Shown one piece after another: positions 1-46,114 of a stretch of 46,114 nucleotides of DNA. Within the stretch, counting starts at the first letter, position 1; each line of letters opens with the position of its first letter. The notes below the pieces were generated by a model. The model was not told the origin of the DNA. It did no database searches and was given only the letters and a program-made list of their open reading frames with translations. Source of the stretch: a virus; the IMG/VR virus record IMGVR_UViG_3300031707_000033, positions 1 through 46,114 of that record; one strand, written 5' to 3'. The translations under genes were made by a program, and so were the position numbers.

Positions 1-67
1 GATCACCTTCCCGATAGTGCTCCCGTTCTTTGGCAGCCGCCATCTTGCTGAAGTCCAGGAGTCTCAC
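1..67 (-). CDS. Start of an unidentified protein, truncated by the window edge
   Basis: A GTG codon at 67 opens a frame that reads VRLLDFSKMAAAKEREHYREGD and stays open to the left edge. It begins 14 nt after the stop of the upstream minus-strand gene, and a GGGTGA sequence lies 3 nt before the GTG, which fits a ribosome-binding site. An alternative ATG (position 43) is eight codons further in. The visible peptide is too short to recognise. Its place at the end of the minus-strand block suggests another virion-type gene. Only 22 codons are visible, so the call is tentative. Confidence 0.4.
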   Translation of the reverse strand, partial: MRLLDFSKMAAAKEREHYREGD

Positions 68-81
68 GTTTCACCCGGGTT

Positions 82-567
82 TTATTTCTGTTCTAAATAG
101 GAATCCAGCGCTGCACAAAAGCTATCCACAAATCGTTCTTTCCCCACAACACCGATAGTGTTCTTGGCATCCTGGAATTGGGCTACGTATGCACCCAGCT
201 CGGGAACTTCCTCAATGGCTACCGAACCCTGCCACACATTGTCCGCGGCCTTCTTGATCTTGTCAGTCATGTCCATAGGAAAAGCACAGTCTTTAGACTT
301 CACTTCTCGTCGGCCGGGTACATATGTACCACTATCGTTGTATGATTCTGGGTACCACCGGTCTTTCCTTCCATTACGAGGGAACAGATGCACCAAGAGG
401 TCATTCTTTTTTACCTCATACTCAGCAAAGTGCGTGCTGAAAGTATCCACCGGGGATAGGTCACGAACGATAGTCTTGGATTTAGAATGATCCACGCCCT
501 CGTAGGCTTTCGACAACTGACTAGAGGCATCTTTGGCCCACTCGGGCACCGGCATACTGTTACTCAT
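82..567 (-). CDS. Unidentified phage protein, 161 aa
   Basis: I do not recognise this protein. The frame is open further upstream, but ATG 567 is chosen because AAGGAG lies 6 nt before it and because it gives a short overlap (8 nt) with the stop of the 299-aa gene, typical of translational coupling here. The protein is soluble and charged, with no membrane segment, and contains a Tyr/Trp-rich stretch around residues 65-85 (KDRWYPESYNDSGTYVPG). Its position in the minus-strand virion block suggests a minor structural or assembly role, but nothing in the sequence fixes a function. Confidence 0.75.
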   Translation of the reverse strand: MSNSMPVPEWAKDASSQLSKAYEGVDHSKSKTIVRDLSPVDTFSTHFAEYEVKKNDLLVHLFPRNGRKDRWYPESYNDSGTYVPGRREVKSKDCAFPMDMTDKIKKAADNVWQGSVAIEEVPELGAYVAQFQDAKNTIGVVGKERFVDSFCAALDSYLEQK

Positions 568-1459
568 CTTGGTCTCCTTTTTCCTCATCTTTTTTGGCGT
601 TGCCATTATCCTCGCCGTCTCCGCTGTAACTTCCACCGGCCACCTTATCGATAATGGTATCGATAGCTTTGATGTCCGGATCCTTGTGCTTCATCATGAT
701 TTGACGGAACATCTTCAACTGCTCATGCAACCCGCCGCCCTCGGAATAGAGCAGTTCATAAAGCCCCAACAGTCTGGATGTAATGGTAGAGAAAGTCGTC
801 ATCACATCTTTACCGTCGGGAAGAAATCGCAGGTATTCCAACCTGAAGTATGACTGTCGGAAAGCTTCCTTGAGCGCCCGTCCACCATCAACTGAGGGAC
901 TAAACCCTGCCCGGTAAAGAGCTTGCTGCTCTCCACAGTACAGCGATGCCAAAAGAGCATCTTTAGCAGGGTTTCCCTGCATCAGGTCATTCCAGTATGC
1001 GTGTGGGGTGTTCGTCACATTCCAGAAGTAGTGATGGTAGGTATCTACCATCCTAGAGGTCAACTCTGGGGTCAACCGATACTTCAAGTTGAGCTTTTGC
1101 GCGATAATCTCATGTGGGAGCCTTCCCATCAAAAGGATGTGGAGGTCATGCTTGATGAGCATATTACCGGACACAAGATCAGAAATCACCCGTTGGTCAT
1201 CCTCAGTGGGATTCCAAAGAGTAAAGATCTTTTCCTGCTTCATGAACTCCACAGTCTCCCTGTGGTTAGGAGTATGAAACCGGAAACCAGCAGGAGGAGA
1301 GAACGCGCTACGAATTCGGCCGTACTCTGTATCCGAAAGGTATGGTAACCCAAAAGACTTCAATGAGTCATTGAGGCTAGACGCAGTGACAGAGGACTCA
1401 TCATCACTCCAGGCCTGCGCTAGACTGTACTTCAAGAAATATTCGCTAGGATGTCCCAA
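560..1459 (-). CDS. Unidentified virion-block protein, 299 aa, TTG start
   Basis: No family is recognised. The start is a TTG at 1459 with a strong AGGAG 7 nt upstream; no ATG is equally well placed. The protein is mostly helical in appearance. Residues about 115-150 (PHEIIAQKLNLKYRLTPELT) could form a helix-turn-helix-like segment, but this is weak. The C-terminus is very acidic and lysine-rich (GDGEDNGNAKKDEEKGDQDE). It sits 13 nt downstream of the 674-aa gene and overlaps the next gene by 8 nt, so it is part of the same minus-strand operon as the spike and RNA polymerase genes. Confidence 0.8.
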   Translation of the reverse strand: MGHPSEYFLKYSLAQAWSDDESSVTASSLNDSLKSFGLPYLSDTEYGRIRSAFSPPAGFRFHTPNHRETVEFMKQEKIFTLWNPTEDDQRVISDLVSGNMLIKHDLHILLMGRLPHEIIAQKLNLKYRLTPELTSRMVDTYHHYFWNVTNTPHAYWNDLMQGNPAKDALLASLYCGEQQALYRAGFSPSVDGGRALKEAFRQSYFRLEYLRFLPDGKDVMTTFSTITSRLLGLYELLYSEGGGLHEQLKMFRQIMMKHKDPDIKAIDTIIDKVAGGSYSGDGEDNGNAKKDEEKGDQDE

Positions 1460-1472
1460 GGCTACTCTCCTG

Positions 1473-3497
1473 TTACGACATTGACGAGAAACTTACTTCC
1501 TTCTCCTGAAGGCAGCGAAGACCACGAATGACATCCTCTAGGGCAACAAGCATACGCTCAAGAGCCGCTTCCGGAATGTCTTTCAGTCCCAGCCGTACCG
1601 CCACAAGCATTTCAGAAATCTTGCTGGCTGCAGCCTCAAACGCGGGCATCATCTCTACAAATGTAGAAATATTTTCCGCATTCAGGAACCCCAATCCCAA
1701 AATCTTGTCAGCTGTGAGGGAGTCGTCCAGCAACGAGGCTTCCTTAGCTAAAAAGTAGTTATGGATAGGAGGGTCTAGCTCATCCAAACTCTTTCGTATA
1801 CTGGCGTAGGCCGATGCCATCTTCTCGCTGAATGGTGTAATGACCCTCACCCCGTCAAACGACATGAGCTTACCTTTAGCCGCCTGATTCAGTGCCTCTT
1901 TGCACATCTCAGGAGAAATACCCAAGGTAACCCCCAAGAACTCAGCATCAGCCCGATTCAAGAACTTGGTGTTGTCCGTTGCCAATTTGGCCACGGCAGG
2001 GCCTCTCCATGAAAACACATCCCGGTCGCCAACTAGCTCAGCTACTCCGCTTTCCTTACGAGAAGAAATCTTAGAGAAGCCCATTGGATCACTGACTAGC
2101 TCAGTTCGACCGCGGAGGGGCATCCAGTTGATTGATGTTGGGATACAATAATCCGCGTCTCCCACCCGAATCACTTTCTGCATGGAGTCGGAGTAGAAGA
2201 ACGTAAGTCGATTCCCGAAGTCATCAGATGCGTTGTAGCGAACCATGCCGTCTGGTCCACGAGTCGTACCATTCACTGTCATGGGTACAAATGCTCTGGC
2301 CGTACCATGATCCAGGTAGTAAAGAGCACCGTAACCCGCAGGTGTACCCTTCGGTAGATCGGTGGACTTGCCTGCCATCTCACCGGCAATCCCTTCTTGA
2401 GTAGCCGATTGAGAGCCATTATTGAACAAGGCCAGAGGAAGCGGTTGAAGGTCCATGGACAGCAATTGAGGGAATACCCACCCAATCATGCTGTTGCCAT
2501 TGATGTCCTGTACCTTCCATAGCCCGAAAGCATCGACGACCTTGACCTCTTCGGCTTCCATAGTCTGCTTCACTGGGGAGTCGGGGCTAGCTGTCAAGGT
2601 ACCATCGCCTTCAAGCCGACCCGCCAGATCTTGATCACCAGCTAAGTCTTGAGCCACATCCATGGACACATTTTCCTCTTGAGGAGCAAACATGTCTGGG
2701 TTAGCCCATTTCACCTTCACGTTCCCATCAGCCAGCTTTGTAAGCTGAACTACGGTAGGACGAAGACTGGACCTGACGACCTCTGCACTCTTCTCCAGAT
2801 TCACAATAGTCAATCCAAGAGCAGAACTAAATGCACACTGAACCCCTTCAGATGCTCTATGGATAGAGGCTCTCAATGAAGGGTCAGTACATGCGGTCTT
2901 CAGCCTCTCCACATGTTCCGGAAGCACTCTTCCGTGAAGCTGAGGGAGGAGGGGAAGGGCGCTGAGCTCGGTGTGTGCTTGGGCGCTACCAAACTTTACA
3001 CCACCCGAACCAAAGCCACCATAACCAGCGCGGACTGGGGGCTGCATATCCTGGACTAACGACGGGTCGTATGGGCGAGTACGCGCAGCATCCATTGTCT
3101 CTGGACGAAACAACGCCGCCCGGAGTCGGCTTTCAGTGAGATGCTGGTACGCCCGACCGTGCATGAACACGTCGAATGGTGCCAACATTTGCTCCCGAAC
3201 GATGATGGGAATGTGGACCTTTTCCACTCCGGACATCTGCATTTCATCTGATGTCATGGAACTCTTTGGCCGCACTTCGATGGAGCCAAATGCAAACCCT
3301 TTTTGCTCATCCAGCTTGTCGAGGATGACGTTAGGGTCGAAGTCAGCCATGTACGGGAGTTGTTTATACGCTTCCTGCATGACTTCCTGCGGCCACATAT
3401 CTACGTTGTCACTCAGTCGAGTGAGCATACCTGCAAGTTTCTCCTCACCTTCAAAGTGAAGAGCTTGATCCAAAAAGAGTGATTGTGAGCTTGCCAT
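1473..3497 (-). CDS. Large unidentified virion-associated protein, 674 aa
   Basis: A long frame starting at ATG 3497 with AGGAG 7 nt upstream. I do not recognise a family. The N-terminal 150 residues are acidic and mixed alpha/beta. A Gly-rich turn (AGYGGFGSGG) follows near residue 155, then a low-complexity Asp/Ala/Gly region near 285-310, a beta-rich middle (residues about 330-480) and a helical C-terminal third. There is no signal peptide or membrane segment. It follows the tail spike gene by 10 nt in the same operon, so a structural or assembly role is the best inference. It has no Walker motif, so it is not a terminase ATPase. Confidence 0.8.
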   Translation of the reverse strand: MASSQSLFLDQALHFEGEEKLAGMLTRLSDNVDMWPQEVMQEAYKQLPYMADFDPNVILDKLDEQKGFAFGSIEVRPKSSMTSDEMQMSGVEKVHIPIIVREQMLAPFDVFMHGRAYQHLTESRLRAALFRPETMDAARTRPYDPSLVQDMQPPVRAGYGGFGSGGVKFGSAQAHTELSALPLLPQLHGRVLPEHVERLKTACTDPSLRASIHRASEGVQCAFSSALGLTIVNLEKSAEVVRSSLRPTVVQLTKLADGNVKVKWANPDMFAPQEENVSMDVAQDLAGDQDLAGRLEGDGTLTASPDSPVKQTMEAEEVKVVDAFGLWKVQDINGNSMIGWVFPQLLSMDLQPLPLALFNNGSQSATQEGIAGEMAGKSTDLPKGTPAGYGALYYLDHGTARAFVPMTVNGTTRGPDGMVRYNASDDFGNRLTFFYSDSMQKVIRVGDADYCIPTSINWMPLRGRTELVSDPMGFSKISSRKESGVAELVGDRDVFSWRGPAVAKLATDNTKFLNRADAEFLGVTLGISPEMCKEALNQAAKGKLMSFDGVRVITPFSEKMASAYASIRKSLDELDPPIHNYFLAKEASLLDDSLTADKILGLGFLNAENISTFVEMMPAFEAAASKISEMLVAVRLGLKDIPEAALERMLVALEDVIRGLRCLQEKEVSFSSMS

Positions 3498-3507
3498 GTG
3501 AAATCTC

Positions 3508-4680
3508 CTACGCTGTAAATACCTTAGATGACACTAAAGAAGCGAGCTGGGCAGGAAATGGTGCCATCTCTGCCATAGCGGTTGTTGGTCCCACAGGAGC
3601 TGTGCTTGCAATCCTACTGATGGCCATAATGAGATTGGACATAAAAGTTATCCATTGCTGGCCCTTGATTATAGGCTCTATGGCACTCGCCCCACCTAGA
3701 CAGGTTTGCGGGGCATCAATAACAACTTGAGAGGCACTCTTCACCGTAGCCTTGTTGGCCCCGTCAAAAGTCGCCTCACCCCCGCTGGACTTTATCGACA
3801 CGTCCTTCTTAGCCGTTGCGGTAAACAGACCCCCGTAGTTCATAGCCACATCCTTGCCGACCGTTATGCTGAAATTCTGGTTCACCGTCAACGTCAAATC
3901 TTTCTGAGTGCCCCAAATTACGTTCCCCTCTTTTGTAATCTGTAGGGTGCACACATCCTTTGCATCCTCGAGACCAGACTCCCTAACAATGAGCTCCAGT
4001 GTAACCTTACTGTCAGCCCCATGGGAACCAATACTCAACTCAGCAATATGTCCTGGGTCATTTGCCTTTTCTTTGGCTCGGAGCTTAAACAGAGCAGGTT
4101 CATCCCCTGTTGGGGTCTTGTCGGGGCGGTCGATAGACCAAATAAGGTCACCACCAAAAGCGTTGAGTTCAAAATTCTCACAGAAATTACGGATGATATT
4201 TCGGATTGGCACATACATAGTCTGACAAGTAGGTGTAGCCCCTATCTGCAGTACTCCACCCCTTCGCAACACTACGAAATTCTCATCCCTAGTACGCAAC
4301 ATGATATCGCCAGGATTGAGGTTTTGACGGTGGCACCGATAGTTGATGTTGCCGTTATCAAAGGGGGCTTGGAACCCCAAGATGAACGGGGTAGCCATCC
4401 TTCCAGTGCTAGGGAAACATACCCAGGCGTAGGCCCCCACTTCAGGCACCACGTAGATACCCTCCCCGTTAGCGTAGTGGAAGTACGGGCTCATCACTTG
4501 AATGTCGAAGAACCTCTTATTGGCAATGGATCCTACCGCATCCACAGACCAGCTCTCTATATTGACGTTAACGATACGAACTGGCTCGATGTAGGAAGGA
4601 AGGTAACTGCCCTCCGCCATCCCCATAGACTGACGGATAGCTTTGTCTTGAGCCAATTGAGCGTCAATTGAAATCGGCAT
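3508..4680 (-). CDS. Tail spike / baseplate hub protein of the gp5-gpV type
   Basis: The N-terminal part (residues about 30-110) reads like the OB-fold of phage spike proteins: a beta-rich stretch with YFHYANGEGIYVVPEVGAYA followed by VCFPSTGRMATPFILGF, matching the usual pattern of a PEVG turn and a closing xxPFxLG strand. The second half has short alternating beta repeats (about residues 225-330; NVIWGTQKDLTLTVNQNFSI, VGKDVAMNY, KKDVSIKSSGG), as expected for a triple-stranded beta-helix needle. Near the end QTCLGGASAIEPIIKG resembles the capping segment of these spikes. In the family the trimer forms the membrane-piercing tip below the tail tube. It begins 14 nt after the RNA polymerase stop; the ribosome-binding site is weak. 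Whether the tail is contractile cannot be told from this alone. Confidence 0.7.
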   Translation of the reverse strand: MPISIDAQLAQDKAIRQSMGMAEGSYLPSYIEPVRIVNVNIESWSVDAVGSIANKRFFDIQVMSPYFHYANGEGIYVVPEVGAYAWVCFPSTGRMATPFILGFQAPFDNGNINYRCHRQNLNPGDIMLRTRDENFVVLRRGGVLQIGATPTCQTMYVPIRNIIRNFCENFELNAFGGDLIWSIDRPDKTPTGDEPALFKLRAKEKANDPGHIAELSIGSHGADSKVTLELIVRESGLEDAKDVCTLQITKEGNVIWGTQKDLTLTVNQNFSITVGKDVAMNYGGLFTATAKKDVSIKSSGGEATFDGANKATVKSASQVVIDAPQTCLGGASAIEPIIKGQQWITFMSNLIMAISRIASTAPVGPTTAMAEMAPFPAQLASLVSSKVFTA

Positions 4681-4694
4681 TGTTCAGCCCGTCT

Positions 4695-7600
4695 TTAGTA
4701 CAACCAGGGTTCTTTCTCTGTACCTTTACCAAACTCTGAACCCCTAGCCATGCCCGGAATTGGGTGTGTGGAATGAACTAGAGACCTCCACCCCTCTGAT
4801 GCAGCGTTGATAATCGTTTGTTTCAAACCTCGACTCTGAAGCAGTGCAATCCAGTCCTCCTGCAAGTCCAGGGGCAGCATTGCCGCGCCCTTGAGAACCG
4901 GGCTGTGAATTATCGCTTTCTTGTCCTTTGGTAGCTTCCTATTGAAGTCCTCAATCTCTGAGGTGGGTGACATATCCCCACGAAGCAACTCGGGGTGACT
5001 TCCTGGATCTTTAACCTCGCTCAAGTTCGTCAGGGCCCGAACAAAGGTCTCTGTATTTCTCCGGCTCAAAGGAGAGGTGTTCTTGTAGACTCCCTGAATC
5101 TCGTTGACCAAATAGCTTTGCACCGAATTGAGGCCTGTCAGTTTCAGCATCTCACGAGGGTTCTTCGGTCCAAGAGTAATGGCATCTCCCTTTTTGACTG
5201 CGTCACCTCTCTTAACCACTAGCTCGCGGCTCCCTGGAACGTAGTGTCGTTGACCCTTAATAAAGACGTCCCAACCACCCGCTGGGTCCTTATCGATCTT
5301 TTCTATGTGACCATCAGCTTGGGAGAGCACCGCAGACCCAGGCAGGCGTTCCGGTAGACCGAGGAGCTGGTTGAGGCGAGTGAAGGTGCTTGCCGCCTGA
5401 GTTCCCCTAGCCCCTACGATCCCCCCGGTATGAAAAGAATTATGGGTACGGATACCATTAGCTGTAAACGCCTTACTCTCAGTGGCCAGGTCATAGGTCC
5501 ATCCTTCATAAGATACCGGCTTCACTGATACTACTTTTCGATAAGATCCTTTGTATGCTGGGCCATCCACCGGTTTGTTTCGTTTTACTCCGGTCAACCT
5601 AACTGGAAGAGTGAATGAAACTCGGTACCCTTGATGCTTAGAATACCGTCTCCAAGGAGTGGAATACACAGCGGGAATTCCCCCTAGAGATAAAACAAGC
5701 GCAGTAACTTGGGACACTAACGCCACGCTTGTCGTATCGAAGCAGATCTTATTTTTGGTAATTGTTCCATCCCCGTCAATTAAACCAGACAACAGGTCAA
5801 GCCGTCCTATTGAAGACAAAACTGCCCAACCGGGAGGAAGAGTTTTCCTATACGAATGAATTCCACACTGCTGCCATAAGTTTCTGCTCAGTTCAGTGTC
5901 ATTCAACTGAAGGATCTTAGGAGAAGGTTCCGTAAAGATCAGTTTTGCCTTCTTCAATTCTGCTTTTATACGAGTTCGCACGGCCCCAAACTTTTGAGAT
6001 ATGTCGGCCGACAATATTTTCCAGTGCAGACCATAAGAAGCGGTGTTCCTATGTTTTCTACCTTCCTTCATACGAGGCATAGTTTTTAGTCTTCTTACGT
6101 TACCTTCTGTGACAAAAATACCTAAGAGATATGGGGGCAGCGGTAATCTAGTTTTTTGACTGTCTTTTCCAGGTACCCATACTGAAGAGGTTCCCATCTC
6201 CATATTCTCTAGATTTTTAGCATCAACTACGATTTCCTGCTGATCTTCATACAGGCTGCGAAAAATGCTGAATGTTCCTTTACAACTGGGGCAGCGAACA
6301 GATGTTTTTGGATTTGTCCTGGAAGATAATTTCCAGTGTCCAACAAACTTTACGGGGTCATCACCCCCACAGTGTGGACAAATCACAATACATCGACGAG
6401 CCCAATTAGGGTGGTTCCCTTGGACTACAACAGCGTGACCATCCTCTAACCGTACTAAGTTCATAACATCGTCCGGAAGATGTCTTTGGATAGTGTAAAC
6501 TCGTGTAAACCGGTCATAGTCCCAGACTTTCCAGCCAGAAGATATTTTGGTCTCTAACCCGTTATCGTTATCTACGGTGGAATCTATTTTGTTCCAAAGC
6601 TGATCCAGCGTAAGAATTTCCATAAGGTCTTTTGGGTTGAGAACTGACACCAAAGTTCCAGAAGCTACGCAGTTCATTGAAAGCTGGGTTGCAGGTTCTC
6701 CTAATGCTTGCGCTGCAATGACACCTACATTAGTGCCCACTTCATGCAATTTTCCTTCTTCGTTGATACCGTAGCATTTGGCGCAGAGGCCTTTGCCGTG
6801 TGCACATTTCAGGGGCGTTCGGATTCGTATATCGGCAATCTTGTTGTTCTTGAACCGGTTGAGTAGGTCTGGGGTAACAAGAGTACCGTTAGGAATTACC
6901 CCTTTATCTTTTCCTATTCTTGAGCCTAAATCAATGTCCCCTACAGTGTACCTGCCAATAATACCGCGGTCGTCAATACCCATTCGTATTCCAGTTCCCG
7001 TGCCGCAGTCCTCACTGACTATCATTTGGTCCATAGTAGTTTGCATGATCTGCTTGCTAGCAAGACCAGGTTGCCAGGTTCCTTCAACCCTATTGATCGT
7101 TCCCATACGGGCACCGTGCATAGCTGTCCAGTAGGAACCAATGTCTAGACCCTCTGAATAGGATTTTGTGATAGGAACCGGAACTATAACCCCCTTGGCG
7201 TCAGATACGAGCATAGGGGCAACAGTCATTTGCTTAAACTGGTCCCAGTTACCCTTCGCACCGGACTTCACCCAGTCGTACATACGGTTTTGTGAACCCT
7301 CTAACTTTTTCTTCACGGCAGAATCTATCTTCTTGCCTGCGTCTGAATAGATCCGAACTACCTCTTCATCCTTCTTCTTCTGAGAGAATTTCGAATTTGT
7401 ACGAACGTGAGATTCCTCTTTTTTGGCATGATCCAAAACAGAATCTCGTTCATTTGCATAGGACATAAAATCTTTGAGGCTTACGGACAGACCGGTGGAG
7501 GCCTCATTACCCAAGTCCTTCAATTTGTCGGCCACACGAGCGAAACTTCCCCGCTCTTTTTGTGCAACCTCAGTTAGAAGATCTGTGAGGTTATCCTTAC

Positions 7601-10600
7601 CAAGGGTGAATTTGGGGTCGTGCAGAACCTTTTCGTGTCTATCGGACGGGGGCAGCGCGTTATAGACCATAAGTCGCCCGACAGACGTAACCTTCGATGC
7701 ACTCAACTTGTCCAATCCTGCCTTGATTTCTTTAAGGTCCCGGATAATGACCGGGTCATTCATCCCCAACCTTCCATCCTTCACGGCCCTGGCAGCATCA
7801 GCAACATCATTGAAATGCCGAACACCAATCCCTGGTTTGAATTGGGTGAGTTTGAACAGTCCCATCATTGACTCCTGTGTTGGTTTGAACATCAGGTAGC
7901 CATTCGACGGGCTAAAAAGATTGTTGGAGGGGACCATCTTGAAGGCTTCTTTCACAGCCTTTGAACTGACCGGAACGAAAGCACTCATCTTATCACCGTC
8001 AAAATCAGCATTGTACCCCGAGGTTGCCAATGGATGAATCTTGACAGCTTTTCCTTCTACGATCCTAGGTATGAAGGCCTGTACGCCGAACTTGTGAAGG
8101 ACTGGGTCTCGCTTCAAGAGCAAAGGCCTTTCCGACATTACAGTTTCCAAAGCTCGAGAAACTTCCTCTGTGTTCTCCTTGATGAGCTTTTGAGCTTGTA
8201 GAGGCGTTCTCCCTTGCTGAACAAGACGTTGGACAATAAAAGGTTTGTAGATTTCTTGAGCTGCCTTCCGTGGAATACCTACTTCGTCCAGAGACAAAGA
8301 GGGCTCAGGAACGATAGTACCACGCATAGACAAATCCTGGCGCTTACCAATGACCTTATCTTGGAAGAACCCTTCTTTGGGTTGGCCCTCTCCAGAGATG
8401 ACTGTTGCAATACTATTAAGATGCCGACCCTTATTAACCGCACCTGTCAGGGTCAATGACTTGACACCGTCATAGAGTTCAGACCTCAGAGGATGAGCTT
8501 CGGATTCCGGCATTACCTTTGGGTCAAACTCTTTGAGCTTGTCATTACTATTCGCCAGCATAGTATAGAGCTTGTTCAGCCCGTCAAAGTTCATCTTACC
8601 GCTGTCAAGCACTGTAACTGGGCGCATGATAGGGGGTAGGACCGGAATATGCTTGATAGTATAGGCCTCCTTGGGGCTCATACTCAGTCTCTCTAGGGTA
8701 CGAAGATACTTCAACTTTCGTGTAGCCTTATTGAGGTTACCTTCTCTGGATGTTGGGATTGCCGTTTCCAAGTCTTTCTTCTCTTTTGAGACATCGATTT
8801 TCTTTAGAGCGTCCACAATAGCCGCCGGACCAGTTTTACCGTCTAGGTCCTTCTTGCTCTCAATGATGTCTTTGTACTGTGGAGAAGTTAACCCCAACAG
8901 TGAGATTATGGAGGATTCAAACACCGGGTTGGGCATACGCTCTGCGAGAGTGATATGAGACCACTTATCCCCCAGAAATCCAAGACCCTTGGTACCTGTG
9001 ATCGCAGAATCAAAAATGCCCCCTGGTTCGGGTTTCAAGTTTCTACCAACTAACGTAGCCCCCGCGTCCTTCAATTCTCCATTGCTCATTTCAAGGGTCT
9101 TCTTATCGGTCAACGGTTGGAGAATGAGGTCATTACCCTGCTTGTCGATATCCAGGCCCATACCGCGTAGGTACCCTTCAAACTTCTTGAACACGAATGG
9201 TATCTTAGGAGTAGGGACAGACTCTCCGGCTTGTAGCAATGTCCAAAAGTCGTCGTTTTTATCAGACTTAAACGTCTGCATCTCCCGGATGTTCTCCCGG
9301 GCGTTATGGGCTAGCATTGCGTAGAGTCCCATAGCATCCATTGTCTGACCACCGTGAGGACCGCCCTTCCTAGGGGTCATATTGGAGTCATACGCGTCTC
9401 GGAACCTCGCCTTGAGGCCTTTGGTGGCAGTATGGTGCAGCTTTAGGATGTACTGCTTACCCGTCAACACCTGACCGTAAGAACGGCCTGTAACTGGATC
9501 CACCATTTCTTCGGTATCCGACAGCCCGAGCTTATCTAGTTCCTTCTTCAAGTGCCTGGTGTAGTCCGGAATGCTAGAGTCGAAATTGTTGATGATCAGA
9601 GTCTTTCCTGTCTTATCTGCTATCTTCGACGCAGCAGTTTCCAAGATTTGACCGACGTTGATACGAGAAGGAACTCCCGTAGGGTTCAACAGGACCTCTG
9701 CGTGAACTCCGTCCTTAGACTTAGGCATTTCATGATCGGGAAAGACACCGGTTATTATGCCCTTGTTTCCGTGACGGCCAACAATCTTGTCCCCGACGTC
9801 AGCAGGAGTCTCAGCACTAACGTAGACAGTGATGCTCTTCCCATGTTTCACAACCTGGGTGACCACACCAGGAACATCCTTTTCCCAGATCAGAGGTCTA
9901 GGCTTAATCGGCTTCACCAATTTTTTACTGATAAGAGCTACCTTCTGCTCATCCGGAGTTATCTCCTCTAAACGCATAGATCCTATCAGTACATCCCCAG
10001 TCTCAACTCGCTCTCCGGGCTTGATGACCGCATCGTCATCCAGCTTATCCATAACAGCCTTAGAGGTTACTGCACCCACTTGTGCCCGAAACTTCTTTTT
10101 GTCGAGAATGATGTTCCTCTCGGCATAAACACTATTACGAAAGAGATGCTCTGAGGTGAGCTTATTCGCCGCGGACCTTGATATGACGATACCATCGTCG
10201 TAGTTGTATCCTTTGAATGGCATATAGGCGACACGAAGGTTCGTACCAAGAGCTAGTGTCCCGTCTTTGGTAAAGTTTGTATCAGCAACAACCTGGCCCT
10301 TTTTAACGTCATCTCCTTCTTGTACCAACGAGTGAGAATGGAGCTCGCTTGTATCGTCGTTCATCGGGAAATGGTGATAAATCTGAACCTCATGTCGTAC
10401 ACCGTCTTTACCCCGAATGAGGATGGCATCATCTTTGACTTTCATCACCTTTCCAGCTTCAGGAGACTGATGAGAAGTAAACCCTCCTACAATTTCCTCG
10501 AAAGTTTGATTGCCCTCGGACTTCACTTGAACCATAGGCTTTTCCCGATACTTGAGAGAGACGGCCTGTTCCAGTTGTTTGGACGCCATCATAGCCCGGT

Positions 10601-13169
10601 TTCCTTGGTTGCTCTGCAGGTAAGGAATCAGGTTAGCACTCAGATCGAACATGGCCTTAGTGGAGTTGAGAACGTAGTCAACCTGGTTAGGCCTCATCAT
10701 ACTTATTTGACCCTTTGAGTCCGTAGCCTTCACCATCGTACCAACAGGAGTTAGTTGGCCATCACCTTTCTTGTATTGGTCTGGAAAGGCTAAGTTGGAC
10801 CGAAGAGCTGTTGTAGGGCTAATCCACACCCTTTCCCCCGTCTTAGCTTTGATTACAGGAATTTCGATGTCAGTACCCCGCTTACGAACTCCTAACGCAA
10901 GTTGCAAAGTTGTACCTATTTTTTCGCTGTTGCCCGACCAAAAACCTACGCTGCCATGACGACGTACATAGAGCAGACTCCCTGGTACAGTGGCACAGTA
11001 AACTATTCCATCATAATCCACCGTGTAGTAATTGGCGGGGTAGTAAGGATGTGCAGGACGTGCTGTTCTAACCGGATGCTCCAACAGTCTAACCCCATGC
11101 ACGTCCAAATAACGACCTTCTCGCTTGTCTTCGTAGACTTTACGGCTGACAGGTAGGCCTAACCCAATTGCCAGCCTTTCAAAATCATCGGCCAGTCTTT
11201 GACTAGTTGTCGTGAGTACCCTTTGGTGGTATGAACGACCATCTTTTCTATTACCGGAAAGGCACCCATCCCCAAGAAGTAACGACTCCAGCAACGCGGT
11301 TCTGGCCTCGATGCTGGTAGTAGCCCGAAAGAAAACTTCAGGGATATATTTGTCGTTACAGAAGCCAAATTCCTTCAGATAGTGTGCAAGTTGTTTAGAC
11401 CCAGTAGCCCAAGATGTCCTTTCTCCGTCGTGTGACCAAGTCCAAGGTAATCTGGAAAATAGACTCCTCAGCCTCCCCCAGTTTTCTTGGTTGACCTTGA
11501 AACTTTGAGATATTCGAACCAGATATGCAGAAGTTTCTTCTTTGTAGGTTACACACCCCTCCGATAAATACCAACCCATAAACTCAGCCCAATCTCTCAT
11601 GGGGATCAGGCTGTGAAGTTTTAAGGCATTTCCACCCTCAACTTCTGGAAGAGAAAACATCTCTTCTACAGGAATCGGATCTTCCAAAACAAAGGGCGCA
11701 TGGGATGTTATGAACCGGCGCTCTTTACCGTGAATCCTATCCGCGGTATCAGTCTTCCATACGTCGGGCTGCCACGGAGTTGAGTGATAAACGCGATGAT
11801 TAGGGGTAACAAGATAATCAATTTTGCTGGCTAGAAGACCGTACATTGGGCCTTTATATGGCAGTCTGATCAACTTCTCTGGTTTGTGAAATTCTAACGC
11901 CCCATCAATTCTACAGGCTAAGAGATCCTGGTCGGTTACGTCTTTCCAATATTTCCAGCCCTTGAAAGTGAAAACTTCTGTTTCGGCATCAAAACATTCG
12001 GGACTCTGGATCGGATCTAGGAATCCTGTATGGCTAGGGTTGATGATTTTTGCGCTAAGAACAACCTGGTGCTCCTTTTGAATGCCACCCTCTCCACGAA
12101 TAGTAGTACGCCGATTTCCCCCAATGTAGCTCATAGGGTTCATCTGGTCGGGTCGCTCGGTTGATGTACCTTGGGTAAAAAACGCCTTGATCGGCTTCCC
12201 AAAGATATCAGGCCCCATGATCTGTTTGACTTCAGTGTGTTTGTCTATTCCGTTGAGAAGCTTCCGTTTGATGTCCCATTTATGCTTCCTGACCAGTCGG
12301 TCAGATAGAAGATCCTCAGCGGAGTAAAGATCTTTGAACTCCAGAGAATCCCGGTCGTCGGGCTGCTCTTCTCCACGGGATACTTGTAGTATTCTTTCAG
12401 AACCTGCCAACAGGGCAGCACCGTCCACTTTATCAAAGGGCTTGCCCAGCGTAAGTTTGGTGGCCTCCGGTCGCATTTGGGTGCGGCCAAACTCTTCGAT
12501 AACTAACTTCTCGGCCTGGTCGTTGGAAGTTGGGGGCTCATCCTTAAAAGCTTTGTAGAACTTCCGTAAGGCGATGTCGCTCTTTTCTTTCTTGTTGGCC
12601 GACAAGATCTCCTTACCCCATTTTCTCTCTATCGTGTCATCGTCTACTCCCATCGCTTTGAGAATAGGGTAGAGGGGGATGTGAGACCCAGTTCCAGAGA
12701 AATTGATGGTCATACTTTTGGACTTCGGGTCAAAGTCCATGTTGAAGTTCAAACCCTTAGCTAAGTTCCACTGAGAGGCCAACTCACCATTCTCTTTGAC
12801 ATGCGTATAAACACCAGACTTCAGGCGAAACAGGTTGTTCACCTGGTATTCAGTGCCACCCACAATGTAAGTGTACCGGTTCGTGATTTTGGGAAGTTGA
12901 GCTACAGTGGCAACCTGACGGTCCTTGACCTTGCCAGTTTCTTTGTCTCGAAGCTCAAACTCTGCCCGAACAGGAACAGCCCACGTACGGTCGTTAAGAC
13001 GGGCTTCTTTTTGCCCGCGGAGGTCATCTATGTCCCGGTTGTCATCTACCCAGACTTTGGTAGCAACAAGAAGGTTCTTTCGCCCCTCTAGGGGAAATTG
13101 ACCCTTGATTGTTGAGGATACCCTACTTTTGAGAACTTCGAACGCTTCTTGAGGATCATAATGTGCCAT
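4695..13169 (-). CDS. rpoBC: Fused beta-beta' multisubunit-type RNA polymerase carrying two inteins
   Basis: A single 2824-aa frame encodes a beta-like half followed directly by a beta'-like half. Beta signatures include GRHGNKGIITGVFP, preceded by DKIV, so both active-centre lysines are present, then LLNPTGVPSRINVGQILE and PRKGGPHGGQTMDAMGLYAM. Beta' signatures include the metal-binding NADFDGDKM (residues 1720-1726), SGAKGNWDQFKQM, SEDCGTGTG with CAHGKGLCAKC (the four zinc cysteines) and GVIAAQALGEPATQLSM. The beta' N-terminal zinc ribbon is missing. Inteins occupy residues 392-747 and 2167-2577; removing them leaves about 2057 aa, shorter than bacterial beta plus beta'. ATG 13169 is preferred over the in-frame GTG 13184 because GGGAG lies 6 nt before it. 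No alpha, omega or sigma gene is seen. Its place between portal and spike genes could mean a virion-carried or late enzyme; that is inference. Confidence 0.95.
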   Translation of the reverse strand: MAHYDPQEAFEVLKSRVSSTIKGQFPLEGRKNLLVATKVWVDDNRDIDDLRGQKEARLNDRTWAVPVRAEFELRDKETGKVKDRQVATVAQLPKITNRYTYIVGGTEYQVNNLFRLKSGVYTHVKENGELASQWNLAKGLNFNMDFDPKSKSMTINFSGTGSHIPLYPILKAMGVDDDTIERKWGKEILSANKKEKSDIALRKFYKAFKDEPPTSNDQAEKLVIEEFGRTQMRPEATKLTLGKPFDKVDGAALLAGSERILQVSRGEEQPDDRDSLEFKDLYSAEDLLSDRLVRKHKWDIKRKLLNGIDKHTEVKQIMGPDIFGKPIKAFFTQGTSTERPDQMNPMSYIGGNRRTTIRGEGGIQKEHQVVLSAKIINPSHTGFLDPIQSPECFDAETEVFTFKGWKYWKDVTDQDLLACRIDGALEFHKPEKLIRLPYKGPMYGLLASKIDYLVTPNHRVYHSTPWQPDVWKTDTADRIHGKERRFITSHAPFVLEDPIPVEEMFSLPEVEGGNALKLHSLIPMRDWAEFMGWYLSEGCVTYKEETSAYLVRISQSFKVNQENWGRLRSLFSRLPWTWSHDGERTSWATGSKQLAHYLKEFGFCNDKYIPEVFFRATTSIEARTALLESLLLGDGCLSGNRKDGRSYHQRVLTTTSQRLADDFERLAIGLGLPVSRKVYEDKREGRYLDVHGVRLLEHPVRTARPAHPYYPANYYTVDYDGIVYCATVPGSLLYVRRHGSVGFWSGNSEKIGTTLQLALGVRKRGTDIEIPVIKAKTGERVWISPTTALRSNLAFPDQYKKGDGQLTPVGTMVKATDSKGQISMMRPNQVDYVLNSTKAMFDLSANLIPYLQSNQGNRAMMASKQLEQAVSLKYREKPMVQVKSEGNQTFEEIVGGFTSHQSPEAGKVMKVKDDAILIRGKDGVRHEVQIYHHFPMNDDTSELHSHSLVQEGDDVKKGQVVADTNFTKDGTLALGTNLRVAYMPFKGYNYDDGIVISRSAANKLTSEHLFRNSVYAERNIILDKKKFRAQVGAVTSKAVMDKLDDDAVIKPGERVETGDVLIGSMRLEEITPDEQKVALISKKLVKPIKPRPLIWEKDVPGVVTQVVKHGKSITVYVSAETPADVGDKIVGRHGNKGIITGVFPDHEMPKSKDGVHAEVLLNPTGVPSRINVGQILETAASKIADKTGKTLIINNFDSSIPDYTRHLKKELDKLGLSDTEEMVDPVTGRSYGQVLTGKQYILKLHHTATKGLKARFRDAYDSNMTPRKGGPHGGQTMDAMGLYAMLAHNARENIREMQTFKSDKNDDFWTLLQAGESVPTPKIPFVFKKFEGYLRGMGLDIDKQGNDLILQPLTDKKTLEMSNGELKDAGATLVGRNLKPEPGGIFDSAITGTKGLGFLGDKWSHITLAERMPNPVFESSIISLLGLTSPQYKDIIESKKDLDGKTGPAAIVDALKKIDVSKEKKDLETAIPTSREGNLNKATRKLKYLRTLERLSMSPKEAYTIKHIPVLPPIMRPVTVLDSGKMNFDGLNKLYTMLANSNDKLKEFDPKVMPESEAHPLRSELYDGVKSLTLTGAVNKGRHLNSIATVISGEGQPKEGFFQDKVIGKRQDLSMRGTIVPEPSLSLDEVGIPRKAAQEIYKPFIVQRLVQQGRTPLQAQKLIKENTEEVSRALETVMSERPLLLKRDPVLHKFGVQAFIPRIVEGKAVKIHPLATSGYNADFDGDKMSAFVPVSSKAVKEAFKMVPSNNLFSPSNGYLMFKPTQESMMGLFKLTQFKPGIGVRHFNDVADAARAVKDGRLGMNDPVIIRDLKEIKAGLDKLSASKVTSVGRLMVYNALPPSDRHEKVLHDPKFTLGKDNLTDLLTEVAQKERGSFARVADKLKDLGNEASTGLSVSLKDFMSYANERDSVLDHAKKEESHVRTNSKFSQKKKDEEVVRIYSDAGKKIDSAVKKKLEGSQNRMYDWVKSGAKGNWDQFKQMTVAPMLVSDAKGVIVPVPITKSYSEGLDIGSYWTAMHGARMGTINRVEGTWQPGLASKQIMQTTMDQMIVSEDCGTGTGIRMGIDDRGIIGRYTVGDIDLGSRIGKDKGVIPNGTLVTPDLLNRFKNNKIADIRIRTPLKCAHGKGLCAKCYGINEEGKLHEVGTNVGVIAAQALGEPATQLSMNCVASGTLVSVLNPKDLMEILTLDQLWNKIDSTVDNDNGLETKISSGWKVWDYDRFTRVYTIQRHLPDDVMNLVRLEDGHAVVVQGNHPNWARRCIVICPHCGGDDPVKFVGHWKLSSRTNPKTSVRCPSCKGTFSIFRSLYEDQQEIVVDAKNLENMEMGTSSVWVPGKDSQKTRLPLPPYLLGIFVTEGNVRRLKTMPRMKEGRKHRNTASYGLHWKILSADISQKFGAVRTRIKAELKKAKLIFTEPSPKILQLNDTELSRNLWQQCGIHSYRKTLPPGWAVLSSIGRLDLLSGLIDGDGTITKNKICFDTTSVALVSQVTALVLSLGGIPAVYSTPWRRYSKHQGYRVSFTLPVRLTGVKRNKPVDGPAYKGSYRKVVSVKPVSYEGWTYDLATESKAFTANGIRTHNSFHTGGIVGARGTQAASTFTRLNQLLGLPERLPGSAVLSQADGHIEKIDKDPAGGWDVFIKGQRHYVPGSRELVVKRGDAVKKGDAITLGPKNPREMLKLTGLNSVQSYLVNEIQGVYKNTSPLSRRNTETFVRALTNLSEVKDPGSHPELLRGDMSPTSEIEDFNRKLPKDKKAIIHSPVLKGAAMLPLDLQEDWIALLQSRGLKQTIINAASEGWRSLVHSTHPIPGMARGSEFGKGTEKEPWLY
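5439..6671 (-). mobile_element. Intein 2 of the RNA polymerase (411 aa), LAGLIDADG type with internal zinc ribbon
   Basis: The intein starts with Cys (CVASGTLVSVL) directly after GEPATQLSMN and ends with THN before Ser (SFHTGGIVGAR). Removing it restores the beta' motif QLSMN-SFHTGG, equivalent to E. coli QLTMR-TFHIGG in the trigger loop. Two LAGLIDADG helices are visible (LLGIFVTEGNVRR and LLSGLIDGDGTITKN), so it probably encodes a homing endonuclease. Between the N-terminal splicing block and the endonuclease lies a zinc-ribbon-like insert (CPHCGG ... CPSCKG) that is not a standard part of the splicing fold. The block B motif is QGNHPNW. Boundaries are set by the first Cys, the terminal His-Asn and the restored host motif. 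Confidence 0.92.
10929..11996 (-). mobile_element. Intein 1 of the RNA polymerase (356 aa), LAGLIDADG type, unusual Gly-Asn end
   Basis: It begins with Cys (CFDAETEVFTFKGW) after IQSPE and ends with FWSGN before Ser (SEKIGTTLQLALG). Removal restores PIQSPE-SEKIGTTLQL, equivalent to bacterial beta CPIETPEGPNIGL, a conserved segment of the rifampicin region. Block B is VTPNHRVY. LAGLIDADG helices are FMGWYLSEGCV and LLESLLLGDGCL. The last residues are Gly-Asn rather than the common His-Asn, and the C-terminal block reads VYCATVPGSLLYVRRHGSV, very like the end of intein 2 in the DNA polymerase gene of this window. Confidence 0.92.
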
Positions 13170-13226
13170 TAACGACTCCCACACCTACGTCTTTTTCAAC
13201 GGCGCATACCGTCTAACGTAGTGAGA

Positions 13227-13239
13227 GGCTCTTAGAGCC
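13227..13239. promoter_or_regulatory. 13-nt palindrome at the predicted RNA polymerase gene start site
   Basis: GGCTCT-T-AGAGCC is a perfect 6-bp inverted repeat around one base. It lies immediately downstream of the predicted -10 box of the minus-strand promoter, where transcription would begin, so it could be an operator or a 5' hairpin of the RNA polymerase mRNA. Its function is inferred from position only. Confidence 0.4.
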
Positions 13240-13243
13240 CGAC

Positions 13244-13273
13244 ATCCTACGAGTTTACGACGGTAAAGGTCAA
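13244..13273 (-). promoter_or_regulatory. Candidate sigma70-like promoter for the RNA polymerase gene
   Basis: Reading leftwards, TTGACC (13273-13268) is separated by 18 nt from TAGGAT (13249-13244). This matches 5 of 6 positions of the -35 and 4 of 6 of the -10 consensus. The start would be near 13237, about 70 nt before ATG 13169. A second promoter with the same -35 and spacing precedes the 724-aa minus-strand gene, suggesting that host polymerase starts both. Not tested. Confidence 0.45.
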
Positions 13274-13360
13274 CGGCAAAACGATTTCTTTTTTGGTACA
13301 AGGAACATAGAAGTCCAAAGATTAGGCTGTACCAATCCTTTAACCCGGAGGAATCCTTTG

Positions 13361-13540
13361 ATGGACAATTTGATGGACAATATGGATGCAGTAAAAGAAT
13401 ATCAACCCCCATCTTCACCCTCATTGTTTGCAGCCGCTTTGAACCTGGGAATCGGGATAATTACTACTGCGTGCGATTGCGCCAGTATAATCCCGAAAAG
13501 TCCGAAATCCAAAACCCTTCGACCAAGGAGAATAAACTGA
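13361..13540 (+). CDS. Small unidentified protein, 59 aa
   Basis: ATG 13361 is preceded by GGAGG at 9 nt (cccggaggaatcctttgATG), a good ribosome-binding site. The peptide starts MDNLMDNMDAVKEYQPP and has a mildly hydrophobic middle (LFAAALNLGIGIITTACDCA) and a basic end. No family is recognised. It is the first gene of a plus-strand island set between two minus-strand virion genes and diverges from the RNA polymerase gene. A second ATG three codons later is also possible. The clear ribosome-binding site supports it; its small size limits confidence. Confidence 0.55.
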   Translation: MDNLMDNMDAVKEYQPPSSPSLFAAALNLGIGIITTACDCASIIPKSPKSKTLRPRRIN

Positions 13541-13653
13541 ACATATTTTTTCTGGGCGTTCTAGTTGGCTGTCTCCGAGAGATAGTAATGAGCGCCTACC
13601 ATGAGAAATGGAAGCGTGAATATGAACAACAGGGTATGTCTCAAGTGCGATAG
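13537..13653 (+). CDS. Possible 38-aa membrane peptide with a CTG start
   Basis: The preceding gene ends in CTGA, where CTG (13537) would start this frame in the same way that ATGA junctions link other genes here. AAGGAG lies 6 nt upstream. The peptide would be a hydrophobic segment (NIFFLGVLVGCLREIV) followed by a charged tail. A GTG further upstream (13471) gives a longer version without a ribosome-binding site. It overlaps the next gene by 32 nt. CTG starts are rare, so this is a weak call that rests on the ribosome-binding site and the junction. Confidence 0.3.
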   Translation: MNIFFLGVLVGCLREIVMSAYHEKWKREYEQQGMSQVR

Positions 13654-14062
13654 GCCCATTCTTACCGCGTGGGCTTTCCGAATCCGCATTGGCGGGGTCA
13701 CATACGATGAATACCACGGGGCACTGTTCCAACAAGACGAGAACGACTACTTTCGAGACCACTCTAAAACAAAGTGGTTGTGCCGACAATGCGCGGAGGA
13801 ATCAGGCGTCTATGTTGCTCAGCTTGACACTGATACTTGCAGGGCACCTGAAGATACCGAACAGTGTGGTTGCACGTTTGAGCCTCTTGAAAGCGACCAA
13901 GCAGAATCGGTCCTACTCGTTGAATGGGGTCAGTTCTGCCCTAGTCAGAAAGGACCAGGTGAAATGTTCATGTCCAGTCAGTCTGGCCATGTCCATTTCA
14001 ACTGCGCATGTGACGGGTGGGGCCTACCGCTATGGTCCATTGAACCGAGTGATACCCCATGA
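13622..14062 (+). CDS. Zinc-ribbon protein of unknown function, 146 aa
   Basis: The protein has paired CxxC motifs at residues 6-9 (CLKC) and 54-57 (CRQC), which would bind one zinc, and a Cys-rich second half (C-x-C pairs in EQCGCTF and NCACDG). ATG 13622 places the first CxxC close to the N-terminus and has a weak GGAAG 7 nt upstream; an in-frame ATG at 13601 would add 7 residues. The stop overlaps the next ATG (ATGA). No catalytic motif is seen. It may be a small nucleic-acid- or protein-binding accessory factor of the plus-strand island. Confidence 0.7.
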   Translation: MNNRVCLKCDRPILTAWAFRIRIGGVTYDEYHGALFQQDENDYFRDHSKTKWLCRQCAEESGVYVAQLDTDTCRAPEDTEQCGCTFEPLESDQAESVLLVEWGQFCPSQKGPGEMFMSSQSGHVHFNCACDGWGLPLWSIEPSDTP

Positions 14063-14340
14063 CAACCAGAACCGCTGGAAAGATTGAAGCGGACTTCTGC
14101 GATCAATGCGGAGTTCACTGTGAGACAAGTGTCATTACGGTCAAACTCGGAGGGAGAAAAGAGCACTACTGCTCTCTAACGTGTTTCGACGAGTACCGAG
14201 GGATACCCGACAGGGTAGCTCTAGAAATCGAGAAACAGGCAAGGAAAGAATGCGGGAAAATGCACAAGATTGTTTGCCCAAAGTGCACATCTCGCTTGAA
14301 CAAGTTTTTCGAAGAAACAGAATGTGCGGAGGATTCATGA
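14059..14340 (+). CDS. Small zinc-finger protein, 93 aa
   Basis: The start overlaps the previous stop by 4 nt (ATGA), so translation is probably coupled. Cysteines occur as C14-x2-C17, C38-x3-C42 and C73-x2-C76. The first two pairs, with the HYCSLTCFDEY sequence, resemble a FCS- or TRASH-like treble-clef finger; the third (CPKC) is in a basic C-terminal region. No enzyme motif is present. It closes the plus-strand island and is followed by a terminator. The function is unknown; DNA, RNA or protein binding is the usual role of such fingers. Confidence 0.75.
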   Translation: MTTRTAGKIEADFCDQCGVHCETSVITVKLGGRKEHYCSLTCFDEYRGIPDRVALEIEKQARKECGKMHKIVCPKCTSRLNKFFEETECAEDS

Positions 14341-14374
14341 ATCATTGAACGATAGAACTGCGACCTAAATCTCA

Positions 14375-14397
14375 AGAGCCGTTAACCGGCTCTTTTT
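14375..14397 (+). terminator. Rho-independent terminator
   Basis: AGAGCCG (14375-14381), loop TTAAC and CGGCTCT (14387-14393) form a perfect 7-bp stem, followed by a run of T to 14397. It lies 35 nt after the stop of the plus-strand zinc-finger gene and just before the convergent end of the portal gene. Read on the minus strand there is no T run, so it acts mainly on the plus-strand island. Confidence 0.85.
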
Positions 14398-14401
14398 AGC
14401 T

Positions 14402-17400
14402 CTAAGAAGACTGAGCTTCAGGACCTCGACGAGGAACCCTTTGCGGGGGAGCCGGTGTAGCTGCTGAGCTTCTTTCTGCTCCAGTTGCCTGCTGTAGGAG
14501 TACCAGAACAAGGCTGTAGAGCTGCGGGTTATTGACCTGCATTTTCACCAGCTCGTGGTTCTTTTCATGATCAGGAAGCTTGTTCAGCCACTTGACCACT
14601 TGGGAAGCCACAGACTGAAGGTCTAATCCAAAGCTCGGGTTCTCTGGCAGTTGCGACTGCACCTCACCCATTGCTGGAGGTGATCCGCCCGCTCCCTGAT
14701 TTACTCCAGCCTGTTCAACCGGACCTTCTTCCATCGGTTGGATTGGAGGAATCTCCATACCGGGAATTTGGCCGCTGCGATTCATCATCTCACTCTGCGT
14801 GTTCATCATCTGGCCTTCAGCAGCAGGGCTGGCTAATCCTGGTTGGCCCATTCCAGGCATCGGCTCCGCAGCGGGCATACCCTGACCTGCGGCTTCAGGA
14901 GTCATTTCCGTCATCAACTTTTGACCGCGCATCTGGTACTTGGCCATGATGAGCTGGGCTTCACCTTGAATAGAAGCCTGACTGAGAGCCTGATTCCTCT
15001 GACCCTCCAAAACCATCTTCCTCTCGCGCTCGATACCCTCGGCCTCTTTTCGGGAATCCCAGTCTGTATCTTCGAGCAGGGACTTATCGCTAATCTTTCC
15101 GGCCTGGTTGAGTTGCATGTAGAAGGCGCTGCGCTGCAGGTCGTCTGCCATCTTGAACCGTTTGTAATGGCATGGAACCGAGTCCCAGCCCATGAACGCT
15201 GAAACGTTGGGCATGATGAAGTCTGTCACCAGTTGCTTGCGCTGAGTCTTGACGTCGAGAAAATGATTCTCTAGAATACGCATTGAAACGTTAGAGCCAG
15301 AATTGTGCGTAACTAAGCCATCCGCAACGTATGAGTGATCAGTATCAATCGTTAAATCACCCATTGGAACTTCGAAATCAAACAACTCAACCTCTTGAAC
15401 CTCATCCCATATGTAATGGGCTTCAGCCAAAAGCTCAATCCTCTTGGCTAACTCAGGTTCTTTTTCACGTAGAAAAGATAGGTCGGTGTCAGAGAGCCTG
15501 GAATAAGTCATCCCGTCAGCGCTACGTCCTGGAATCACCTTGTGAACCCCACGCCCATAATGCTGCAAGAAAGCTTGCAAGTCCTCACGAAGGATTAGAT
15601 CTGTACCAAATCTCCCAGAAACTCCGGGCAGGGTACGACCTACTTTAAGGCGACCTTGCTTAATGTGGTAGTGAACTGTGGTGAAGTCACGTTCAAGAAT
15701 ATCAGCGACCTCCTGAACCGTGTACTCCTCTTTGTCCAACTGAACATTGATAGGTTCGAAACTCCAGCTTTGTTTGCCTGTAAAATACTTTTGACGAACC
15801 TGGTCCAAAGCTTCCTTGAGATAGGGGATACGTTCTCCTACATGAGTCTTTCCAACGGGGGTACGATTTTTCAGATATTCTTGTTTAATTGTGGAAACAA
15901 ATCCAATTTCTTTGGCAAAGACGTCTATATATTCAGAGCGAATTTGCAGCTGCCACATTTCAGACGTTGGGTTGAAATACCGAGAGGAGACTATTCCCAT
16001 ATTCAGAAGAAGCAATTGAATCTGTTTAAGCAGCTCTTCAGATTTGGAGCCGCAAGATACCATCTGCTTGCCAGTGTTACTCGTTGAGACTGAGCCGTCG
16101 CCCTCAAAGTACGCTCGAAGAAACTCAGCAACCAGATGCTTGGGCGCTTGTCTTACGCACCACGGCACAACTTTATTATACGAGTCACCTATCGCCCCCA
16201 TTGCTTGAAGAAGTAAAACTGCAGGACGCCGTCCTATTTCCGTTGTAGTGCAGCCAAACCCGCTATCCCATTTAGTGGGCCTGTACCCAAAAACATTTTC
16301 CACGGTATTAAGGAAGTCGTCCATAACCTCCTGGCATTTTTGTGTAAAAGCCAGACTGGTCTCTCCACAAGTGCCTTCAGAAATCAAATAGCCCAAGAGT
16401 CGAGCAATACCTAAAGTAAGCTCTTTAGAGAGTTGTGGAACCGGGAACCGTTCTGCCGTTCTAACCAGCTTCTGTGACTGTCTCCACTCCTCAATCTGTT
16501 CAAAGGCTTTTTGTGGAACTGAGGGCGTCTCAGAGGGCCACAAATTCATTCCGGCCCTTACCGCAATGAAATCTCCAGCGATAATCTCCGAAGTCTTTTT
16601 CCACACCATCGAAATATCTTTGCTCAGCACGAGAAAACGATGATCATAAGATGACTCGGAGTCCAAGCCTAATTTGGTACGAATGAGAGAATTCTTTTTT
16701 GTCCCCGTATTATGAGCAGCTTCTATTCTTTGTGTGCCGATTCTTGTGGCCACAGAAACTTCTGAACTACCCGCAGTAGTGCCATGGGCAGTTGGAATTA
16801 AATCCTTTAGCTGAACTAGACCTTTTGAAGAGAAAAGATAGCTGTCAATTTTTTTGCAGTATTGCATCCCACCAAAAACGAACTCAATCGGAACGCCCAT
16901 ACCAGCGATGATGTGCTCCGCCCACTGACGATACTCTTGAGCAAGCATAAGAGCTTTACCATCACCACCAAGAGTCTCTGACCCAATAGGGACGGGGAGA
17001 ATAGGAATGTAATTGTTGTCGAGTCTCCACCGTATGAGCTCGTTCTCAATCTTGTCTCTCCACTGGGTCAAATTGACCGTCGAATTATGTGTAGCTACAC
17101 CAACAACGCAGAAAGACTTGTCTCCCTCAATTTGAAGACCCCGTACGGTCTCTACGTTAGTTACAGTCTCTATACTGTTTACCCGTAGATACACGTAGTC
17201 CCCGCGGAAAAATCCACATTGGCTGTGTGTATCAATTCGCCTTTCAACCTTTGCAGGGTCCCACCCCAGAAGTACTGCCAGGTCTTCTGCCTGTTTTCCA
17301 TTTACATTTACGTGGTAAATGGGGAGTTTAGAAATTTCATCCTCACGAGGAATCCGCTGTTGAACCCCTGCAATAAAACCGAATGACAAAAGCAGTTGGC

Positions 17401-19318
17401 GCACTTCAACAGCAAGCTCGGGACTTACTGTCATTAAGTTTACCCGACGGGTCTCAGTGGCGATGTTACACCCATCCCCGTCGTACACTCCTTGTAGCGC
17501 CGCGAGCGCAATATTGTCGGGAGCCTCCAACAGAAATCTTGGCAGCCTCTTACTATGAGCCCCACGCCCGCACACAGTGGTTAAAAACTGACCTAAAAAG
17601 ATGTCATTGATTTCATACCGGGCGCTATTGCCGTTGAAACCCCGAGTAGAATCTCTAAAGCCCAGACGTTTTATAGCCGCGTCTAGGCGGTCCATTAAAT
17701 GGGCTTCTTTGACATGTAATGCTATTGCGGCGCAGTCACCCTTCGGAGTTCCCTCGGCAATATATAGGCCAATTACATACGCCAGATCCTCATCCACCTT
17801 CAGATATCTAGGAATCCGGTCAATGGTATCCTGCTGCGTAAAAGCAGCCCGGGCATTCTTGTAGTCATCAAGGTCCCAGCCCTGCTGCTTAATGAAGTTC
17901 TCCCGACCCCCTCGTTCAAAAGCCTGCAGACCGTTGACCTCCAAGTACTCATAAATATTGGCCGCAGATTGATTCAACCTGCGATATATGAAATTTTCCG
18001 TTACGGCCCGTTCTGGGATGTACTCGGCCAAATCTAGCTCAAGGCTGCCCCAGGTAATTCTCTTACGGGGATATAGAACGTAGTCACCCTTCTGCAAATC
18101 ACCTGCGTTAATCCACTCAGGCTCCCCTACGTTCTCATATCTAGGACCGAGTTTTCTGGCGGCATAAAGGGGATGTTCCCCTGTTACTGTAAATGGGAAA
18201 GCAGATAAAGAAGCAGCCGTTATTTTGTGTACGGAGCTTTTATCTACTGGTCGGTCTCTTACGTCCTCTACTCGTTTCCACAAACCGGTATGTGTCTTTA
18301 CCCAATCGCCCGCATGAACCTCACCTGCTGGCCGGATGCCTTCTCTAGTTTCAACCAGCGTATCTAAAGAGACGCAATAAACATCCGCACTAGATGAGGC
18401 AGACTGTGGAAACAGGATGCGGAGGGGCACAATGTGCTCAATCGCAATGGCTTCTTGAGCCTTGCGGAGTACCTGAAGGTAGAATGTGTCCTTCAAGACC
18501 GGAAGAATCATCGGCATCCCCCAACCACGGTCCTTCTGGGCGATGGTGGGTCGCTGCATATGGTAGATGTTCTGACGGCTGAATAGCAAAGCCTTGTTCT
18601 TCCTCAGAGCTTCAATGAACACTTGAGGGATCTGCTCAATAATATGCCGCTTGGCCATACGAACATCATTGGCCAGGGATGGCGGAATAACATAGTAGTA
18701 ACGATTGTCCCCCGTAGCTTCGTTGTGCTGAATAGTGATGTACTCCGGGTTCCACCGGATGAGCCGAATGTCCCGCGCTGACCGAAGGTAATGATCCTTG
18801 ACTGAAAACTCCCCGTAGTACCGACAGTAGGGGCATTCACCCACAAAAGCGTACTCCCGGAAGATGTACTTCTGCTGGTCTACTTTCACCATCCGGCTAC
18901 ACTGTTTGCATTTCAGCATCTTCTGAAATGGGAAGTACAAGCTGACAAACGCGTTACCGTATGTGTTGTAGTCAAGGCCAGATTCCACTTCGAATTTCTT
19001 GAAGTGGAGAATGTCACTGAAGAACTTACTCCACCGATCGTTGAGATGGTCGCTATCCCCATCAAATACCAAGTCAGTAACCGGGTACTCTGACATCTTG
19101 TAGCAAACGGCATTGATGAGCGGATTGGTCAGGAAATAATACCTGCACCAACGAAGCATCGTCTTGAAGGACGTCGGCAGATATGTATGGGCAATATCGA
19201 AAAAGGGTGAAGGGTACCGGATAGCTCCAAGGGCCTCTCCAGTTATAGAGCGACCACTGTTTCTCGCAAAACGCATAGCCCCCGATGGGCCAAAACTCAG
19301 GGCATCAAGAGTTGGCAT
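14402..19318 (-). CDS. Portal-like protein carrying two inteins
   Basis: The frame is 1638 aa; after removal of inteins (residues 315-745 and 821-1339) about 688 aa remain. The host sequence has portal-like features: an N-terminal wing with FFDIAHTYLP, a long helical stem (GMPMILPVLKDTFYLQVLRK then AQEAIAIEHIVPLRILFPQS), the GMGVPIEFVFGG-x-Y-SGSNVSMRILENHF segment typical of portals, and a Gln/Met/Pro-rich disordered tail. A zinc-ribbon-like pair (CKQC ... CPYC, residues about 135-165) is inserted in the wing. In the family a dodecamer sits at one capsid vertex and passes DNA. Its start overlaps the preceding stop (TAATG). No terminase is in the window, so the call rests on sequence pattern alone. 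Confidence 0.72.
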   Translation of the reverse strand: MPTLDALSFGPSGAMRFARNSGRSITGEALGAIRYPSPFFDIAHTYLPTSFKTMLRWCRYYFLTNPLINAVCYKMSEYPVTDLVFDGDSDHLNDRWSKFFSDILHFKKFEVESGLDYNTYGNAFVSLYFPFQKMLKCKQCSRMVKVDQQKYIFREYAFVGECPYCRYYGEFSVKDHYLRSARDIRLIRWNPEYITIQHNEATGDNRYYYVIPPSLANDVRMAKRHIIEQIPQVFIEALRKNKALLFSRQNIYHMQRPTIAQKDRGWGMPMILPVLKDTFYLQVLRKAQEAIAIEHIVPLRILFPQSASSSADVYCVSLDTLVETREGIRPAGEVHAGDWVKTHTGLWKRVEDVRDRPVDKSSVHKITAASLSAFPFTVTGEHPLYAARKLGPRYENVGEPEWINAGDLQKGDYVLYPRKRITWGSLELDLAEYIPERAVTENFIYRRLNQSAANIYEYLEVNGLQAFERGGRENFIKQQGWDLDDYKNARAAFTQQDTIDRIPRYLKVDEDLAYVIGLYIAEGTPKGDCAAIALHVKEAHLMDRLDAAIKRLGFRDSTRGFNGNSARYEINDIFLGQFLTTVCGRGAHSKRLPRFLLEAPDNIALAALQGVYDGDGCNIATETRRVNLMTVSPELAVEVRQLLLSFGFIAGVQQRIPREDEISKLPIYHVNVNGKQAEDLAVLLGWDPAKVERRIDTHSQCGFFRGDYVYLRVNSIETVTNVETVRGLQIEGDKSFCVVGVATHNSTVNLTQWRDKIENELIRWRLDNNYIPILPVPIGSETLGGDGKALMLAQEYRQWAEHIIAGMGVPIEFVFGGMQYCKKIDSYLFSSKGLVQLKDLIPTAHGTTAGSSEVSVATRIGTQRIEAAHNTGTKKNSLIRTKLGLDSESSYDHRFLVLSKDISMVWKKTSEIIAGDFIAVRAGMNLWPSETPSVPQKAFEQIEEWRQSQKLVRTAERFPVPQLSKELTLGIARLLGYLISEGTCGETSLAFTQKCQEVMDDFLNTVENVFGYRPTKWDSGFGCTTTEIGRRPAVLLLQAMGAIGDSYNKVVPWCVRQAPKHLVAEFLRAYFEGDGSVSTSNTGKQMVSCGSKSEELLKQIQLLLLNMGIVSSRYFNPTSEMWQLQIRSEYIDVFAKEIGFVSTIKQEYLKNRTPVGKTHVGERIPYLKEALDQVRQKYFTGKQSWSFEPINVQLDKEEYTVQEVADILERDFTTVHYHIKQGRLKVGRTLPGVSGRFGTDLILREDLQAFLQHYGRGVHKVIPGRSADGMTYSRLSDTDLSFLREKEPELAKRIELLAEAHYIWDEVQEVELFDFEVPMGDLTIDTDHSYVADGLVTHNSGSNVSMRILENHFLDVKTQRKQLVTDFIMPNVSAFMGWDSVPCHYKRFKMADDLQRSAFYMQLNQAGKISDKSLLEDTDWDSRKEAEGIERERKMVLEGQRNQALSQASIQGEAQLIMAKYQMRGQKLMTEMTPEAAGQGMPAAEPMPGMGQPGLASPAAEGQMMNTQSEMMNRSGQIPGMEIPPIQPMEEGPVEQAGVNQGAGGSPPAMGEVQSQLPENPSFGLDLQSVASQVVKWLNKLPDHEKNHELVKMQVNNPQLYSLVLVLLQQATGAERSSAATPAPPQRVPRRGPEAQSS
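15302..16858 (-). mobile_element. Intein 2 of the portal gene (519 aa), LAGLIDADG type with helix-turn-helix insert
   Basis: It starts CKKIDSYLFSSKG after FGGMQY and ends LVTHN before SGSNVS. LAGLIDADG helices are IARLLGYLISEGTCG and FLRAYFEGDGSVS. Near the C-terminal end, before the final splicing block, is a MerR/excisionase-like helix-turn-helix (EEYTVQEVADILERDFTTVH, then YHIKQGRLKVG and LREDLQAFL). This DNA-binding insert is unusual in size and type and explains the length of the intein. It may help the endonuclease recognise its target. Confidence 0.88.
17084..18376 (-). mobile_element. Intein 1 of the portal gene (431 aa), LAGLIDADG type
   Basis: It starts CVSLDTLVETREG after SSSADVY and ends GVATHN before STVNLTQW. 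Block B reads VTGEHPLYA. Two endonuclease helices are visible (YVIGLYIAEGTPKG and ALQGVYDGDGCN). Removal joins SSADVY to STVNLTQWRDKIENEL within the predicted portal stem/wing region. All splicing residues (Cys1, block B His, terminal His-Asn, Ser+1) are present, so it should be active in splicing. Confidence 0.9.
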
Positions 19319-19968
19319 TATCCATAGTACCTTTGAATGTTCTCGAGCTGTTCTTCAGCCTCAGTTGGTCCAGGGGCATTTACAGCTGTGCCCAAAGTTG
19401 ATCCACCACGAAGACGGTCAATGATTCGACCCATCTTTCCACCAGCATACTGACCCGCCATCATCAGCGCCATACCTGGGAGAAATTTTTTGCTCGCCAT
19501 TCCAGTCAGAAATCCCCCGGTACCCCCTACTTCGCCAAGTAATTTTTCAGCCGCTCCACCTTCACCAGTGGGGGTCGCGGGTTCCTTAGTTGCCTGATAC
19601 GCTTCATGTAGTCCTGGAGCTGCAAATCCTACAGTCATGGATTTCATACCTACAGGCAGGTACTTGGTGATCTTACCCTCACCCATCCATTTGGAGTCTT
19701 TCCAACCCTTCTTCATAGATTTAAGGGGATGGGCCATCATTTGCAACGTCTCTCGGCCAGCCTCTGGAATTCCCGTGATGGATTTCCCTATATCCCCGAG
19801 ACCGCCAGATATAGTACGCCCAAGACCACCCAATCCTTGCACTGAGAGACGCCCAAGCCTACCCAGATTTGGTATGGCCGCTTCTTTACGAAGCTCGGAA
19901 AGCCTCTCTAGAAATTCTACCTCATCCTGGAATGAGTAGAGTGCCTGGTCGCTCAGGAGGTTACCCAT
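19318..19968 (-). CDS. Glycine-rich virion-block protein, 216 aa
   Basis: No family is recognised. The N-terminus is helical and charged; residues about 35-65 are a Gly-rich repeat (GRLGRLSVQGLGGLGRTISG, then GLGDIGKSITGIP). A hydrophobic Gly/Met segment follows at about residues 150-185 (GGTGGFLTGMASKKFLPGMA, then LMMAGQYAGGKMG). Such glycine-zipper segments suggest membrane contact or tight helix packing. It overlaps the upstream 290-aa gene by 16 nt, and its stop overlaps the portal start (TAATG), so it is probably co-translated with the portal and may be a head or ejection component. Confidence 0.75.
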   Translation of the reverse strand: MGNLLSDQALYSFQDEVEFLERLSELRKEAAIPNLGRLGRLSVQGLGGLGRTISGGLGDIGKSITGIPEAGRETLQMMAHPLKSMKKGWKDSKWMGEGKITKYLPVGMKSMTVGFAAPGLHEAYQATKEPATPTGEGGAAEKLLGEVGGTGGFLTGMASKKFLPGMALMMAGQYAGGKMGRIIDRLRGGSTLGTAVNAPGPTEAEEQLENIQRYYG

Positions 19969-20825
19969 GACTTCAATTCCTCCAATTGGTCAACCAACTG
20001 ACGCCGCCGAAGGTCCATGTACTCCGAAGCTACTACGAGCTTCACTGTTTGGATATCTGCATTCGACGTATCACTGAAGGTCACTTTTTGATGACCCTTT
20101 TCCATAACTTCCTTGAATCTCTTCTCTACTTCCGCAGGGTCACGCTCCAGGTATTTCTCCACCTGGCTGCCAGCACTCTCCGGTAATCGAGGATTAGGCT
20201 TAAAGTTCAAAGGATGTTCATCTGTGAAACGCCCACAACAGAAATCGCACTTTCCATCCAGGTCATCCAAGTCAATGTTCCCACACACCTTACACCGATA
20301 CATGGGCTGAGAGAGGATTTTCTGTGCAAAGTCAATCGGGGGTGGAAGATAGGTAATACAGTCGTCGAGGGCACAAGCCGCGATATAGCGGTGTATCTCA
20401 TCCCCGTATTCCTCGTTACGGATTTGATTGGCGATGTCAACTCCAGCCATGAGTTGGGACATCCTGCATCTTTGGGAGATATCGAACCGCGGAACATTGT
20501 TATTCAAGGCTTGAATGATCTTCTCAAAGATGTGCCACTCTTTCCAATAGCCGACAGTATTGGTCAACACGCGGATAGCCTGAATCTTCTGCCAATTGTG
20601 TTCACTGATAGACGTGGCTTTGAAGGTCAGAATAATCTCTCCATGGAGAGTTTCGGGCTCCCACTCAAACCAGTCGACCCCGAACTTTTCCATGAGTACA
20701 AACATGATCGCCACCGGATGGGCATCATGATAGCTGAAGAACCGGACGATAGGCTCTTCTGAAGCCAGTACAGGAGGCGGGGTCTTTGTAGGGTTGAGTC
20801 CCCACTTTTGAGAAGAATCTACCAC
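19953..20825 (-). CDS. Zinc-ribbon protein of the virion block, 290 aa, GTG start
   Basis: The start is GTG 20825, 9 nt after the stop of the 724-aa gene, with only a weak ribosome-binding site. The first 170 residues are mixed alpha/beta and rich in Trp and His (HDAHPVAIMF, DWFEWEPETLHGEIILTF). A zinc ribbon, CKVC-x13-CDFCC, is at about residues 183-202, followed by a Pro-rich linker (FKPNPRLPESAG) and a charged coiled-coil-like C-terminus (EKYLERDPAEVEKRFKEVME). I do not recognise a family. Operon position between the 724-aa protein and the portal suggests a structural or packaging role. Confidence 0.75.
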   Translation of the reverse strand: MVDSSQKWGLNPTKTPPPVLASEEPIVRFFSYHDAHPVAIMFVLMEKFGVDWFEWEPETLHGEIILTFKATSISEHNWQKIQAIRVLTNTVGYWKEWHIFEKIIQALNNNVPRFDISQRCRMSQLMAGVDIANQIRNEEYGDEIHRYIAACALDDCITYLPPPIDFAQKILSQPMYRCKVCGNIDLDDLDGKCDFCCGRFTDEHPLNFKPNPRLPESAGSQVEKYLERDPAEVEKRFKEVMEKGHQKVTFSDTSNADIQTVKLVVASEYMDLRRRQLVDQLEELKSWVTS

Positions 20826-20833
20826 TCGTAAGC

Positions 20834-23008
20834 CTATACGCTAATACCGCGCTCACCCGACATACCGTCGCTCTCGGCATCCGAGGCCATACGAGCAATA
20901 AGACGCTTTTGGGGGTCGGGCATCGAGTTGAAGATTCCAATTGGGTCTTTTCTGAATTCGTTGCCCACCGTGTAGGTGAACTTCTGGATGATAAGGTCCA
21001 GGCGGTTCTCTGCCAAGTTGGTAAGAGCATCCTCTGTTACAATATCCGCACCACTCTCCCACACTACTTTCGCGGCGGCCTTACCAAAGGTAGATGCCCA
21101 GGGATCAGGAACAATATGATCCCAACCTTTATCGAGGCCTTCGTTGATGTCGAAGCGCTTCAGGCATTCCGAATAGATCTCTGGGTAGATCGAGGCTTTC
21201 TTCTTAAACAGCTCGTCTAGGAACTCCCGGGCGTTGCTCTTAGGAGCACAAGCCACCTTACGCATGTCGATGGCGTCCCGTAGGGTGTTCTCATCTGCGT
21301 AATGAGTAGACCCAAGGTTCGCAATCTCTATTGCAACGGGATAACCCATTGTGAACGCTTTTGCGGCTAGCTTAACCGCAAACTGCCGACGAATTTCCGG
21401 TTGGATTTTGACACTGTTCTCGAGGAAATAGTCTTCGGCCTTCTTGACCATATCCCAAGTGTGAATTGGGTACTTCCGAGTCCCATCTTCCATAACGACG
21501 GCGTAATCTTCGTCTTTCATTGGTTTGGCTACCTTTACAATTTGTTTCGGGCGCTGCCCAGTCACATCGACCACCGAAGAGATCTTCTGGGCCTCTTCAT
21601 CTGCAGTCAGGGACTTCAACGCTCTGACTCCAGTATTTCCCGCCAAACCGCCCGCTGCTATCGAGGGTACTGCCAGACCCGCAGTTGCAACGCGGGCGGC
21701 TCTACTCATCTTCTTTTCTGCGTTTTCCAAGGCTGCTACCGATGGTTTGCCCTTTATTTTTATCCTCGGAGAGACACTCTTTGCATATTCCGAAAGCTTT
21801 TTACTGACGGGTCCTCGAAGAGCATTTCTGGCTAGGGTCGACCCACCAGCTCCAGCTGCTCCACCAAGTAGCGCACCCTCCAATCGATGCCCTTCTCCAG
21901 CAGCCGCGCCACCACCGGCAGCACCCGCCAAAGTACCGCCAACCGGGATGATGTACTTTCCAACACCGGCCGCCTTCGTCAAGGTCGCTGGAGGAAGTAA
22001 ACCGTGATGTAAGCATGCTGCCAACAGATTGGATGCTGCTACCTTCTGCGCGGTCTCAGGAAGCTTGTCTCCATGTTCCATAAAGTAAATCACAGACATG
22101 GTCGTCGTACCGGGGTCCACGCAGGCATACTTCCGAAAAACATAACCCCGGTCGACCATGATGAGGGCGAAGTCCTCATTCGCTAGTTTCTCCTTAGGGA
22201 GAACCGACGCTTCCTTGATGATCTCAGGAACTTTGTCCAACGTAGGGAACTTACCTTTCAAGGTCATGCCCTCATCGTCGTACCAATCAATCGTTACTCC
22301 TGCGTATTTGTGGCCTTCCATTGAGGACTCCTTACCAAATTGCATTGACCCGGTCATTCCAGGATCACCAAAAGTACCTTCGTTGTTTGTCGTTTTCCTA
22401 GGGGATTCCCAGTCTCGCAAAGTACCACCCCCAATAATGCCCCCTAGAATAGCACCACCAGCGGCAGGGAGAAGAGAATGTTCTGGGAGCAGTCTCCCCC
22501 AGGATGCTCCTGCTGCCGCTCCTAATAGGCCCCCGATAGCACCTCTCACAGCCCCATGAGCTCTTTCCCCCTCAGGAGCTGTAGCTGCACCAGATAATGA
22601 CCCCAAAGCAGCTGCAGCACTGAGACTCCGAGAAAGGTCAGCAGCACTATCGGCAAGCTGTTCGACTCCATGCTCAACTACTGTAGTCACAGTCTTAGGA
22701 ATTTCTTTTTGGATCTTCCTCAAGGCTGGGAAAATCTTCTCTTCAAAAAGGGGCTCAATCCTTTTTTCAGCACCCCGAACAACTGACTCGCCTATGTTAT
22801 TTCCGATTTCCGGAATATGCCGTTCGAAGGCCGGTCCAAGCTTTTTACCAGCCGACTCAATCGCGGATTCCGTGGCACTAGAAATTACCTGGTTCAGCCC
22901 TTTACTTACAGACGGTTTCTTAACGGCTTTCTCGACGCTTTTTCCCGCCCAATCAAAAAGTCTACTCTTTAAGAAATTGGGTAGCCCGATAGCTTGTTTT
23001 TCAGTCAT
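20834..23008 (-). CDS. Large glycine-zipper virion-type protein, 724 aa
   Basis: The N-terminal 100 residues are basic and amphipathic (KSVEKAVKKPSVSKGLNQVI, ETAIPK-like helices). Two Gly/Ala-rich hydrophobic segments follow: residues about 135-205 (AAALGSLSGAATAPEGERAH, GGLLGAAAGASWG, GGAILGGIIGGG) and about 345-395 (GGTLAGAAGGGAAAGEG, LLGGAAGAGGSTLARNALRG). These look like glycine zippers that pack in membranes, as in DNA-ejection or pore-forming proteins. The C-terminal third is helical and soluble. ATG 23008 is the first base after a solitary CRISPR repeat; only a weak GGA lies upstream, so initiation may depend on the structure of that repeat. An internal virion or ejection role is inference. 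Confidence 0.78.
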   Translation of the reverse strand: MTEKQAIGLPNFLKSRLFDWAGKSVEKAVKKPSVSKGLNQVISSATESAIESAGKKLGPAFERHIPEIGNNIGESVVRGAEKRIEPLFEEKIFPALRKIQKEIPKTVTTVVEHGVEQLADSAADLSRSLSAAAALGSLSGAATAPEGERAHGAVRGAIGGLLGAAAGASWGRLLPEHSLLPAAGGAILGGIIGGGTLRDWESPRKTTNNEGTFGDPGMTGSMQFGKESSMEGHKYAGVTIDWYDDEGMTLKGKFPTLDKVPEIIKEASVLPKEKLANEDFALIMVDRGYVFRKYACVDPGTTTMSVIYFMEHGDKLPETAQKVAASNLLAACLHHGLLPPATLTKAAGVGKYIIPVGGTLAGAAGGGAAAGEGHRLEGALLGGAAGAGGSTLARNALRGPVSKKLSEYAKSVSPRIKIKGKPSVAALENAEKKMSRAARVATAGLAVPSIAAGGLAGNTGVRALKSLTADEEAQKISSVVDVTGQRPKQIVKVAKPMKDEDYAVVMEDGTRKYPIHTWDMVKKAEDYFLENSVKIQPEIRRQFAVKLAAKAFTMGYPVAIEIANLGSTHYADENTLRDAIDMRKVACAPKSNAREFLDELFKKKASIYPEIYSECLKRFDINEGLDKGWDHIVPDPWASTFGKAAAKVVWESGADIVTEDALTNLAENRLDLIIQKFTYTVGNEFRKDPIGIFNSMPDPQKRLIARMASDAESDGMSGERGISV

Positions 23009-23038
23009 GTTTCAATCCACGCCCGCGCGACGGGCGAC
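23009..23038 (-). CRISPR. Solitary type I-C-like CRISPR repeat (30 nt) abutting a start codon
   Basis: On the minus strand the segment begins GTCGC, contains the hairpin GCCCG-TCGCG-CGGGC, and ends GCGTGGATTGAAAC. These ends match the known type I-C repeat pattern, whose usual length is 32 nt; here the stem is 2 nt shorter. The next base is the A of ATG for the 724-aa gene. No second repeat, spacer array or cas1/2/3/5/7/8 gene is visible. A candidate promoter ends about 18 nt before the repeat would be transcribed, so it would be part of that mRNA leader. Solitary repeats in phages are known to act as RNA-based anti-CRISPRs by capturing Cas proteins; a role in controlling the downstream gene is a further possibility. 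Confidence 0.88.
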
Positions 23039-23062
23039 ACAATAAAGGGCTCCAGACGGTTG

Positions 23063-23092
23063 ACCGTACGCCCCAAGATGGCCGTTGGTCAA
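23063..23092 (-). promoter_or_regulatory. Candidate promoter reading into the solitary CRISPR repeat
   Basis: Reading leftwards, TTGACC (23092-23087) is followed after 18 nt by TACGGT (23068-23063). The -35 is identical in sequence and spacing to the candidate promoter of the RNA polymerase gene; the -10 matches only 3 of 6. Initiation near 23056 would place the CRISPR repeat about 18 nt from the 5' end of the transcript. Confidence 0.4.
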
Positions 23093-23164
23093 GGCGAAAT
23101 TCCCGGGATTTATTAGGGATAAGAACTTTGAACTAAGGTCCCAAAACCTAACTGGAGGTAATCT

Positions 23165-23665
23165 ATGCCGATTTCCCAAAGGCAGATCGTACAAGAGTGT
23201 TTCGACGGTGACCGCGAACGAAACTGTACCTACTGCCCTGCACATCATTCGAAGACAGGTATTTGCTGCTTCGGATGCAAATTTGAATATGATGACCCTC
23301 AATGTCATTCATGCCCTCATGTCAGTCACTGCGAACCAGAGGCAGCTAGGTATACAGGTCAAAGTCCCTATTATGGTCCTTCTGCACAACCTAGTCCGCC
23401 ACGACGAATTACCATCAACCGACCTTCTACTACAACAGGTTTCGCACCAACTCCACAAACAAGAGCTACCGTACCAGTGTACGGCCAAGGACACCCGGTT
23501 AGAAGAGACGGAAGTATCATTGTTCCACAGGTACGAACAGCGAGACCTATACTGTTTCCAGAGGATTCATTTTGGAGGATGATGAGTTTGAATGCTGCTT
23601 GGGGAGCGGTAGAAGGGGCGTTAGAAATGCTGCTCGGGTTCTTCCGGCAGCGTAGACCGGAGTAG
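23165..23665 (+). CDS. Cys-rich zinc-binding protein with hydrophobic C-terminus, 166 aa
   Basis: First gene of the long plus-strand arm, with GGAGG 6 nt before the ATG. The N-terminal 60 residues hold eight cysteines plus histidines (C21-x2-C24-PAHH, CC-x2-C at 34-38, C47-x2-C50 and C56), enough for two zinc sites. A Pro/Thr/Arg-rich unstructured linker (residues about 60-120) follows. The C-terminus (SLNAAWGAVEGALEMLLGFF) is an amphipathic or hydrophobic helix with a basic end, perhaps membrane- or protein-contacting. The family is unknown. Early position suggests a host-takeover or regulatory role, but that is inference. Confidence 0.72.
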   Translation: MPISQRQIVQECFDGDRERNCTYCPAHHSKTGICCFGCKFEYDDPQCHSCPHVSHCEPEAARYTGQSPYYGPSAQPSPPRRITINRPSTTTGFAPTPQTRATVPVYGQGHPVRRDGSIIVPQVRTARPILFPEDSFWRMMSLNAAWGAVEGALEMLLGFFRQRRPE

Positions 23666-23673
23666 AAACTGGT

Positions 23674-24087
23674 ATGGAACAACCATTCCATGAGGCAATA
23701 AGGAAAGCCCGGTTTGAATCTCAGTACCCAAGATTATGCGACTTCGTAAGGGTTTCTAGGGTCAGCCACGATACTTACGTGCAATATGAGAGTGGACTAA
23801 GGTTACCCAAATTGCAGTCTCTGAACCGCATCATCCTGCACTCTGGAATATCGGAACAGACAGCCAAAAAACTCAGAGAGATCCACGCCATTTCATTGGC
23901 CAGAAGGTTGGGAGTTGAGATGCGGCAACTCCCGCCTGGCTTAAAAGCGTCAGAGCTAGCAGAGAAGATCCAACGGGAGGTCGAATACGAATTGAAAAGA
24001 GTGGGAACCTTTATTACAAGGAACACCAGTAGGGTTTGTGCTCGACGTATCGAAATACTGCTGAAAGACGCATTGAGGATCCCATGA
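23674..24087 (+). CDS. XRE/Cro-type helix-turn-helix protein, 137 aa
   Basis: Residues about 8-60 fit the Cro/C1 helix-turn-helix pattern: a first helix (EAIRKARFESQ), the recognition region (VRVSRVSHDTYVQYESGLRL), then PKLQSLNRI, matching the usual YESGxRxP signature. The C-terminal half is a charged helical region. Such proteins bind operators as dimers, so this is a candidate regulator of early genes or of the divergent promoter region 160-660 bp upstream. Its stop overlaps the helicase start (ATGA), so the two are co-translated. Confidence 0.75.
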   Translation: MEQPFHEAIRKARFESQYPRLCDFVRVSRVSHDTYVQYESGLRLPKLQSLNRIILHSGISEQTAKKLREIHAISLARRLGVEMRQLPPGLKASELAEKIQREVEYELKRVGTFITRNTSRVCARRIEILLKDALRIP

Positions 24088-26486
24088 ACTACCATTTCCT
24101 GCCAAAAGACCGAGACAAGGCCTACATCACCAACAATTTGATGCTTCCAAAATGCGGATTGAGAACTCTGGAAGCCCCTACTAAACGGGCGCTGACTTTT
24201 GTGTATGGTGAGACAGAGGTACGCGACGAGCTTGGAGAGCTCATAATGGTCCGCCCTGCTGAACTTCTGTTATGGCAGGAAACCCAGCACCACCTCATTG
24301 TACCAAGGGAATTTCTCAACCCCCGGCAATATCCCCAGTTTGGGTTCGAGTTCATTGACCAACGACCAGTAGACTTTCCGTTTGTAGAGATTGAGGACCG
24401 TGCAGACTTTCGAGATGAGAGCCAACGAAACGCTTTCCGAGCCATGGAGGAGAACCACAGTGGAACTGTGAACCTTGCCTGTGGAAAAGGAAAAACTTTC
24501 CTGGCTCTCAAACTCGCTGCGTGCCTTCAGGTCCCTACAATGATCGTTGTGAACTCAACTGCTCTTCTTGAGCAGTGGAAACTGGAGATTGAAAAATTCT
24601 TAGGTGTTGGTCGCGTTGGTGTCATTCAGGGGCCCATAGCAGATTGGGAACACCCCATTGTGTTAGCCATGGTACACACATTGTCCAAACATAGGGAATC
24701 CTGGTCGATGAGATTCCGGAAGAGATTTGGTTTGGCCATATACGATGAATGTTTTCCCGCCAATACCTTAGTAGGAAATATTCCTATTCAAGAAATCCAT
24801 CCAGGAGATCTGGTTTCCAGCTATGACCAAACTAGCCACAGGCTCCTGGATAAAAAAGTGGTTAAAGTATTCAAAAATCCTGTTTTATCCCTTGTTAAAA
24901 TAACCGCTGGTGGAAAAAGCGTAGTTTGTACACCAAATCATCCGTTCTTAACTAAAAATGGATGGGCAAAAGCTGGGAACTTGACAAGCGATGACATGGT
25001 GTATAGCACCACAAAAACTTACAAACCCAAAAGAGACGGTGAACATGACTATTCCCAGAACAGTAAACACCAAATGCAAAGAGTGTGGGACCCCGGTGCA
25101 AAAATCGGGGAAGGCTGGACTAGAACAAGTGAGACGAAAAGCGGTGTATTGCTCCCGACAGTGCGCGGTAACTCGTCTTTCTCGAGAAAGCTCGAAAAGA
25201 ATGGCACAAACCAACCGAAAATACGCGTCGGAGAGAATGAAAAAGAACAATCCCATGAAACGGGCAGAGGTACGAGCGAGGTTGAGTACAACTTTACGAG
25301 CAATGGGATGGGCCCCCACGGTACAGGGAGGAAACGGAAGGTCAGCGCCGATTCCTCAGCAGTTGCTAGCGTGCGCCTTGGGGTGGCCAATGGAAGTGTC
25401 TGTGGGGATACCAAACCCCAAGATAAACAACAGTGCCAAAGTTTACAAACTGGACATAGGAAATCGGGAATTGAAAGTAGGAATAGAGGTAGACGGGAAT
25501 TCCCATTCCGCATTGATAAGGAAAGAACAGGACCAAAAAAAGGAGAAAATCCTAATTGGGTTAGGGTGGACAATATTGAGATTCTCGAACCAGGAAGTGA
25601 CGGAACATTTGGAGGATTGTGTCCAGACGGTTTTGTCTACAATCTCGAAGTTGAAGACACCCCCACTTACTTCGCTAACGGATTTGTAGTTCATAACTGC
25701 CATCACATCGCAGCACCAACCTTTGTAAAGTCTGCCGATTTATTCTTCGGTAAACGTATAGCACTGACTGCCACTGCCACTCGCATTGACGGGCTGGAGG
25801 CGATCTACCAGTACCACCTTGGGTCTGTTATTCACAAAAACTTAGAACAGGACTTGATTCCAACGACGTATTTTCATCGACTGAAATGGGAGTTCGATCT
25901 TCGGAACAAGCCACTCGTAACCGACAGCAACGGGGACTTTAACCTCCCTCGTATACGCACCTATTTAGGGGAACTTGACTGGAGGAATCAGATCATTTAC
26001 AGAGACCTCCTTTCTGATCTCCAGGAAGGACGGCAAATTCTGGTTCTTAGCCACAGCGTAGAACATGTGGACCGTCTCCAACAATGTTTTTGGGGCAGTG
26101 GTCACCGGGCAGGTACCATTACTGGGGAGACACCACAAGAAGAGCGCATGGGAGTTTTGCGGCAGTGCAACCCCGTCATCGGTACTTTCCAACTCGCTAG
26201 GGAGGGACTCAACAAACCCTCTCTGGATACTCTGTATGTGACCACACCGTTTTCTAGCCCCAATGACCTGCAGCAGGCATGGGGGCGGATTCAACGGGTG
26301 CTACCGGGTAAGCAACCCTCTCTAGTACGGGTCTATGAAGACCTGCCGTTCAAGATGTGCCGGGGTTCGTGCTCCAGCCTACGAAGTCACCTCAGGAAGA
26401 TTGATTATCCATCACACAAACTAGAAGTGGAGATTCCAAATGAGCAAGTACAGCAACATGGTCGTAATAATATCCAAACACGGTGA
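24084..26486 (+). CDS. SF2 DNA helicase (UvsW/XPB-like) with an intein in the DEAH box
   Basis: ATG 24084 overlaps the previous stop (ATGA); a longer upstream version lacks support. The 800-aa precursor gives about 484 aa after removal of residues 223-538. Helicase motifs are seen in order: motif I ACGKGKTFLALKLA, motif Ia, motif II split by the intein (IYDE-CHHIAAP, a DECH box), motif III LTATATRIDG, motif IV ILVLSHSVEHVDRLQQ and motif VI QQAWGRIQRVLPG. Related phage enzymes remodel forks and recombination intermediates by ATP-driven branch migration. It leads the replication and recombination arm and overlaps the next gene by 47 nt. Confidence 0.9.
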   Translation: MNYHFLPKDRDKAYITNNLMLPKCGLRTLEAPTKRALTFVYGETEVRDELGELIMVRPAELLLWQETQHHLIVPREFLNPRQYPQFGFEFIDQRPVDFPFVEIEDRADFRDESQRNAFRAMEENHSGTVNLACGKGKTFLALKLAACLQVPTMIVVNSTALLEQWKLEIEKFLGVGRVGVIQGPIADWEHPIVLAMVHTLSKHRESWSMRFRKRFGLAIYDECFPANTLVGNIPIQEIHPGDLVSSYDQTSHRLLDKKVVKVFKNPVLSLVKITAGGKSVVCTPNHPFLTKNGWAKAGNLTSDDMVYSTTKTYKPKRDGEHDYSQNSKHQMQRVWDPGAKIGEGWTRTSETKSGVLLPTVRGNSSFSRKLEKNGTNQPKIRVGENEKEQSHETGRGTSEVEYNFTSNGMGPHGTGRKRKVSADSSAVASVRLGVANGSVCGDTKPQDKQQCQSLQTGHRKSGIESRNRGRREFPFRIDKERTGPKKGENPNWVRVDNIEILEPGSDGTFGGLCPDGFVYNLEVEDTPTYFANGFVVHNCHHIAAPTFVKSADLFFGKRIALTATATRIDGLEAIYQYHLGSVIHKNLEQDLIPTTYFHRLKWEFDLRNKPLVTDSNGDFNLPRIRTYLGELDWRNQIIYRDLLSDLQEGRQILVLSHSVEHVDRLQQCFWGSGHRAGTITGETPQEERMGVLRQCNPVIGTFQLAREGLNKPSLDTLYVTTPFSSPNDLQQAWGRIQRVLPGKQPSLVRVYEDLPFKMCRGSCSSLRSHLRKIDYPSHKLEVEIPNEQVQQHGRNNIQTR
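24750..25697 (+). mobile_element. Intein of the SF2 helicase (316 aa) with no in-frame endonuclease
   Basis: It begins CFPANTLVGNIPIQEIHPGD after IYDE and ends FANGFVVHN before Cys (CHHIAAP). Block B is CTPNHPFLTKNGW. N- and C-terminal splicing parts (about 90 and 45 residues) are well formed. The roughly 180 residues between them (about 25040-25560) have no LAGLIDADG or HNH motif and look compositionally odd (many Lys, Arg, Ser, Asn, Gly, Gln). In the +1 frame the same DNA encodes a separate, sensible nuclease. The main frame nevertheless has no stop across this region, as it must if the helicase is to be made. Confidence 0.92.
25045..25689 (+). CDS. Vsr/DUF559-like homing endonuclease, out of frame inside the helicase intein
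   Basis: This 214-aa frame lies wholly within the intein but is shifted by one base. It starts at ATG 25045 with GGTGA just upstream and ends at TAG 8 nt before the intein's last base. Domains: an N-terminal zinc finger (CKECG ... YCSRQC, residues about 9-40), a NUMOD3-like motif (ERMKKNNPMKRAEVR) and a C-terminal nuclease core LDIGNRELKVGIEVDGNSH followed by QDQKKEKILIGLGWTILRFS, the pattern of Vsr-like/DUF559 homing nucleases. The acidic and His residues of E-x-D-x3-H are present. It would cut intein-less helicase genes. Free-standing relatives next to split inteins are known; here the intein is continuous. Confidence 0.85.
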   Translation: MTIPRTVNTKCKECGTPVQKSGKAGLEQVRRKAVYCSRQCAVTRLSRESSKRMAQTNRKYASERMKKNNPMKRAEVRARLSTTLRAMGWAPTVQGGNGRSAPIPQQLLACALGWPMEVSVGIPNPKINNSAKVYKLDIGNRELKVGIEVDGNSHSALIRKEQDQKKEKILIGLGWTILRFSNQEVTEHLEDCVQTVLSTISKLKTPPLTSLTDL

Positions 26487-26820
26487 GAAGTACGTAGGAA
26501 CTGTGAACGGCTCACCACTGTTCATAGATGGTTCCAAGCCGGTAGAGCTTTTGAACGCCAGACTGCTGATAACCAGGGCTCAAGCAGTAGGCACCCCAAC
26601 GGGGGAGATTGTTGGACTCAAGAACTTCATGTGCATAGCCAACATCGATATGGCCAAAAAACCAATTCCGAAACTATATCTCTACCCGTCAGCCTGGTAT
26701 TTCCTCACGGACCTTCCAGATTCTTATGAGGATCTTGACCAACTCTTTAAGCAGGCTGATGACAATGACATCACCAGCAGCGCCAAAAGAGCGGGGATAC
26801 ATATTCCAGGGAGGCACTAA
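26440..26820 (+). CDS. Unidentified phage protein, 126 aa
   Basis: The start ATG 26440 has GGAG 7 nt upstream and overlaps the helicase end by 47 nt; the stop overlaps the next start (TAATG). The protein begins with beta-strand-like sequence (NMVVIISKHGEKYVGTVNGS), then has LYLYPSAWYFL in the middle and an acidic helix (DSYEDLDQLFKQADDND). It resembles small Sm-like or OB-like beta proteins only in general pattern. No family is recognised. It is placed between the helicase and the uracil-DNA glycosylase-like gene. Confidence 0.7.
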   Translation: MSKYSNMVVIISKHGEKYVGTVNGSPLFIDGSKPVELLNARLLITRAQAVGTPTGEIVGLKNFMCIANIDMAKKPIPKLYLYPSAWYFLTDLPDSYEDLDQLFKQADDNDITSSAKRAGIHIPGRH

Positions 26821-27581
26821 TGGAACCATGGTCACCCGAATGGAAAGAACTCCGTTATGCGGAGATTAAAGAACAGTGGGCCGGCTGCACCCGGTGCAGT
26901 CTATGCAACGAACGAAGGAAAATGGCGTTCGGTGAGGGCAATCTAGACGCCAAGATCATGTTCATCGGGGAAGGTCCCGGTGAGGACGAAGACAAAGAGG
27001 GACGCCCTTTCGTTGGTCGGTCTGGAAAACTTCTGACTGCGATGTTGGGGTCGTCCGGGCTATCCAGAGAGAACGTCTTTCTGGATAACATCGTCATTTG
27101 CCGTCCATCGGAGGATAGAAATCCTTTGAGCAGTGAGAAAGACGCATGTTTGGCCCGGCTCTACGAGATGATCTATCTTGTGGATCCCCTCGTCATTGTG
27201 GCTACTGGCAAGGTCGCTCTTGAAACCCTAGCTGGGCGTTCATGGAGCATTGAGACAGAACACGGTAATCTTTTCAGCACCCCTCATCCGGACGTAAGAG
27301 TTGCCGGAGAGCGTAATGGGGTATCGATTCCTGGAAGAATCTTTCCACGAAAAGGAGGAGTCAACAAGAAAGAGTTTACGTTGGAGTACGACATGATCCC
27401 AATTTTCCATCCGTCGTATATCCTTCGAAAGGATAGTTACGACGAAAAGAAGAACGAGTTTTCTCAAGGTGGGGTAGCACACAAGACCATGGAAGATTTG
27501 GGAACTGTTATAAACAGAGTGAAACAGCTTGAAAAAGATTACTTCAGTATTCAAAACATCATCAAAGGGATGACAGCATGA
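26820..27581 (+). CDS. Family 4 (iron-sulfur) uracil-DNA glycosylase-like protein
   Basis: The 253-aa protein carries motif 1 IGEGPGEDEDKEGRPFVGRSGKLL (residues about 49-72, split here: GEGPGEDED and GRPFVGRSG) and motif 2 FHPSYILRKD near the end. The four cysteines expected for the [4Fe-4S] cluster are C23 or C26, C29, C94 and C110; the last pair is spaced by 15 residues as in the family. An insert between residues about 140 and 195 is longer than usual. The enzyme class removes uracil from DNA; in some phages such domains serve the replisome instead. Start by TAATG overlap with GGGAGG 5 nt upstream; stop overlaps the next ATG. Confidence 0.88.
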   Translation: MEPWSPEWKELRYAEIKEQWAGCTRCSLCNERRKMAFGEGNLDAKIMFIGEGPGEDEDKEGRPFVGRSGKLLTAMLGSSGLSRENVFLDNIVICRPSEDRNPLSSEKDACLARLYEMIYLVDPLVIVATGKVALETLAGRSWSIETEHGNLFSTPHPDVRVAGERNGVSIPGRIFPRKGGVNKKEFTLEYDMIPIFHPSYILRKDSYDEKKNEFSQGGVAHKTMEDLGTVINRVKQLEKDYFSIQNIIKGMTA

Positions 27582-28090
27582 TCATCAAACCTCACATTGC
27601 AAAGGGACCGACAATCGCAGTTCAGGCCAAAGAGAACCTAGTCAAACAAGAAGCCGAACGGGCAGTTGCCCGGTTCGAAGAGTCATATGGTGAACTCACT
27701 GAAATGCGGCAGGACTTCCAACAAAGATTTCCAGAAGCTCATGTAGCTATGCAGAGTATCCTTCGTCAGGAAGACACTGTACGAGAGAACATCAAAACTG
27801 CACACTCCCTAGTACAAGCTGTTAAGGAGTCAATCGGGCCATTCTCGTGTGTTCGTAAATGGTCGTCCGCGGGGTACGACGACTCCGTGTTGACGGTTAT
27901 TCTACGTCAGCTGGAGAACCGAGCTGACATCATGCAAGGTCTGTTGGACAACGGAATAGTTGATAGGGTTGTCCTGTCCGACAAGGCGACTGCTTTCTTT
28001 GCTCAGAATCCTGAGTATGCACGATTGATCCAGCCTGCTTGGAGAGACAAGATAGAGAAGACCGCCGCCGTGACGGACCCTAAGATCTAG
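27578..28090 (+). CDS. Unidentified coiled-coil protein, 170 aa
   Basis: It overlaps the glycosylase-like gene by 4 nt (ATGA). The first 90 residues are mostly charged heptad-like helix (AKENLVKQEAERAVARFEES, then YGELTEMRQDFQQRF), suggesting a coiled coil. The second half has KWSSAGYDDSVLTVILRQL and a helical end. There are no cysteines beyond one and no catalytic motif. It may be an assembly partner for the replication proteins that follow. Function unknown. Confidence 0.7.
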   Translation: MIIKPHIAKGPTIAVQAKENLVKQEAERAVARFEESYGELTEMRQDFQQRFPEAHVAMQSILRQEDTVRENIKTAHSLVQAVKESIGPFSCVRKWSSAGYDDSVLTVILRQLENRADIMQGLLDNGIVDRVVLSDKATAFFAQNPEYARLIQPAWRDKIEKTAAVTDPKI

Positions 28091-28099
28091 GGGGTAGTC

Positions 28100-28606
28100 A
28101 TGGATAACCAAATTGTTGGTACCTACGCCGACGTAAGTATGGAGGGCCATGTTCTCCGAAATAGGCGGCTCCACAACGATACAGATGGCACTGTCACAGA
28201 ACAGGAATGCCGATCTGAAATTCCGGAGGAAGTCATGTCACAGTTAGATCCGTTTGTTGGCGACGGGAATGCTCACCTCACTGTCAGTGGGGCTTTGTCG
28301 AGCAGCCAATCGTTCCACAAGGCAGAGGCCTTTGTGAGCGTAAGTGTCACCTGCAACAATAACCTGGACGACGTCAGACAGGTACACAACCTGATAAGAC
28401 CGTTTGTTCAAACGTTGGTGCTAGAAGATCACAACGAGATGTCAGTTTTGCGAGACCAGATACTTCCTGAGGAGAAGCGGCTGCACAACGAGAAAGGACC
28501 ATCTATAGCAGCCGAGGCCCAGATAAAGGTCAGCACTCCACCACAAAGGTCTGCGACCGTATCTGCTCGACCTGGAACTCCGGTTAAGCCAACCTTCGGG
28601 AGGTAA
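28100..28606 (+). CDS. Unidentified phage protein, 168 aa
   Basis: ATG 28100 has GGGGG 5 nt upstream. The protein has beta-strand character (TVSGALSSSQSFHKAEAFVS, then VSVTCNNNLDDVRQ) in the middle and a Pro/Ser/Thr-rich basic tail (STPPQRSATVSARPGTPVKP). The central segment, with alternating hydrophobic residues, could be a small single-domain binding fold. I recognise no family. The stop TAA lies within the ribosome-binding site of the next gene, so the two are co-translated. Confidence 0.7.
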   Translation: MDNQIVGTYADVSMEGHVLRNRRLHNDTDGTVTEQECRSEIPEEVMSQLDPFVGDGNAHLTVSGALSSSQSFHKAEAFVSVSVTCNNNLDDVRQVHNLIRPFVQTLVLEDHNEMSVLRDQILPEEKRLHNEKGPSIAAEAQIKVSTPPQRSATVSARPGTPVKPTFGR

Positions 28607-28609
28607 GTC

Positions 28610-28951
28610 ATGTATACGAGTCCTAACGTAACCCAGGCGATTGATTCCGTCACACTAGTGGAGGGCTCATTCAAAACTAACAAGGGGATGGATCCTGAGA
28701 TTCGTCTCGTCATGATGTATTCAAACAAGACTACGGGCGATTCTCTGGGTAGTTGCCCGGTCTTGTCCCCTCTCCTCAGCGAAAAGACCATCTTGGCGTT
28801 CCAGGCCTTCGTAGATAGCGCCGAGGAGGACTGGGGAAGCTTTGTTTTGTCGGGAGGCTATATCGCTGCTGTTGAAGGTCATCCCCAATCATTGGGAATG
28901 GCTGAAAGCAGCGACGGTATCAAGCCTCTCCGCGGGTTAGGAGAAGGATAA
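28610..28951 (+). CDS. Unidentified phage protein, 113 aa
   Basis: ATG 28610 is preceded by GGAGG at 6 nt, which overlaps the stop of the gene before. The protein has a beta-rich first half (SVTLVEGSFKTNKGMDPEIR, LVMMYSNKTTGDSLG) and a Gly-rich end. No motif is recognised. Its stop overlaps the DnaB start (TAATG), which places it in the replication operon, but no role can be assigned. Confidence 0.68.
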   Translation: MYTSPNVTQAIDSVTLVEGSFKTNKGMDPEIRLVMMYSNKTTGDSLGSCPVLSPLLSEKTILAFQAFVDSAEEDWGSFVLSGGYIAAVEGHPQSLGMAESSDGIKPLRGLGEG

Positions 28952-31827
28952 TGGCGGCCCTAGAAATACGGATTTTGAGTGAGATCTTGCGAACAGGAGA
29001 GATGGGTGCCGCGATACGAACTGGTTTAACGGAGGATCATTTCAAGGATCCGGAGAGTAAGGCAATATTCAGACACCTGCACCAACGTTGGTTCAGCTCA
29101 GATGCCTACAAAACTCTTCCATCGTTGGAATCAGTACAGAAGTGCTGGCCATCATTCCAGTTAGCAGCCAAGGAGATCCCTAGGAACCCCTCAGAGGATC
29201 CAGGGCACGCGGCGTTAACATCTCTCATAAAAGACTTGAAGATGTCTTCGTTTGACTCAGATGTACGTCAGATGGCGTCGTACTTTCAGGAGTTGGTGGA
29301 TCAGAACCCCCAAGATGCCGCCGACCATATGATGAAGCATCTTAGCGAACTAATGGCATCACAAAGGACAATGGAGAAGTTAGGTGTTCGAGATGTTATC
29401 GAGCGCGCGGTAGCTCGGTATGACAGTGCCCTAACCGGTACTAGCCTCGGTATACCGTGGCCTTGGAAATGCCTAACCGACGATACCTTAGGTAAGAACC
29501 CCGGGGACCTCATTGTTTTCTATGCGAGAATGAAGCAGATGAAGTGTGTCTGCGCTGGGCAAAAAATCATGATGTCAGATGGGTCTTTGATGCCCATTGA
29601 GGACATACCTGAGCACACTAAAGTACCATCCTACACCGAACAATCTAAGAAAATGAGGTTTGCAAAAGCCCATCGGGTGACTAGCGGAACTAAAAATTGT
29701 GTAGAAGTAACTACTGAGTCCGGATTGCGGTTACGAACCAGTACAGAGCATCTCTACATGGTACCCGGTGGCTATCAAAGAATAAAAAATCTGAGGCCAG
29801 GAGACTACGTTGCGACTGCGCGCAAGTTACCACAATGGAACCTCGAAGGAGAGCAGATTTCAAAACAAGATGCTCATTTTTTGGGACTTTTGGTAGGAGA
29901 TGGTAACTATACTAGGGCAGAAGTGCAATTCACTACCGCAGATAGGGATATACTTCAGTCTCTGCATAGCCATCTCGACCGCCATAACGCCATCATTCAC
30001 AATTCTGGAAAACCCATTGAATTCAGAATCGTGGGAAAAAAGAGGAAACAGAATAACGTGTTGGATCTGTTACGACAACTCAAAATCCATGGGCAGCGTT
30101 GTAACAACAAAACTATTCCAGCTCTACTGTTCAACTCCAGTCAGGAATCTATAGCGGCATTTCTTGCTGGCTTCCTAGATACTGATGGTTGTGTAGCAGA
30201 AGATCACGTGTATTGGTCTAGTACCAGCCGCACATTACTGGAAGAGTGCCAACACCTTTTGATGCGTTTTGGAATTCGGGGTAGAATCCGAAAGTCTATT
30301 ACCAACTTTGGAACAGACGCATACTCACTCCTGGTATATTCCAATGAACAGTTATCGATTCTTTGGAATTACCTAAGTCCGTACCTGTGTCTGAACCGTA
30401 AAAAGAAAGACTTTCAGAAACTGGCCAAACTACAGGAGGGTAAAAAGAGAAATGTGGATGCCATCCCGTATACTCCAACTCTACAAAAACTCATTCTGAA
30501 TGAGAAAGGAGAATCAGAATGGCCGAGAACCGGGTCATCCTACTATGACCGCAGCAAATTGTTTGGGAGTAAGAAGAGAATTAGTCGGCAATGGCTAAAC
30601 ACTATCGCGAAGAAATTCGAATCTTCCAGTCTCAAACAAGAAGCAAACTCGGACATTATTTGGGAACAGATTAAGACCATAGAGTCTATTGGCCGCCAAC
30701 CCTGCTATGACATCTGTATTGAGGATGGAAAAGACCCCAACTTTGTAGTTGAGGGATTCATCGTTCACAATACATGGGTCATGCTGTACTGTGCGGTCTA
30801 CGATCTCATGGTCAACAACTGCCGCGTTCTTATCTGGTCCCGCGAAATGAGTAAAGACAAGATGGCTATGCGCTTGGCAGCTCTCATTGCCAAGGTAGAC
30901 TATCAGCTTTTCAAGAGGGGGAAGCTGCCGCCCAAGATGTGGGAGAAGGCTTGTACTGCCTGGGAATATCTTCTAGCGGAGGATTTCACCAATCCCGACA
31001 TCAAGGCATCTTCCAATAACCATCAACTCATACTCATGTGCGGCCGGGATGCCCCTATAGACTTGGAGGTAGTAAGGGCACAAGCTAACTTCCTCGTACC
31101 AGACGTAATCTATCTGGACAGTTTCTACCATATGAAAACCAAACGTATGGAGGGCATCCACCAACGTTGGCATCAGATGGCTATTCTAGCTGAGGACGTA
31201 AAGACCTGGGCAGAAGACGACCATGTGCCTATCGTCGCGGTGCATCAGGCCAACCGGCTTGGAGAGAAAACACACGGTGATACCATGGCTGATATGGCAG
31301 ATACCGATGTGCTCGCTCGAGAAGCCGACCTCGTAATCCGAATTATGAAGAGACGTGGCAAGGAATTGTATGAAGAAGACTACGAAGTCGAGACTGCCCG
31401 AGCAAAGCAAGAAGCTACAAGGATCATAGCAGAGTCTCCTAGGGCGGGAAGACCACGTATCCAAATAGGTAAGCGGCCACTGCCCCCAAAGGTGGAAGAA
31501 GAAGCAAAAACCGTAGAGGAACAAGAGAAGCTAGAGAAAGAGAACCCGGATGACCTAGAGGAGCCCCGTTTGGGAACAGAGCTAGCCCTGGTTCTCGGTG
31601 GAAATCGTGAAGGTGTATTGAACGCCTTCACGATTAATGCAGTCCCTGGCTACAACTTTGAGTTCATCAGCTCCGACTATTCCTTAAAGGAAATTGAGGA
31701 ATGGGTTGGAGAAGATGATGAAGAAAAGCCAAAGGCCGCATTCAAACAACCTGGAATAAAGAAACCAGATTTCTCTGGCGAGACATTCAAGAACTTCCGT
31801 AAGCCGGAGGTGAAAGGAAGGAAATAA
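28951..31827 (+). CDS. dnaB: DnaB-like replicative helicase with an intein in the P-loop
   Basis: The 958-aa precursor gives about 549 aa after removal of residues 199-607. An N-terminal helical domain (ALEIRILSEILRTGEMGAAI, residues 1-170) precedes the RecA-like domain. The P-loop reads ARMKQMK-TW across the splice junction; it has the Lys-Thr but lacks the usual glycines, as in the divergent GxxKxMKT form. Walker B is DVIYLDSFYHM, followed by PIVAVHQANRLGEKT (motif H3-like) and VIRIMKRRG. The C-terminus has a long acidic/basic linker. The hexamer unwinds DNA ahead of the polymerase; primase is the next gene, joined by TAATG. Confidence 0.88.
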   Translation: MAALEIRILSEILRTGEMGAAIRTGLTEDHFKDPESKAIFRHLHQRWFSSDAYKTLPSLESVQKCWPSFQLAAKEIPRNPSEDPGHAALTSLIKDLKMSSFDSDVRQMASYFQELVDQNPQDAADHMMKHLSELMASQRTMEKLGVRDVIERAVARYDSALTGTSLGIPWPWKCLTDDTLGKNPGDLIVFYARMKQMKCVCAGQKIMMSDGSLMPIEDIPEHTKVPSYTEQSKKMRFAKAHRVTSGTKNCVEVTTESGLRLRTSTEHLYMVPGGYQRIKNLRPGDYVATARKLPQWNLEGEQISKQDAHFLGLLVGDGNYTRAEVQFTTADRDILQSLHSHLDRHNAIIHNSGKPIEFRIVGKKRKQNNVLDLLRQLKIHGQRCNNKTIPALLFNSSQESIAAFLAGFLDTDGCVAEDHVYWSSTSRTLLEECQHLLMRFGIRGRIRKSITNFGTDAYSLLVYSNEQLSILWNYLSPYLCLNRKKKDFQKLAKLQEGKKRNVDAIPYTPTLQKLILNEKGESEWPRTGSSYYDRSKLFGSKKRISRQWLNTIAKKFESSSLKQEANSDIIWEQIKTIESIGRQPCYDICIEDGKDPNFVVEGFIVHNTWVMLYCAVYDLMVNNCRVLIWSREMSKDKMAMRLAALIAKVDYQLFKRGKLPPKMWEKACTAWEYLLAEDFTNPDIKASSNNHQLILMCGRDAPIDLEVVRAQANFLVPDVIYLDSFYHMKTKRMEGIHQRWHQMAILAEDVKTWAEDDHVPIVAVHQANRLGEKTHGDTMADMADTDVLAREADLVIRIMKRRGKELYEEDYEVETARAKQEATRIIAESPRAGRPRIQIGKRPLPPKVEEEAKTVEEQEKLEKENPDDLEEPRLGTELALVLGGNREGVLNAFTINAVPGYNFEFISSDYSLKEIEEWVGEDDEEKPKAAFKQPGIKKPDFSGETFKNFRKPEVKGRK
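29545..30771 (+). mobile_element. Intein of the DnaB-like helicase (409 aa), LAGLIDADG type
   Basis: It starts CVCAGQKIMMSDGSLMPIED after RMKQMK and ends FIVHN before Thr (TWVMLY). Starting at the first Cys restores the P-loop K-T; starting at the second would leave two extra residues, so the first is preferred. Block B is RTSTEHLYM. Endonuclease helices are AHFLGLLVGDGNYTR and FLAGFLDTDGCVAE. The downstream nucleophile is Thr. Intein insertion in the P-loop is a known favoured site in DnaB. Confidence 0.92.
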
Positions 31828-32912
31828 TGCTTGGCGTCGTAGACGACATAGCCAAGGAATATCTAAAAAGGGTTCGCACCAAAGACCAGTTTATTTCAGC
31901 CGCCTGCCCTTTCCACAAAGGTGGGCAAGAACGTCATCCGTCATTCTGGATCGATCGAGAGAGCGGTGCCTGGGGTTGTTTCACTTGCACCGCAAAGGGT
32001 AGGTCTCTACGCCAGCTCTTGAAAGATTTGGAGGTCGGAAACTGGAAGATCGAGGCGGAGATCGCAGAAGCTGAGAAGAGTGCTAAGAAAAACTTTGTAC
32101 TCATCAAAGCCAAAGCTGAGAAGAAAGCCCGAGCAGACTTTAGGGGGACCTGTGTACTCCCCGATGCTCTGCTCGGAGTTTTCGATTTCTGCCCCGTAAG
32201 CCTTCTAGAATGCGGGTTCACCGAAGAAACATTGATGTCCCACGAAGTTGGTTTCGACCAGAGAAACAACCGTATTACATTTCCCATTCGGGATCTATAC
32301 GGCGGCCTCATCGGAATTAGTGGTCGGTCTACCATACCCGGGGAAGCACCTAAATACCTGGTGTATAGCGGACGGCGAAACATCGAGGGGAAGGAGAGCA
32401 TGGGAGAGCTAGGCGAGTGGTATCCAGACTACACCAATGAAGAAGTCCGGAACCACTTGTGGGGCGCTCACACGGTCTACGATAGACTCTTCAAAGAAGG
32501 CGGGCAGCTAGTCCTAGTGGAAGGCTACAAAGCCAAGATGTGGGTATCACAATGCGGCTACGACTGTGTAGCAATGATGGGAACCAAGATGACCAAGATG
32601 CAAGAACGCATCATTCGCCGCCTTGGAGTAGACGTGTTTGTGATGACCGACAATAACCAACCCGGTCTTGATGCAGCTAAACAATGGTGTCAGAGGTTAG
32701 CGGTAAGCTCATTTCCGGTCTACAGGGTATTTTACCCCCCAGACCAGGATGAAACAGCACAACCCGATGGGTTGTCAGAACAAGAGCTGGATGCAGCTCT
32801 CAACAGCTCTAAAAGAGCAGGAGGAAGGTACAATGCCTTCACTAAGCACAGGTTGGACCGAAACAAAGAAAAAAGACACACAGAAAAGTTCCCGTGGCGC
32901 AGGAGGACGTAA
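31827..32912 (+). CDS. dnaG: DnaG-type primase, 361 aa
   Basis: A CHC2 zinc finger is clear: C27-x2-H30, then C51-x2-C54 (AWGCFTCTAKGRS). A TOPRIM domain follows, with LVLVEGYKAK (the catalytic Glu, residues about 230-240) and VFVMTDNNQPGLDAA; the usual DxD is DxN here (DNN). It is shorter than bacterial DnaG and lacks an obvious helicase-binding C-terminal domain, as in many phage primases. It would make RNA primers for the polymerase and is joined to dnaB by TAATG. The last 80 nt overlap the next gene, and its C-terminal tail is basic and low in complexity. Confidence 0.9.
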   Translation: MLGVVDDIAKEYLKRVRTKDQFISAACPFHKGGQERHPSFWIDRESGAWGCFTCTAKGRSLRQLLKDLEVGNWKIEAEIAEAEKSAKKNFVLIKAKAEKKARADFRGTCVLPDALLGVFDFCPVSLLECGFTEETLMSHEVGFDQRNNRITFPIRDLYGGLIGISGRSTIPGEAPKYLVYSGRRNIEGKESMGELGEWYPDYTNEEVRNHLWGAHTVYDRLFKEGGQLVLVEGYKAKMWVSQCGYDCVAMMGTKMTKMQERIIRRLGVDVFVMTDNNQPGLDAAKQWCQRLAVSSFPVYRVFYPPDQDETAQPDGLSEQELDAALNSSKRAGGRYNAFTKHRLDRNKEKRHTEKFPWRRRT

Positions 32913-34140
32913 GTACGGATACCGTTTTAAGTTCGATCAGGTTCCCACCAAAATCCATTTCTCCATGCCAGAAAAACTTTATGTCCACCCGGATACTGGT
33001 GTTGAGCTTCCGTGGAGAACGGGAGTTCGATACTACGTTCCGTGGGCAGGAAAGAACGGCAAGGGCGCGTACATCGAGGTTGGTGAGAAGTCCGTCGTCG
33101 AAGCATACCGCAATCCGGCACAGTATGGACTAGACCCTGGCATGAAGAACGACGCCTACGGAAAACTCGACCCCAAGATCTACTACGCCGTGAGTGGTTG
33201 GGTGGAAGAATGGTTCCACCGGGTCAAAGACAAAAATGCTGAGACCGGAAAAGAGTACTATGAAAGGGAACGCTGCGTCGGCCGCGGTTGTGAGTATTGC
33301 CAGACTCAAGTACCCAAGGTCTTCGGAAAAAGGGTGTACTTCGAGATTGCCCGTACCCACTGGAATGAGTCCCTTTATGGAGTCAACGAGTACATTGAAA
33401 GCAACTGCAAGTGCGGTGGTTTCATCTACAAAATCCACTATGAGTGCCCGAAATGCCACGGACTGATGGTAGACATGGCAAATCAGTGCTTCAACTGCCA
33501 AGGGACCGACATCGGTATCGACGCCGATAAGGCTGAAGCAGTGTGCAATGGATGCCAGTCTAGCTGGAGTCTTTACGAAGACAAAAATCCAGAGATTGCA
33601 AAAGAAGTCCACAAGGAAATGGACTGCCCCCATTGTCGTACCAAGGCTGTCCCTTCTCCGGTTTCCCAATGCACTAAGTGTGAGAAGCCCGACAGCTACA
33701 ATCTGTTTGACTGCCAGATGACGATCCAAATGGTTGGCTCGCCCGACGGTAAGTTCAAAGAGATGAAGGTGGACAACATCAACATCCAGGAGCCGGACAC
33801 CAAGTTGTTCGACACCAAGTACCAGGGTCCGGTGGCTGAAGATGCTATCAAGATCGCAGAGGCCAACAAGAAACCTCTCGACCTGAACTATCTTCTGTCT
33901 CCTCCCACTCCTGACGAAGAGGCCCAGATCCTCAACGTCCAAAATCCGTTCAACCCGAACAGTTCGGGTGGAACACAGGTCAAGTCCTACAACAGAGGAG
34001 CTACCGCGGCAGCTCAAGCCCCTGTTGAATCGGGGTACGAGGAGGCCGAAGCCCCCCCGGAAGTAGCAGATGAGAGCGCTGTCGTACGACAGCCACCTAA
34101 AGGGCCTGCGATTGCGAGAAGCGTAAACATTCGTAGGTAA
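32833..34140 (+). CDS. Multi-zinc-ribbon protein, candidate single-stranded DNA-binding protein, 435 aa
   Basis: ATG 32833 has AGGAGG 8 nt upstream; a longer frame lacks support. The N-terminal half has beta-rich aromatic sequence (KYGYRFKFDQVPTKIHFSMP, KIYYAVSGWVEEWFHRV). At least three zinc-ribbon sites follow: CVGRGCEYC, CKCGG ... CPKC, CFNC ... CNGC, CPHC ... CTKC. The C-terminal 120 residues are Pro/Ala/Glu-rich and disordered. No enzyme motif is seen. Location between primase and DNA polymerase and the mix of aromatic beta sequence with zinc modules make a gp32-like ssDNA-binding role plausible, but that is inference. A terminator follows. Confidence 0.72.
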   Translation: MPSLSTGWTETKKKDTQKSSRGAGGRKYGYRFKFDQVPTKIHFSMPEKLYVHPDTGVELPWRTGVRYYVPWAGKNGKGAYIEVGEKSVVEAYRNPAQYGLDPGMKNDAYGKLDPKIYYAVSGWVEEWFHRVKDKNAETGKEYYERERCVGRGCEYCQTQVPKVFGKRVYFEIARTHWNESLYGVNEYIESNCKCGGFIYKIHYECPKCHGLMVDMANQCFNCQGTDIGIDADKAEAVCNGCQSSWSLYEDKNPEIAKEVHKEMDCPHCRTKAVPSPVSQCTKCEKPDSYNLFDCQMTIQMVGSPDGKFKEMKVDNINIQEPDTKLFDTKYQGPVAEDAIKIAEANKKPLDLNYLLSPPTPDEEAQILNVQNPFNPNSSGGTQVKSYNRGATAAAQAPVESGYEEAEAPPEVADESAVVRQPPKGPAIARSVNIRR

Positions 34141-34149
34141 CCCGTCAAC

Positions 34150-34193
34150 GAACTGGGGGGCAGGGGGAACTCTGCCCCCAGTTCATCTTTTCT
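34150..34193 (+). terminator. Rho-independent terminator before the DNA polymerase gene
   Basis: GAACTGGGGGGCAG (34150-34163) pairs with CTGCCCCCAGTTC (34172-34184) with one bulged G, giving a very stable GC-rich stem, followed by ATCTTTTCTT. It lies 10 nt after the stop of the multi-zinc-ribbon gene and 12 nt before ATG 34205 of the polymerase, so it may only partly stop transcription or may set the level of polymerase. Confidence 0.8.
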
Positions 34194-34204
34194 TAGGAAA
34201 ACAA

Positions 34205-37200
34205 ATGGCAAAGGGACAATTCAACATTGACGTCCCGGTTCCAGAGTTCGTGAACACTGACCAGGACGCCGCAGAACTCTTGCGGCTGTGCCTCCGCAAG
34301 ATAGAGGTAGACCCCAACGATTTCATCGGATGGGATACAGAGACTCACGGGAAAAAAATACCCATTGACTCAAAACCTCTGGACTGGATGAACGACACCG
34401 TCACGTTTTGGTCCCTATCTTTTGCACTACGCGAAGGTGGGGAACCTAAATACCGTAGGTGGTGTCTACGTCAAGAGCACTTCCATTTCTTCTCCCCATT
34501 CTTGGAGAATCCCGGCTTCAACATCGCAGGATGGAACCTGAAGTATGATGCTCACATTGCATGGAACTGCCGGATCAATATTTGGAACTCACGACGACCA
34601 GTGGACGGGTTGGTACTAGCTCAACTTCACGACGAGAATCGGCATAGTCACGGTTTGAAGACGTGCGCAGAAGACTGGGTGGGTTTGCAGATGACCCCCT
34701 ACAAATCCCTGTTCGATGGAATACGAGATTCCTCGGGCAAAAAGGCAAAGGAGTACGAAACATCCCTATTGGACCTTGTTCAACAAGGTCACCAGGATAG
34801 AGTTGCAGACTACGCTTCCTATGATGCCTTCGCCCATCTGAAAACAGTGGAATGGCTGATGGAGCGGCTAAAAGAAACTCCGGTGGGGGAAGGGAAATCT
34901 CTTCTGGATTACTTCTTCGAAACGGAGATGTACATTACGGAACTCCTGTGGAGGATGGAGCGACGCGGTATCTACTTAGACAGGGATTACTTGAGGTCCA
35001 AGCTGCCCGAGCTGAACCGTCGGTTATCAGAGATTGAGAATGACATCAACCGTGATTCCGCGCGGCCCCTCAACTTGGATTCTCCGAAGCAGCTTGCTGC
35101 GTACTTCTTTGGTACGGGACCCAACCAACTTGGGTTGAAGCCTGTAAAGATGACCGCCACTAATCAGCCGTCTACAGATGTAGAGGTTATGGAAGCATTG
35201 GCAGAGGCTGGTGTTCCTGTAGCCAAAAAGGTCTTAGAGGCTCGTGGTCTTAGTAAAACCAAGAATACTTACGTGGAGGCTCTTCTTCATCTAGCGGACT
35301 ACTTTGATGACAAGCGCATTCACCCCAACTTCAACCAGCTAGGAGCCCGATGCCTCCCGGTAGGAGAATTGGTACTTACGAACAGAGGCTATCTACCAGT
35401 TGAGAGAGTCAACAAGGGGGATTTGGTAATATCCCATACTGGATTGCCGCGGGTAGTAACGGATGTAATCCAAAACGGAGTCAAACCTATATGTAAAGTG
35501 ACTCTCAGTAATGGACTCTCCCTGCGAACCACGGAGAACCATGCGTATTTGACAGATCTCGGATGGGTAGAAGCCCAAAATCTGCAGGAGGGTGCTACAG
35601 TTTACGCACACTCCGGGCCGGAAGAATGGGCCTCAATTGTGGGATGGCCTGACTTTTCAGTAAGTTCGTGGGGCCGAGTATTCAACAACAAAGTTCAGAG
35701 GTTTGTAACACAATGGCCTAAAGGAAAATGGGGGCATAGAAAAGTAGCCTTGCGAAATAACGGATCCCAAAAGAGGGGGTCCAACTTCAAGGATTTTTCT
35801 GTACATCAACTAGTAGCACGGGCTTTTCTAGAGAAACCTCGGAAGGGTCAGGAAATCAGACACCTCAACGGCATCGCGTGGGATAATACCGTAGGTAACC
35901 TATGTTGGGGTACCTCAAAGGAGAACAGACAGGATGCAATAAAACACGGCACAATGTTAAAGAGTGACCCCAGTAGATTGGTAGTAACAGACGAAACGGT
36001 AAAAATAATACGTACTACTGAATTCACGCGGGGGTCTGACTACCGATTGGCAAAACAACTAAACATAAGTCGGGAGCATGTTCGAGACATTAGGACATTC
36101 AAAAGACGTAAACCAGGGCCAGAGATTGCGGGAGGTCGTGCAACCTTCTTTGCAACCACGGTAGTTGAGATTGCAAAATTACCAGAAGAGATGACATATG
36201 GGCTTACAGTAGAAGAAGATCATTCTCATGTAACTGGTGGAGTAGTGACCCACAATACGGGTAGGCTCTCAACTACTACCCCAAACTGTTTTGACTCACA
36301 GACAGAAATCTTGACCAAAACAGGGTGGGTTGGCCTTCAGTATCTGTCAAAGAAAGATTGTGTGGCACAGTGGCATAAAGAAAATGGTGTCATTGACTTC
36401 GTACAGCCTCTGCGAGTGGTAAAGGAACAGTATACGGGAGAGATGGTTAGTATCCAGAATCAACATATCGATTTGGTACTTACACCCAATCACCGTTGTC
36501 CTTTAGTCAAACGAAGTGGAAGATTTGAAATTGTAGAAGCCAACAATTATCAGTCTGACCGGCAACAACTTCATGCCGGAATATATCAAGGAGGTACAGG
36601 GCTACCATTAGGAGATGATATGATCCGACTTTTGGTTGCCACCCAGGCAGACGGAAGTTGGTCATGGTCCCAGTTAGACTTTGGATTCACTAAGAAAAGG
36701 AAGATTCAGCGTCTTCAAAAACTCTTAAAATCAGTAGACGCGGACTTTGATTGTAGCGATCAGCTAAAAAAGGCTGGTTATACCGTTTCGAGGATCCGTG
36801 TACGAGGTCTAGTAGTCCAGCGGTTGAAGAATCTACTAGGGAACCACAAAGTGTTTGGACCATGGATTCTAAAAATGACTCGGCATCAACTGGATGTCTT
36901 CTGTGACGAACTGTTCTTTTGGGATGGGTATGCCGCGGGAGAAACTATGTACTCCTCATCGGCACACATCAATGCTGATTGGGCTCAAATTGCTCTGGCT
37001 CTTAGCGATCGGCGTTCTAAGATGAGGGTATATCTACCGCCGAGCCAAAGACCCAATTATCAGCTGGACACCGTCAAAAGAAACTACAGTTGGACTACTA
37101 ATGTAGAGATCACCCATCAACCTTCAGAAGGGAGAGTTTACTGTCTTACCGTTCCTTCTGGGTTTGTGGTGGTCCGTAGAAATGGAAAAGTTTGCATATC

Positions 37201-38266
37201 GGGCCAATCACAAAATTTCCCACGTCCGGATACTGACGAGTGGGGAATTAGGCAGGCGTTTATTGCTCCACCTGGAAAGAAGCTTCTGGTGGGTGACTAT
37301 GAGCAAGTTGAGATGCGTATCATGGCGGACTTCTCGGGTGATGAGAAAATGATTGGAGCCATTCGTTCCGGTAAAGATCTACACTCGTTTACGGTTGCGC
37401 TCATGGAGCCAGGGGTAAGCTACGAAGAAGTAGTTGCAGCGAAGAAGGCCGAAGAACCTACAGAGAGGCAGAAGAAGCTGAAGATCATGCGGCAGGAAAA
37501 GAAAGCTGTGGGATTCGGAATCATCTATGGGGCCGGTCCTCCCAAGATTTCTACTGCTATTGAAATCAGCGAGGAGGAATGGCAACAGAAAATACATGAC
37601 ATGGACGAAGAAACTTTTGTTCGTCGTGTCACCCGTATGATGGACAAGAATCCTCTGTTAACTGAAGCCCAAGCAGTAGAGCAAGTAGGACGTCACTCAG
37701 TAGCCGGACAGAAAATCTCCGATTACTTTGAGGCGTTCCCTGGGGTAAAGGCCTTCATGGAGGCTACTCCTCAACAGGCTAGGTACCGTTTGAAGTATCG
37801 GACTCTACCAAATGGGCAGACTACAGCGGCTGACTGGTCTTTAGAGGAGCGTATTCCTGGTGCTAAGCTTACCACCACTTCTGGTCACTTTCAGTCGTTC
37901 GGGTACGTTCAAACACTGAGCGGGCGGTACCGGAGACTGGAAGACATCGACCATAAAAACTACTTCTACCGTTCTGAAGCGGACCGGCAAGCGGTCAATT
38001 CCCGAATTCAAGGAACTGCTGCGGATATTGCCAAGGCTGCCATGCTCAGAATAGATGGATGCCCTGTTCTTAACCGGTTGGGGGTCCTAGTTCTAAACCA
38101 GGTCCATGACGAGATCGTTATGGAAGTTCCCGAAGGAACTGCTGAAGAGGCCAAAGTCATTGTGAAACAGTATATGGAACACCCGTTCGGCGACGATGTG
38201 GAGGCATTGTGCATTCCTATTCCCGTCGATCTTCGGATTATTTCAAAATGGAGCGATGCAAAATGA
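34205..38266 (+). CDS. polA: Family A DNA polymerase with 3'-5' exonuclease and two inteins
   Basis: The 1353-aa precursor gives about 744 aa after removal of residues 383-684 and 695-1001. The exonuclease domain has ExoI GWDTETHG (D44, E46), ExoII NLKYDAHI and ExoIII YASYDAF. The polymerase motifs are TGRLSTTTPN-SQNFPRP, motif A DYEQVEMRIMADFSGD, motif B RQEKKAVGFGIIYG and motif C QVHDEIVMEV, all intact. There is no 5'-3' exonuclease domain. AGGA precedes ATG 34205. Its stop overlaps the next start (ATGA). It is the phage replicative polymerase, working with the upstream helicase and primase. Confidence 0.96.
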   Translation: MAKGQFNIDVPVPEFVNTDQDAAELLRLCLRKIEVDPNDFIGWDTETHGKKIPIDSKPLDWMNDTVTFWSLSFALREGGEPKYRRWCLRQEHFHFFSPFLENPGFNIAGWNLKYDAHIAWNCRINIWNSRRPVDGLVLAQLHDENRHSHGLKTCAEDWVGLQMTPYKSLFDGIRDSSGKKAKEYETSLLDLVQQGHQDRVADYASYDAFAHLKTVEWLMERLKETPVGEGKSLLDYFFETEMYITELLWRMERRGIYLDRDYLRSKLPELNRRLSEIENDINRDSARPLNLDSPKQLAAYFFGTGPNQLGLKPVKMTATNQPSTDVEVMEALAEAGVPVAKKVLEARGLSKTKNTYVEALLHLADYFDDKRIHPNFNQLGARCLPVGELVLTNRGYLPVERVNKGDLVISHTGLPRVVTDVIQNGVKPICKVTLSNGLSLRTTENHAYLTDLGWVEAQNLQEGATVYAHSGPEEWASIVGWPDFSVSSWGRVFNNKVQRFVTQWPKGKWGHRKVALRNNGSQKRGSNFKDFSVHQLVARAFLEKPRKGQEIRHLNGIAWDNTVGNLCWGTSKENRQDAIKHGTMLKSDPSRLVVTDETVKIIRTTEFTRGSDYRLAKQLNISREHVRDIRTFKRRKPGPEIAGGRATFFATTVVEIAKLPEEMTYGLTVEEDHSHVTGGVVTHNTGRLSTTTPNCFDSQTEILTKTGWVGLQYLSKKDCVAQWHKENGVIDFVQPLRVVKEQYTGEMVSIQNQHIDLVLTPNHRCPLVKRSGRFEIVEANNYQSDRQQLHAGIYQGGTGLPLGDDMIRLLVATQADGSWSWSQLDFGFTKKRKIQRLQKLLKSVDADFDCSDQLKKAGYTVSRIRVRGLVVQRLKNLLGNHKVFGPWILKMTRHQLDVFCDELFFWDGYAAGETMYSSSAHINADWAQIALALSDRRSKMRVYLPPSQRPNYQLDTVKRNYSWTTNVEITHQPSEGRVYCLTVPSGFVVVRRNGKVCISGQSQNFPRPDTDEWGIRQAFIAPPGKKLLVGDYEQVEMRIMADFSGDEKMIGAIRSGKDLHSFTVALMEPGVSYEEVVAAKKAEEPTERQKKLKIMRQEKKAVGFGIIYGAGPPKISTAIEISEEEWQQKIHDMDEETFVRRVTRMMDKNPLLTEAQAVEQVGRHSVAGQKISDYFEAFPGVKAFMEATPQQARYRLKYRTLPNGQTTAADWSLEERIPGAKLTTTSGHFQSFGYVQTLSGRYRRLEDIDHKNYFYRSEADRQAVNSRIQGTAADIAKAAMLRIDGCPVLNRLGVLVLNQVHDEIVMEVPEGTAEEAKVIVKQYMEHPFGDDVEALCIPIPVDLRIISKWSDAK
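35351..36256 (+). mobile_element. Intein 1 of DNA polymerase (302 aa) with HNH endonuclease
   Basis: It starts CLPVGELVLTNRGYLPVE after NQLGAR and ends GVVTHN before Thr (TGRLSTTTPN). Block B is TTENHAYL. The endonuclease is not LAGLIDADG: WPDFSVSSWGRVFNN is a NUMOD4 motif, and FSVHQLVARAFLEKP, HLNGIAWDNTVGNLCWG and TSKENRQDA form an HNH_3 core. A helix-turn-helix-like tail follows (YRLAKQLNISREHVRDIRT). All splicing residues are present. It lies ten host residues upstream of the next intein. Confidence 0.93.
36287..37207 (+). mobile_element. Intein 2 of DNA polymerase (307 aa), degenerate LAGLIDADG, Gly-Gln end
   Basis: It starts CFDSQTEILTKTGWVGLQYL after TGRLSTTTPN and ends CISGQ before Ser (SQNFPRP). 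Block B is LTPNHRCPL. The two endonuclease helices are poor (IRLLVATQADGSW and DVFCDELFFWDGYAAG), so cutting activity may be reduced. The terminal residue is Gln preceded by Gly, not His-Asn. Its ends (CFDxxTE, VTPNHR-like, VYCLTVPSGFVVVRRNGKV) match intein 1 of the RNA polymerase in this window, so the two are probably relatives. Confidence 0.92.
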
Positions 38267-38457
38267 ACACCAAAGAAACTGATGAAGGCCTCACAAAATA
38301 TGGAGTGGAGCTGGATGCCGACAAAACTAAGACTGCAGAGAATTCTCCAGCGTCTACTTGCCCCCGTTGCGGCAAGACTCTTGACAATGCTGGTGCATGC
38401 CCAGAGCATGGTACTGAGCCTTTTGAACCGAGTCGACGACGAAATACCGGTCACTGA
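38263..38457 (+). CDS. Very small zinc-ribbon protein, 64 aa
   Basis: ATG 38263 overlaps the polymerase stop (ATGA), the junction used repeatedly in this operon. The only structured part is one zinc site, C33-x2-C36-x9-C46-x2-H49 (CPRCGKTLDNAGACPEHG); the rest is charged and probably disordered. It overlaps the following gene by 50 nt in another frame. Function unknown; small phage zinc ribbons often bind host proteins or nucleic acid. Confidence 0.6.
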   Translation: MNTKETDEGLTKYGVELDADKTKTAENSPASTCPRCGKTLDNAGACPEHGTEPFEPSRRRNTGH

Positions 38458-38815
38458 AGTCTCAGCACCAACGGTTAAAGTATGGGGTTGCGTGGTATGT
38501 GGAGCGATTTACAGCCGCAACCTCTACTTTTCTAATCTTGAAGAGAAAGAATCTGAGTTCTGTCCAGAATGTGGTGGCAAGTCTGGAGATCTAGGCTTGC
38601 TCCCCAACTTCTTCGAATACAAAGATGGAGTCTACTTAGTAGGGACGGACGGAACTACAACCGGACCTTACCACAACCAGGCTGACGCACAGGGAGACCT
38701 GTGGGCCTGGTTCAGAGAAAGGAACAACAATGCCCCGAATCAAGGCGCAGACGGTCGGCCACTCCGGCTCGTCTCCGAGCGTGAAAGAATCTTCATCCCG
38801 TTCGGCACCCCCTGA
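38408..38815 (+). CDS. Rubredoxin-like zinc-ribbon protein, 135 aa
   Basis: ATG 38408 is the best-placed start; the frame extends further upstream but that part is in the shadow of the 64-aa gene and looks unlike protein. Zinc-site cysteines are C28-x2-C31 (GCVVCGAIY) and C52-x2-C55 (FCPECGGKSG), a rubredoxin-like or zinc-beta-ribbon pattern. The second half is mixed, with NQADAQGDLWAWFRERNN. It overlaps the RecA-like gene by 86 nt, so the C-terminus is constrained by two frames. No role is known. The start is uncertain because no clear ribosome-binding site is visible. Confidence 0.6.
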   Translation: MVLSLLNRVDDEIPVTEVSAPTVKVWGCVVCGAIYSRNLYFSNLEEKESEFCPECGGKSGDLGLLPNFFEYKDGVYLVGTDGTTTGPYHNQADAQGDLWAWFRERNNNAPNQGADGRPLRLVSERERIFIPFGTP

Positions 38816-40112
38816 ACGAGCACCAAAAATCAAGAAGAATGAAAAGAAGAAACTCACCAAACGGCAAGCAAGGAAAGCCGCTGAAGAGAAGTTCGTAGGA
38901 AAAGCTAATGACAATAGCCCCGACGCCTGGGCAGCCCAGATCAATAAGTCCGAGAAGTTCAAAGGAGTGGTTCAAGTCGGGTACGCTAGCGACATTGATA
39001 CTCCTTACGATTTGCGTCGTCCCTCTGGGATCCCTAGTCTTGATATTGCCTTGGGCGGAGGATTCCACGCCGGGGGTTTTGTCCAAGTCTATGGGGCTGA
39101 ATCGGTTGGCAAAACCTTTTTGGCATACCGCACGGCAGGTATACTCCAGAGGAACTACGGGGATCGTGCTCGTATTCTCATTGTTCCGACCGAGATTAGG
39201 ACTGACAAAACCTTCGCTCGAAAGGCAGGGTTCTGCATAGCCTATTCTCCTCGAGAGATAGCCCTGTTCAACCAAAAGAGACTAGAAAGAAACCTTCCCC
39301 CGTTCACCCCCGAAGAAATAGCTGATCTGCAGCTACAAATTGGCAAGGTCTTCTACGACGTGGGCTCCACAGGGGATAAGCAGCTCGACGCTGTTGTAAA
39401 AGCTATGGAGATGGGGGCTTTTGACCTCATCATCTTTGAATCTTTGGGTGCCATTCTGACTCCAGACCAGGAAGCTGGTGATACTGGAGACCGTGTATAC
39501 GGTGGTAGTGCTGCTATCCTGACCAACTTTGTGAACAAGGTCTATACCTACTTCATGATGAACCGGCCGGATGGATCGATGTTGGAGACTACCGTCTTCC
39601 TCATCAATCAGGCACGAGCAGAAATCGGGGGGAGTCCCCGAGGTCCAAAGACTCATGCAGCGGCCGGGGCGTATGCGGTGAAGCACGCTCTCCTTGCCAG
39701 TATCGAACTCAACAAATCCTCACCAATCAAGGGCAACGAAAACGGTCCAGTGATTGGCCGTGAGGTTCGTTGGGAGATCACAAAAGGCAAAGCGGGCACA
39801 CATGACGGTAGGAAAGGTACCTACAACTACTACCACGTACCCGATGACAACCCCATGTTCTGGTCCAAGGTTAACACTGATGGCTTGAGCTGGGGAATCG
39901 ACATCATCACTGACCTGGTTGAAGAGTCCACACGGCTTGGGATCATCGAAGTCGCGGGCTCCTGGATGACCTGGTCAGAGGGAGAGAACGTAGTAGTACG
40001 GTGCCAAGGAACCCAGAAGATGGTTGAGGTTCTAGCGGCAGATCCAGAACTGGAGAAGAGGCTTCTGGATAGGTGCTTGTACGTTGCCAATCTTCAGGTA
40101 AGGTACACATGA
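38730..40112 (+). CDS. recA: RecA/UvsX-like recombinase, 460 aa
   Basis: ATG 38730 is preceded by AAGGA. A basic, Ser/Lys-rich N-terminal region (residues 1-65) precedes the RecA core: GIPSLDIALGGGFHAGG, Walker A GAESVGKT (residues 122-129), Walker B FDLIIFESLGA, and the loop region NQARAEIGGSPRGPKTHAAA. The C-terminal domain is compact. It would form filaments on ssDNA and pair strands. It lies next to two nucleases and a resolvase, making a full recombination module. The stop overlaps the following start (ATGA). Confidence 0.9.
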   Translation: MPRIKAQTVGHSGSSPSVKESSSRSAPPERAPKIKKNEKKKLTKRQARKAAEEKFVGKANDNSPDAWAAQINKSEKFKGVVQVGYASDIDTPYDLRRPSGIPSLDIALGGGFHAGGFVQVYGAESVGKTFLAYRTAGILQRNYGDRARILIVPTEIRTDKTFARKAGFCIAYSPREIALFNQKRLERNLPPFTPEEIADLQLQIGKVFYDVGSTGDKQLDAVVKAMEMGAFDLIIFESLGAILTPDQEAGDTGDRVYGGSAAILTNFVNKVYTYFMMNRPDGSMLETTVFLINQARAEIGGSPRGPKTHAAAGAYAVKHALLASIELNKSSPIKGNENGPVIGREVRWEITKGKAGTHDGRKGTYNYYHVPDDNPMFWSKVNTDGLSWGIDIITDLVEESTRLGIIEVAGSWMTWSEGENVVVRCQGTQKMVEVLAADPELEKRLLDRCLYVANLQVRYT

Positions 40113-40579
40113 AATTCTTTTGCAATAACTGCCAGATACGGGTCGATGCAACCCCACAAGTCGTAGCAATTAGGAGAAGAGCTGGTCTCTTCCCTATGTG
40201 TGGAGCCTGTGGGGAACAAACTGTATGTGTCTATCCTAAATCTGGACGCACAGACAGTCAGCGTCGAAGTAAGCTACAGGAGAAGAGGGCAGCAAAGCGC
40301 GTTGGGGGCAGGGTCCAGCCTGCCTCCGGCGCGGGCCGGGCCAAGGGTGATGTTCGGGTACCTGGTGAGCTCCGCATGGAGTGCAAACTCACCCGGGCCA
40401 GTTCGTACAGCTTACGGCTTGACCTGCTACAGAAGATTGAGCGGGAGTGCACCACTGGGGAAAAACCCATCTTCGAGATCGAGTTTCAGGGAGTCTTTCC
40501 CACCAAAAGGTATGTAGTCCTTCCAGGCTGGCTATATGACCATTATGCCAACCTGGAGGAGGTGCCAAAATCATTATGA
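40109..40579 (+). CDS. Zinc-ribbon plus PD-(D/E)XK protein, candidate Holliday-junction nuclease, 156 aa
   Basis: Starting at ATG 40109 (ATGA overlap with recA), the N-terminus is a zinc ribbon C5-x2-C8 and C31-x2-C34. After a basic linker, the C-terminal domain has GDVRVPGELRMECK, fitting the PD-(D/E)XK pattern with D81, E91 and K93, followed by SYSLRLDLLQKIEREC and GEKPIFEIEF, as in phage Hjc-like resolvases. The usual role is cleavage of branched recombination intermediates. The assignment is by motif only; an inactive or differently specific nuclease is possible. Its stop overlaps the next ATG. Confidence 0.65.
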   Translation: MKFFCNNCQIRVDATPQVVAIRRRAGLFPMCGACGEQTVCVYPKSGRTDSQRRSKLQEKRAAKRVGGRVQPASGAGRAKGDVRVPGELRMECKLTRASSYSLRLDLLQKIERECTTGEKPIFEIEFQGVFPTKRYVVLPGWLYDHYANLEEVPKSL

Positions 40580-41427
40580 AAAGCGGTCCTCAGAATCAAA
40601 ACGTCATCAAAACCGTTGATGATCTTATTTGGGCCACAGAGAACAACCCTTCTCTAGTGGAGGAATGTTTCAAACAAGTCACAGTGCTTGCAGATTTGGA
40701 ACGGTACCTCAAGTGGTTGCACGACGCACAGGCATCTATCACGGTGGTTTCCAGGCTGAACCGGCATCAGTCCCGGGAGCTTGGAATCCACCCGTCGTCC
40801 GCAGCAAAAAGCGGAGCCTGTCTGCTCAAGCTCTACTATGAGTGCACTGGTAAGGTTACACCAGAAAGGACTTACGACCAAAAATTTCAACAGATCTGGG
40901 ACACTGGAAGTCTGCTTCATGATTTACACCAAGCACACTTCAGGGAGATGTATGGAGACCGGTTCAAAGATGAAGTGAAGTTGTCGGATGATAGACTTCA
41001 TATCAAGAGCAGCGCCGACGGGATCTTTGATTTCGACAGAGTGCGTATCGTTCTTGAGATAAAGTCGATAAAAGAAGGTGGGAACTTTGGTTGGGCGAAG
41101 GTTCAGCAGGCCCCGATGGAAGACAATGTCAGGCAAGCCTACTTCTATATGAGGCTGTCCAATACCCCCTTCGCTATCATCTTCTACGTCTGTAAGAACA
41201 ATGGGGAGTTCAAAGAGCACCCTATCATCTTTGACCCGGCTGTATGGGCTATTATTTGTCAAACAACAGTAGAACCCGTAGTAGCAGCAGCCTATGCAGG
41301 CGGCCCGATGGTGAAGGCAACCGTCGGGTGGCATTGCAAACAGTGCTCATTCTACCGTGGATGTTCTGCAGTAAAGGAGGAGCAGTCCTATGCCAAGGGT
41401 ACAACAAGATCCTGGAAGCAGCCTTGA
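40576..41427 (+). CDS. Cas4-like PD-(D/E)XK exonuclease with iron-sulfur cysteines, 283 aa
   Basis: The order of key residues matches the Cas4/RecB-nuclease family: C82, H115 (GSLLHDLHQAH), D148 (SADGIFDFD), E161-I-K163 (VLEIKSIKEG), Q187 (RQAYFYMRL), and C254-x2-C257-x5-C263 (CKQCSFYRGC). The four cysteines would hold a [4Fe-4S] cluster. Such enzymes resect DNA ends; several phages carry Cas4-like genes that serve recombination, and some have been linked to interference with CRISPR adaptation. Here it follows recA and the resolvase-like gene (ATGA overlap), which points first to recombination. Confidence 0.85.
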   Translation: MKSGPQNQNVIKTVDDLIWATENNPSLVEECFKQVTVLADLERYLKWLHDAQASITVVSRLNRHQSRELGIHPSSAAKSGACLLKLYYECTGKVTPERTYDQKFQQIWDTGSLLHDLHQAHFREMYGDRFKDEVKLSDDRLHIKSSADGIFDFDRVRIVLEIKSIKEGGNFGWAKVQQAPMEDNVRQAYFYMRLSNTPFAIIFYVCKNNGEFKEHPIIFDPAVWAIICQTTVEPVVAAAYAGGPMVKATVGWHCKQCSFYRGCSAVKEEQSYAKGTTRSWKQP

Positions 41428-42148
41428 ACTGGGTGTTGAGGATTTTGTCACTGACGAAATCACTGGTATCAACCTCTACACGTTTTCAGACAGACTCAAA
41501 GCTCGGCTGACCGAGATTGGTATTGGGGATCAGACCCAACGCCCTAAACTAGAGGAGGACCACCGAGGGGTCTTTCCCGGTCTCAAACCGGGTGACTACT
41601 TCAATGGGAGAATGCCGGTAGTCATCCGAAAGCTGAACCTAGATCAACTCTCAGCCCTCTACTCTCTCTTCACCAGTTGGTACAGCTACCTGACATTTCA
41701 GACCAGTGTCGTGGCGATAGAGAGATCTGAATCATTGAAGCAGAAGGAGTTTTTGTGGTCACACATCCGGAAGCTGTATAAGCACACTGACGACGGTACA
41801 AGGAATACAGATCAGGCCGCCAGTGACCTAGCCCGCGGAGACTATCGGTTTGCCCGGGCAAACGCTAGGTATGCCGAGCTGAATGTCCTGTGGGAGGTAA
41901 TGTTGGCCACTCTGGAGGTTACAGAGCAGGATATGAAGATGATCTCCCGTGAGGTCACTATCAATCAGGCCAAGATGGCAAAGGATGTCATGGGCTCCGG
42001 CTTCAAAGAACGGGTGATGAACAGTCGCCCTTGGTCTGTAAATCGGGGGGCACAGGATGCTCCTGAGGAAGCGAGTGACGGAAGTGAAGATCAAAGCGCA
42101 TCTCCAAAGAGACCGACAGTCCGTATCCGCCGGCCCGGCTCTGGGTGA
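41390..42148 (+). CDS. Unidentified phage protein, 252 aa
   Basis: AAAGGAGGAG lies just before ATG 41390, giving a strong ribosome-binding site inside the end of the Cas4-like gene (38-nt overlap). The protein has LKARLTEIGIGDQ and a long helical middle (residues about 85-200, LDQLSALYSLFTSWYSYLTF) with a disordered acidic/basic tail (EEASDGSEDQSASPKRPTVR). No catalytic motif. Position between the nuclease and resolvase genes suggests a recombination or replication accessory factor, unproven. Confidence 0.72.
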   Translation: MPRVQQDPGSSLELGVEDFVTDEITGINLYTFSDRLKARLTEIGIGDQTQRPKLEEDHRGVFPGLKPGDYFNGRMPVVIRKLNLDQLSALYSLFTSWYSYLTFQTSVVAIERSESLKQKEFLWSHIRKLYKHTDDGTRNTDQAASDLARGDYRFARANARYAELNVLWEVMLATLEVTEQDMKMISREVTINQAKMAKDVMGSGFKERVMNSRPWSVNRGAQDAPEEASDGSEDQSASPKRPTVRIRRPGSG

Positions 42149-42176
42149 GGTCTATCTAGCAAGTGAGCCCCACTAT

Positions 42177-42761
42177 ATGGGGAGGTTGGATCTTTCCGGA
42201 GCAGAGACAGGAACATACAAGGTATTCCGTACTACACTGCCTCTGCCCCCGTCTACCAACCGTCTATACCAACGAACTAGAAAGGGAGGACTATCGTTGA
42301 CGGACACAGCCAAGCAGTTCCAAGAGGACGTAAAGCGCAACATTAGGGATTTCCTCCCAAAGTTGGCGGGCTTTCCCTTGGATCATGACACTGTGTACCA
42401 GTGCAACATCACCCTATACTTTGAGCAATTGGAGAACCCCGGATGGTTTGAGACATGGGAAAAGGATAAGTATTACACCAAAGACTCCAAAGACGGTAAG
42501 CACAAGAAGGGTGAACTCAAGTGTGAGGCCGGTAAAAGAAAGGCAGAAAGTCGGTACAAGGTAATTGATTATGACAATCGCATTAAGTTCCTTCAGGATT
42601 GCATAGTCAGTGCCATCGGTATTCCCGATGACTGCCAAATCTTTCGTGGGGAACAAGAGAAGAGAGAAGACCCTAATAACCCTCGCGCCGACGTCGAGAT
42701 TCGAGTAAGACACCGGGACGAGTTTTTCGAAGAAAGGAGAGAAGATGCCAAAGCTACCTGA
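42177..42761 (+). CDS. rusA: RusA-family Holliday-junction resolvase
   Basis: The protein has the RusA signature: PLPPSTNRLYQRT near the N-terminus and VIDYDNRIKFLQDCIVSAIG followed by IPDDCQIFRGEQEKREDPNN, containing the D-x-D-N-x3-K metal site. The family cuts four-way junctions as a dimer. The frame is open from ATG 42057, which would overlap the previous gene by 92 nt; ATG 42177 begins close before the conserved domain but has only a weak ribosome-binding site, so the true start is uncertain. A charged insert (KDKYYTKDSKDGKHKKGELK) is longer than in E. coli RusA (120 aa). Confidence 0.85.
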   Translation: MGRLDLSGAETGTYKVFRTTLPLPPSTNRLYQRTRKGGLSLTDTAKQFQEDVKRNIRDFLPKLAGFPLDHDTVYQCNITLYFEQLENPGWFETWEKDKYYTKDSKDGKHKKGELKCEAGKRKAESRYKVIDYDNRIKFLQDCIVSAIGIPDDCQIFRGEQEKREDPNNPRADVEIRVRHRDEFFEERREDAKAT

Positions 42762-43071
42762 GATTCCGAAAGTCGGGCTACACGAACTCAACGAGTCGGA
42801 ACTGGTGGCGCTCTGCCGTTATCAAGGAATCAAAACAAATAGGGCATGGCCTCGATGGTTATTGGTCCAGTCGCTGGAACAATTTGAGGACTACCAGGTT
42901 CCTGACTTGTTAGACACCCGTAGAGAGAAGTTGAGTTTGTGGCTCCAGCGATACTGGGAACACATTCGAATGCAAATGCGCAGGAAGGTTTGCCCTAATT
43001 GCTCAAACTGCCGGGATCTACAAGTCGTAGTGTGTTACGACATCAACCGAAAGAACATTGAGGGACGCTAA
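42745..43071 (+). CDS. Small SAP-like and Cys-rich protein, 108 aa
   Basis: ATG 42745 has AAAGGAG 5 nt upstream and overlaps the RusA end by 17 nt. Residues 12-45 (LHELNESELVALCRYQGIKT, then RAWPRWLLVQSLE) resemble a SAP/HeH helix-extended-loop-helix DNA-binding motif. The C-terminus has CPNCSNCRDLQVVVC, possibly a zinc site. It ends with TAATG shared with the next gene. A small DNA-binding accessory protein is likely but not proven. Confidence 0.68.
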   Translation: MPKLPEIPKVGLHELNESELVALCRYQGIKTNRAWPRWLLVQSLEQFEDYQVPDLLDTRREKLSLWLQRYWEHIRMQMRRKVCPNCSNCRDLQVVVCYDINRKNIEGR

Positions 43072-44183
43072 TGGATGATCTACCCAGAACGTGCCTCAAT
43101 TGCGCCGAAGTTATGGGCTGCAAGTATCTTTCGGATTCTGGAGGGGTATTTGTTCCAGAACGGGCTATCACGGAAGATAATTTCCACGAGTGCCCGGACT
43201 GGAACCAAGTAGGTCCCCGCCAGAAATGGACCCGTGATGCACTGTTCAGTTTGCAGGGCGAAGGTGCTGTTCGAGTGCTACACCAGTTGCCAAGAATCCT
43301 AGTGAAAGACCTAGTTCAAACGGAGCAGGAAGAGGAAGAAATGAACATTGACGACAACCCAAACTTTTCTGCCATGCTCCGCGAGGGTTTGACCACCGCA
43401 GAGCGGGAAGAACAACTTAGGTTCGAGACTGATGAAAATGGGGTTGTAACCGTAGATGAGCAAGGGCAAACTCGCCCCCGGCCTCAATATGTGATCAGTA
43501 GATTTGCCTGTGATCCCCAGCAACACATCCAGCTCGACCACAGCTCTGGGATATTCTACAAGACCGACGAGGTCATCAAGTACATCCTAGACAGAGAAGT
43601 AGAACAAGGCCTATTGGTAAAATCCAAGCGGCCCAAGAAAGAAAATCAAGTTGCGGACGTATCATCGTACGCAGAACCAAACCAAAAGGAGACCCAAATG
43701 CCTATCGAAGGACGTAAAATCATCCGCCCGACTACCGTAGCGGCAACAGCCCCCGCAGAAGCCCAGGTTCAGCAAGACGAGTCTGCACCCCCGGCGCCTC
43801 CACCGTCTGGACCCAAATTGGGGCCCGTTGGCTTGCCTCGAGTTGGGATGGCCAAGGTAGCTCAGCCGCCGAAGCGCCTCAACACGGGCGGGACACCTCC
43901 TGCAGCTACAGCTGGGGCAGCCAGCATTGAACTTCGGGATATCCTTCCGGAGTTTCAGATCATCGTTAAGCAGGTTATTAAGGCGGAACTAGTGGCCCTA
44001 AAGAACGAGATCATAGCGGAGCTCTCAGCCAAGGTTGAAGAGGGTGCCAACAAAGGTATTTCAGCCATCACGATTCTGCACGACCTCGCGTGCCAAACGG
44101 GTGGAACCTTTACAACTGATGGTTCAGCTCTGGAGCAGAAGTTCGAATGTGAAGACAAGATCCTTGACTACATAAAACAGTAG
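43071..44183 (+). CDS. Unidentified protein with Cys-rich N-terminus and Pro/Ala linker, 370 aa
   Basis: The start overlaps the previous stop (TAATG). The N-terminus has C8-x2-C11-x5-C17 and a later CPDW, possibly one metal site. Residues about 95-200 are acidic and mixed (EEEEMNIDDNPNFSAMLREG). A Pro/Ala/Gln-rich linker covers residues about 215-280. The C-terminus has a helix (IVKQVIKAELVALKNEIIAE) that could oligomerise, followed by a compact end. No family is recognised. An internal ATG at 43698 (MPIEGRK) with AAGGAGA upstream could also make a short C-terminal product. Confidence 0.72.
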   Translation: MDDLPRTCLNCAEVMGCKYLSDSGGVFVPERAITEDNFHECPDWNQVGPRQKWTRDALFSLQGEGAVRVLHQLPRILVKDLVQTEQEEEEMNIDDNPNFSAMLREGLTTAEREEQLRFETDENGVVTVDEQGQTRPRPQYVISRFACDPQQHIQLDHSSGIFYKTDEVIKYILDREVEQGLLVKSKRPKKENQVADVSSYAEPNQKETQMPIEGRKIIRPTTVAATAPAEAQVQQDESAPPAPPPSGPKLGPVGLPRVGMAKVAQPPKRLNTGGTPPAATAGAASIELRDILPEFQIIVKQVIKAELVALKNEIIAELSAKVEEGANKGISAITILHDLACQTGGTFTTDGSALEQKFECEDKILDYIKQ

Positions 44184-44185
44184 AG

Positions 44186-44356
44186 GTGCCGAAAACCAGC
44201 GGTTCGACACCTGGGATTGTCCTCAGCGACACAGACCTACGCCACCTTGGGTTCAACCAACTCAAAGAGTTGGCTGACCAGGTTGGCGTAGGTTACGTTG
44301 GGCTCGATGAAACCGACCTTCGTAATAGACTTCGTTTTGAGGGGTCTATGGAGTAA
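44186..44356 (+). CDS. Small HeH/SAP-like protein, 56 aa, GTG start
   Basis: A GTG 3 nt after the previous stop opens a frame reading MPKTSGSTPGIVLSDTDL then RHLGFNQLKELADQVGVGYV, GLDETDLRNRLRFEGSME. The pattern of two short helices joined by G-x-G-Y-x-GLDETDLR resembles small HeH/SAP DNA-binding motifs. GGAG before the next ATG overlaps its end, so both genes would be coupled. The same DNA can form a long hairpin (44235-44293), so part of the conservation could be in RNA. There is no clear ribosome-binding site for the GTG. Confidence 0.55.
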   Translation: MPKTSGSTPGIVLSDTDLRHLGFNQLKELADQVGVGYVGLDETDLRNRLRFEGSME

Positions 44357-44360
44357 ATCT

Positions 44361-44660
44361 ATGAGTGATATTACCGAACAACGAAGGCACTCCATCAAAA
44401 TGAGGGAGGTCCTCGACGAGATTTTGCAGGAGCGCAGTTACCAAGAAAAGCGCTGGGGAATTGAACATGACGCTAAGCACACGGCCCAAGACTGGCTAGT
44501 GATCCTTACCGTCTGGCTAGGTAAAGCCGCATCAAATGTTCACCCTTATGCTTTTTTGGACAAGCAACCTAACCCGGAGCAAGACCGAAAAGGATATCGC
44601 AAGAGACTGGTACAGGTTGCGGCAATCTGTTTGGCAGCGATCGAGGCCTTAGAAGACTGA
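44361..44660 (+). CDS. Small helical phage protein, possibly MazG-like, 99 aa
   Basis: ATG 44361 has GGAG 7 nt upstream; the longer frame to 44298 is inside the 56-aa gene. The sequence (EILQERSYQEKRWGIEHDAK, HTAQDWLVILTVWLGKAA, RLVQVAAICLAAIEALED) fits a common phage family of all-helical proteins with ER-x2-Q-x3-WG, D-x2-H and a hydrophobic C-terminal helix, often compared with MazG-type nucleotide pyrophosphohydrolases. The metal-binding EExxE/ExxD motif of true MazG is not clear, so activity is uncertain. Last gene of the plus-strand arm. Confidence 0.72.
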   Translation: MSDITEQRRHSIKMREVLDEILQERSYQEKRWGIEHDAKHTAQDWLVILTVWLGKAASNVHPYAFLDKQPNPEQDRKGYRKRLVQVAAICLAAIEALED

Positions 44661-44664
44661 GAGC

Positions 44665-44696
44665 TAATGACCGGGTCATTAATGACCCGGTCATTA
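44665..44696. terminator. 32-nt perfect palindrome between convergent genes
   Basis: TAATGACCGGGTCATT is followed directly by its exact reverse complement, a 16+16 inverted repeat without a loop. It lies 4 nt after the last plus-strand gene and 3 nt before the end of the minus-strand cassette, the place of a bidirectional terminator. It has no T run. Each half is itself nearly palindromic (AATGACC-G-GGTCATT), so an operator or protein-binding site is an alternative. Confidence 0.6.
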
Positions 44697-44698
44697 AT

Positions 44699-45148
44699 TC
44701 ACTGAATTCCCACCCAGATACCAAAACCCACTAGCCCTATAGACGCTCCCAGGATTCCTACAACGTAGGGCCAAATAGGAGAGCAAGCAGCTAGGGCTTT
44801 CTCACATTTCTGCCAGTTTTCGTTTAGCCGCTGACTTCGGTCCTCTAGGATCTTCTTGTCTGACTCTAGGGTCCGAATGATGACGTCCTTGGCCTCTAGC
44901 TCTTTTTTTAGCCCTGTTTCAATGTCGGTGAGGCTCTTGGTATCCGCTCTCAGTCTAAACAGCTCAGAATCGAACTCTGCAAGCTTTAGGTACTCGTTCA
45001 ACAGATAATACCGGGCACGTCCTACCCCTTGAACCTGACCGTCATGCCCCGGAGGAAGAGCTTTGAAGGTCACTACGACCTGAGCTTGGAGAGGTCTGGG
45101 ATCTGAAAAGGAGACGGCAAAGAAGACCAGAGCCAAAAGGTTACGCAT
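44699..45148 (-). CDS. Secreted or membrane coiled-coil protein of a probable lysis cassette, 149 aa
   Basis: ATG 45148 gives an N-terminal signal-like segment (MRNLLALVFFAVSFSDPRPL, then QAQ). A central coiled coil (DIETGLKKELEAKDVIIRTL, ESDKKILEDRSQRLNENWQK) precedes a C-terminal membrane segment (WPYVVGILGASIGLVGFGIW). The longer frame upstream overlaps the preceding gene and is not favoured; at this start the two overlap by 8 nt. Membrane plus coiled coil fits spanins, which join inner and outer membranes in lysis of Gram-negative hosts, but the two-ended topology is not the standard one. Function is inferred. Confidence 0.65.
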   Translation of the reverse strand: MRNLLALVFFAVSFSDPRPLQAQVVVTFKALPPGHDGQVQGVGRARYYLLNEYLKLAEFDSELFRLRADTKSLTDIETGLKKELEAKDVIIRTLESDKKILEDRSQRLNENWQKCEKALAACSPIWPYVVGILGASIGLVGFGIWVGIQ

Positions 45149-45569
45149 TAGGGCCCCTCGAATCGACCACAGTAATACCCTCCCAACCGGCCACTGATTC
45201 CAGTTCTTTAACGTAGCCGTCATGCTCTGCTTTACGAGCATCAAGCTCTTTTTGCAGATCCGTGATCACCTCGTTGACTTCCTCAATTACTGCCCGGGCG
45301 TGCTGGCGCTCTGTATCGTTACCAGCCATCTTTTCGTCCTCTTTGGCTACTGTCGCGACCTCTTGCTGAAGTCTAAGCTGGCTTGCCAGCTCCGCGGCCT
45401 TTCGCTTAGCCAGTGCCAGCTTGACACCCAAGAACGAAAGAATAATGACGAACAGCGAAAGAAGAAACACTGCAACCGGCCAAGAAGCTTTTTCTGCCCC
45501 CGTGCCGGTCACTGAGTTTAACAACTTTTGAAGTCCGGATTTCTCTTCCGGTTTTCCAGCGTCCGTCAT
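45141..45569 (-). CDS. Inner-membrane coiled-coil protein, candidate i-spanin, 142 aa
   Basis: One membrane segment lies at residues about 30-52 (WPVAVFLLSLFVIILSFLGV), followed by a long charged coiled coil (LALAKRKAAELASQLRLQQE through LQKELDARKAEHDGYVKELE). This N-in, C-out layout is typical of Rz-type inner-membrane spanins. It overlaps the gene upstream by 4 nt and the one downstream by 8 nt. No lysozyme is seen in the window. The assignment is by topology only. Confidence 0.62.
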   Translation of the reverse strand: MTDAGKPEEKSGLQKLLNSVTGTGAEKASWPVAVFLLSLFVIILSFLGVKLALAKRKAAELASQLRLQQEVATVAKEDEKMAGNDTERQHARAVIEEVNEVITDLQKELDARKAEHDGYVKELESVAGWEGITVVDSRGPNA

Positions 45570-46114
45570 GGGGCGACCGGTGTTTTCTTCTTCATAAGCT
45601 GCATTACAATGTCGAACAGCTCATGGAACGAAATCGCCAACGGCCCCGATACAGCTAAGAGCATGGCGTTCATCCAGGTATCGCCAGCTCCCAGCCGTGA
45701 CGCCAACAAAACTCCAACACCAAGTACGATAGTTGACAGACGAAGAGCCAACTTGCCCTTATCGCCTTTCCAGAACTCACTCGTAAATTTCAACCCACTC
45801 AAAAGCAGTTTGAAGACCGCAGCCAAAAGCAGCATAAGGCCCAGGCGAGCAGCTGTCTTGTCAGGCTGAGCACCCTTATATGCTTTCAAAGCAGCAGCAA
45901 CCTCGGTGGCATTGGTCACAAGGTCATCCACTGTGACTTTGTCACCGTCCACTTTGACCAAAGAGGGAACTGGGACTATGGCAGGATCGGATACCGGTAG
46001 AGGAGTCACCGCGGGAGCAGGAATAACTGCCGGTACCGGAACTACCGCAGGAGCTGCTGGTGCCGCGACCGCGGGAGCAGCAGGTTTTACTGGATCTTGG
46101 GCAAAGGCTGAAAA
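45566..46114 (-). CDS. Membrane protein with Pro/Ala linker, candidate holin, 5'-truncated at window edge
   Basis: The frame is open to the right edge, and the visible 182 residues begin FSAFAQDPVKPAAPAVAAPA, the end of a signal peptide (AFA-Q) followed by a Pro/Ala/Val repeat. A GTG at 46009 is inside this repeat and is unlikely to be the true start. Three hydrophobic segments follow (LGLMLLLAAVFKLLLSGLKF, LALRLSTIVLGVGVLLASRL and MNAMLLAVSGPLAISFHELF), ending in a basic tail. Multiple short membrane helices next to spanin-like genes suggest a holin or other lysis protein. The N-terminus is missing. Confidence 0.68.
   Translation of the reverse strand, partial: FSAFAQDPVKPAAPAVAAPAAPAVVPVPAVIPAPAVTPLPVSDPAIVPVPSLVKVDGDKVTVDDLVTNATEVAAALKAYKGAQPDKTAARLGLMLLLAAVFKLLLSGLKFTSEFWKGDKGKLALRLSTIVLGVGVLLASRLGAGDTWMNAMLLAVSGPLAISFHELFDIVMQLMKKKTPVAP

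Follow-up and report, generated by a model that had tools for sequence, protein, structure and literature searches.

Solitary repeat units (SRUs) constitute a published class of elements, of which 2,103 have been described on viral sequences (PMC10651486). RacrIC1, a type I-C solitary repeat, has been shown to inhibit type I-C as an RNA anti-CRISPR (PMC10651486). Cas5d recognizes CRISPR repeat RNA through a hairpin and a 3′ single strand, both of which it requires, and cleaves at the base of the hairpin to give a handle of 11 nt (PMC3890593). How RNA anti-CRISPRs of the solitary-repeat kind are embedded in phage transcription units has been little described. Here, we analyze a virus contig of 46,114 bases (the window, by which we mean this whole stretch), probably a piece of a larger genome, in which a single type I-C-like repeat directly adjoins the start codon of a 724-aa open reading frame (ORF).

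The repeat and the gene that follows it

The features of the locus are as follows, with the basis of each in brackets:

23009..23038, minus: type I-C-like repeat of 30 nt, solitary; GTCGC, then a stem-loop, then GCGTGGATTGAAAC (sequence, Rfam match, predicted fold)
20834..23008, minus: 724-aa ORF, the ATG of which adjoins the repeat without a gap (sequence, homologues, codon usage)
23012..23014, minus: in-frame TGA inside the repeat, GAT-TGA-AAC-ATG (sequence)
23039..23046, minus: TTTATTGT, candidate -10 directly before the repeat (position about as that of TATGTT/TATACT in relatives)
23060..23092, minus: inverted repeat TTGACC...GGTCAA upstream of the repeat, possibly an operator or a hairpin (sequence)
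23165..23665, plus: first gene of the divergent operon, 166 aa, with a good Shine-Dalgarno sequence (sequence, relatives)
4695-13184, minus: fused beta/beta-prime RNA polymerase, 2829 aa, with a LAGLIDADG domain (protein search)

The minus strand from 23038 to 23009 reads GTCGCCCGTCGCGCGGGCGTGGATTGAAAC, and its context is ...CCCTTTATTGT-GTCGCCCGTCGCGCGGGCGTGGATTGAAAC-ATGACTGAAAAA... The original prediction had placed a 30-nt element here with an ATG adjoining it at 23008, which can be read directly in the sequence, and had assigned it to the type I-C repeat pattern, an assignment borne out by both ends and the stem as well as by comparison with repeat collections. The element has the GTCGC 5′ end, the paired stem and the GTGGATTGAAA(C/T) 3′ end of type I-C repeats. 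Its length is 30 nt against the usual 32; forms of 29-33 nt are found in arrays, one of which (L218) has seven copies of a 30-nt I-C-like repeat. The stem is fully intact, and the hairpin is predicted to fold with -12.1 kcal/mol. With up to three mismatches allowed, GTCGC-N11-GCGTGGATTGAAAC matches once in the window, compared with no match in 100 dinucleotide shuffles. The Rfam model CRISPR-DR9 (RF01322) matches 23040-23009 with 30.3 bits (E = 2.6e-5 for the 201 bases searched), which does not reach its curated cut-off of 45. The best BLAST neighbor, and the best match among plasmids, is a repeat with 40 occurrences in a plasmid of Nitratidesulfovibrio vulgaris; this match, at 45 bits, lies above the 41.1-bit cut-off of SRUFinder (PMC10651486), the scoring of which may differ. 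The lack of matches in the shuffles and the Rfam E-value together rule out a chance match as the origin of the element.

The repeat stands alone, as had been claimed. Its conserved 3′ half, GCGTGGATTGAAAC, occurs once in the whole window even with two mismatches allowed, and a repeat search around 23009-23038 revealed neither a partner nor a partial second repeat nearby; an array or mini-array at this site is ruled out by the lack of a second copy. The absence of a cas gene, also predicted, is upheld for those families that were looked for in the main proteins; a Cas4-like match lies at 40576-41427 among recombination genes. What is found is thus an SRU in the published sense: a match to a known repeat class at an intergenic site in a virus, with no partner repeat and no cas gene of the families looked for.

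The 724-aa ORF cannot start further upstream because of the in-frame TGA at 23014-23012 within the repeat. Its next in-frame ATG, GTG or TTG is codon 96, and its codon-usage signal is positive in frame from codon 1 (the first 25 codons onward), so that any other start codon is ruled out. The only Shine-Dalgarno-like bases ahead of it are a GGA inside the repeat; several other same-strand genes of this phage likewise have no clear Shine-Dalgarno sequence. Residues ~234-343 and 449-710 of the protein have homologues in related phages, which align only from ~234; no homologues were found for residues 1 to ~230, and judging from the sequence this part looks lineage-specific. A search for closer relatives through the same protein returned the same virus only. 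The gene had been described as virion-type, which is partly supported, by a weak tape-measure match (E = 2e-4) and by an operon that also encodes an intein-bearing 1638-aa protein with terminase matches and the RNA polymerase.

The fused RNA polymerase is encoded in the structural operon of the phage, and the divergent plus-strand operon encodes helicases, a primase and a DNA polymerase into which an endonuclease is inserted, together with a recombinase and resolvases. Since genes start at 23008 on the minus strand and at 23165 on the plus strand, 23009-23164 is a divergent intergenic region. Intein or homing-endonuclease domains are present in four proteins of the window: the terminase-like protein (14402-19318), a helicase (24036-26486), the RNA polymerase (4695-13184) and the DNA polymerase (34205-38266).

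The leader in the window and in related phages

Relatives were identified through the RNA polymerase, which in them is mostly 36-44% identical; their contigs measure up to 185 kb. Several of them share the order of a divergent helicase, the 724-like gene or its position, a 290-like gene and terminase. The repeat is absent from all relatives with this gene order. In the three that are readable here (L241, L247 and L264), the start of the gene lies 20-30 nt downstream of a -10-like box (TATGTT or TATACT), and GAGG-, GGGGG- or GGAGG-type sites resembling a Shine-Dalgarno sequence precede the ATG. The repeat has therefore probably been gained and now fills the leader: TTTATTGT stands directly before it and the ATG directly after it, so that it takes up the leader as a whole.

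Where would such a transcript begin? The correspondence of TTTATTGT to the boxes of the relatives is suggested by alignment by eye, and a consensus scan for a sigma-70 promoter found no pair. A genuine -10 at TTTATTGT would place the transcription start somewhere in about the first 4-9 nt of the repeat. Five stem pairs and the 3′ handle would survive a start at G4 but not a later one. The transcript may thus start inside the 5′ arm of the hairpin, which could even exclude transcription across the whole repeat and would weaken even the reading of the repeat as an RNA anti-CRISPR.

Solitary I-C-like repeats and repeat-ATG fusions in viral contigs

Viral contigs were scanned for GTCGC-N10-15-GCGTGGATTGAAAC, and most of the matches listed are solitary. 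At least about 117 distinct solitary I-C-like repeats were collected, that of the window included, nearly all of them from viral contigs. Their stems covary strongly: the outermost variable pair is Watson-Crick in 89% of the solitary repeats listed, compared with 32% when partners are shuffled. Among the matches listed, 65 intergenic cases have both neighbors called by simple gene calling; 38 of these lie between co-directional genes, and in 48 a co-directional gene follows downstream, commonly starting 7-50 nt away.

Two further observations concern the surroundings of these repeats. An extra AAAC (often AAACAAAC) follows 12 of 102 viral solitary I-C-like repeats (L043, L101, L110, L005, L008, L017, L025, L041, L049, L051, L053 and L054), compared with 3 of 1210 host-array repeats. 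In four contigs (L031, L042, L046 and L063; about 0.5 expected), the solitary repeat lies between direct repeats of 9-25 nt, as if it had been inserted with target duplication or by template switching.

A dispersed element of about 115 bp from termite-gut Betaproteobacteria/Accumulibacter (L223, L146, L230 and L144; genomes G001-G003), with 28 copies in one 2.6-Mb genome, should be described here as well. It starts with TTCATC and has two further hairpins upstream of a terminal I-C-like hairpin, GTCGCCCG-N4-CGGGCGTGGATTGAAACAT. It has no match in Rfam at the gathering score, and a TnpB zinc-ribbon model, which bears on an IS200/IS605 or TnpB origin, matches in one of the three genomes.

How often does a solitary repeat run directly into a start codon? 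A search of all viral contigs for a repeat followed by ATG returned ten stretches, several of which are arrays. Across the collection, two or three viruses have a solitary repeat with an ATG and an ORF of at least 40 codons. Besides the virus of the window, one case is convincing: in L272, an unrelated phage for which no relatives were found, a 30-nt solitary I-C-like repeat, GTCGCTTCCTTGGGGAGCGTGGATTGAAAC (7546-7575, minus), runs directly into the ATG of a gene for 73 aa; the operon is compact and has tail-fiber matches, and the upstream stop lies two bases ahead of the repeat. A third case (L266) opens a doubtful 49-aa frame. In about six others an ATG lies 1-6 nt from the solitary repeat, and some of these are not convincing genes. 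The permuted triplet AGT gave no fusions, as expected since AGT is no start. Two exact fusions are no significant excess: about 0.5-1 would be expected among at least about 117 solitary repeats from the start distances listed, on the assumption that these are evenly distributed. A general rule of fusion was rejected, as two or three viruses are too small a sample to reveal an excess.

Possible roles of the repeat and comparison with known systems

We hold with moderate confidence that the element is a phage SRU that mimics a type I-C repeat, most likely acting as an RNA anti-CRISPR that the minus-strand operon carries in its 5′ leader. A plausible RNA anti-CRISPR is also what had been proposed originally, and the proposal finds support in the sequence and structure of the element, in its many viral counterparts and in the published RacrIC1. 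An outline of the putative process is as follows: the mRNA of the minus-strand operon would display the hairpin plus GUGGAUUGAAAC, that is, both the hairpin and the 3′ single strand needed by Cas5d. Cas5c of a host with type I-C would bind the repeat RNA and cut it at the base of the hairpin; the 11-nt handle that remains would be followed directly by AUG, UGGAUUGAAAC-AUG. Cas5c and Cas7 would then stay on this RNA, the start of the 724-aa coding region standing in for a spacer, and would thereby be kept from crRNAs that target the phage. If Cas5c acts in this way, Cas7 would coat the first codons, and both binding and cutting would fall at the translation start. Self-targeting would not be expected, because a guide made from the coding start of the phage would be flanked in the genome by the repeat, just as in a CRISPR array. 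The sequence of the element, its solitude, intact stem, orientation and fusion to the start codon and its absence in relatives are observed; the scheme further presumes transcription of the full repeat, a type I-C system in the host and binding of the repeat by Cas proteins. A repeat identical to that of the window was not found in a genome collection of 84,980 species, and 1300 spacers from similar arrays gave at best 15-nt exact runs against the phage, which are not convincing as protospacers. No acr-like neighbor of the repeat was recognized. An operon encoding terminase and polymerase may be expressed late, which speaks against an RNA anti-CRISPR, since that should act early.

Alternatively, the repeat could be a neutral remnant that recombined from a host array or another phage and landed between promoter and start codon, having a role as leader only. 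We regard this as rather unlikely. It would fit the finding of the repeat in the lineage of the window only, and the short direct repeats that flank some viral solitary repeats are as expected of insertions; the sole other contig covering the site, at 99.86% identity, represents the same virus and gives no gauge of conservation. However, the stem has remained fully intact in an element 2 nt shorter than usual, compensating changes preserve the stem across the class of viral solitary repeats, and most of the intergenic ones listed sit between co-directional genes. It is quite improbable, in our estimation, that the element is instead the end of a different structured or mobile element resembling a CRISPR repeat. 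The termite-gut element is the model for this idea: it ends in GTCGCCCG-N4-CGGGCGTGGATTGAAAC, followed mostly by AT, and Cas5d was not found in two of the three genomes that carry it. Because it ends in almost the same hairpin with Cas5d in only one genome of three, an I-C-like 3′ end alone is no proof of a CRISPR repeat. The window, however, has neither its two upstream hairpins nor its in-register TTCATC end, and the CRISPR repeat model gives 30.3 bits for the window but 22.8 for the termite element.

The repeat may also do something besides, or instead of, serving as a decoy. Translation of the 724-aa ORF could respond to Cas5c, because the sites of binding or cutting would be no more than 11 nt from the start codon, and could in this way depend on the type I-C Cas proteins of the host. 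We consider such control improbable; it would be a consequence of the geometry should Cas5c act on the leader RNA, and is put forward as a possible, testable idea, not as a finding. The repeat occupies the leader from the -10-like box to the only ATG, the GGA within it is the sole candidate Shine-Dalgarno sequence, and in the unrelated phage L272 a 30-nt repeat likewise runs straight into an ATG that is well placed within a tail operon. On the other hand, a clear Shine-Dalgarno sequence is missing from other genes of the phage of the window too, and the two fusions are near chance expectation and about what SRU spacing predicts, so that they do not prove a switch. Decoy and switch could even be combined, a cut by Cas5c of a type I-C host, 11 nt from the start, both titrating and sensing Cas and altering the output of the first gene of the structural operon, an arrangement reached by two unrelated phages; this, too, strikes us as a long shot.

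How does the anti-CRISPR reading compare with known systems? Like the element of the window, for which transcription is presumed, RacrIC1, which lies beside acrIC5 in a prophage of Bifidobacterium pseudocatenulatum (PMC10651486), consists of one I-C repeat within the transcript of a phage operon. RacrIC1 is located 11 nt downstream of an acr gene, whereas the present repeat, a candidate only, is upstream of and adjoining a start codon, with no acr gene recognized. With viral SRUs (PMC10651486) it shares the intergenic and solitary position, often shortly after a predicted promoter, and the repeat-like hairpin. In the SRUs listed here, the distance to the next start is usually large enough for a Shine-Dalgarno sequence, but in the window it is zero. 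Virus-borne mini-CRISPR arrays (PMC6858448) are likewise made of repeats of host type in viruses that lack cas genes, but the window has no second repeat and no spacer. The long tracrRNA and scaRNA (PMC8730458) resemble the proposed switch in that a stand-alone repeat regulates genes outside immunity; they act in trans with Cas9, whereas the role proposed here would be in cis. The literature searched contained no CRISPR repeat serving in cis as an mRNA leader. A repeat used as a ribosome-entry region would offer a clean, one-construct test of Cas processing controlling a phage gene, and its position suggests that surveys of decoys should also log the distance to the next start codon. Lone phage repeats are already known as RNA decoys; what is unusual is the position at the start codon, so far in the virus of the window and one unrelated virus.
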